Made by a program: the position numbers and the translations under genes. Positions 1 to 36,557 of a stretch of DNA of 36,557 nucleotides are shown piece after piece. Source of the DNA: Ignavibacteriota bacterium (GTDB lineage: Bacteria; Bacteroidota; Ignavibacteria; UBA10030; SZUA-254). Under the pieces are notes generated by a model. The model searched no databases. It was not told the origin of the DNA and saw only the letters and a program-made list of their open reading frames with translations. The DNA lies in NCBI GenBank assembly GCA_016209795.1, contig JACQVI010000230.1, positions 1 through 36,557 on the forward strand, given 5' to 3'. Position 1 is the first letter of the stretch, and each line of letters opens with the position of its first letter.

Positions 1-12
1 CTTAAAAAGAAC

Positions 13-41
13 TTGCTATTTTCCTTTAAAAATTGTATCTT
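13..41 (+). promoter_or_regulatory. Putative promoter of the first T9SS-cargo gene
   Basis: TTGCTA (13-18), a 17-base spacer, then TATCTT (36-41). The -10 region also reads TATCTTTG (36-43), which fits the TAnnTTTG element known from Bacteroidota primary-sigma promoters. It would give a leader of about 190 bases before the start codon at 236. This is a motif match only. Confidence 0.5.
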
Positions 42-235
42 TGCAGCCGATGATCCAGAGATCAAGGGATTTGTTGAATTACGATCAGAAGTATTCAAAA
101 GGTATGACTGCGTTTACAGTGCTCAAGTCTGTATTATTCTCCATTCATTTGAAATCAAGTCACTTCAGATATTTTCATAAGGTATCAAAATTTAATGAAC
201 AAACAAACATCTCATCGCTAACGAAAGGAGAATTT

Positions 236-3200
236 ATGAAATCATTCTACAGCTTTACAGTGATATCGTTGTTGGTATTTGTAACAGCACAAACTATTGC
301 AGGAAATAAAATAAAGTTTCAAAACGGGGAATATCAAAATAAAACTCTGAGGGTGGAAGAATTGACTCTCCCAATACAGGATAGACAGCTCTATAAATTT
401 TCTACATCTCTGACACCTCTTAATCTATCAGCTCGTTCGTTTATCTCCTCTTCTAATGCTATTTCTGGCATCAAGCGCATTGGTGTGGGACAAGATTACG
501 AGACAATCAATGAGGCAATAACAGATCTCAATGTTAATGGTGTAACAGGTTCAGTAATTTTTCTCTTGACTGATGCTTCTTATAATGAGCCTGGCATGTT
601 AATGTTACCCATTATAGGAGGTAGTGAAACAAATACGGTGACGCTACAACCTGATTCGAATGTAGGTGAAGTTGAAGTTACACTTACTAATAATGCTGAA
701 TTTGGAGGGGGGTTAGTATTAGCAGGTGCGAGTTATTTTACTCTTGATGGAACAAAAAAGAATGGTACACCCGGCTCAAGGGATTTGACAGTACGCTTTG
801 ATCAAGCACAATCCTTTCCTACCAGTCCCTTGGATGCACCAATCCGTATTCGCGATGGATGTTCACACGTTACGATAAAGAATTCAAAAGTTTTGAGCAT
901 GTACGATGGTAATCAAACGTCAGCTCGTCCAGGGGTTTCGATGACGACATCACTAGGCCCGAACAATGACATTACAATTGAAAATAATTTAATTTCTCGT
1001 GCTTCTTTTGGTATCAGAACAATTGCCGGTAATGATTTTGATCAACAACTTACAATTATGGGTAATGATATTGGCGGGGGATTCTTTTCAGAAGCAGGAA
1101 ATCAAACTGATTATGTTCAGATCTGCGGAATATTCTACGAGTTTACTGATGGTGCAGTCATATCGAACAATAGAGTTGTCGGTGTACAGCGAAATAATTC
1201 GGCTACTGCTGGTGCCGATGCAGGTTTACGTACAAGCGGCATTTGGCAGAACTTTAGCGTTAACTCCATCGTGTCTCATAACATTGTTGATGATGTTCGG
1301 AGTATATTTTCAACATCGAGCACAAGTATCAATACACGAATTTATGGTATGAGGATTGTAGGCTTAACAACTGCGTTTGGAAGTCCGTATCCGAATACCA
1401 ATAACGTTATGTTCAACAATTGTGTTACAAGAATTTACGGGACGGGTGCAACTGCATTCCGAGATTTCTGTATGTCTGTCGAAGTTGGAGAGGGTGATTT
1501 TATCTATAATAACTCGATGAGTCACTCTGGTACGCATGATGGTGGCGCCGTTGTGCTTCAACTTACGGGTGATAATACGACATCTGGAGATTTTACCGTT
1601 TTGAACAATGCATTTGAAAATTCTCGTGCGGGTAACAGTCTTAATTGCATATATCGAATCTTCGACAACTCTGGACTGCCTGATCTGACACGTGCGAACT
1701 ATAATGTGCTCTACAATCCAGTCAATGGTTCAATCGATGCCGATGGTCAATCCTGGCCTGGCTGGATTTCAGGATACCCCACTCATCCAGATTCTGAAAG
1801 CTCACCCTATAACCCTTACTTTTTTAGTATCTATGATCTCCACATCGACTCAACACAAGCATCGGCTGCAGAAAATTTAGCAAGACCTGTCAGCTATGTG
1901 ACAATTGATATTGATGGTCAAGGACGAGATATTGCGACGCCAGATGCTGGGTATGATGAAGTTGATGGAGTATCAACATTGGACAAAGATGTTATGCCTG
2001 TTTCGTTTATCTCACCAACTGGTGCTGGATTTCCAAAGGGTTTACCTGTACCTTCAGTTAGAATCAAGTATCGTAATAACACTCTATTTCCGGCATCATA
2101 CACCGCAAAGGTAAGAATATTTGATCCAAACGATATTGAAGTAGCTGGATCGCCATTTAGCACGAATGTCACTGCCAAACCTGGACTTTCATTTACGGAT
2201 GTCACAATTCCGCTGACATTTACACCGTCAAGTGATGGCTTTTATACCTTTGAAGCAATCTCTGATCTCAGCGGCGATATGTTCCCTGAAAATGATACAT
2301 TGGAGGGAGTGTTCCTTGCCGTACCATTGATTGCTCTTGGAACTGGATATTGTACAACGTTCGAAACAGAAGCTGAACAGTTAGGTTGGTTCGGTGATAA
2401 TGATTTTGAGTTAGTTGACTTCACAAAACTTGGTGGACCTCGTAGTGGCTCTCATGCGTGGGTAACCGTGGCTGGACCTCCTGGGACTCATTACAGCGAA
2501 GGTGGTGTTGTAAGCCATGTTTACTCTCCATTCTTTGATTTCACTGGAGTCACAACAGCTTATGTTGGTTTTTACCATAGCATCATGACGGAGCCTAACT
2601 GGGATCGAAGCATAATGGAGTATTCACTCGATTCTGGGCGAACGTGGAGGGTGTTGGGTGTACTGAACGACCCAGATGGAATCAATTGGTATAATGAAGG
2701 AACATACCAAAACGCAGCCGGCGACACTGTGAACTGTTTTGACATCGGTCGTGCTCGCAGAGAAGGTTTCCCCGTTGGCGCACCCGGTTGGACAAGTAAC
2801 GGTGATTGCGAAGGTGACGATGTATCGACAGGACCATACGGTTATGTCTACACCGAACTTAAATTGCCCGGTGCCATATTGAATAGAACGTATGTTCGAT
2901 TCCGGTACTCGGCTTTTTCCGATGGCTTTGTTGCTGAGGATGGGTGGGCATTAGACGACTTTTGCATAGGTCTTACTGGCTCAACGGCTAATGCATCTCT
3001 CAGTGGCAAGAAATTCCTTGATAACAACGGCAATGGTGTCTATGAGCCGGGATTAGGTGAGCCAACTCAGTCTGGAATCGTTATTGAGCTGTTTGGATCA
3101 GCGTCAGCGCTTGATACTACCGACTCGAACGGCGACTATAGCTTCTCAAGCCTTTTGCCTGGACTCTATGGAGTACGAGAGCAAACAATTCCAGTAGGGA

Positions 3201-4519
3201 CTGCTGTTACCTTGCCTGCTGAAGGTGAATATCAAGGCATCAGTCTTGCGCCCGGAGAGGTCGTGACAGGTCTTGATTTCGGTAACTTCGAAAGCATCAT
3301 CAGTGGTACGAAGTTTAACGATCTCAATGATAATGCTGCGAATGATGGTGAACCCGGCTTGTCAAACTGGGCAATTGAGATTCTCAGCGCCGAAGACTCA
3401 AGCCTTGTCAAAAGCACCGTTACTGATGCGTTTGGAGATTACAACTTCAGCGTCCCTCCTGGAAACTATCTCATTCGAGAAGTGATTAAGCAAGGATGGC
3501 GACAAACCTATCCTTCACTGGGCGGTTGGTACACCGATATTTTTGTTGACACGATTAGCGGCGGAACGAATATTTCTGGTAAGGACTTTGGTAACTTTGA
3601 GTTCGGCAGGCTCCGTGTTGAGTGTACTATTGATTTGAATGGTAATGGCATTAAAGAGATTGGTGATGTTCTTGCATTGCCTTCGGGTACTACTGCAGCA
3701 TTTACACTATCAAGAAATGGTGTTCCAATTGAAACAGCAATATTGGGTAATGGAGTTTCATCGTTTATTTTTGATAGTCTTAACCAAGGTATCTACAGAA
3801 TTGTAGAAGCTCTTCCGAGTGGGTGGATCAGAACTGCAGGTGGTGTGTTAGGTACCTTCACAAAAGTTATTACCATAGGAAGTGTGAAAGATACTGCGCG
3901 GTATTTGAACTTCAAGTTGAATACCGTTACTGGCCAGAAATTTAATGATCTCAATGGAAACGGTGTGAAGGAAGCCGGTGAACCGGGCTTAGGTGGATGG
4001 AGGATATTGTTGACGGGTGCTGCTACAGCATCCACGACGACAGATTCACTTGGATTCTATACATTTACTGATCTTGGTCCGGGTAGTTACAGCGTCGCAG
4101 AATCGTTACAGACTGGATGGAGACAGACGATGCCAGGTCCTCCGGGGACGTACACGATCACAGCTAATGGAGCTCCACAGTTAGCAGTTCATGCGAATAG
4201 AAACTTCGGTAACACGCTGACTGTGAGCGTAGCGGATGATGAGAAGGAACTGCCAAAGGTGTTCGCATTGCATCAGAATTACCCGAACCCCTTTAATCCA
4301 CAGACGAAAATTCGCTTTGAAATTCCAGATCGTGCTCATGTGGTATTACATGTGTACAATCTCATGGGACAAGAGGTGGCAACATTACTTGACGCCACGA
4401 AGGAACCGGGGCGCTACGATGTTATCTTTGACGCAAGTGAATTATCGACCGGTATCTATTTCTATCGGCTCAACGCTGGGAATTACACGAGCGTCAGGAA
4501 GTTAATTCTGGTCAAGTGA
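236..4519 (+). CDS. Large secreted T9SS cargo protein: beta-helix plus SdrD_B-like repeats
   Basis: This is probably a cell-surface or secreted protein of 1427 residues; no enzymatic role can be assigned. The start at 236 is chosen because AAAGGAG lies 6 bases upstream and the protein then begins with a clean signal peptide (residues 1-22, hydrophobic, ending near TIAG). The frame is open upstream to 41 but without signal-peptide character. Residues about 80-560 have the Asn/Gly-rich repetitive look of a right-handed parallel beta-helix (for example the spans with IENNLISRASFGI and VISNNRVVG). A beta-sandwich-like region follows. Four SdrD_B/Cna_B-like modules start near residues 919, 1019, 1123 and 1231 (GxKFxDxNGNGxxEPGE pattern, with Asp/Asn that usually bind calcium). 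Residues 1339-1427 are a type A T9SS sorting domain (NYPNPFNP, VYNLMGQEV, GIYFYRL, VRKLILVK). It stands alone, with its own promoter-like signal and a terminator. Confidence 0.9.
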   Translation: MKSFYSFTVISLLVFVTAQTIAGNKIKFQNGEYQNKTLRVEELTLPIQDRQLYKFSTSLTPLNLSARSFISSSNAISGIKRIGVGQDYETINEAITDLNVNGVTGSVIFLLTDASYNEPGMLMLPIIGGSETNTVTLQPDSNVGEVEVTLTNNAEFGGGLVLAGASYFTLDGTKKNGTPGSRDLTVRFDQAQSFPTSPLDAPIRIRDGCSHVTIKNSKVLSMYDGNQTSARPGVSMTTSLGPNNDITIENNLISRASFGIRTIAGNDFDQQLTIMGNDIGGGFFSEAGNQTDYVQICGIFYEFTDGAVISNNRVVGVQRNNSATAGADAGLRTSGIWQNFSVNSIVSHNIVDDVRSIFSTSSTSINTRIYGMRIVGLTTAFGSPYPNTNNVMFNNCVTRIYGTGATAFRDFCMSVEVGEGDFIYNNSMSHSGTHDGGAVVLQLTGDNTTSGDFTVLNNAFENSRAGNSLNCIYRIFDNSGLPDLTRANYNVLYNPVNGSIDADGQSWPGWISGYPTHPDSESSPYNPYFFSIYDLHIDSTQASAAENLARPVSYVTIDIDGQGRDIATPDAGYDEVDGVSTLDKDVMPVSFISPTGAGFPKGLPVPSVRIKYRNNTLFPASYTAKVRIFDPNDIEVAGSPFSTNVTAKPGLSFTDVTIPLTFTPSSDGFYTFEAISDLSGDMFPENDTLEGVFLAVPLIALGTGYCTTFETEAEQLGWFGDNDFELVDFTKLGGPRSGSHAWVTVAGPPGTHYSEGGVVSHVYSPFFDFTGVTTAYVGFYHSIMTEPNWDRSIMEYSLDSGRTWRVLGVLNDPDGINWYNEGTYQNAAGDTVNCFDIGRARREGFPVGAPGWTSNGDCEGDDVSTGPYGYVYTELKLPGAILNRTYVRFRYSAFSDGFVAEDGWALDDFCIGLTGSTANASLSGKKFLDNNGNGVYEPGLGEPTQSGIVIELFGSASALDTTDSNGDYSFSSLLPGLYGVREQTIPVGTAVTLPAEGEYQGISLAPGEVVTGLDFGNFESIISGTKFNDLNDNAANDGEPGLSNWAIEILSAEDSSLVKSTVTDAFGDYNFSVPPGNYLIREVIKQGWRQTYPSLGGWYTDIFVDTISGGTNISGKDFGNFEFGRLRVECTIDLNGNGIKEIGDVLALPSGTTAAFTLSRNGVPIETAILGNGVSSFIFDSLNQGIYRIVEALPSGWIRTAGGVLGTFTKVITIGSVKDTARYLNFKLNTVTGQKFNDLNGNGVKEAGEPGLGGWRILLTGAATASTTTDSLGFYTFTDLGPGSYSVAESLQTGWRQTMPGPPGTYTITANGAPQLAVHANRNFGNTLTVSVADDEKELPKVFALHQNYPNPFNPQTKIRFEIPDRAHVVLHVYNLMGQEVATLLDATKEPGRYDVIFDASELSTGIYFYRLNAGNYTSVRKLILVK

Positions 4520-4543
4520 TGTAACGATTTATTTATTAGCTCC

Positions 4544-4586
4544 AACACCCTTCTTGGGCCCCCCCCGAGAAGGGTGTTTTTGTTTT
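4544..4586 (+). terminator. Rho-independent terminator after the T9SS-cargo gene
   Basis: A perfect 11-bp stem (AACACCCTTCT at 4544-4554, AGAAGGGTGTT at 4568-4578) with a loop containing a run of C, followed by TTTTTGTTTT. It lies 25 bases after the stop codon. Confidence 0.93.
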
Positions 4587-4591
4587 CATCC

Positions 4592-4620
4592 TTGACTATC
4601 ATAACCTTCTTTGTTACATT
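4592..4620 (+). promoter_or_regulatory. Putative sigma-70-type promoter for the glmM-like operon
   Basis: TTGACT (4592-4597), a 17-base spacer, TACATT (4615-4620). It sits just after the terminator of the preceding gene and about 30 bases before the ATG at 4652, so it could drive the block running towards hslU. Motif match only. Confidence 0.6.
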
Positions 4621-4651
4621 CGTATGGTTATTTCAACTACTTGTACCATCT

Positions 4652-6037
4652 ATGTCGTTTATCAGAAGCATATCGGGTGTAAGAGGCGTTGTGGGAGACA
4701 CGCTAACACCAGACGTTATTGTGCGTTATGCAGCTGCGTTTGCAGAGTATTCCAAGCGTGGTAAAATCGTCATCGGAAGAGACGGACGGATAACAGGGAA
4801 GATCATTGGAAACCTCGTCTCATCTACATTGCTTTCGATGGGTTGCGATGTTGTTGCTCTCGGTATTGCTCCAACGCCAACAATAGCTATTGCTCAAAGA
4901 CAGCTTAGAGCTGCTGGAGGTATCTCCATCACCGCCAGTCATAATCCTATGCAGTGGAATGGACTGAAGTTTATCGGAAGCGATGGCATGTTTCTCAGCG
5001 CCGAGCAGAATCAGCAACTCTGGACAATTGCGGATAAAACTATCCCACGCTATGTCTCGTGGGAAAAATTTGGTAAGCATTCTACAGATGAGACAATGAT
5101 TGATAAGCATATCAGTGCAGTTCTCCAACTTCCGTACATCAAGGCTGATCAGATCAAACAGAAAAAATTCAAAGTAGTCGTTGATTGCATCAATGCTGCT
5201 GGAGGTGTGATTATCCCGCTATTATTGAAAAAGCTTGGCTGTAACGTTATCGAAATGAACTGCGATGTGAGCGGAATCTTCTCGAGAACTCCGGAACCGT
5301 TACCAGAGAATTTAGACGCACTCTGTGAACGTGTTGTGAAAGAGAAGGCTGATCTCGGCGTCGCAGTCGATCCTGACGTTGATCGACTTGCCCTGATAAC
5401 GGAAAAGGGAGAACCCTTTGGTGAAGAGTACACAATTACTTCGGTAGTAAAATTTATCCTTGCAAAGCGACCACTCACCACTTCCCGCTCGCCACTCACT
5501 GTAGTTGTGAATCTTTCAACGACACGTGCAGTCGATGATATTGCAAAGCAGTATGATGCGACTGTTGTACGAACTCCTGTAGGTGAAATCAACGTCGCTC
5601 AGAAGATGAAGGAGTGTGGTGCCTTGATTGGAGGGGAGGGGAGCGGCGGTGTTATCTTGCCCGCTATCCACTATGGACGTGATGCGGTTACAGCCATAGG
5701 ATTGCTTTTACAACAACTGGCGGAGTTTAGTGGAACGCTCTCTGAACTTAAGACTTCACTGCCTCAATATTCCATGATCAAATCAAAACTTGAAATCAAT
5801 AAGAAGGATCCGGATCGATTGCTTCAGGATATCGTACGTCGGCACGCGCAGAATGGGAAAGCAAACATGGAAGATGGATTACGATTAGATTACGATGATT
5901 CCTGGATTCATCTCCGCAAATCGAATACGGAGCCAATTATCCGTATCATTGCCGAGGCACCAGCTATGGAACGAGCGCAAGATTTGGTTAATCGATTTAA
6001 GAACGAGCTACAGAAATCTTCACATGACGCTGTGTAA
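4652..6037 (+). CDS. glmM: Phosphoglucosamine mutase / phosphomannomutase family protein
   Basis: An alpha-D-phosphohexomutase, 461 residues, that interconverts sugar 6- and 1-phosphates. GlmM-type activity (glucosamine-6-P to glucosamine-1-P for cell-wall precursors) is most likely, though phosphomannomutase cannot be excluded. All four family landmarks are visible: TASHNP with the phospho-acceptor Ser96, the metal loop DPDVDR (240-245), the sugar-specificity loop GGEGSGG (327-333), and the phosphate-binding RKSNTEP (422-428). The GEGSGG loop differs from E. coli GlmM (GEQSGH). The ATG at 4652 is preferred because the open frame upstream runs back into the terminator and encodes only a hydrophobic stretch. 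Residues 274-283 (PLTTSRSPLT) are encoded by a 7-base tandem repeat that looks like a late insertion. It overlaps the next gene by 14 bases. Confidence 0.88.
   Translation: MSFIRSISGVRGVVGDTLTPDVIVRYAAAFAEYSKRGKIVIGRDGRITGKIIGNLVSSTLLSMGCDVVALGIAPTPTIAIAQRQLRAAGGISITASHNPMQWNGLKFIGSDGMFLSAEQNQQLWTIADKTIPRYVSWEKFGKHSTDETMIDKHISAVLQLPYIKADQIKQKKFKVVVDCINAAGGVIIPLLLKKLGCNVIEMNCDVSGIFSRTPEPLPENLDALCERVVKEKADLGVAVDPDVDRLALITEKGEPFGEEYTITSVVKFILAKRPLTTSRSPLTVVVNLSTTRAVDDIAKQYDATVVRTPVGEINVAQKMKECGALIGGEGSGGVILPAIHYGRDAVTAIGLLLQQLAEFSGTLSELKTSLPQYSMIKSKLEINKKDPDRLLQDIVRRHAQNGKANMEDGLRLDYDDSWIHLRKSNTEPIIRIIAEAPAMERAQDLVNRFKNELQKSSHDAV
5471..5498 (+). repeat. Degenerate heptamer tandem repeat inside the glmM-like gene
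   Basis: Four consecutive 7-base units of consensus CCACTCn (units at 5471, 5478, 5485 and 5492) lie within the coding sequence and encode residues 274-283. The repeat resembles the heptamer arrays between genes at 23.1, 23.8 and 25.3 kb. Confidence 0.75.
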
Positions 6038-6296
6038 AGTTATCGGAACACTTGTTGCGACACAGAAGAACGAGCATCTCAAGCCGCAGAAGATTCTCAT
6101 CGTTCAGCCTATTGATTTGGAAGGGAAATTGATCGGTCGAGATATTCTTGCGTTAGATACTGTCGATGCCGGTATAGGTGATACTGTGCTCATCATCCAG
6201 GAGGGACAGAGTGCCGCGCAAGTGCTCAAGAATAAGAAAGTGCCTGTTCACTCCGTTGTTATTGCGGTTGTTGATGGCTTGGAGGTTGCTGAGTAA
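6024..6296 (+). CDS. EutN/CcmL-family microcompartment vertex protein (orphan)
   Basis: A 90-residue protein of the BMC-P family (EutN/CcmL), whose members form pentamers that cap the vertices of bacterial microcompartments. It spans the family almost end to end: an N-terminal CKVIGTLVATQKNEHL strand pair, KILIVQPIDLEGK, the core LALDTVDAGIGDTVLIIQEG with the conserved D-x-V-D-A-G-x-G-D pattern, QSAAQ, and a C-terminal VVIAVVDGLEV strand. The start at 6024 overlaps the end of the glmM-like gene by 14 bases, so translational coupling is likely. No hexameric BMC-H shell protein or encapsulated enzyme is encoded nearby. It may work with shell genes elsewhere or may have another role. Family assignment is firm, function is not. 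Confidence 0.88.
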   Translation: MTLCKVIGTLVATQKNEHLKPQKILIVQPIDLEGKLIGRDILALDTVDAGIGDTVLIIQEGQSAAQVLKNKKVPVHSVVIAVVDGLEVAE

Positions 6297-6307
6297 GGCT
6301 ATCTCCC

Positions 6308-7420
6308 ATGGAAGGCGTTATGGATCTGCAAAAACTTCTCGTTCTTTCCCAAGTACCCGGAGTCGGCACAACACGGTTGCGCGCGTTGATGACGCATTTC
6401 AAATCTCCGGCTGCCGTCTTCGAAGCGTCTGCTCGCGAACTCATCAAAGTCCCAGGTATAGAAGAAAAAACGGCGCGGAGTATCTTGCATTTCAAAGATG
6501 GTGTCCGCTTCGCAAACGAACAACTTAAGCGCCTCCAGAAAATGGGAGGAGCAATCATAACGTTTTGGGACAACGCGTACCCCGAGAATCTGAAAAGAAT
6601 TTACGATCCGCCGCCGTATCTGTACACTTTTGGCTCTTTTGCAGATTCCGATAAATATTCCATCGCTATTGTCGGCACGCGAACCCCAAGCAACTACGGG
6701 AAACTCTTAGCTGAGAAATTTACAGCAGAGCTTGGCGCTCTCGGGTTGACAATCGTCAGCGGGCTTGCAAGAGGAATCGACACGATTGCACATTCCTCGG
6801 CACTGCGGAAAGGAGCGAGAACAACAGCCGTCATCGGCTCAGGCATCGACGTCATCTATCCCCCAGAAAATAAAACGCTGGCTGAGACAATCAAACACAA
6901 TGGAGTCATTGTGTCAGAATTCGAAATGGGAGCGAAACCAGATGCCGAGCATTTTCCTCAGCGTAACCGCATTATCAGCGGTTTGTCGCTGGGTACGCTG
7001 GTTATTGAAACCGACGTCGACGGCGGTGCAATGCTGACTGCCCGATGGGCATTGGATCAGAACCGTGAAGTTTTCGCAATCCCCGGACCTCTCACGGAAA
7101 AACGTAGCGCTGGCTGCAATCTCCTCATCAAACGAGGCGAGGCGAAACTCGTCCAATCTGTCGACGATATCTTGGAGGAACTCTCCACAAAACTCCGCCC
7201 ACTCCTCTGCGATAAACAACCACACGAGCTGAAACCGCTACCACACCTTACCCTTTTTGAGAAAAAAATCTACGATATTCTCTATGAAACACCGAGTCAC
7301 ATTGATATGATTGCTGAACAAAGTAAACTGACAACCGCTGATGCATTGGTCAATCTGTTAAGTTTGGAATTCAAGGGACTGGTAAAGCAGCTACCGGGCA
7401 AAATGTTTGTAAAGCTGTGA
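6308..7420 (+). CDS. dprA: DNA-processing protein DprA (Smf)
   Basis: DprA binds incoming single-stranded DNA during transformation, protects it and loads RecA. The 370-residue protein has a helix-hairpin-helix N-terminus (about 5-65, VPGVGTTRLRAL and VPGIEEKTARSI), the Rossmann-like DprA core (about 110-300) with GTRTPSNYG, VSGLARGIDTIAH, GSGIDVIYPPEN, FPQRNRIISGLS, DGGAMLTARWAL and IPGPL, and a C-terminal winged-helix domain (about 315-370). An alternative start at 6320 (MDLQKL) has GGAAGG-like spacing (GGAAGG at 6310-6315) and may be the true one. It follows the EutN-like gene by 11 bases and is probably in the same operon. cinA and recA, also linked to competence in other bacteria, lie 20 kb downstream. 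Confidence 0.95.
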   Translation: MEGVMDLQKLLVLSQVPGVGTTRLRALMTHFKSPAAVFEASARELIKVPGIEEKTARSILHFKDGVRFANEQLKRLQKMGGAIITFWDNAYPENLKRIYDPPPYLYTFGSFADSDKYSIAIVGTRTPSNYGKLLAEKFTAELGALGLTIVSGLARGIDTIAHSSALRKGARTTAVIGSGIDVIYPPENKTLAETIKHNGVIVSEFEMGAKPDAEHFPQRNRIISGLSLGTLVIETDVDGGAMLTARWALDQNREVFAIPGPLTEKRSAGCNLLIKRGEAKLVQSVDDILEELSTKLRPLLCDKQPHELKPLPHLTLFEKKIYDILYETPSHIDMIAEQSKLTTADALVNLLSLEFKGLVKQLPGKMFVKL

Positions 7421-7466
7421 CTTAGGTATTTTTCTCTTTCAGGAAACTTTTGTATTTTACACGTAG

Positions 7467-8045
7467 ATGTTTGTCATAGGTGAAACAGTCATTGAAGATC
7501 ACATTGGCAACGAGCGCTTTGCATGTGATGTTATAAAGTGTAAAGGTGCCTGTTGCACAATGCCCGGTGGACGCGGTGCTCCATTGGAAGATAATGAGCT
7601 TGAAGAACTTGCGCGGGCGTCTCCCTTTGCAAAAAGGTATCTTTCAGAACAGCATCGTAAGGTTATTGAGCGCTCTGGACTGTATGAAGGCTCTTCAGGC
7701 AATCACGCAACAACGTGTGTTGACAACAGGGCTTGCGTATTTGTTTATTATGAAAAGGGATTTGCAAGGTGTTCGCTGGAAAAAGCGTATCTTGATGGTA
7801 AGACATCGTGGCGAAAGCCGCTCTCGTGCCATTTGTTTCCTATTCGTGTTTCTGATGATGGTATGATGTTATTGCGCTTTCGCTCTATTCCTGAGTGTGT
7901 GCCAGCTCTGCAGCGCGGCAGGGAAGAGAATATGCCCCTGTATGAGTTTTTAAAAGATTCGTTGATCAGGAAATTTGGCGATGAATGGTATGATGAATTT
8001 CGAAACGAATGTCAACGACGTAATCAGGTGTTATACGATAAGTAA
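7467..8045 (+). CDS. DUF3109 family cysteine-rich protein
   Basis: A 192-residue cytoplasmic protein of the DUF3109 family, common in Bacteroidota and of unknown function. Conserved cysteines include C20, C25 and the C29-C30 pair near the N-terminus (CDVIKCKGACC), then a Cys in TTCVDNRACVF, one in FARCSLEKAY, one in PLSCHLFPIR and one in IPECVPAL. This pattern resembles YkgJ-like putative metal/Fe-S-binding proteins (a comparison, not a demonstration). The ATG at 7467 lies 46 bases after dprA. No strong Shine-Dalgarno is visible. Confidence 0.85.
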   Translation: MFVIGETVIEDHIGNERFACDVIKCKGACCTMPGGRGAPLEDNELEELARASPFAKRYLSEQHRKVIERSGLYEGSSGNHATTCVDNRACVFVYYEKGFARCSLEKAYLDGKTSWRKPLSCHLFPIRVSDDGMMLLRFRSIPECVPALQRGREENMPLYEFLKDSLIRKFGDEWYDEFRNECQRRNQVLYDK

Positions 8046-8072
8046 CTGATTCTTTCAATGTATTAATACCAA

Positions 8073-9530
8073 ATGCTTAATCTTTCACAACGACTGACAC
8101 TCCAACAAAAGTTAACGCCGCAGCAGGTGCAGTATCTTCAAATGCTGCAATTGCCGGTCCTCGCGCTCGAACAGCGCATCAAAGCGGAATTGGAGATGAA
8201 TCCGTTGCTGGAAGAAGTGGACGATATGGAACTCACCCAAGAGCAAGAAGACACCGCGTTGGATGAACTTCCAGAGCCAACAGTTGACGGACAAACAGAA
8301 GAGCAAACTACTTCTGACGAAGACGATCGTTATACCTTTGAAGATTTCATGAACGATGAGCTGGAAGGATATAAGACTTCCCAGATGAACTACGAGAGCG
8401 AAGAACGCGATGAATTTCCACAACCTGCAGAAGTAACTCTTGCTCAGCGGCTTAAGGATCAAATCTTATTACTCGATTTGACTCCTGACGAAAGAGTACT
8501 CTGCGAAGAAATCATCGGTAACATTGACGAGGATGGATACCTTCGCCGAGAATTACCTCTCATCGTGCAGGATCTCAATCTTGCTCAAGGTCTTTCCATC
8601 ACCAACGAAAGAGCAGAAGAAATTCTGAAGCTGATTCAGCGGCTTGATCCTCCTGGAATTGCATCTCGCAATCTACAAGAATGCCTGATCGTTCAACTTG
8701 AAGTTGGAGATGTTCAGCCTAAACTCAAGGAATTAGCTCTGTCAATCCTGTGTGAGCATTTTGAAGATTTCACACTCAAACATTACGAAGAGCTTGCAAA
8801 AGACCTCAATCTGACGCTCGATCAACTCAAGCCGATCATTGAGCTTATTCAAAAATTAAATCCGAAGCCCGGAGAGGGGCAGATATCGGTTGAACAAAAC
8901 TACATCATACCTGATTTCATCGTTGAGCGAGACAACGGTGATTTTATTGTGATGCTCAACGATAGGACCGTACCCACCATTCGGGTTAACCGGAGATATA
9001 AAGAGCTGATGATGCAGAGCTCTAAAAAAACTGCTTCAAACGGTGTAAGGAAGTTTATTCGTCAGCGATTCGAGGCGGCAAAATGGTTTATCGCTTCGAT
9101 CAATCAGCGCCGAGATACAATGATAAAGGTGATGCGGGCAATTATTGAAAAGCAGCACGAGTTCTTTGAGACGGGGGAAAATCTCAAGCCTATGATCTAC
9201 AAAGACATTGCCGATAATATCGGGATGGATATTTCCACCATCAGCCGTGTCGTCAATGGTAAGTACGTCCAGACTGAGTATGGTGTGTTTGAGTTGCGCT
9301 ATTTCTTCAGCGACAAGCTTACCACATTCACAGGGGAAGAAATTGCCAATAAGGAAGTGAAACGAATGATCAAGGAGATCATTGAGCAGGAAAATCCTGA
9401 TCATCCACTCAGCGATGATAAGATAGCAGAAATGTTGAACAAGCAAGGTCTGAACATTGCTCGTCGTACTGTTGCTAAGTATCGAGAAGCAATGAAAATT
9501 CCGGTAGCTCGATTAAGAAGAAAGATTTAA
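8073..9530 (+). CDS. rpoN: RNA polymerase sigma-54 factor RpoN
   Basis: The alternative sigma factor that directs RNA polymerase to -24/-12 promoters and needs bacterial enhancer-binding activators. The 485 residues match the usual length. Region I is the Gln/Leu-rich N-terminus (LSQRLTLQQKLTPQQVQYLQMLQLP), followed by an acidic region II (about 48-110). The core-binding and HTH domains follow (KDIADNIGMDISTISRVVNGKYVQ), and the RpoN box ARRTVAKYREAMKIP is near the C-terminus. It lies in a plus-strand run with hslVU. No activator gene is present in the window, so its regulon cannot be inferred here. Confidence 0.97.
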   Translation: MLNLSQRLTLQQKLTPQQVQYLQMLQLPVLALEQRIKAELEMNPLLEEVDDMELTQEQEDTALDELPEPTVDGQTEEQTTSDEDDRYTFEDFMNDELEGYKTSQMNYESEERDEFPQPAEVTLAQRLKDQILLLDLTPDERVLCEEIIGNIDEDGYLRRELPLIVQDLNLAQGLSITNERAEEILKLIQRLDPPGIASRNLQECLIVQLEVGDVQPKLKELALSILCEHFEDFTLKHYEELAKDLNLTLDQLKPIIELIQKLNPKPGEGQISVEQNYIIPDFIVERDNGDFIVMLNDRTVPTIRVNRRYKELMMQSSKKTASNGVRKFIRQRFEAAKWFIASINQRRDTMIKVMRAIIEKQHEFFETGENLKPMIYKDIADNIGMDISTISRVVNGKYVQTEYGVFELRYFFSDKLTTFTGEEIANKEVKRMIKEIIEQENPDHPLSDDKIAEMLNKQGLNIARRTVAKYREAMKIPVARLRRKI

Positions 9531-9548
9531 TCAACAAGTTCATCAATC

Positions 9549-10085
9549 ATGTCTTCGATTATTCATTCTACTACTGTGATTGGTCTTACGCATAACGGGC
9601 AGACTGTCATAGGTGGTGATGGTCAGGTCACTGTTGGCAATGCTGTCATGAAACAAAGCGCGCGGAAGGTACGAAAAATATATAACAACACTGTCCTGGC
9701 TGGTTTTGCAGGTGCTACCGCCGATGCTTTCACGCTCTTCGAGCGATTTGAAGATAAGCTGCAGCAATATCAGGGTAATCTGCTTCGTGCTGCTGTGGAA
9801 CTTGCGAAACACTGGCGCACAGATAAGTACCTTCGCCAACTTGAAGCATTGCTTGCAGTGTTAAATAAAGAACAAGCGTTAGTAATTTCTGGAACGGGTG
9901 AAATCGTCGAACCGGATGACGGCATCATTGCAATTGGTTCAGGTGGAAGTTACGCACTCATTGCTGCGCGTATGTTGAAAAAGCATACTCTCCTTTCAGC
10001 CAAAGAAATCGTTCAGCAATCACTCGAAGCAGCAAGTGATATCTGCATCTATACAAACAAGAACATTGTGCTTGAAGAATTGTAA
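9549..10085 (+). CDS. hslV: ATP-dependent protease proteolytic subunit HslV
   Basis: The peptidase subunit of the HslUV (ClpYQ) protease, 178 residues, related to proteasome beta subunits. The N-terminus has a short propeptide ending in HS, followed by TTVIGL, so Thr8 is the expected catalytic N-terminal threonine after processing. The [22 protein letters not shown] segment and the [14 protein letters not shown] segment are family hallmarks. hslU follows after 8 bases, so the two are co-transcribed. Confidence 0.97.
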
Positions 10086-10093
10086 GAGAATTC

Positions 10094-11488
10094 ATGAATA
10101 AGAAACCTAAGAAAGATTCGATACGAGAATTAACCCCACCAGAGATCGTGCGGGAGTTAGATCGTTACATTATTGGTCAGCAGGCGGCGAAAAAATCTGT
10201 TGCGATAGCGATCAGGAACCGGTGGCGAAGGCTCCAGACCCCTGAAAACATGCGTGAAGAAATCATGCCGAATAACATTATCATGATCGGTCCTACGGGT
10301 GTTGGAAAAACAGAAATTGCCCGGCGCTTGGCGAAGTTAGTCAACGCCCCGTTTATCAAAGTCGAAGCGTCAAAGTTTACCGAAGTCGGGTACGTTGGCA
10401 GAGATGTGGATTCAATGATTCGGGATTTGACCGAGTTTTCTGTGAATATGTTGAAGAATGAGAAGACGAATGAAGTTCAAGATAAAGCAGCGAAACTGGC
10501 TGAAGAGCGAATCCTGGACATCCTTGTTCCACCGCTCAAAAGGAGACAGCCTGTTGAAGCCGGTGTTGGCAATCAAGAAGAACTCTTAGAAAGTGATGAT
10601 AATAAATCGACACGTGAAAGGTTCAGAGAGAAGTTACGTGCTGGTGAGTTAGAAGAACGAACGATTGAAATTGACATTACATCAACTCAAATGCCTGCGA
10701 TGCAAGTCTTCGGTCCGATTAATATCGAAGAAATGGGAGTGAGTATTCAGGAGATGTTTGGCAACATTCTTCCCAAACGTACAAAGAAACGAAAAATGTC
10801 CATCGCAGAAGCTAGAAACGTCCTCATGCAGGAAGAAGCTCAGAAACTCATCGATACAGAAGCGGTGATTAAGGAAGCTTTGCAACGAGTTGAAAACTCC
10901 GGTATCGTCTTTATTGACGAGATTGATAAGATTGCAGGCGAGCGAGGACAAGCCGCAGGACCGGATGTTTCGCGGGAAGGTGTTCAGCGCGATTTATTAC
11001 CGATTGTTGAAGGTACAACAGTGCTGACAAAATATGGTATGGTCAAGACTGACCATATTCTGTTTATGGCATCCGGTGCTTTTCATGTCTCAAAGCCGTC
11101 TGATTTGATTCCGGAACTTCAGGGTCGTTTTCCTATTCGTGTTGAACTGGATAGTTTAACGGAAGAGGACTTTGTCAAAATCTTAACACTGCCTCAAAAT
11201 GCTTTAATCAAGCAGTATACAGCATTGCTTGAGACTGAGGGGGTAACGTTAGAGTTTACGGAGGGTGGCATTCGTGAGATTGCTAGGACCGCTACACAGG
11301 TGAATGAACAAGTAGAAAATATAGGTGCACGCCGTCTTCACACAATCATGACAACGCTCTTGGAAGAAATTTTGTTTGACGCTCCTAATAAGTACAGTGG
11401 GAAAACCATCGTAGTGACGAAAGAGATGGTCAAGGAAAAACTCAGCGACATTGTGAAGAACAAAGATTTGAGTCGCTATATCTTGTAA
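10094..11488 (+). CDS. hslU: ATP-dependent protease ATPase subunit HslU
   Basis: The AAA+ unfoldase that feeds substrates to HslV. The 464 residues contain Walker A GPTGVGKT (66-73), the pore-loop motif GYVGRD soon after, the family's variable intermediate domain (about 115-250), Walker B IVFIDEID near residue 272, and a C-terminal tail DLSRYIL that in this family docks into HslV. It starts 8 bases after hslV. Its stop codon is 3 bases from the convergent DUF3467 gene, with no terminator in between. Confidence 0.97.
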
Positions 11489-11491
11489 GTC

Positions 11492-11818
11492 TTAGTGTAC
11501 TTTATCGCCTGTTGGAAGGGGCTGGAATCCAAATCCACCCGTGGTTGGCTCTCCATGAATCTTAATCTCACCAAAGGTCTTTTCGTACTTTTCGATGTTA
11601 TCTTTGAGAGCATTGAGCAGCAGCTTAGCATGCTGAGGCGTTGTGATGATGCGTGCATGAACCTTTGCTTTTGGTACGCCCGGTAAGACACGTGTAAAAT
11701 CAATAACGAACTCTGCCGGAGAGTGAGTAATGATTGCAAGGTTCGAGTAAATTCCCTCGGCTTCTTTTTCACCAAGCTCGATATTAATTTGTTGTGGAGG
11801 TGACATCTGATTTCCCAT
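11492..11818 (-). CDS. DUF3467 family protein
   Basis: A 108-residue protein of the DUF3467 family, widespread in Bacteroidota and of unknown function. Family features seen are IELGEKEAEGIYSNLAIITHSPAEFVIDF, the VPKAKVHARIITTPQHAK segment and a C-terminal KYEKTFGEI. The start at 11818 (MGNQMSPP) is chosen over a longer frame because AAGGA lies about 8 bases upstream of it. It is downstream of the TPR gene on the same strand (50-base gap), so they are probably co-transcribed. It is convergent with hslU. Confidence 0.85.
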   Translation of the reverse strand: MGNQMSPPQQINIELGEKEAEGIYSNLAIITHSPAEFVIDFTRVLPGVPKAKVHARIITTPQHAKLLLNALKDNIEKYEKTFGEIKIHGEPTTGGFGFQPLPTGDKVH

Positions 11819-11868
11819 AGTCGATTCCTTTTTGCTTTTTGTCAATCGTCTTCAAATATGCTTATTTC

Positions 11869-13032
11869 TTATCTGTTACGGAGTGCATCTGCAGTCTTAA
11901 TAGCTTCCTCAGCTTTTTTCACCATACCGGCATTCGCATAGGCTGTTCCTAATGCTTCCCAAATATCTGGATCATCAGATTTCATGCTGGTGAGTTTTTC
12001 CAAGAGAACAACAGCTTTTTTAAATTTTTCTAAATGTGTTTTGTCTGTAGAGCCTTTCTTAGGATCGGCTTTTGCATCTGCCGCTTCTTTAATCTTTTGA
12101 CCGAGCCTCATATATGTAACCGCACCGTTGCGTAATGCTTCCTGATAAGTACTATCAGCAGCAATTGAGGCGTCGAAATGCGTGATCGCCTCTTCAAGTT
12201 CACCAGTTTCCAGCAACAGGAGTCCGAGATCATTTTGGTACACTTTGTTATTGGGCTCTTTCTCAACCGCTTCTCGAATGTACGGCATCCCATCTTGTGC
12301 ACGCCCTGCCTCAATATGGACATTGATGAGTGTCCCCAATAATTCAGGGTCATTGGGGTTTTCTTTTCTGACCTCTATTAATTCTTTGATCGCAAGATCA
12401 AAATACTCCTCAGCCTGCTGCGTGTTCCCTGCCTTCTTAGCATCCGAGCCTTTTTGGAGATATGCATTAATAAGGTAAGTGACAAATTGAGGATCTTTTT
12501 TCCGTTCCAGTGCTTTCTTCAAATACACAATCTCCTCGTCATAATTTCCATGAGCATGTTGAGCAATTGCCATGTTTTGGTATGTTATAACGCTATCCGA
12601 ATTGATTTCAATTACTAGTTTGTATGAATCAATAGCCTGCTGCCGAAGCATTGCAGCACTATCAGGGGAAGCCTTGACACTTTGATTATAACGATTCACA
12701 CCTTCGTTTAACGCTTGTTGCCAGCCGAACAGCTTCACAACTTTGATTCTTTCTTCATACTCTTTACTGAGCTTTAGTGATGAAGTAACAGCGTCAAGCA
12801 TTCCTCGGTAATTCGCAAGCCGAGCACGTGTGTCCCCTAAAAGATACCATGCTTCGGCGTTGTTAGGATTGTTTTGAATTTCTTTTAATAACGATCGTTC
12901 CGCAGCTTCCCAATCTTGGCGCTGGATATACAATTTTGCACTTGTCATCTCAGATGAACCACATTGGAACCCGGTAAAAGTGAGAGAACAAACAACTATT
13001 ACAAGGAAGATGACGACTAAAGATCGTGCCAT
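11869..13032 (-). CDS. TPR-repeat protein, probable lipoprotein
   Basis: A 387-residue protein with an N-terminal hydrophobic segment (residues 5-19) followed by TGFQC with Cys24, so export and lipid attachment are plausible although the lipobox is not canonical. The rest is a chain of tetratricopeptide repeats (from about residue 33 to the C-terminus), for example WEAAERSLLKEIQNNPNNAEAWYLLGD, EEAITHFDASIAADSTYQEAL and VKKAEEAIKTADALRNR. Such proteins are usually scaffolds for protein complexes; no partner can be named. The start at 13032 is preferred over a longer frame because AGGAG lies 8 bases upstream and the signal sequence begins there. A promoter-like element lies at 13082-13110. Confidence 0.85.
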   Translation of the reverse strand: MARSLVVIFLVIVVCSLTFTGFQCGSSEMTSAKLYIQRQDWEAAERSLLKEIQNNPNNAEAWYLLGDTRARLANYRGMLDAVTSSLKLSKEYEERIKVVKLFGWQQALNEGVNRYNQSVKASPDSAAMLRQQAIDSYKLVIEINSDSVITYQNMAIAQHAHGNYDEEIVYLKKALERKKDPQFVTYLINAYLQKGSDAKKAGNTQQAEEYFDLAIKELIEVRKENPNDPELLGTLINVHIEAGRAQDGMPYIREAVEKEPNNKVYQNDLGLLLLETGELEEAITHFDASIAADSTYQEALRNGAVTYMRLGQKIKEAADAKADPKKGSTDKTHLEKFKKAVVLLEKLTSMKSDDPDIWEALGTAYANAGMVKKAEEAIKTADALRNR

Positions 13033-13081
13033 AAAAATCTCCTGTGAAATGGATTCAGAATAGTATTGGAAAACTGCATGC

Positions 13082-13110
13082 AATATACACAACACTCTGG
13101 AAATAAGCAA
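13082..13110 (-). promoter_or_regulatory. Putative promoter of the TPR-lipoprotein gene
   Basis: On the minus strand: TTGCTT (13110-13105), a 17-base spacer, TATATT (13087-13082), followed by a G. It lies about 50 bases upstream of the start codon at 13032. Motif match only. Confidence 0.5.
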
Positions 13111-13153
13111 CTTAACCGTTCGATACATTCTGTCTGTAGACGCGGTGGTCACG

Positions 13154-13183
13154 TTGACTTTCACAAGGAAATTTTGGTATATT
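13154..13183 (+). promoter_or_regulatory. Putative promoter of the HIT-protein/icd pair
   Basis: TTGACT (13154-13159), an 18-base spacer, TATATT (13178-13183). It lies 25 bases before the ATG at 13209 and diverges from the promoter-like element at 13082-13110. Confidence 0.55.
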
Positions 13184-13208
13184 TTTAAGAACCTATCACT
13201 ATGGATAC

Positions 13209-13661
13209 ATGAAAACAAATCAAGTCATAGAGTGCGAATTCTGTAAGATCATTCGTGGAGAAGCACCTGCTGAAATTCTCTACAAAGATCAACATGTAAT
13301 TGCGATTCTTGATATTAAACCAATTCACTACGGGCATATTCTGGTCATACCACGAACGCACTCAGCGACGTTTCTTGAAGTTCCTGAAGACCAACTCGCT
13401 AATATCATAAAGGTAACAAAGATTGTTTCGGAAGCCCTTGTGGATGCTCTCAAGCCACCTGGGTTTAATATCTTCTCCAACAATGGAAAAGCGGCAGGCC
13501 AGTCGGTTTTTCATTTCCATTTTCATATTACACCTCGATACAGCGATGATAACATACGGTTTGTTCTGAAACTAAAGAAATATCAGAACGATGCAATGGC
13601 ACTGTATGCAAACCGTATTAGACAATGCATCAACTCTCATCACATGCTCGAAGTACACTAA
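13209..13661 (+). CDS. HIT-family nucleotide-binding protein
   Basis: A 150-residue histidine-triad protein, Hint-like. Such enzymes hydrolyse nucleoside phosphoramidates or act on dinucleotides; the substrate here is unknown. It has [10 protein letters not shown] at the N-terminus (the two Cys are potential zinc ligands, as in many bacterial HIT proteins), [16 protein letters not shown], and the catalytic triad HFHFHITPR near residue 105. The next gene, icd, begins 14 bases after the stop codon, so the two are likely co-transcribed. Confidence 0.92.
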
Positions 13662-13675
13662 TCTCTTTACACGAT

Positions 13676-15034
13676 ATGACACCTTTGCAACAACCAAAAC
13701 ACGGAGAAGTGATCACGATCAGTTCACAGCGGCTGAACGTTCCTGATCATCCTATTATTCCATTCATTGAAGGAGACGGTACCGGTCCCGACATCTGGCG
13801 AGCCTCACAAAGGGTGTTTGATGCTGCAGTTCAAAAGGCTTACGGAGGTGAAAGGTCAATCGCATGGATGGAAGTTTTCGCTGGAGAAAAATCGTATAGG
13901 CAATTCAACACATGGTTGCCTGATGAAACGGTTGAATCCTTTCAGAAGTATCTTGTGGGGATCAAAGGTCCACTCACGACACCAGTCGGTGGAGGAATTC
14001 GTTCGCTAAACGTTGCACTACGACAGTTGTTGGATCTCTATGTGTGCTTGAGACCGATAAGGTATTTCCAAGGTGTACCGTCTCCGGTAAAACGCCCTGA
14101 TGCAATCGATATGGTGATCTTCCGTGAGAATACGGAAGATATTTACGCCGGCATTGAATTTCCCGGTGGCAGTCTGGAAGCACAGAAGGTCCTCGAATTC
14201 TTTGCAAAAGAATTTCCCGCCAGTTTCAAAAAGATTCGTTTTGGGACAAAAGATGCAGTGAATGAGTGGTCGAACATGATCGGTAATTCTGTACCTGCAG
14301 ATGGTGATATTCAGGTTGGTGTTGGTTTAAAGCCTGTGTCGTATCAAGGATCAGCGCGCCTCATTCGAGCGGCGATACAGTATGCACTTCAGAACAAAAG
14401 AAAGTCTGTAACGCTTGTCCACAAGGGCAACATCATGAAGTTCACAGAGGGAGCGTTTCGCGATTGGGGATATGCAATGGCAGAAAAAGAGTTCGGCGAT
14501 AAGGTATACACGTGGGCACAGTGGGAAAGAACAAAAAAGAAACAAGGGGAAGATTCCGCAAACGCTGAACAAAAAGCTGCACTTGCCTCGGGAAAAATTT
14601 TGATCAAGGATGCCATTGCTGATATCACACTTCAACAAGTGTTAACTCGTCCAGAAGATTTCGACGTCATTGCAACACTCAATTTGAATGGCGATTATCT
14701 GAGCGATGCTCTTGCAGCGCAGGTTGGTGGAATTGGAATCGCTCCCGGAGGTAATATCAATTTTGTCACCGGCCACGCTGTGTTTGAAGCAACGCATGGC
14801 ACCGCACCGAAGTATGCTAATCTGGATAAAGTTAACCCCGGTTCAGTTATCCTCAGCGGTGAGATGATGCTGCGCTATATGGGTTGGAAAGAAACAGCCG
14901 ACCTTATTATTAAAGGATTAGAGAGAACAATTAAGTCCAAAGTCGTCACGTACGACTTTGCTCGATTAATGCAGGGAGCAAAGGAAGTGAAATGTTCAGA
15001 GTTTGGAAATGAAATCGTGAGAAATATGGATTAA
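13676..15034 (+). CDS. icd: NADP-type isocitrate dehydrogenase
   Basis: This TCA-cycle enzyme oxidatively decarboxylates isocitrate to 2-oxoglutarate. It has 452 residues, longer than the about 416 of E. coli Icd. The substrate loop [13 protein letters not shown] contains the Ser equivalent to the phosphorylated Ser113 of E. coli. Other hallmarks are [50 protein letters not shown] and [19 protein letters not shown]; the HGTAPKY segment is the cofactor-binding loop and fits NADP dependence. The extra length comes partly from a charged insert ([20 protein letters not shown]). The start at 13676 is chosen for homology; no clear Shine-Dalgarno is visible. A terminator follows at 15073. Confidence 0.94.
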
Positions 15035-15072
15035 GAATTTGTTGTTTAGTGCTCTAACCTCATGGAAAAATT

Positions 15073-15116
15073 AAGGGTAATGGAGATCATTGAGGAGCCA
15101 TTACCCTTGTGTTTTT
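15073..15116. terminator. Bidirectional terminator between icd and the DUF1059-like gene
   Basis: A perfect 11-bp stem, AAGGGTAATGG (15073-15083) with CCATTACCCTT (15098-15108), followed by GTGTTTTT on the plus strand. On the minus strand the stem is followed by AATTTTT, so it can serve both convergent genes. Confidence 0.88.
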
Positions 15117-15140
15117 AAAACTTAGAAAGAGATTTGAGAG

Positions 15141-15479
15141 TTATTCCTCTTTCTTCGGTTCTTCCATTTTCTTCTCTTCCTTCTTCATCTCCATCTTCAC
15201 GTCTTTCATCATGCCTTTAACATCTTTTTCTGTCATCTTCATTTGTGGATGATGCTTCTTGGCGTGTTCCATCACCATGGAAGTGAGTTCCTTCTCATCA
15301 TAGCTTCGGATCATGAAGCCGCAGACAGGATTACACTCGACACTCTTCATCATCATCCCTTCTTTCTTCATCTCATCCTTTTTCATTTCTTTCTGCATCG
15401 TCTCTTGAGAGAACACGGCAGAAGAGAATATGAAAACCAGAATAATGGAGAGGACTATACCGAACAAACGTTTAAACAT
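15141..15479 (-). CDS. Small exported Met/Lys/Glu-rich protein with a DUF1059-like domain
   Basis: A 112-residue protein with a signal peptide (residues 1-24, hydrophobic core LFGIVLSIILVFIFSSAVF). The mature part starts with Met/Lys/Glu-rich sequence (MQKEMKKDEMKKEGMMM), then a domain with C49 and C53 (VECNPVCGFMIRSYDEKEL) and HAKKHHPQMKM, and ends in another charged tail. The C-x3-C, E-L and HAKxxH spacing resembles DUF1059, which is normally a small protein without such tails. Metal binding through Met/His/Cys is a possibility only. AAAGGAG lies 9 bases before the start, and a strong promoter-like element at 15549-15577. Confidence 0.75.
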   Translation of the reverse strand: MFKRLFGIVLSIILVFIFSSAVFSQETMQKEMKKDEMKKEGMMMKSVECNPVCGFMIRSYDEKELTSMVMEHAKKHHPQMKMTEKDVKGMMKDVKMEMKKEEKKMEEPKKEE

Positions 15480-15548
15480 AGATAGACTCCTTTCTTAAAA
15501 GTAGCTAATAGATGTGATTTATAACCAGCAGCAACCTTAGGACGTGCT

Positions 15549-15577
15549 ATAATAAAAAATACTAAAATAAAAGTCAA
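15549..15577 (-). promoter_or_regulatory. Putative strong promoter of the DUF1059-like gene
   Basis: On the minus strand: TTGACT (15577-15572), a 17-base AT-rich spacer, TATTAT (15554-15549), giving a leader of about 65 bases. The gap between this gene and the T9SS gene (15480-15716) holds nothing else I can recognise. Confidence 0.65.
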
Positions 15578-15716
15578 GAAAATTATTGTAATTCTAAATT
15601 TATCCTTCTCTCCCCTTTCTTTAAATTGGGACAAGAAGGATTATAAAAGAGGCTGAGTTATCAATGCCTACTTCAAAATCCAAGCCGAGGGGGCTAAATT
15701 AAGCTTATTCATTGGT

Positions 15717-18700
15717 TTATTTGAGGACTAACATTTTCCTCACACTCACATATTTCGTTGCCCTCGTCTCTTTTTCGATCGGTTCTACCACAAGACGGTA
15801 GAAGTAGATTCCACTTGGGATGTCGTCGGCATCCCACTGTACAGACCTTAATCCTGAATCCTGAAACTCCTGTACCAACGTTGTCACTTCTTGTCCCAGC
15901 ATATCATAGACCTTCAGTGTAACCCAACTGGAAACTGGCAGCTGGAACCTGATAACTGTACTCGGATTGAATGGATTTGGGTAGTTTTGGAACAAAGCAA
16001 ATTCTCTGGGCACTTCTGGAATAGAGGCAGGTGAGAGCTTCAAGAAGATTTGGCTATCCAAGTATGAGATTTGAGTTTCTCCACTTCCTTCCAAGTCAAT
16101 CGTACGATCTCTAAGTTGTACGATGAGTCTATTCGAAGGTTGTTTGATCTTCCAGCTCAGTCGCACTGGATACGAAGCTGCTGAAATAATGATAGGCAAC
16201 TCGCCTTGATGTTCATTGAGAACTTCTACCATCCGACCTGACGCAAACCGCACATCAAACATTCCTCTTGGCGGAGGAGGTGGTAACTCATAACGATTGA
16301 GGTCAAGAACTTCAGTTTCGGTAGTGAAATAGAGTATTTGCTTGCAACCTTTACTATCGAAAATACTTAACCTATTAAGCTCGTCAAGTTCATTCTCGGT
16401 TCGAGCAGGTATTTTTGATAGTGAGGCAGATAATACCAAGCTCCCTGAAGCACTCGTTTTAATCCAGTAACCTTTTTTGGGTCTAATTGAATCAGCTGTG
16501 TAGTACCCTGAGTGAAAGCCGTAGTACAGTGACGCCACAATACCGGAAGGAATCTCAGTAATACTATTGACTTCAATTGACTTTGAGATCGACCCGATCA
16601 TATTCCAACCAGGTTGAACTTCAATCGTGTCACTGAGGATCGAGTCGCCTGTGTATAATGTGAACTGTGGTGCAGCGAATTTCAACCAGTAGCCAACACC
16701 ATTGAGCAGCGTATCATGTCGGACATAGGCTCTAGCGTATGTAAACGCTTCGGAAAGAGCTGTGGGGAAAAGGATATTCTTCCGTGAATCGGGCACTGCA
16801 AGGTCGATTGAAAGAAGATTCCATCCTTCAAACACGTCAGGATTCACCATGATGGTAAACACTGAGTCACTTATGTCAACGAGTGATCCACTTTCAGCAT
16901 CGGTGATTCGAATACGACCTTGTGTTGTTGAAATGAATGACACAGACCATGCATATGATGCGGGCGATGCTGGAATCAGGTCGGCAATGAGTGTCCAGTT
17001 AGATCCGTCATCAGTTGAGTATTCTAACTTCACCAGATTCAGGAATTTCTGAGTCCATGTAATTTCTTCAATCAATCCGGCAGCAAGGACTTCGCCGCCA
17101 TTGGGCGATGACAATGCTAAACTCGGAGTTCGAATGAGTTTTCGTTCGTACACTCCATTCCCGAATGTTGAAGCTCTGACAGCATTGTTTGCTCGTGAGA
17201 TCGTAAGATCGAGAACCATTGCTGCTGGCATGCTGTTATTAAATTCTTCCCAGCTTATACCGCCATCGGATGATCGGAAAACACCAAGGTCAGTACCAAC
17301 GTACATATTTTCCGTCTGCTCAGGATCAACGGTGACACATTGGTGTGGGATATCGGGAAGATTTGCCGAAAAGTCGTTCCACGTTAATCCTGCATCGGTT
17401 GTCTTGAACAGATGTGCTGTGCCATATCCTGAATACGTTACATAAGCAATCTTGCTATCTGTTGGATGGAACTTGATATCCGTTGGATATCGGTTGGGCA
17501 GGCTTCCAGTAACATTTGTCCATGTTTGACCGCCATTGATCGATCTGAATATTTCAAAGAGCGATGAAGCCCCCAACGCACCAGTGCCTGTGGCAGCGAG
17601 TACTGTATCTGGATTTGTCCATGAGACTCCTATACAGGCTATGTTCGTACCATTGAGCGTTGCAGCCCCGTTTGATGAGAACCACGATGACCCTCCATTG
17701 GTTGTCTTGTAAACATTTCTTGCACCAGCATACAAGATATTTGGTGAAGAGGGTGAGATGACAAACGGAGGGATAAAATTTGTATTGTTAGAACCGCTTG
17801 GCAGTCCATTATTAATGTTGAAAAAACTATTTCCTCCGTTTGTCGATTTAAAGACCACAAGGTTTTGATGCTCAGCGTACATGATGTTTTTATTCGTCGG
17901 GTCAATAGCACACCAGCCACCGTCGGCACCGAGAACATGTGACCAGATTGGACTTCCGGTATATCTCAACGAGCCATTGTCTTGCAAACCTCCAAGGGCA
18001 ATGGTCGAGTCCGCCGCTGCATTTGCAAAACCCGGATAAAACTGGGTTGTAATGTAACCATTGTTGCAATCAATGAATGTTGAACCGCCATCTGTCGTTT
18101 TATATACACCGCCATCACAGCCAAAATACATCAGGCGAGGATTGGTAGGATGGAAAGCTATCGCATGTTGATCGACATGAACCCTGCCGGACGAGATATT
18201 GCCGAGCGTACCCCCGTCCGACGATTGATAAATGTCAATCCCCCCGCAGTATACTGTATCAGGAGACTCAGGATGAACTGCGACAACATTGTTGTACCAT
18301 CCTTGATTACCAACATAATTCAATGTAGAAACGGCTGACCAACTTAAACCACCATCGGTCGATTTATAAAGTCCGATCATTCCCAAACTTGCACCGCTTG
18401 AAATTCCAGCATACAAAATCGAAGAATTTGACGGTGAGATAGCAAGCGGCGTTCGACCGAAATTTGCAGATGGTAATCCATTAGTCAGTTGGTCCCATGA
18501 CTCACCCGCATCAAGACTCATGTAGATTCCGGGATTGGGCGATGAGTTCAGATTACCGTGAGAAGAATACAGGATAGTTGTATCAGTAGGATGCATCACA
18601 GCATCCATCGCCATCAAGACTGCATTACCTTGATACCATGTAGCACCTGCGTCAATCGATTTGTACACACCTTCACTTGTGGCTGCGAAGAGCGTGCTTG

Positions 18701-19382
18701 TGTTCAGAGGATTGATGATGATTTTTTGAACTGCTGTAATTTGTGGAAAGGTAAATGTTAATCCTGTTTGCGTCCATGTCGTCCCGCCATCTGTCGATTT
18801 CAAAATCCCCATCCCATACGAGGCACGAGCACCGGGAGTTCCAACAAGTGGTCGTTGGTAACGACTGATTTCACCTGTGCCAATGTAGATGATGTCGGGG
18901 TTGGTTGGATCCAGCGCTATTGTACTGACTGAGATTGTGTTTTGTCCCGTGTTGATGTAGCTCCACGCATTCGTCCCCTCACCTCCTGTTGTCGATTTCC
19001 AGAGTCCACCGCTGGCTGCACCTGCCCATACGATGTTTGGATCGATTGGATTAACAGCAAGAGCAAGTGTTCTCCCTCCAATATTTGTTGGACCAAGAGA
19101 ACTCCACTGTGAACTGTTGGCATCCATCGGAGAGTATTTCCGTTCTTTCTTTATCGATGCATTCACATAGCGAGCAGCTCTCTCAAACGCCCCCTGTGGA
19201 ATAAGTTCATACGGGTATGCACGCTGATTATACCACCACTCAAAACTTCTCAAAGCATCGCTCTCTCCTACTCTGCGAGTTTCATGATGATCTGTAGTTT
19301 TCAACGTTGGAAAAATGATCACAAGGAACGCCATGAAGAAAGAAATCAACGGTGCGACAATATATGGTATAATTTGCTTCAT
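15717..19382 (-). CDS. Large T9SS cargo protein with Asp-box (BNR/VPS10-like) beta-propellers
   Basis: A 1221-residue exported protein. The N-terminus has a hydrophobic segment (residues 3-27). Residues about 95-745 hold roughly eleven Asp-box/BNR repeats (S-x-D-G-G-x-x-W type: KSTDGGTTW, KSIDAGATW, MSLDAGESW, KSTDGGLSW, RSINGGQTW, KTTDAGLTW, RSSDGGISW), typical of VPS10/sortilin-like beta-propellers. An Ig-like module begins at SPNGGEVLAAG (about 750-850). Residues 1123-1221 are a T9SS type A sorting domain (FALFQNYPNPFNPST, VYDMLGQEV, GIYFYRL, VRKMLVLK). A proline run (ELPPPPPRGMF) lies near 1030. Ligand or enzymatic activity cannot be told from the sequence. It is divergent from clpS. Confidence 0.9.
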   Translation of the reverse strand: MKQIIPYIVAPLISFFMAFLVIIFPTLKTTDHHETRRVGESDALRSFEWWYNQRAYPYELIPQGAFERAARYVNASIKKERKYSPMDANSSQWSSLGPTNIGGRTLALAVNPIDPNIVWAGAASGGLWKSTTGGEGTNAWSYINTGQNTISVSTIALDPTNPDIIYIGTGEISRYQRPLVGTPGARASYGMGILKSTDGGTTWTQTGLTFTFPQITAVQKIIINPLNTSTLFAATSEGVYKSIDAGATWYQGNAVLMAMDAVMHPTDTTILYSSHGNLNSSPNPGIYMSLDAGESWDQLTNGLPSANFGRTPLAISPSNSSILYAGISSGASLGMIGLYKSTDGGLSWSAVSTLNYVGNQGWYNNVVAVHPESPDTVYCGGIDIYQSSDGGTLGNISSGRVHVDQHAIAFHPTNPRLMYFGCDGGVYKTTDGGSTFIDCNNGYITTQFYPGFANAAADSTIALGGLQDNGSLRYTGSPIWSHVLGADGGWCAIDPTNKNIMYAEHQNLVVFKSTNGGNSFFNINNGLPSGSNNTNFIPPFVISPSSPNILYAGARNVYKTTNGGSSWFSSNGAATLNGTNIACIGVSWTNPDTVLAATGTGALGASSLFEIFRSINGGQTWTNVTGSLPNRYPTDIKFHPTDSKIAYVTYSGYGTAHLFKTTDAGLTWNDFSANLPDIPHQCVTVDPEQTENMYVGTDLGVFRSSDGGISWEEFNNSMPAAMVLDLTISRANNAVRASTFGNGVYERKLIRTPSLALSSPNGGEVLAAGLIEEITWTQKFLNLVKLEYSTDDGSNWTLIADLIPASPASYAWSVSFISTTQGRIRITDAESGSLVDISDSVFTIMVNPDVFEGWNLLSIDLAVPDSRKNILFPTALSEAFTYARAYVRHDTLLNGVGYWLKFAAPQFTLYTGDSILSDTIEVQPGWNMIGSISKSIEVNSITEIPSGIVASLYYGFHSGYYTADSIRPKKGYWIKTSASGSLVLSASLSKIPARTENELDELNRLSIFDSKGCKQILYFTTETEVLDLNRYELPPPPPRGMFDVRFASGRMVEVLNEHQGELPIIISAASYPVRLSWKIKQPSNRLIVQLRDRTIDLEGSGETQISYLDSQIFLKLSPASIPEVPREFALFQNYPNPFNPSTVIRFQLPVSSWVTLKVYDMLGQEVTTLVQEFQDSGLRSVQWDADDIPSGIYFYRLVVEPIEKETRATKYVSVRKMLVLK

Positions 19383-19414
19383 GTGAGACTACTTGCTTGA
19401 TAATTGCTTAGAGT

Positions 19415-19443
19415 AATATATTTCATCTTGACTCAAAAGTCAA
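19415..19443 (-). promoter_or_regulatory. Putative promoter of the Asp-box T9SS gene
   Basis: On the minus strand: TTGACT (19443-19438), a 17-base spacer, TATATT (19420-19415), about 35 bases upstream of the ATG. The -35 box is one arm of the palindrome TTGACTcaaaAGTCAA (19428-19443). Confidence 0.65.
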
Positions 19444-19455
19444 TAGTGTATTTTG
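19428..19455 (+). promoter_or_regulatory. Weak divergent promoter candidate for clpS
   Basis: TTGACT (19428-19433) is the other arm of the palindrome noted on the minus strand. A TATTTTG (19449-19455) follows with an 18-base gap after the TTG, loosely fitting the Bacteroidota TTG/TAnnTTTG arrangement. Low certainty. Confidence 0.3.
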
Positions 19456-19510
19456 CATAAGTCTATGCTTTTTGCTACTTTTTCTTACATTGATTGATTT
19501 TTATGTATGA

Positions 19511-19822
19511 ATGATGGCAACTGCTCAGTTAGAAACGATCCCTGTGGGACCAGTAATCGAACTGGAAGAAGAACAGGGAATAGATGTCGCTATTCAGGAA
19601 CCGGCGAAGGTCATCCTGTTCAACGATGAAATCCATACGTTTGATGAAGTGATAGGACAGCTCATCAAAGCCCTTGGATGTGATGTAGCAAAGGCGGAAT
19701 CACTCGCCTGGGAAGTTCACAGCAATGGCAAAGCTGTTGTCTATCAAGGGGGAATGACAAAGTGTGTTCAAGTCAGTGGGGTGTTAGAAGAGATTGAATT
19801 ATTGACGCAGATCGAGGTGTAA
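19511..19822 (+). CDS. clpS: ATP-dependent Clp protease adaptor ClpS
   Basis: ClpS delivers N-degron substrates to ClpAP/ClpCP. This is a 103-residue protein with a flexible acidic N-terminal extension (1-30) and the ClpS fold from about residue 31: AKVILFNDEIHTFDEVIGQLIKALGC, LAWEVHSNGKAVVYQGG and a C-terminal LEEIELLTQIEV. Two adjacent ATGs (19511 and 19514) are possible starts. The antitoxin-like gene begins 30 bases downstream. Confidence 0.9.
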   Translation: MMATAQLETIPVGPVIELEEEQGIDVAIQEPAKVILFNDEIHTFDEVIGQLIKALGCDVAKAESLAWEVHSNGKAVVYQGGMTKCVQVSGVLEEIELLTQIEV

Positions 19823-19852
19823 CTCGAATTACAGGAGTGACAGGACAAAATC

Positions 19853-20056
19853 ATGACTAATATTGTAAAAGAGGCCCAAGTTCTTTACGATGCAAAAGGG
19901 AAAAAAACTCATGTCCTCCTTCCATTCAAGACCTATGAAAAATTACTTGATTACTTAGAGGACTTAGAAGACTTTCAAGCGATGAAGGAAGCAGAACACG
20001 AAAAAAGTATTCCATGGGCTGAGGCAAAAAAGAAGCTACTCCGAAGGAAAAAATGA
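19853..20056 (+). CDS. RelB/Phd-like antitoxin
   Basis: A 67-residue protein with an N-terminal strand pair (ALYDAKGKK-like: VLYDAKGKKTHVLLPFKTYEKL) and an acidic helix (LLDYLEDLEDFQAMKEAEHEKSI), ending in a basic Lys/Arg tail. This shape is typical of antitoxins paired with RelE-type toxins, where the N-terminal part binds the operator and the C-terminal part covers the toxin. GGAG lies upstream of the ATG. The stop codon overlaps the toxin-like start by four bases (ATGA). Because the toxin is broken, this gene may be an orphan antitoxin. Confidence 0.72.
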   Translation: MTNIVKEAQVLYDAKGKKTHVLLPFKTYEKLLDYLEDLEDFQAMKEAEHEKSIPWAEAKKKLLRRKK

Positions 20057-20310
20057 AATATGCTGTGGAAATCATGCCAACAGCGCAAAAAGAGCTTTAC
20101 AAAGTTTCTTACAATATATACAAACGCTCTATGCAGTTCATCGATAGTCTTTCGCAAGATCCTCGACCGATAGGTTGTAAGAAATTAGTAGGTTCGCAAA
20201 ATAGATGAAGAATACGGGTAGGAGTATATCGCATTCTGTACGAAATTGATGATATGAAGCACTTGGTAGTAGTTTACAGAGTTCGACATTGAAAAGAAGC
20301 ATCCCGATGA
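20053..20310 (+). pseudogene. RelE/ParE-type toxin interrupted by in-frame TGA codons
   Basis: Reading one frame from the ATG at 20053 gives an almost complete RelE-type toxin: KYAVEIMPTAQKELYK, a helix, SLSQDPRPIGCKKLVGSQNR, then TGA (20206-20208), then RIRVGVYRILYEIDD and VVVYRVRH, then a second TGA (20290-20292), KEASR and a final TGA at 20308-20310. The first TGA stands where the family usually has an aromatic residue (W by a TGG-to-TGA change is possible). The second stands where the family has Arg (CGA-to-TGA). With both restored the protein would be 85 residues, the normal size. No shift of frame is needed. Translation as it stands would yield a 51-residue fragment lacking the catalytic C-terminal strands. 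Confidence 0.82.
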
Positions 20311-23093
20311 CAGCTAACGAAATCCGAAATAGTTTTTTGAATTTCTTTAAAGAGCGTGGGCATACCATCGTTCCCAGCGCCCCAGTCATTCCATACGACG
20401 ACCCAACACTGCTTTTCACGAATGCTGGCATGAACCAGTTCAAAGATGTTTTTCTTGGGACTGGAACGAGGGACTACGTCCGTGTAGCAAACTCTCAAAA
20501 GTGTATCCGTGTCAGCGGCAAACACAACGATCTCGAAGAAGTAGGAAGAGATACGTACCACCATACATTCTTTGAGATGCTCGGTAACTGGTCATTCGGC
20601 TTGCCTGCTGAACGAAGCATTCGGCAAGCAGGCGACTACTATAAAAAAGAAGCGATCGAGTGGGCATGGGAACTTCTGACAAAAGTGTGGGGGCTCGATA
20701 AACGCCGGTTGTACGCAACAGTTTTTGAAGCCGATGATGAAGCAGAACAATGCTGGAAGAAAGTGACTGACATTGATCACTCCCATATTTTTCGTTTCGG
20801 TAAGAAAGATAATTTCTGGGAGATGGGAGAAACGGGACCGTGCGGACCCTGCTCTGAAATCCACATCGACCTGACTGACGACCTTTCGGGCGGAAAACTT
20901 ATCAATGCAGGCGATCCTCGTGTCATGGAGATTTGGAATCTCGTCTTCATCCAGTACGACCGGGATACTCAAGGGAATCTCACACCGCTTCCAGCAAAGC
21001 ACGTCGACACCGGTATGGGCTTCGAGCGGATGTGCGCTGTGCTGCAAGGGAAGAAGTCGAACTATGATACTGATGTCTTTATGCCAATTATTCATCGTAT
21101 CGGCGAGCTTACTGGAAAAGGATACAAAGGCACACTTGATCGTGGGACAGACATTGCGATGCGCGTCATTGCCGACCATATGCGGATGCTTTCGTTTTCG
21201 ATTGTCGATGGCGGGATTCCTTCCAACGAAGGACGTGGCTATGTCATGCGTCGCATCCTTCGCCGTGCAGCACGCTTTGAAAGGAATCTTAGCATGCATG
21301 AACCCTTTATTTACAAAGTTGTTGAAGCAGTTGTGCGGTCCATGGGCGATCAGTATCCAGAAATCAGAGAGAAGCAATCGTACATTGAGCGTGTGATTAA
21401 AGGCGAAGAGGAGAGCTTCAATGCGACACTTGACCGTGGTCTGGAGATTTTTGAGTCTGTTATCGATGAGATTGGTCACTCCAAAACGTTTCCTGGTGAA
21501 GATGCTTTCAAGTTGTATGACACGTACGGCTTTCCGCTTGACCTTACGGAGATGATGGCTAAGGAGAGAGGGTTGACGGTCGATACTGCGAGGTTTGTGG
21601 AGTTAATGGAGGAGCAGAGAGAGCGATCTAGAGAAGAAGCTAAAGGAAAATCAGTGCCCTCAATTCTAAGTTTTATGCACAAGGATGAGGTCACTACTCC
21701 AACGCAGTTTGTGGGGTATGAAATGGATAGATGTGAAGCTACAATATTAAGTCTAGCTCAGGGATTTCTTATCCTAGATCGCACACCTTTTTATGCTGAA
21801 GCTGGTGGTCAAGTTGGGGACACGGGACAATTGATCGCTGGCGAAATAAAGGTTAAGGTCATTGACACGATAAAAAAAGATAATCTTATTACTCACCGCT
21901 ACGAAGGGTCAGAGGATATTTTTTTTCATAAAATCATTGCTGAAATTGATAAATCTAGACGTCGCAACATCGAGCGCAACCACACCGCTACTCACATTGT
22001 CCACGAGGCGTTGCGGCGAGTGCTCGGCACGCACGCTCATCAGCAAGGCTCGCTTGTCGCACCGGATCATCTGCGTTTCGACTTCAATCATTTTGAAAAA
22101 ATTACCCCCGATCAGCTCAGAGCAATTGAAGAAATGGTTAACGAGAAGATTGCAGAGTCTATTACGGTTGTCGCACTGAATGATCCGAAGGATTGGCTTA
22201 CGATTGAAGAAGCAAAGAGAAAATATCCCAATGTAAAGATGTTTTTCGGTGATAAATACGGTGATCGCGTTCGCATCGTCGAGATTGATCCTAAGTTTTC
22301 CGTCGAGCTGTGTGGAGGTACACATGTCAAGAACACAAGGGATATTGGTCTGTTCAAGATTATCTCTGAATCGAGCATTGCCAGCGGCATCAGGCGTATC
22401 GAAGCAGTCACGGGCGATGGGCTCAGCCAGTACATCCAGAAGCAGCTTAAAAAAATTGGTGAGCTTGATGAACGGCTTGCCAAACTCATTGAGGAAAAAG
22501 AAACACTCGAAAAAGAGCTTGGTCTGTACAAAAAGGTAGAGTCAACGCCTCGACCTTCACTTGGTATTGTTTCACTCCCAGCAGATCGAGTAAGCAGAAA
22601 AGAGATCGATGCGGTGGAGAATGCACTTCGTCAGCGCGAAGAAACAATTGAATACATCGCCAAATCCACGCTCGATCTCAAGAAAGAAATTAGTAAACAT
22701 CGTGTGAACAAAGCGTCATCGAATATCGAATCACTTGTTGCCTCTGGAGTCTCCCTCGATGGCTTCAAGGTTGTGTCGGCAAAGATCGAAGCGAGTGACA
22801 TGGAAGAACTCAAAAGCTTAGGTGACACGCTCCGCTCAAAGCTGTCTTCAGGTGTAGGTGTGCTTGGCGCTGTCGTGGATGAAAAAGTTGCACTCGTGTG
22901 TGTTGTGACAGATGATCTTATCAAAAACAAAAACCTGCAAGCGGGCAAAATCGTTGGAGAGATCGCTAAGCGAGTTGGGGGAGGCGGCGGCGGACGACCA
23001 CATCTCGCAACCGCAGGCGGAAAGGATGTATCTAAGCTTGATGAAGCACTCCGACAAACTGCCGCGATCGTTCAAACAATGCTAAAAACCTGA
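20307..23093 (+). CDS. alaS: Alanyl-tRNA synthetase
   Basis: Charges tRNA-Ala. The 928 residues contain the class II catalytic domain (DPTLLFTNAGMNQFKDVFLG, HNDLEEVGRDTYHHTFFEMLG), the editing domain with H559-TAT-H563 and C669-GGT-H673 zinc/editing motifs, and the C-Ala domain with a poly-Gly stretch before RPHLATAGGKD. The start at 20307 (MTANEIRNSF) is chosen for homology with other AlaRS; a longer frame from 20289 exists. The ATG overlaps the final TGA of the broken toxin. Residues 99-109 (LPAERSIRQAG) are an insertion in the near-invariant NxSFGDYxK segment, encoded by an imperfect palindrome. Confidence 0.97.
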   Translation: MTANEIRNSFLNFFKERGHTIVPSAPVIPYDDPTLLFTNAGMNQFKDVFLGTGTRDYVRVANSQKCIRVSGKHNDLEEVGRDTYHHTFFEMLGNWSFGLPAERSIRQAGDYYKKEAIEWAWELLTKVWGLDKRRLYATVFEADDEAEQCWKKVTDIDHSHIFRFGKKDNFWEMGETGPCGPCSEIHIDLTDDLSGGKLINAGDPRVMEIWNLVFIQYDRDTQGNLTPLPAKHVDTGMGFERMCAVLQGKKSNYDTDVFMPIIHRIGELTGKGYKGTLDRGTDIAMRVIADHMRMLSFSIVDGGIPSNEGRGYVMRRILRRAARFERNLSMHEPFIYKVVEAVVRSMGDQYPEIREKQSYIERVIKGEEESFNATLDRGLEIFESVIDEIGHSKTFPGEDAFKLYDTYGFPLDLTEMMAKERGLTVDTARFVELMEEQRERSREEAKGKSVPSILSFMHKDEVTTPTQFVGYEMDRCEATILSLAQGFLILDRTPFYAEAGGQVGDTGQLIAGEIKVKVIDTIKKDNLITHRYEGSEDIFFHKIIAEIDKSRRRNIERNHTATHIVHEALRRVLGTHAHQQGSLVAPDHLRFDFNHFEKITPDQLRAIEEMVNEKIAESITVVALNDPKDWLTIEEAKRKYPNVKMFFGDKYGDRVRIVEIDPKFSVELCGGTHVKNTRDIGLFKIISESSIASGIRRIEAVTGDGLSQYIQKQLKKIGELDERLAKLIEEKETLEKELGLYKKVESTPRPSLGIVSLPADRVSRKEIDAVENALRQREETIEYIAKSTLDLKKEISKHRVNKASSNIESLVASGVSLDGFKVVSAKIEASDMEELKSLGDTLRSKLSSGVGVLGAVVDEKVALVCVVTDDLIKNKNLQAGKIVGEIAKRVGGGGGGRPHLATAGGKDVSKLDEALRQTAAIVQTMLKT
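20601..20633 (+). repeat. In-frame palindromic insert in alaS
   Basis: 33 bases encoding LPAERSIRQAG, inserted between Gly and Asp of the SFG-DYY motif. GCTTGCC (20599-20605) pairs with GGCAAGC (20623-20629), and GCCTGCT (20603-20609) with AGCAGGC (20627-20633). CATTCGGC is repeated directly at 20593-20600 and 20618-20625. Restoring SFGDYYKKEA by deletion leaves the frame intact. Confidence 0.8.
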
Positions 23094-23122
23094 TACCTAC
23101 AACCTATCACCTCAAACCTATT
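23088..23122 (+). repeat. Degenerate heptamer array before gmhA
   Basis: Five consecutive 7-base units, each beginning ACCT (at 23088, 23095, 23102, 23109, 23116). The first unit overlaps the alaS stop codon and the array ends one base before the gmhA ATG (23124), occupying the place of a Shine-Dalgarno sequence. Confidence 0.8.
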
Positions 23123-23123
23123 T

Positions 23124-23726
23124 ATGGCACATCTACCCTTGACCCTCGTCTACCGCCAAAAATACATTCAAGATCAGCTCAACGAAAGCGCTGAGACAAA
23201 AAAGAAAATCTTTGATGCGTGCGCTGGCGACATCCTGAAAGCTGTTGACACAATCATCAAATGTTATAACGATAAAGGGAAGGTGTTGCTGTGTGGCAAT
23301 GGCGGCAGCGCAGCAGACTCACAGCACATTGCTACGGAGCTTGTCATCCGCATGAATAAGTCCGACCGACCTCCCCTGGCTGCCGTTGCACTGACTACCG
23401 ATTCTTCTATGCTGACCGCCGGTGGGAACGATATTGGTTTTGAGAACGTCTTCTCTCGTCAGGTAGAAGCGCTTGGGAATAAGGGAGATGTTCTCATTGC
23501 GATCAGCACAAGCGGAAAATCTGAAAACGTGAATCGTGCAATTAAGGAGGCAAAGAAGCGTGGAATGACCGTTATCGGATTTTTGGGCAAGGATGGAGGA
23601 GTATCGAAAGAGCTGGTCGATATTCCGATCATCATTCCGTCCAACGACACGCAGCGAATTCAGGAAGGACATATTACAGTCGCACACATTATCTGTGGCA
23701 TCCTTGAACATGAGATGTTCGGTTAA
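23124..23726 (+). CDS. gmhA: Sedoheptulose-7-phosphate isomerase (phosphoheptose isomerase)
   Basis: The first step of ADP-heptose synthesis for the LPS inner core: sedoheptulose-7-P to D-glycero-D-manno-heptose-7-P. The 200 residues form a single SIS domain with GmhA hallmarks: LLCGNGGSAADSQHIATELV, ALTTDSSMLTAGGNDIGFENVFSRQ (abbreviated motifs), ISTSGKSENV, and the C-terminal TQRIQEGHITVAHIICGILE containing the active-site Gln/His. It lies 30 bases after alaS. The following glycosylphosphotransferase also fits surface polysaccharide work. Confidence 0.93.
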   Translation: MAHLPLTLVYRQKYIQDQLNESAETKKKIFDACAGDILKAVDTIIKCYNDKGKVLLCGNGGSAADSQHIATELVIRMNKSDRPPLAAVALTTDSSMLTAGGNDIGFENVFSRQVEALGNKGDVLIAISTSGKSENVNRAIKEAKKRGMTVIGFLGKDGGVSKELVDIPIIIPSNDTQRIQEGHITVAHIICGILEHEMFG

Positions 23727-23813
23727 GTAACAAAGTATTAAGCATCTGAGTACTGAGATCATGAAATATATGTCTCGCGACGAGTGATTCTATGGAATCG
23801 TCACAAAACGAAA

Positions 23814-23834
23814 ATCCCACATCTCACATCCTTT
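23814..23834 (+). repeat. Short heptamer array before the glycosylphosphotransferase gene
   Basis: Three consecutive 7-base units each beginning ATC (23814, 23821, 23828; two of them ATCnCAC), ending four bases before the ATG at 23839. Further upstream (23726-23760) AG dinucleotides recur at 8-, 7-, 8- and 7-base spacing. Confidence 0.55.
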
Positions 23835-23838
23835 AGTA

Positions 23839-25248
23839 ATGGCGCGTCCTCGCCGTAACGACTTCCTCATACCAACACTCGGTGTTTTGTTCGACAGCAT
23901 CGCCATTGAGTGCGCGTTTCTCTTAGCGTACTGGATTCGGTTCAAGACATCATTCTTCACATTCCTTCCGCTTAATGAATCAACACCTCCGTTAGACGCT
24001 TACGTGTTTGGTTCATTTGTTGTCATTCCTGTGTGGCTATTAATCTTCAATTCCCGAAAGATGTATGGAGCTCGCCGAAATGTTGCTCTCAGTGACGAGT
24101 TTTTCACCGTCCTCAAGCTCGTGACGCTTGCGATGCTCGTCGTCATGAGTATGGCGTTTTTCTATCGTGCCTTTTCCTATTCACGCATCGTGTTTGGATT
24201 GTTGTGGGGGTTTTCGATTACACTGATTTTTTTGGGACGAGTTGTTTTATATCGGATCGAGAAGGCACTTTACCGAAGCGGAAGGGAGTTACGCAACGCT
24301 GTCATTATTGGAAGCAATGACACTGCCAATCGTATCTACGAATCGCTTCACAACCATCCAATGCTTGGCTACAGATTCATCGGCTATTTTGCCGACCAAG
24401 AAAATACGGACGATCTCCCGTTAGCACAGGCAGCATATCTCGGAACGCTGAAAGAAGCTCCATCAAAACTTTCTCATGAGCACGTCGAGCTTGCTCTGAT
24501 TGCCGTGAATAACGATGACCACCCAAAGCTTTACAACATCATCCAAGAATGTGAAGGAAAAAACATCGAATTCATGATGGTTCCAGACATTCTGGAGATC
24601 ATGGCAAGCCCTGATAAGGTCGGGATGAAAGAGATCGAGGGCATCCCATTCATCAAAATCAAAGGCGTACCGATGACCACATGGGGGAGAATCATGAAGC
24701 GTGCATTCGATATCGTTATTTCCTCACTCCTCTTAGTTATAAGCTCTCCGATTTTTGTCCTCATTGCGGCTCTCATCAAACTCGGTTCCAAAGGACCGGT
24801 GTTATTTCGACAAGAGCGAATAGGCATTGACGGCAAGCAATTCGAAATGGTAAAGTTTCGTTCGATGAAAACCGGATCAGAGCATTTCGATGAAGAAGCG
24901 GGACTTGGAATCTCGAACGATCCGCGTCAAACACGAGTCGGCAGAATTCTCAGAAAAGCAAGTCTTGATGAACTGCCTCAGTTGATCAATGTTTTCAAAG
25001 GGCAGATGAGTTTGGTTGGACCACGACCTGAGCGTCCCTATTTCGTTGAGCAGTTTAGTCGTCTTGTTCCGAAGTACTTAGACCGCCATCGTGTGAAGAC
25101 TGGCATGACTGGCTGGGCACAGGTCAATGGTCTCCGCGGCAACTCGTCCCTCGAAGAACGCATCAAGTACGACATTTACTACATCGAAAACTGGTCGCTC
25201 TGGTTCGACATCAAGATTTTACTGAAAACAATCCGCGCGCTGTTCTGA
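23839..25248 (+). CDS. Undecaprenyl-phosphate glycosylphosphotransferase (WcaJ/EpsE-like)
   Basis: An initiating enzyme for exopolysaccharide or O-antigen synthesis that transfers a sugar-1-phosphate to undecaprenyl phosphate at the inner membrane. The 469 residues have four or five N-terminal membrane segments (within about 1-145), a CoA_binding_3/Rossmann-like domain (about 150-265; AVIIGSNDTANRI), another membrane segment (about 288-312) and the C-terminal bacterial sugar transferase domain: RQERIGIDGKQFEMVKFRSM, RKASLDELPQLINVFKGQMSLVGPRP, TGMTGWAQVNGLRG and the final YIENWSLWFDIKILLKT. The sugar specificity cannot be told. No other polysaccharide genes are next to it apart from gmhA. Confidence 0.93.
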   Translation: MARPRRNDFLIPTLGVLFDSIAIECAFLLAYWIRFKTSFFTFLPLNESTPPLDAYVFGSFVVIPVWLLIFNSRKMYGARRNVALSDEFFTVLKLVTLAMLVVMSMAFFYRAFSYSRIVFGLLWGFSITLIFLGRVVLYRIEKALYRSGRELRNAVIIGSNDTANRIYESLHNHPMLGYRFIGYFADQENTDDLPLAQAAYLGTLKEAPSKLSHEHVELALIAVNNDDHPKLYNIIQECEGKNIEFMMVPDILEIMASPDKVGMKEIEGIPFIKIKGVPMTTWGRIMKRAFDIVISSLLLVISSPIFVLIAALIKLGSKGPVLFRQERIGIDGKQFEMVKFRSMKTGSEHFDEEAGLGISNDPRQTRVGRILRKASLDELPQLINVFKGQMSLVGPRPERPYFVEQFSRLVPKYLDRHRVKTGMTGWAQVNGLRGNSSLEERIKYDIYYIENWSLWFDIKILLKTIRALF

Positions 25249-25276
25249 TTCACTTGTCCAGTGTTGGTGGTGAATT

Positions 25277-25316
25277 GTTAATTAGTTGATTGGTTAATTG
25301 GGTAACTGGTTAATTT
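25277..25316 (+). repeat. Degenerate octamer tandem array
   Basis: Five consecutive 8-base units of consensus GTTAATTG (25277, 25285, 25293, 25301, 25309) in the gap between the glycosylphosphotransferase and the small membrane protein. Confidence 0.8.
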
Positions 25317-25340
25317 CTTCATGTCTTTGCTCAACGCAAC

Positions 25341-25375
25341 AATCAGAAATCTAAAATCGCAAATCAAAAATCTCT
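25341..25375 (+). repeat. Degenerate heptamer array before the small membrane-protein gene
   Basis: Five consecutive 7-base units beginning AATC (25341, 25348, 25355, 25362, 25369), mostly AATCnnA. The array ends one base before the GTG at 25377. Confidence 0.82.
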
Positions 25376-25376
25376 C

Positions 25377-25670
25377 GTGATTACTCTTTTCATCTTCTAC
25401 ATTCACACGATTGCTGCTGTAGCATTTTTTACGAAGCGCTGGCAAGAAGCTGATATCAAAGAAGGCTTTCTCGCTGTCGGATTTCTTGCATTGATCTTCT
25501 CCGTCGGTTGGTCGATATCGGCGTTTATCTTACAGTTTCTTGTTGCGAAGGAAGGTTTCGCTCGCTGGCTCGATCGGGATACGCTCTCACTGATCTTGCT
25601 GACTGTGATGGAGAGTGTATTTTATTATGTGCAGGTGAAGAGGAGAAGAAAAAGAATCATCGCTGCGTAG
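25377..25670 (+). CDS. Small integral membrane protein of unknown function
   Basis: A 97-residue protein that I do not recognise as a named family. Three hydrophobic segments are visible: residues 2-18 (ITLFIFYIHTIAAVAFF), 30-53 (GFLAVGFLALIFSVGWSISAFILQ) and 66-86 (TLSLILLTVMESVFYYVQV), followed by a basic tail KRRRKRIIAA likely to be cytoplasmic. The start appears to be GTG at 25377; there is no in-frame ATG near it and no Shine-Dalgarno, only the heptamer array. It is upstream of pgsA/pgpA and on the same strand, which hints at a membrane or lipid-related role but does not prove it. Confidence 0.65.
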   Translation: MITLFIFYIHTIAAVAFFTKRWQEADIKEGFLAVGFLALIFSVGWSISAFILQFLVAKEGFARWLDRDTLSLILLTVMESVFYYVQVKRRRKRIIAA

Positions 25671-25673
25671 AGT

Positions 25674-25763
25674 CTGATTCCCCGGAGGGGTCCTTCGGAC
25701 ATAATCAGGAGGCAAAGAAGTCCATCTACAAAATGCGCTCTACGACCTCCGGTTGCTTCTTTG
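25674..25763 (+). repeat. Palindromic element between the membrane-protein gene and pgsA
   Basis: Outer arms CTGATT (25674-25679) and AATCAG (25703-25708) enclose two small hairpins, CCCC-GGA-GGGG (25680-25690) and TCC-TTC-GGA (25691-25699), giving a three-way junction. Just after it CAAAGAAG (25713-25720) and CTTCTTTG (25756-25763) form another inverted pair. No T-run follows, so a terminator role is not supported. The rest of the gap to 25855 shows nothing else. Confidence 0.6.
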
Positions 25764-25855
25764 ATACAGTTTTACTACCTGTGTCACATCCTGAAATAGG
25801 TTTCATTTTGCAATTCTCTTCAAAAGTGGTACATTACAGAAAATTTCGAGAGAGA

Positions 25856-26470
25856 ATGTCCATCCCGAATTCACTAACGATTCTACGAATTATTCTCACA
25901 CCCATTTTTGCTATCCTTCTTTTCTCTGAGTCATCGTTTTTAAAGCAAATGTCGCTGATAGTGTACATTGTCGCTGCCTTGACAGACTGGTATGATGGCT
26001 GGGTTGCTCGCAAGTATGGCTATGTCTCTCGCTGGGGAAAATTCCTCGATCCACTTGCAGATAAAATTCTGTCTGCAACAGCTTTGTTCTCGTTTGTATA
26101 TCTCGATCTTGTGGATGCGTGGATGGTGTGGATCATCGTCCTGAGAGATTTTCTCATTACGGGCTTGCGTATCTATGCCGAGTGGATCGACCAGCCTATT
26201 GTCACATCAAAGACTGCACAGGCGAAGACATTTGGTGAATTCATCGTCATCTATTACATCCTCATCCTCTACGTTGGAAGCAATGTTACAATCATCAAGA
26301 ACAAGGTTGGAGAACTCATCGAAAGCTTGATGGATCCACAGGTTCTCTTTGGGATGATACTCCTCGTTACCCTCTCATCGATTGGCACTGGCATGATGTA
26401 TGTCTTCGCTAATCGAAAAGTAGTGTATGATCTCTATACAAAATATTTTCATGCAGCAGGAGTTGAATAA
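25856..26470 (+). CDS. pgsA: CDP-diacylglycerol-glycerol-3-phosphate 3-phosphatidyltransferase
   Basis: The committed step of phosphatidylglycerol synthesis, in the inner membrane. The 204-residue protein carries the CDP-alcohol phosphotransferase signature D-G-x2-A-R-x8-G-x3-D-x3-D (seen as DGWVARKYGYVSRWGKFLD then PLAD), plus several membrane helices. The start at 25856 (MSIPNSLTILRI) is typical for the family; the frame is open further upstream but through the palindromic region. Its last 20 bases overlap pgpA, the next enzyme of the same pathway, which supports the assignment. Confidence 0.94.
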   Translation: MSIPNSLTILRIILTPIFAILLFSESSFLKQMSLIVYIVAALTDWYDGWVARKYGYVSRWGKFLDPLADKILSATALFSFVYLDLVDAWMVWIIVLRDFLITGLRIYAEWIDQPIVTSKTAQAKTFGEFIVIYYILILYVGSNVTIIKNKVGELIESLMDPQVLFGMILLVTLSSIGTGMMYVFANRKVVYDLYTKYFHAAGVE

Positions 26471-26936
26471 GGAAGCCTCCATCCCATTTTCAATAAGGCT
26501 CCTTGCTACCGGATTCCTCAGCGGATACTCCCCTGTTGCGCCGGGAACTGCCGGAAGTTTAGTGGGACTTCTCCTCTACCTCATTCCGGGTATGGAACAC
26601 ACTCTTGTTTTGACAATGATGACAACCGTTTTGTTTTTTGTCGGCGTCTATGTATCCAATCAACTTGAACAACTGTTAGGTGAAGACCCACAAATCATCG
26701 TCGTTGATGAAATTATTGGAATGTGGATTTCTTTTCTCTTGTTACCGAAAACGCTTTGGACTATAGTGGTGGCATTTGTTTTCTTCAGGGTGTACGATAC
26801 AATTAAGCCTCCGCCTGCACGGAAGATTGAGAAGATCAAACACGGCTGGGGTATTATGCTGGATGATGTCGTTGCGGGGATTTATGCAAATATAACAGTA
26901 AGGTTGGTGATGCTCATTTTCTCTAGAAGTCTATGA
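26451..26936 (+). CDS. pgpA: Phosphatidylglycerophosphatase A
   Basis: Dephosphorylates phosphatidylglycerophosphate, the product of PgsA. It has 161 residues from the ATG at 26451 (MQQELNKEAS). Family motifs seen are ATGFLSGYSPVAPGTAGSL, VVDEIIGMWISF, and FRVYDTIKPPPARKIEKI followed by GWGIMLDDVVAGIYAN. It contains several hydrophobic helices. The start lies inside the end of pgsA (20-base overlap), indicating coupled translation. An earlier in-frame ATG at 26427 is less likely. Confidence 0.93.
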   Translation: MQQELNKEASIPFSIRLLATGFLSGYSPVAPGTAGSLVGLLLYLIPGMEHTLVLTMMTTVLFFVGVYVSNQLEQLLGEDPQIIVVDEIIGMWISFLLLPKTLWTIVVAFVFFRVYDTIKPPPARKIEKIKHGWGIMLDDVVAGIYANITVRLVMLIFSRSL

Positions 26937-26972
26937 TTGTTTACAGAGTCAAAAAATTTTTTAATTTTGTGA

Positions 26973-27008
26973 GCGCCTCTGGCCTATGACCCATGGGGCG
27001 CCATGGCG
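26973..27008. repeat. GC-rich nested palindromes between pgpA and cinA
   Basis: GCGCC (26973-26977) can pair with GGCGC (26997-27001). Two CCATGG palindromes (26991-26996 and 27001-27006) flank GGCGCC, and CGCCATGGCG (26999-27008) is a perfect 10-base palindrome. The element is sharply GC-rich between AT-rich flanks. No T-run follows. Confidence 0.5.
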
Positions 27009-27037
27009 TTTTGCACCACATTTTAAATTTTTAATTG

Positions 27038-28279
27038 ATGAAAGCGATTATCATTACGATTGGAGACGAACTGCTCATTGGTCAAGTAATTAACACCAAT
27101 GCGGCTTACATTTCCGAACGATTGAACTCCGTTGGCGTTGAAGTTATTCGCATAGTAACCATTGGGGATGATGAAGCGGAAATTCTTCACTCGCTCCAAG
27201 AATATTCAAAAAAATACGATGTCATTGTGATGACGGGCGGACTGGGACCAACGCATGATGACATCACGAAGAAAGCCCTCTGCAAATTTTTCCAAACTGA
27301 ACTCGTTTCAAGTCAAGAAGCTCGTGCTCACATCGAACAATTCTTACGCCAGCGGAATTATCCTTGGTCTGAAGCTGCCGAAGAGCAAACACTGATTCCG
27401 AGAGGATCGATTGTCATCCCCAATAAGCTTGGTACAGCCTCAGGATTATTGTTTGAGCAAGATAGGAAATATGTTATCGCCATGCCCGGCGTCCCGTATG
27501 AAATGGAAGCCATGGTCGAGGAAGTTGTCGTTCCATACTTCAAACAAAAAGCAGGTGCGAAAGTCATCCTCCATCGCACGCTCAAGACGACAGGAATCCC
27601 AGAATCACAGCTTGCCAAACGATTGGAAAATCTTACTGAGCTTTTGAAAGATTGCAAACTTGCTTTCCTTCCCTCAACGTCGGGAGTGAACCTCCGCATT
27701 ACCGTCATAGAATCAGATCGCAAGACAGCGGAACAAAAGATCAACACGATTGAAGCTCGCATTCGAGAAAAGGCGGAGAAATACATCTATGGTGTTGATA
27801 GCGAAACATTGGAGGAGATTGTTGGGAAACTTCTAAAGAGCCGGAAATTGAAGATCGCAATTGCTGAATCGTGTACAGGTGGCTTGCTTGCCGATAGAAT
27901 TACTAACGTTCCGGGAAGTTCACAGTATCTTGATAGAGCTATCGTCACTTATAGTAATCAATCAAAGATAGAACTTTTAGACGTACCAAAAGACTTGATT
28001 GAGCAGCATGGTGCAGTCAGTCAAGAAGTTGCAGAAGCGATGGCTTCCGGCATCAGAAAAATTTCCAACACCGATATTGGTATCTCAACGACCGGCATCG
28101 CGGGACCTACCGGCGGTACTCCTGAAAAACCCATTGGCTTAGTATGGATTGGCTACTCTGATGAGAACCAGACTCTCGCCCTTAAGTTTCATTTTGGCGA
28201 TGGTCGACGTCAAATCAAAGAACGTGCAATCCAAGCAGCCCTCGATCTGGTCAGAAGAAAACTTTTGAAGCTCGACTAA
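27038..28279 (+). CDS. cinA: CinA-family protein (NMN deamidase / competence-damage protein)
   Basis: A two-domain protein of 413 residues. The N-terminal MoaB/MogA-like (COG1058) domain, about 1-170, has IIITIGDELLIGQVINTNAAYI and MTGGLGPTHDDITKKAL. The C-terminal CinA/PncC domain, about 255-410, has AIAESCTGGLLADRITNVPGSS (motif shortened here to AESCTGG), TYSNQSKIELLDVP and STTGIAGPTGGTPEKPIGLV. Full-length CinA proteins can combine ADP-ribose pyrophosphatase and NMN deamidase activities in the pyridine-nucleotide cycle. The ATG at 27038 is preferred over an adjacent TTG. thpR begins 6 bases downstream; recA follows further on, an order also known from Deinococcus (cinA-ligT-recA). Confidence 0.95.
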   Translation: MKAIIITIGDELLIGQVINTNAAYISERLNSVGVEVIRIVTIGDDEAEILHSLQEYSKKYDVIVMTGGLGPTHDDITKKALCKFFQTELVSSQEARAHIEQFLRQRNYPWSEAAEEQTLIPRGSIVIPNKLGTASGLLFEQDRKYVIAMPGVPYEMEAMVEEVVVPYFKQKAGAKVILHRTLKTTGIPESQLAKRLENLTELLKDCKLAFLPSTSGVNLRITVIESDRKTAEQKINTIEARIREKAEKYIYGVDSETLEEIVGKLLKSRKLKIAIAESCTGGLLADRITNVPGSSQYLDRAIVTYSNQSKIELLDVPKDLIEQHGAVSQEVAEAMASGIRKISNTDIGISTTGIAGPTGGTPEKPIGLVWIGYSDENQTLALKFHFGDGRRQIKERAIQAALDLVRRKLLKLD

Positions 28280-28285
28280 GATCCA

Positions 28286-28852
28286 ATGCCGCCTATCCGA
28301 GCCTTCATCGCCTTCGAGACACCATATGAGATTCGAGATGAAATCTATGCGCTTCAGTCTCAACTCAAAAACTCCCAAGCAGATGTCCGCTGGGAGTTTT
28401 TAGAAAAATTTCATGTAACAATAAAATTTTTGGGTAATGTCGATGAACAGGCGTTACCAGATGTTATCTCGTCTATCGAAACAGCTCTTGGCAAGTATAC
28501 CTGTTTCGACGTGACCTATCAGGGCTTGGGTGCTTTTCCCAATCTCAGAAATCCACGAGTTATCTGGGTTAGCTGCGTGAATGCCGATGGCATATTAGAA
28601 AAGGCGAAAAACGAGCTTGATGATGCGCTTCTCCCTTTGGGATTCGAAAAAGAAGATAGAACATTCCACCCACACATTACATTAGGGCGAGTGAAAAGCA
28701 GCAAAAGGCTCAAAAACTTGACTCCAATGTTGGAAAAGCTTACCTTTGAACCACGATCCACCACCATTAGTGAAATCCTGGTGATGAAGAGTGTGCTGAA
28801 GCCGGAAGGCTCAGTCTACTCGATTCTTAAATCAATCCAATTACAACAATAG
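28286..28852 (+). CDS. thpR: RNA 2',3'-cyclic phosphodiesterase ThpR (LigT-like)
   Basis: A 2H phosphoesterase that hydrolyses 2',3'-cyclic phosphate ends of RNA. It has 188 residues with both HxTx signatures: H43-VTI (KFHVTIKFLGNV) and H130-ITL (FHPHITLGRVKS). The N-terminus PIRAFIAFETP is typical. It starts 6 bases after cinA and is likely co-transcribed with it. Confidence 0.94.
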   Translation: MPPIRAFIAFETPYEIRDEIYALQSQLKNSQADVRWEFLEKFHVTIKFLGNVDEQALPDVISSIETALGKYTCFDVTYQGLGAFPNLRNPRVIWVSCVNADGILEKAKNELDDALLPLGFEKEDRTFHPHITLGRVKSSKRLKNLTPMLEKLTFEPRSTTISEILVMKSVLKPEGSVYSILKSIQLQQ

Positions 28853-28875
28853 CTTCACTATGCGAAACGTCTCTT

Positions 28876-28969
28876 ACGCTTCAAAGCGTGCCGTCACCAA
28901 AGTGGCTTTGGCACGTCGGGGACTTCAGCGACGGAGCGCTTCGTGAAGCATAGCGCTTTGTGAAGCATA
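28876..28969 (+). repeat. Hairpins and a 17-bp tandem repeat between thpR and the response regulator
   Basis: ACGCTT-CA-AAGCGT (28876-28889) and CCAAAG-TGG-CTTTGG (28897-28911) are perfect small hairpins. They are followed by two adjacent 17-base copies with one difference (28936-28952 and 28953-28969; unit GCGCTTyGTGAAGCATA), each containing a GCTTy-GT-GAAGC hairpin. No gene is evident in the 134 bases between thpR and the regulator. Confidence 0.75.
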
Positions 28970-28986
28970 GACGAAAGATAGAAACT

Positions 28987-29388
28987 ATGGTACGAGGAAA
29001 AACACACGTGAAAGCACGAACCGTTCTTTTCATTGATGACGAAACACCCTGGCTTGACATGATCAAGATGGTTACAAAAGGTGAATCAAAATTCAAGGTG
29101 ATCACAGCAAGCAGCGGCGAAGATGCGTTGCGACAATTGAAGCGAAAAAAACCTGACCTGATTTTGAGTGACGTCCGCATGCCTGTGATGAATGGCTTCG
29201 ACCTCTACGAAAAAGTCCGCAGCAATCCGGAATGGAAGCATGTTCCCTACGTGTTTATGTCATCAATAGATGATTTAGACGCAAAGCGGATTGCTAAAGA
29301 GCTTGGTGCCGACGACTATGTTGAAAAACCATTCGATACACAAAAAATAAAGGACATTGTACTCACTCTCTTGTTTCGCTTCAAATAA
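28987..29388 (+). CDS. Single-domain response regulator (CheY-like receiver)
   Basis: A 133-residue receiver domain without an output domain. Visible landmarks are the acidic pair D17-D18 (LFIDDE), the phospho-acceptor D62 (LILSDVRMPVMNGFD), the Ser at VFMSS (S92/S93 region) and the conserved K114 (DDYVEKPF). It may act by protein contact or phosphotransfer; no histidine kinase is encoded nearby. The ATG at 28987 is preferred. A GTG at 28960 is in frame but lies inside the 17-bp tandem repeat. Placement between thpR and recA is unusual. Confidence 0.9.
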   Translation: MVRGKTHVKARTVLFIDDETPWLDMIKMVTKGESKFKVITASSGEDALRQLKRKKPDLILSDVRMPVMNGFDLYEKVRSNPEWKHVPYVFMSSIDDLDAKRIAKELGADDYVEKPFDTQKIKDIVLTLLFRFK

Positions 29389-29475
29389 GAGCATAGGCAA
29401 GTAGCTCATACTAAAACTATCTCGAAACCAATGAGAAGATGATTGTATCATACAGAAAGTCAGAAGGAGACAACT

Positions 29476-30582
29476 ATGGCTGAAGAACTCAATAAAGAAG
29501 CCCGATTACAAGCGCTGCGGATCGCTGTTGAACAAATAGAGAAGCAGCACGGCAAAGGTGCCGTAATGAAACTTGGTGAAGGTCCCATTGCAAAAATTGA
29601 TTTCATCTCCACCGGCTCGATCTCGCTCGATTCCGCGATTGGCATTGGCGGAATTCCCCGCGGTCGTGTGACAGAAATCTTCGGACCCGAGGCATCGGGG
29701 AAAACTACGATTTGCTTGCACGTGATTGCAGAAGCTCAACGAAATAATGGTATCGCTGCTTTCATCGATACTGAGCATGCATTAGATATTGGCTATGCGA
29801 AAAAAGTTGGGGTGGATGTGAATAATCTCATGCTTTCTCAGCCAGAGTACGGCGAACAGGCGCTTGAAATCGTTGAGACGCTTGTACGAAGCGGTGCTCT
29901 GGATGTCGTCGTGATTGATTCAGTTGCTGCATTAACACCACGCGCTGAGATCGAAGGCGAGATGGGCGATCCAACGATGGGCGTTCAGGCGCGGCTGATG
30001 TCTCAAGCACTGCGGAAACTAACTGCAGCAATCAGCAAATCGAAAACTTCTGTGATGTTCACCAATCAATTACGGCAAAAAATTGGCGTGATGTTCGGCA
30101 ATCCTGAGACAACAACCGGTGGCAATGCTCTGAAATTCTATGCGTCACTCCGTCTCGATGTTCGCCGCATTGAGGCTATTAAAGATGCACAGAATATCGT
30201 CGGCAATCGAGTAAAGGTAAAAGTCGTCAAGAACAAAGTTGCACCACCGTTCAAAGAAGCGCAGTTCGACATTTTATACAACGAAGGCATCTCAAAATTA
30301 GGCGATATGATCGATACGGCAGTGGAACAGAACATCATCACCAAAAGCGGCTCATGGTTTGCTTACAAAGATGAGCGCATTGGACAGGGTCGCGATGCGG
30401 TCAAAAAATATCTCCAGGAAAACGAGAAGATGACAAAGGAAATCGAGACGGCAGTGCGGAAGAAGTTAGGGTTGCTTGAAGAGAATGGCGAGATGAAGCC
30501 TCAGAAACCTGAAACCCCGATTCCATCGGGGCAAGGCGGGGCAGCCAAACCTGAAGCTGTGAAGAAGCCGGCGAAAGTGTGA
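29476..30582 (+). CDS. recA: Recombinase RecA
   Basis: The DNA-strand-exchange and SOS co-protease ATPase. The 368 residues include Walker [23 protein letters not shown] (Walker B), the L1/L2 DNA-binding loops ([10 protein letters not shown] and [21 protein letters not shown], abbreviated), and KGSWF-like [16 protein letters not shown]. The start at 29476 has AAGGAGA 7 bases upstream. The C-terminal tail ([28 protein letters not shown] region, about residues 341-368) is low-complexity, and its coding DNA contains a CCCCGAT-TCC-ATCGGGG hairpin. I see no obvious LexA-type operator upstream. The last about 125 coding bases recur, diverged, at 31343. Confidence 0.98.
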
Positions 30583-30619
30583 GGCGGAACGTTTATTCAA
30601 GTGAGCAATAAAGAACGTC
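30457..30619 (+). repeat. Left copy of the recA 3'-end direct repeat
   Basis: About 163 bases covering the last 42 codons of recA and about 37 bases beyond the stop codon. The matching copy is at 31343-31505, offset by 886 bases, at roughly 80-85% identity by eye. Many of the differences in the coding part are at third codon positions. Confidence 0.85.
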
Positions 30620-30696
30620 TACGAGAGATAAAAAACGAGCATTTGTACGTTTACAGAGTAATCAGCGGCAATGCACTGAAGTTGCTATATTAGAGT

Positions 30697-30949
30697 GTGG
30701 ACATTATACTGTCTATACATACACAGGATATGTTGAGGGAACGCAACATCCCTGAGGACTGGGTTTGGCGAACAATTTAATAATCCCGAGTGGCAAAATA
30801 TAGGCACGGATAAAAATGTTCACTATTTCAAAGGTATCACTGAAAATGAAAGACAAATTCTGCATGTTGTAGTAAACCCTCATGTTACACCTCAAAAAGT
30901 GGTCACAGTATTTTTTGATCGGAGAGAAAGGAATAAAAATGAGACTTAA
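30697..30949 (+). pseudogene. DUF4258-like protein broken by a frameshift
   Basis: From a GTG at 30697 the frame reads VDIILSIHTQDMLRERNIPE and then DWVWRTI before a TAA at 30778. A +1 change within the TTT run at 30776-30778 moves reading into NNPEWQNIGTDKNVHYFKG and on to VVVNPHVTPQKVVTVFFDRRER, ending at 30949. Joined, the two parts make a normal-sized (about 83 residues) DUF4258-like protein, a family commonly coded upstream of DUF2283 and thought by analogy to be RelE-like. The stop overlaps the DUF2283 start by 11 bases, as expected for the intact pair. A sequencing error is the main alternative to a real mutation. Confidence 0.75.
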
Positions 30950-31139
30950 AATAAGCAAAGAAGATGACGCACTTTATTTCCGGCTAGACGAGTCTTCAAT
31001 CATTGAATCGGAAGAAGTACAGCCTGGCATTGTATTGGATTTTAACACAGAGGGCAAAGTAGTCGGGATTGAAATCCTGAACTTAAGTCAGAGGATGAAA
31101 CCGGAACAACTCAATATTCTCCAATATGAGAGTATATAA
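30939..31139 (+). CDS. DUF2283 family protein (putative antitoxin-like partner)
   Basis: A 66-residue protein of the DUF2283 family: MRLKISKEDDALYFRLDESS, then SEEVQPGIVLDFNTEGKVVGIEIL and LSQRMKPEQL. Family function is not established; pairing with DUF4258 suggests a toxin-antitoxin-like or stress module. The start at 30939 is chosen because AAAGG lies 7 to 8 bases upstream and the family begins there. Confidence 0.85.
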   Translation: MRLKISKEDDALYFRLDESSIIESEEVQPGIVLDFNTEGKVVGIEILNLSQRMKPEQLNILQYESI

Positions 31140-31148
31140 GCCACAGGG

Positions 31149-31246
31149 CGGTTGCGCTAACAAACAGCCTTACAACACTCGCTTTATTGTGGCAAAGCCA
31201 TGCCTCCGGCAAAAAAAGAATTATTGTGCTCGTTGGGTGCAAACCG
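31149..31246 (+). other. attC-like imperfect hairpin (low certainty)
   Basis: Outer arms CGGTTGC (31149-31155) and GCAAACCG (31239-31246). Inside them CGCTAAC (31155-31161) faces GTTGGGT (31232-31238); the latter fits the integron core GTTRRRY, the former is an imperfect RYYYAAC. The length (98 bases) and orientation after the DUF2283 gene fit an integron attC site, but the internal pairing is weak. Confidence 0.25.
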
Positions 31247-31342
31247 ATCTTGACAGCGTTTTTGTGACAAGTTGTGTATCTAGCGGCACGAACCTCTTTG
31301 CCGGGACTTGTGTCTTCAAGGGCGGTATCTTTCGACGAACAA

Positions 31343-31505
31343 CGGCATAAGCTTGGAGTCCTCGAAGAGAACGGACGGATGAAACCGCATAAACCTGAAA
31401 CCTCGATTCCATCGGGGCAAGGCGGGGCAGCCAAACCTGAAGCTGTAAAGAAGCCTGCGAAGGTGTGAGGTGGAACGTTCGTTCAAAGGGAACAATGAAG
31501 AACAT
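31343..31505 (+). pseudogene. Diverged second copy of the recA 3' end
   Basis: The coding part (31343-31468) encodes KLGVLEENGRMKPHKPETS and then [20 protein letters not shown], matching the RecA C-terminus ([19 protein letters not shown], same tail) with several substitutions and many synonymous changes. Similarity continues about 37 bases past the stop codon. Nothing of the rest of recA precedes it: upstream, homology stops at the CGG codon at 31343. With the left copy it brackets the DUF4258/DUF2283 pair. Confidence 0.85.
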
Positions 31506-31518
31506 CCAAAAAGAAAAG

Positions 31519-31569
31519 TAAACGCCATCCCACCCCGATGGATCGGGGCGGGACAGTTTATGGCGTTTA
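31519..31569 (+). repeat. Long hairpin downstream of the recA-end copy
   Basis: TAAACGCCAT (31519-31528) pairs perfectly with ATGGCGTTTA (31560-31569). Inside, CCCaCCCCGAT (31529-31539) pairs with ATCGGGGcGGG (31542-31552). No T-run follows, though the 3' arm itself ends in GTTTA, so it could be a terminator variant or a palindromic repeat. Confidence 0.75.
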
Positions 31570-31663
31570 GCCACCCAAATTGTATATATATGCGACATAG
31601 CTAATTAATACAGTAGATGGTATTGCGCGTTGAGTGCGAATAAAATGAAAGGAGTTTACAGCC

Positions 31664-31861
31664 ATGCCTGATCAGCTTCGCTGTCTGAACTGCGGGTATA
31701 AATGGTTTCCCAAATACCGCAAATCAACTGGGTTGAGAAAATGCCCAAAATGTGGCAAGGTAGGACAATACGATGTGCTAGCATGGTTTCAACAGAATCG
31801 ATGGTTGGGAAGAAAAGGTAGAAAAGCAGGAACAGAAAGAACAGGCTTCACATTTTTTTGA
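31664..31861 (+). CDS. Small zinc-ribbon protein
   Basis: A 65-residue protein with two CxxC knuckles, C8/C11 (RCLNCGYKW) and C29/C32 (KCPKCGKVG), forming a zinc ribbon, and a basic C-terminal half (RWLGRKGRKAGTERTG). AAAGGAG lies about 10 bases before the ATG. It resembles the many small zinc-ribbon proteins of unknown role; nucleic-acid binding is likely from the charge. The DUF2130 gene starts 33 bases later on the same strand, so they probably form an operon. Confidence 0.75.
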   Translation: MPDQLRCLNCGYKWFPKYRKSTGLRKCPKCGKVGQYDVLAWFQQNRWLGRKGRKAGTERTGFTFF

Positions 31862-31894
31862 TCATTCGAACTCTCCATCAGAAGGAGTAAAATC

Positions 31895-33133
31895 ATGGTA
31901 AATCTATTGAAATGCCCAGTCTGTGGAAAACCCTTAACCGAGGTAGAGTATGACAAGGCACTCGGTCTCTGGAAAGATAAACAAGAACACATCAAACACC
32001 TTGAGGCTGAACAGAAGAAGCTAAAGGAACAAGAGCGACTCAACAGGAAAAAACTGGAAGCGGAGCGAAGGAGGATCAGAGAGCAAGAGAAAGCCTACAA
32101 GCAACAAGCAAAGGAACAGGCGAAGGAGTTCAAGAGACAACAGGCGAAACTACTGCGAGACTCCAAGCGTATTCTGACAGAACAGGCCAAGAAATCGACG
32201 CAGCAATTGAAAGACCAAAGAACGCAACTGCAGAAGTCCTTCAATCAAAAGCTAAAATCAGAAATTAAAAAGGGAGTCGAGCAGGGAGTTGAAGAACAAA
32301 AACGGGAATTCAAGAAGCAACAAGCTGATCTCAAGAAGACCAAAAACAAAATGTCACAGCTTGAAAACAGCCTCAAGGTTTCTGCAAAGAAATATGAGCA
32401 GGCAAATGAAGAGATTAAGAAACTGAAGGATCAGATCGAAAAAGGTATCACACCACAAATCGAAGGACTCCTTGAAGAATCTAAGCTTCTTGCAAAACTG
32501 AAAGAATTGTTTCCCAACGACAGATTTGAACACCCCGGCAAAGGTGGCGACATAATTCAGGTTGTAATGGATCACAGCAAAGAAGTAGGTAAAATTGTAT
32601 ATGAATGCAAGAAAGTCAAATCATTCAATAAGAATCACGTTGAGCAAGCGAAGGAAGCTCGGCGATTACGTCAGGCAGATTTCGCTGTCCTCGTAACGAA
32701 TGCCTTTCCCTCGAAGAAGCAATACTATTTCGTGGAGAAGACTGTCTTTGTTATTAGTCCAGTTAGCCTCGAACCAATCACTTACACATTGAGGGAAAGC
32801 TTGGTCAGGATGGCTATTCTCAAGATGACTAATGAGGCAAAGCAGAAAGCTGTTCAGCGAGTTTACGACTATCTCTCAAGTGCAGAATATAACAACAAAA
32901 TGAACGATGTCGCCAATCAACTTATTGACTTGGCGAAAGACCTGAAGCTCGAAATCAAGTCTCACAAAGACAGGTGGGGAAAGCGCTATACCATCTATAG
33001 CAGGCTTTACTCAGATGTTGGGCTGATAGATTTCAAGTTGAAAGGTTTGGTGCAGAACAAGCTCGACGAAAAAGTGAAATTGCTGCCTCCACCCAAAAAA
33101 GACTTTGTTGAGATCGAAGAACTTGGACACTGA
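31895..33133 (+). CDS. DUF2130 protein: coiled coil with a PD-(D/E)XK-like nuclease core
   Basis: A 412-residue protein. The N-terminus has one CPVCGK knuckle (C7, C10). Residues about 25-195 are a very long charged coiled coil (Glu/Lys/Gln/Arg). The C-terminal half matches DUF2130: LFPNDRFEHPGKGGDIIQVV, GKIVYECKKVKSFNKNHVEQ, ADFAVLVTNAFPS and KDRWGKRYTIYSRLYSDVGLI. D219 and E237-x-K239 have the spacing of a PD-(D/E)XK nuclease core, and Q222 could be the extra conserved Gln of such folds. Structural analogy suggests DNA cleavage, but activity is inferred. GGAG lies upstream of the ATG. It is flanked by a zinc-ribbon gene and a GIY-YIG gene. Confidence 0.82.
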   Translation: MVNLLKCPVCGKPLTEVEYDKALGLWKDKQEHIKHLEAEQKKLKEQERLNRKKLEAERRRIREQEKAYKQQAKEQAKEFKRQQAKLLRDSKRILTEQAKKSTQQLKDQRTQLQKSFNQKLKSEIKKGVEQGVEEQKREFKKQQADLKKTKNKMSQLENSLKVSAKKYEQANEEIKKLKDQIEKGITPQIEGLLEESKLLAKLKELFPNDRFEHPGKGGDIIQVVMDHSKEVGKIVYECKKVKSFNKNHVEQAKEARRLRQADFAVLVTNAFPSKKQYYFVEKTVFVISPVSLEPITYTLRESLVRMAILKMTNEAKQKAVQRVYDYLSSAEYNNKMNDVANQLIDLAKDLKLEIKSHKDRWGKRYTIYSRLYSDVGLIDFKLKGLVQNKLDEKVKLLPPPKKDFVEIEELGH

Positions 33134-33371
33134 TGTCACCACGGCACATAATAAGAGCTAATGGTTCTTGATGTGAAGGCTTGGGGGTTTTACACATGAC
33201 GCAGGCCTTTGTCGTCGCAGGAAGGCTCCCCCAAGTATCTTTTGTTTGGCCGACCTGCTATCAATGCCTCTACCTTTCACAAAACGAGGTATCTGTGAGC
33301 CCTCGCAGATCAGAACAAAGGCAGAGGGCACTTGTTTATTTCCAAGATATCGGCCTTCTCAAAAGCAGAGT
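33134..33371. other. Gap before the GIY-YIG gene, no gene recognised
   Basis: The 238 bases between the DUF2130 stop and the preferred GIY-YIG start hold no recognisable promoter, terminator or RNA. The GIY-YIG frame stays open upstream to a TTG at 33246 (with an ATG at 33264), so part of this gap may be coding if the real start is earlier. Confidence 0.4.
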
Positions 33372-33938
33372 ATGGAATCAGACAGCATTTCATTTTCGCG
33401 ATTATTCGACTACATAAAGAGCCACCCTGAGATTCCGCATAAAGAAGAACCATCATTCAGTGGATTCCAGGACTTATATCTGCAACTTGTTCGAAACGTT
33501 CCATACATCCCCGGATGGTACGCTTGGACCAACAAGTTTCTTCCACAAGAGCAACGGGTGATTTACATAGGACAGTCTCAGACTCGAAAGACGTCTTCAC
33601 TTAATGCTCGATTGAAAGAGGAGTTCTTAGATGAATTTGTTGCATTGTGGGCATCAGTCTGGAATCCAGACGAAGTTGTGAATACGCTTGACCGTAAATA
33701 CCGAGGGAAGTACACTGCGCCTATCAAGCGATCAGCACGAAAAGCAGGAGCAACTCACATCGTCTGGTTCGGGAAGAGAGGTTTGTCCGATCAAGAGCTT
33801 GATGTAGTCGAACATGCTTTGATAGCTAAATACAATCCACCTGCAAACAAGCAGTCTCGCACTCATTCAACTTCCTTTTCGGATCTACTAAACGAGGCTG
33901 AATCCGCTCTTCAGTCTGAACTTTCAAAGCTGGCTTAG
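33372..33938 (+). CDS. GIY-YIG endonuclease-fold protein
   Basis: 188 residues from the ATG at 33372 (MESDSISFSR). All GIY-YIG landmarks are present: G48-W-Y50 (PGWYAW), Y65-I-G67 (VIYIGQSQ), the catalytic Arg R80 (LNARLKEEF), the metal-binding Glu E147 (DVVEHALIAKY) and the conserved Asn N159 (YNPPANK). The fold cuts DNA in homing endonucleases, UvrC and some restriction enzymes; the target here is unknown. The frame extends upstream to 33246, so up to 42 more residues are possible; the shorter form is preferred because the upstream part lacks family features. It sits after the DUF2130 gene and 27 bases before an unknown gene. Confidence 0.85.
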   Translation: MESDSISFSRLFDYIKSHPEIPHKEEPSFSGFQDLYLQLVRNVPYIPGWYAWTNKFLPQEQRVIYIGQSQTRKTSSLNARLKEEFLDEFVALWASVWNPDEVVNTLDRKYRGKYTAPIKRSARKAGATHIVWFGKRGLSDQELDVVEHALIAKYNPPANKQSRTHSTSFSDLLNEAESALQSELSKLA

Positions 33939-33965
33939 AAGCACGCAAGGTCATCAAAGAACCTT

Positions 33966-34415
33966 ATGATTGAAAAGGACGAAATACCAATTGACGCAGT
34001 AAGGCCAACGGATGTACAGAGGGTCTTTTTGAAGCGCATAGTCAAAGAGACGACCGAATATGCCCGCTCAAAGAATCACAGTGATATGTATTTCCAGGGT
34101 CACAGTGACCAAACATACTTCGGTGCATATTCAACGAAGATCATCCGACGTGGTGCTGGTCGATTCGTCTTCGGTTTCGACAGAAGGTCAGGCAAGCTCC
34201 GTATGGCTATTCCAATAGGAATCTCTGAGCCATACAGACTTGCGAAGTCTTGGACAGGCGATCCATCGAGAAACCGAGCTGTCATTGAGATTGGCAATGA
34301 CCTGAGTGAAGAGATGCAGCTCTATTTCATTGAGATGGGAAAGCGCAGTATCGACTTTCACTACGAGGGTAGGTTACGTGGCGCTGCGGCTAACAGAACC
34401 TATATTGAAAGATGA
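33966..34415 (+). CDS. Unrecognised protein next to the GIY-YIG gene
   Basis: A 149-residue soluble protein that I cannot place in a family. It has no signal peptide or membrane segment. It begins with charged sequence (MIEKDEIPIDAVRPTDVQRV), has a central SDMYFQGHSDQTYFGAYSTK segment, then a strand-rich, Arg/Gly-containing part (RRGAGRFVFGFDRRSGKLRM, IPIGISEPYRLAKSW) and ends EEMQLYFIEMGKRSIDFHYE plus a short tail. The ATG is 27 bases after the GIY-YIG stop, so co-transcription is likely. Confidence 0.6.
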   Translation: MIEKDEIPIDAVRPTDVQRVFLKRIVKETTEYARSKNHSDMYFQGHSDQTYFGAYSTKIIRRGAGRFVFGFDRRSGKLRMAIPIGISEPYRLAKSWTGDPSRNRAVIEIGNDLSEEMQLYFIEMGKRSIDFHYEGRLRGAAANRTYIER

Positions 34416-34484
34416 GATGTCAAAAATTAATAATTCAGCCCTCATGAAGAGGGGAAACTTACACTCTAAACCGATGAGGTTACT

Positions 34485-35705
34485 ATGAAATATACAAACA
34501 TTATCTGTCTCTCTGTGCTCTTGTGCTTTCTCTGCTTGCCGTCAGGTATCATCGCTCAAGAGTCGAAGTACTTATTTATCTGGGCGGGTCATCAGGATCG
34601 TCAAGCGCCAGATTTCTTGTCTGTAGTAGATTTTGATCAAACTTCAAAAGACTACGGCAAGGTTATGACAACAGTTCCTCTTGACACCCCCGGGCATACC
34701 TGGAATGAACCACATCACGTGGGACTTTCGGCTGATGGAAACATATTGGCTTGCGGAGGATTGTTGAGCGTCTTAAAAGGACAGAAAGAAGTCTTCTTCT
34801 TCGATGTATCCGATCCTCGTAAGCCCAAGCTTCTCTCCTCTGCCGATCCGCCTCAATCCGCCATTACGGATGAGTTCTATGCCTTAGACAACGGAGGCTT
34901 CCTCGTCACGATGATGGGAGGTGCGCAAGGGCATCATCCAGGACGAGTAGCTGAGTTCGATAAAAATCTCAACCTTGTCGCTGAATATCCCTCAGACCCT
35001 CCGCAGGATGGCTTTAATCCTCATGGCATTTCAGTCCGACCGGAGATTAATCTGATGGTGACCAGCGATTTCATCTGTCCTTCCACGACCTTACATGCAG
35101 TTCCCGGTGACATGGGGTTCAGAGGCAGCGCACGGGTTTGGGACTTCAAAAAGAGAAGCATACTCCGCACGATTACTCTGCCAACTGCAGCAGGAACCAT
35201 CGACGTTCGTCTGATTCCCAACGATCGCAAACAGCGCGGGTACACGGCGGGGATGCTCGATGGAAAACTCTATTTGCTTGACACGAAAGCCGGCACAGCG
35301 AAAGACGTTTTCGATTTCTCTACGATTGCCAAAGACGGTTGGCCCCAGTTGATGCGCATGACTCGAGACGGAAAAAGATTGTTTGTTTCTATGAATATGG
35401 CTGGTAAGGTGGTTATGTTCAATACCGCCGATCCTGAAAAACCGAGCGTCGTGAAAGTTTTAGACCTTGGAAAGGATTCCGGACCTCACTATCTTGCACT
35501 GACAAAGGATGAAAAAAGACTGGTCATCACAGACTATTTCTTGAATGAAGACGATAAAGGAAAGGTTCACGCCGAGGGGGATCACAAAATCCATGTAGCC
35601 AAGGTCAGCAAGAATGATCTGGTCTTAGACACAAAATTCAGCTTAGATTTTAATACTGCCCTCGCGGATGGACCAGCCCGTCCACACGGAGTAGCGTTTA
35701 AATGA
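34485..35705 (+). CDS. Exported SBP56/methanethiol-oxidase-like beta-propeller protein
   Basis: 406 residues with a signal peptide (about 1-25, ending IIAQES). The mature protein looks like a distant member of the selenium-binding-protein-56 family, which includes methanethiol oxidase: PDFLSVVDFDQTSKDYGKV, EPHHVGLSADGNILACGG, FDVSDPRKPKLLSS, FNPHGISVRPEINLMVTSDF, GPHYLALTKDEKRLVITDYF and the end RPHGVAFK. The recurring His (EPHH, NPHG, GPHY, RPHG) fit metal ligands of such propellers. In methanethiol oxidases copper is bound and methanethiol is oxidised in the periplasm; whether this protein does so is inference. GAGG lies shortly before the ATG. Confidence 0.75.
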   Translation: MKYTNIICLSVLLCFLCLPSGIIAQESKYLFIWAGHQDRQAPDFLSVVDFDQTSKDYGKVMTTVPLDTPGHTWNEPHHVGLSADGNILACGGLLSVLKGQKEVFFFDVSDPRKPKLLSSADPPQSAITDEFYALDNGGFLVTMMGGAQGHHPGRVAEFDKNLNLVAEYPSDPPQDGFNPHGISVRPEINLMVTSDFICPSTTLHAVPGDMGFRGSARVWDFKKRSILRTITLPTAAGTIDVRLIPNDRKQRGYTAGMLDGKLYLLDTKAGTAKDVFDFSTIAKDGWPQLMRMTRDGKRLFVSMNMAGKVVMFNTADPEKPSVVKVLDLGKDSGPHYLALTKDEKRLVITDYFLNEDDKGKVHAEGDHKIHVAKVSKNDLVLDTKFSLDFNTALADGPARPHGVAFK

Positions 35706-35733
35706 GAAGTTGTAAATCAGAAGCCAAGTCGCT

Positions 35734-35826
35734 CGGCTAATTTCAGGAGTACGGAAAATGTGTACTCCCTGATGAGCCGTCTACGATCCAAGAGGACCGA
35801 TAGATCCGTTGGTACCCCGTTAGGCG
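35734..35826 (+). other. Structured intergenic element with a strong hairpin, attC-like at its ends
   Basis: CAGGAGTAC (35744-35752) pairs with GTACTCCcTG (35762-35771, one bulged C), and CGGCT (35734-35738) with AGCCG (35775-35779). Alternatively GGCTAA near the left end faces TTAGGC within GTTAGGC (35819-35825), with GGAGTAC facing GGTACCCC, the layout of an integron attC site. There is no T-run. It lies between the SBP56-like gene and the PIN gene. Confidence 0.4.
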
Positions 35827-35841
35827 AAAGCACAAGATATT

Positions 35842-35871
35842 TTGTAAATTGTTGTACAACGCAGGCATAAT
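35842..35871 (+). promoter_or_regulatory. Weak promoter/operator candidate for the PIN gene pair
   Basis: TTGTAA (35842-35847), an 18-base spacer, CATAAT (35866-35871). The spacer contains a perfect palindrome GTTGTACAAC (35851-35860), which could be an autoregulatory operator. Inference from motif only. Confidence 0.35.
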
Positions 35872-35891
35872 TGCTCAAGGACCTGTAATCA

Positions 35892-36356
35892 ATGAAACGA
35901 CACCGTATATATTGTGATTCCTCCGTAATTGGAGGATATTTCGATCCTGAATTCGAGATGGATTCTCAACGGTTCATCGATGCTGTTAAAAAGGGTCAAA
36001 TCGTAATGCTGGTGAGCGAAGTAGTTGTGGAAGAGATTCTCCAGGCTCCTGAGGATGTTCAGAACCTACTTGCTTCAATCCCTACATCTTCCGTTGAAAG
36101 AGTACCATTGAGCGAAGAGGTTATCGAACTGAGGAATGCCTACATTGGCGCAGGGATTCTTGGAGCGAAGTGGATCGATGACGCGACACACGTTGCTGCT
36201 GCGACCGTTGCCCGTGCCGATGCCATTGTCTCTTGGAACTTTGCCCACATTGTGCGGCTTGACAAGATGAAAGCCTACAACCAAGTCAATCTTATCAACG
36301 GATACGGAATTCTCACAATTATTTCTCCCAGAGAGGTACACTATGACGACACATAA
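35892..36356 (+). CDS. PIN-domain toxin-like nuclease
   Basis: A 154-residue PIN-domain protein. The N-terminal strand RIYCDSSVIGGYFD carries D9, the first acidic metal ligand. LVSEVVVEEILQAPEDVQNL supplies a conserved Glu, and IDDATHVAAATVARADAIVSWNFAHIV the further Asp residues typical of the fold. PIN toxins such as VapC cleave RNA; the target here is unknown. Its 3' end overlaps the next small gene by 14 bases, the usual layout for coupled pairs, but with the toxin gene first. Confidence 0.82.
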   Translation: MKRHRIYCDSSVIGGYFDPEFEMDSQRFIDAVKKGQIVMLVSEVVVEEILQAPEDVQNLLASIPTSSVERVPLSEEVIELRNAYIGAGILGAKWIDDATHVAAATVARADAIVSWNFAHIVRLDKMKAYNQVNLINGYGILTIISPREVHYDDT

Positions 36357-36537
36357 GAAAAAAGATTTTGATTGTATTGAGATCAAGCGTGATGCTCAAA
36401 GCAAGATTTACGAAGCCATCAAACAGATGACTCCCGAGGAAGAGATTGCTTACTTTAGGAAGTCTGTCGATAACAGTAAGCTTTCCAAGTGGTGGAAGTC
36501 TGTTCCGTCACGCGTTGAGCTCTCTAAAACGCAATGA
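36343..36537 (+). CDS. Small partner of the PIN-domain protein (putative antitoxin)
   Basis: A 64-residue protein, basic at the N-terminus (MTTHKKKDFDCIEIKRDAQSK), with a helical middle (IYEAIKQMTPEEEIAYFRKS) and a WWKSVP motif near the end. I recognise the general type found directly after such PIN genes but cannot name the family. An antitoxin role is inferred from the overlap with the PIN gene only. Confidence 0.6.
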   Translation: MTTHKKKDFDCIEIKRDAQSKIYEAIKQMTPEEEIAYFRKSVDNSKLSKWWKSVPSRVELSKTQ

Positions 36538-36557
36538 GTTTGCGCCACAAACAGGAC

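Follow-up and report, generated by a model that had tools for sequence, protein, structure and literature searches.

The window analysed here, a 36,557-nt stretch of DNA from an Ignavibacteriota bacterium, carries four genes downstream of recA, all on the plus strand, which encode a zinc-ribbon protein, a DUF2130 protein, a GIY-YIG protein and a further protein that we term ORF4 (Table 1). The spacers between them measure 33 nt (zinc ribbon to DUF2130), 238 nt (DUF2130 to GIY-YIG) and 27 nt (GIY-YIG to ORF4), and by this spacing the four genes are not one tight operon; we refer to the first pair as unit A and to the second as unit B. The widest spacer holds an imperfect palindrome that is unique in the window, with zero occurrences expected in shuffled sequence. 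When the window proteins were compared with the PADLOC 2.0.0 profiles, the DUF2130 protein drew only coiled-coil matches (LmuB and similar), and the GIY-YIG protein and ORF4 drew none. As the preliminary description had surmised, no named system with this set of genes came up in PADLOC or in the literature searched.

Table 1. Features at and around the four genes (positions in the window).
Feature	Positions	Strand	Remarks
recA, left border of the insertion	29476..30582	+	recX is the next gene in 14/14 other family genomes
Accessory insertion in the recA/recX interval	30583..36557, runs to contig end	.	recA-recX synteny broken
Second copy of the recA 3' end	31343..31486	+	85% identical to 30457-30600
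Unit A gene 1, 65-aa zinc-ribbon protein	31664..31861	+	two CxxC knuckles
Unit A gene 2, 412-aa divergent DUF2130 protein	31895..33133	+	PF09903; D219, E237, K239
Imperfect palindrome CTTGGGGG...CCCCCAAG	33180..33235	.	between units A and B
Unit B gene 1, 188-aa GIY-YIG nuclease (predicted)	33372..33938	+	73% identical to L020:6001-6561
Unit B gene 2, 149-aa ORF4	33966..34415	+	66% identical to L020:6575-7000; possible double-wing DNA-binding fold

All four genes lie in a stretch that is an accessory insertion separating recA from recX, which bears out the accessory character ascribed to the region earlier. In every other genome of the family (14 of 14) recX directly follows recA, and this adjacency is broken in the window genome only, where other genes occupy 6 kb or more downstream of recA and recX sits on another contig, near its start (G000:C22:963). 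The 3' end of recA is present again inside the insertion, covering residues 328-368 at 88% identity, and is a scar left by an older rearrangement. An ORF of the DUF2283 family (30882-31139) is situated between the two recA 3' ends, and at the contig end (35892-36537) a PIN-domain ORF overlaps with a small ORF that follows it, and the two may form a toxin-antitoxin pair. Unlike type II restriction-modification (R-M) systems, in which the cognate methyltransferase adjoins the nuclease, the insertion features no methyltransferase among its ORFs at 30583-36557.

The first gene of unit A was correctly called as a zinc-ribbon gene in the preliminary description, although all Pfam-type matches of its product to zinc-ribbon families fall under their cut-offs. 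Its closest counterpart, at 61% identity, likewise lies upstream of a DUF2130 gene in another member of the family (G009), and across the 391 genomes of the class that were searched we recovered nothing beyond this gene and the window copy. The second protein is, as judged from sequence, a member of the DUF2130 family (PF09903, 79.6 bits, E 3e-22, against a cut-off of 26.7) with a PD-(D/E)XK pattern, and the D219/E237-x-K239 residues proposed earlier proved invariant in all 12 aligned DUF2130 sequences. It displays an N-terminal CPVCG knuckle, a long coiled coil and a C-terminal PD-(D/E)XK domain, and thereby shares with the wider family (PF09903/COG4487) the CPxCG knuckle, the coiled coil and the G-D...E-x-K core. 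It departs from canonical members in that ECKK replaces ESKRTK, a GLWK motif follows the knuckle and a zinc-ribbon gene lies upstream.

The zinc-ribbon gene and the closest DUF2130 gene occur in the same order in G009 (61% and 62% identity), where they are preceded by genes for a methyltransferase and a STAS protein instead of by recA. Unit A is hence known from two places, the window and G009, the latter being partial as its contig ends inside the DUF2130 gene. DUF2130 genes were detected in 17 of the 100 relatives searched and DUF2130 is therefore not core, contrary to one outcome that the preliminary description had allowed for. The flanks of 11 other DUF2130 loci show no homologue of the zinc ribbon, GIY-YIG or ORF4 alongside, so that the joint conservation by which the four-gene set was to be judged was not encountered there. 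Canonical DUF2130 loci have varying neighbors. At one of these, in G089 (L061 2524-9810), an HmaC-like DUF499 ATPase gene immediately precedes the DUF2130 gene, and a cyclase of the SMODS (CBASS) type lies two genes beyond; this locus is evidence that members of the family may occur in defence neighborhoods, but of nothing more. The literature consulted gives no function for DUF2130, and this widespread family without an assigned function gains here a divergent, zinc-ribbon-linked lineage for testing.

Turning to unit B, the GIY-YIG gene had been given a start at TTG 33246, which is too early: its homologue in an Ignavibacteriae metagenome-assembled genome (MAG; L020:6001) begins at the residue encoded by ATG 33372, and the protein therefore comprises 188 aa. 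Its motifs, on the other hand, agree with the earlier reading and comprise a GWY with Y50, Y65-I-G67, R80, E147 and N159; with these tyrosines, the catalytic arginine and glutamate and the late asparagine, we predict a GIY-YIG nuclease. All these residues are kept in L020, and Y50 and R80 are present in five of five relatives, with E147 not kept in L072 and L073. The match to PF20815 (GIY_YIG_2; 20.1 bits, E 6.5e-4) lies below the curated cut-off of 22.4, and the structure model reaches a pLDDT of 37.5, and therefore the fold assignment rests on the motifs and sub-threshold matches. By their sequence patterns, both of the nuclease folds previously named, PD-(D/E)XK in DUF2130 and GIY-YIG, are represented in the set. 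Distant GIY-YIG proteins (24-25% identical) stand alone in three genomes; those in L072 and L073 have ordinary neighborhoods, beside or near transketolase. One distant stand-alone gene, in another member of the family (L074, 7342-7929), lies about 6 kb downstream of recA. No GIY-YIG homologue was detected among 296 genomes of the phylum outside the window genome, nor in plasmids, phages or viral contigs. The gap upstream of the gene was also considered as a site of likeness to L020, for example as a broken methyltransferase, and this was ruled out as there is no similarity.

ORF4 had been described as lacking a recognised family, and it indeed retrieves no meaningful match from Pfam, NCBIfam, PADLOC or PHROG. 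It was found in the window genome only among 395 genomes of the phylum, in G380 only among 390 relatives of G380, and in none of the plasmids or viral contigs; a PDB sequence search with profiles of GIY-YIG and ORF4 likewise returned nothing. Its central block, SDQTYFGAYSTKIIRRGAG, is identical between the homologues. The structure model (pLDDT 61, pTM 0.63) consists of a helix, a beta meander and a helix, and its top structural match is the T4 MotA DNA-binding domain (Z 6.2 over 99 residues, 3.3 Å, 7% identity), a score within the range of common background; frataxins and type III secretion chaperones, which have a similar topology, are also among its neighbors. Foldseek gave no significant match with this model; against viral models, a DUF5655 protein had the highest probability among the matches listed (0.75, E 0.16), which also include MotA, and the literature searched makes no mention of DUF5655. 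A double-wing DNA-binding fold for ORF4 may thus be taken as a weak lead only, its scores lying within background.

The GIY-YIG and ORF4 genes recur together in the same Ignavibacteriae MAG (L020/L071), at the identities given in Table 1, in a fixed order and with a gap of 13-27 nt across the window and the homologue; unit B is known from these two places. The contig L071 (18.5 kb, 1-18525) bears alternating repeat ends, GCCTAAC-CAGGCGCTCAAGC and GCTTAGCGCCGGTCC-GTTAGGC, with at least 15 per class, and essentially all its genes lie on one strand. The repeats are attC-like with R''/R' boxes, span about 150-215 bp where intact (not cut by N) and bound 15 cassettes. An integron cassette opens with the complement of its own R'' flank, since the site was intact while the cassette was a free circle. 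All 15 of the 15 cassettes in L071 follow this rule: the reverse complement of a cassette's own R'' flank reappears immediately after R', over a mean shared prefix of 13.7 nt, compared with 5.7 nt when cassettes are mismatched. The GIY-YIG and ORF4 genes make up exactly one of these cassettes (L071:3090-4117, 1.03 kb), with a 14-nt match. From its attC flanks and its own complementary end, the L071 homologue of unit B thus qualifies as an integron gene cassette. The array shares with chromosomal integron arrays the attC-like repeats with R''/R', the unidirectional genes and the cassette starts complementary to their own R'', and differs from the usual ones in its longer repeats (150-215 bp) and in that no integrase is seen on the 18.5-kb contig. 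GIY-YIG cassettes have been noted in integrons before, as with orf6 of Aeromonas (PMC10609294). Unlike the cassette, the window copy of unit B has no recognisable attC: neither an attC-like pair nor a repeat of the L071 type, nor any convincing remnant of one, was found in the window. The 3' end of ORF4 (34380-34420, CGTGGCGCTGCGGCTAAC) is faintly like the L071 cassette end (CGTGGCACCTAAC), and is perhaps a decayed attC half.

Between the window and L020/L071, identities at codon positions 1/2/3 are 0.74/0.89/0.42 for GIY-YIG and 0.74/0.83/0.37 for ORF4; with positions 1 and 2 conserved and position 3 saturated, both are real functional genes under purifying selection. The adjoining L071 cassette, of 3.8 kb, encodes a methyltransferase, a XhoI-type restriction endonuclease (E 2e-91) and an AIPR (AbiU-like) protein. 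Because these R-M genes belong to a separate cassette, in which the methyltransferase is paired with its own endonuclease, their proximity is a property of the array, whereas the GIY-YIG/ORF4 link is physical. This XhoI/PaeR7I-type system with AIPR is accordingly a neighbor of unit B and not a part of it. The XhoI-type endonuclease had no match elsewhere in the window genome, in a search whose control was uninformative. A general association of PaeR7I-family loci with the GIY-YIG pair was also considered and set aside, the pair being absent at both plasmid loci examined.

Among studied GIY-YIG enzymes of defence, CMoRE (PD-T4-3), a type IV restriction enzyme (PMC12923530), comes nearest. As we read unit B, both would rely on a small GIY-YIG nuclease of the defence type, itself dependent on a part that senses DNA. 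In CMoRE, however, the GIYxY-YIG motif and the C-terminal sensing domain are fused in a single protein (PMC12923530), whereas unit B has a GWYAW...YIG motif in a 188-aa single-domain protein with a separate partner, and it is therefore not a CMoRE. The double-wing DNA-binding fold that ORF4 weakly resembles is found in T4 MotA (PMC6755090) and in a GIY-YIG-MmcQ/YjbR-EVE fusion (PMC7641849); from the latter, unit B differs in having no EVE domain, no fusion and a weak fold match. The GIY-YIG and ORF4 pair seems to be undescribed in the literature searched.

The explanation that we favor, and hold to be moderately probable, is that two independently inherited two-gene units lie side by side at recA, with unit B being likeliest a restriction-type nuclease; most of this confidence comes from the division into two units, for which the evidence is stronger than for the mechanism. 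The two-unit reading is supported by the recurrence of GIY-YIG and ORF4 in a genome where the window DUF2130 query finds no match, even though the same query detects DUF2130 proteins of 24-26% identity in other genomes, and by that of unit A at another location in G009, its gene order retained. The same observations bear on the single defence system put forward in the preliminary description, in which two nucleases, a coiled-coil sensor and a zinc-binding partner would act together. The shared strand of all four genes speaks for it, as does the circumstance that the only other zinc-ribbon and DUF2130 locus (G009) breaks off at a contig end inside DUF2130. However, in a genome in which no DUF2130 was detected, GIY-YIG and ORF4 make up a cassette by themselves; the two pairs are parted by 238 nt that include a palindrome, and the other DUF2130 loci examined lack the remaining genes. 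We regard a single four-gene system as very improbable.

Two further explanations concern what the units do. Unit B could be a toxin-antitoxin-like stabilising cassette, with GIY-YIG as the toxin and ORF4 as its inhibitor, that holds arrays or islands in place. Toxin-antitoxin cassettes are frequent in large integron arrays, and such a role would suit two genes that keep their order within one cassette, only 13-27 nt apart, as well as the unaltered central block of ORF4 across homologues; against it, ORF4 matches no antitoxin family, the toxin-first order is the less usual one and the weak fold hints, such as they are, point to DNA binding, leaving this explanation unlikely, though second in rank to the restriction reading. 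We consider it unlikely, too, that the pairs are unrelated passing genes, namely nucleases of housekeeping or repair with no part in defence: the distant stand-alone GIY-YIG genes near transketolase (L072, L073) and the varied company of canonical DUF2130 genes would suit this, but the patchy distribution, the cassette mobility and the insertion at recA argue for accessory roles.

As to the mechanism, we posit, at slightly less than an even chance, that unit B is a nuclease of the restriction type whose DNA-binding partner is a separate protein. The GIY-YIG protein would cut DNA, and ORF4, presumably translated from the same message, would supply DNA binding and with it the choice of target or the licence to cut. 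Unit A would constitute a second nuclease pair, whose DUF2130 protein, with a PD-(D/E)XK core where the coiled coil ends, probably acts on DNA as well. Points for a defence role are the neighboring L071 cassette with its R-M genes and AIPR/AbiU-like protein and the canonical DUF2130 gene of G089 near a CBASS-type cyclase, although an R-M cassette adjoining in an array says little about the function of unit B. A bolder and rather improbable version would make unit B an undescribed restriction system of two genes, borne by integrons and lacking a methyltransferase, with a separate double-wing protein that recognises phage DNA, perhaps modified, and directs the GIY-YIG nuclease to it.

What takes the place of a doubtful four-gene system is less extensive and open to experiment, namely a GIY-YIG cassette of two genes and 1.03 kb that is mobile as a whole. 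Should it turn out to serve restriction, its sensing and cutting parts could be studied apart from each other, and Ignavibacteria would harbor in their integron arrays a compact pair of nuclease and recogniser absent from present defence libraries.
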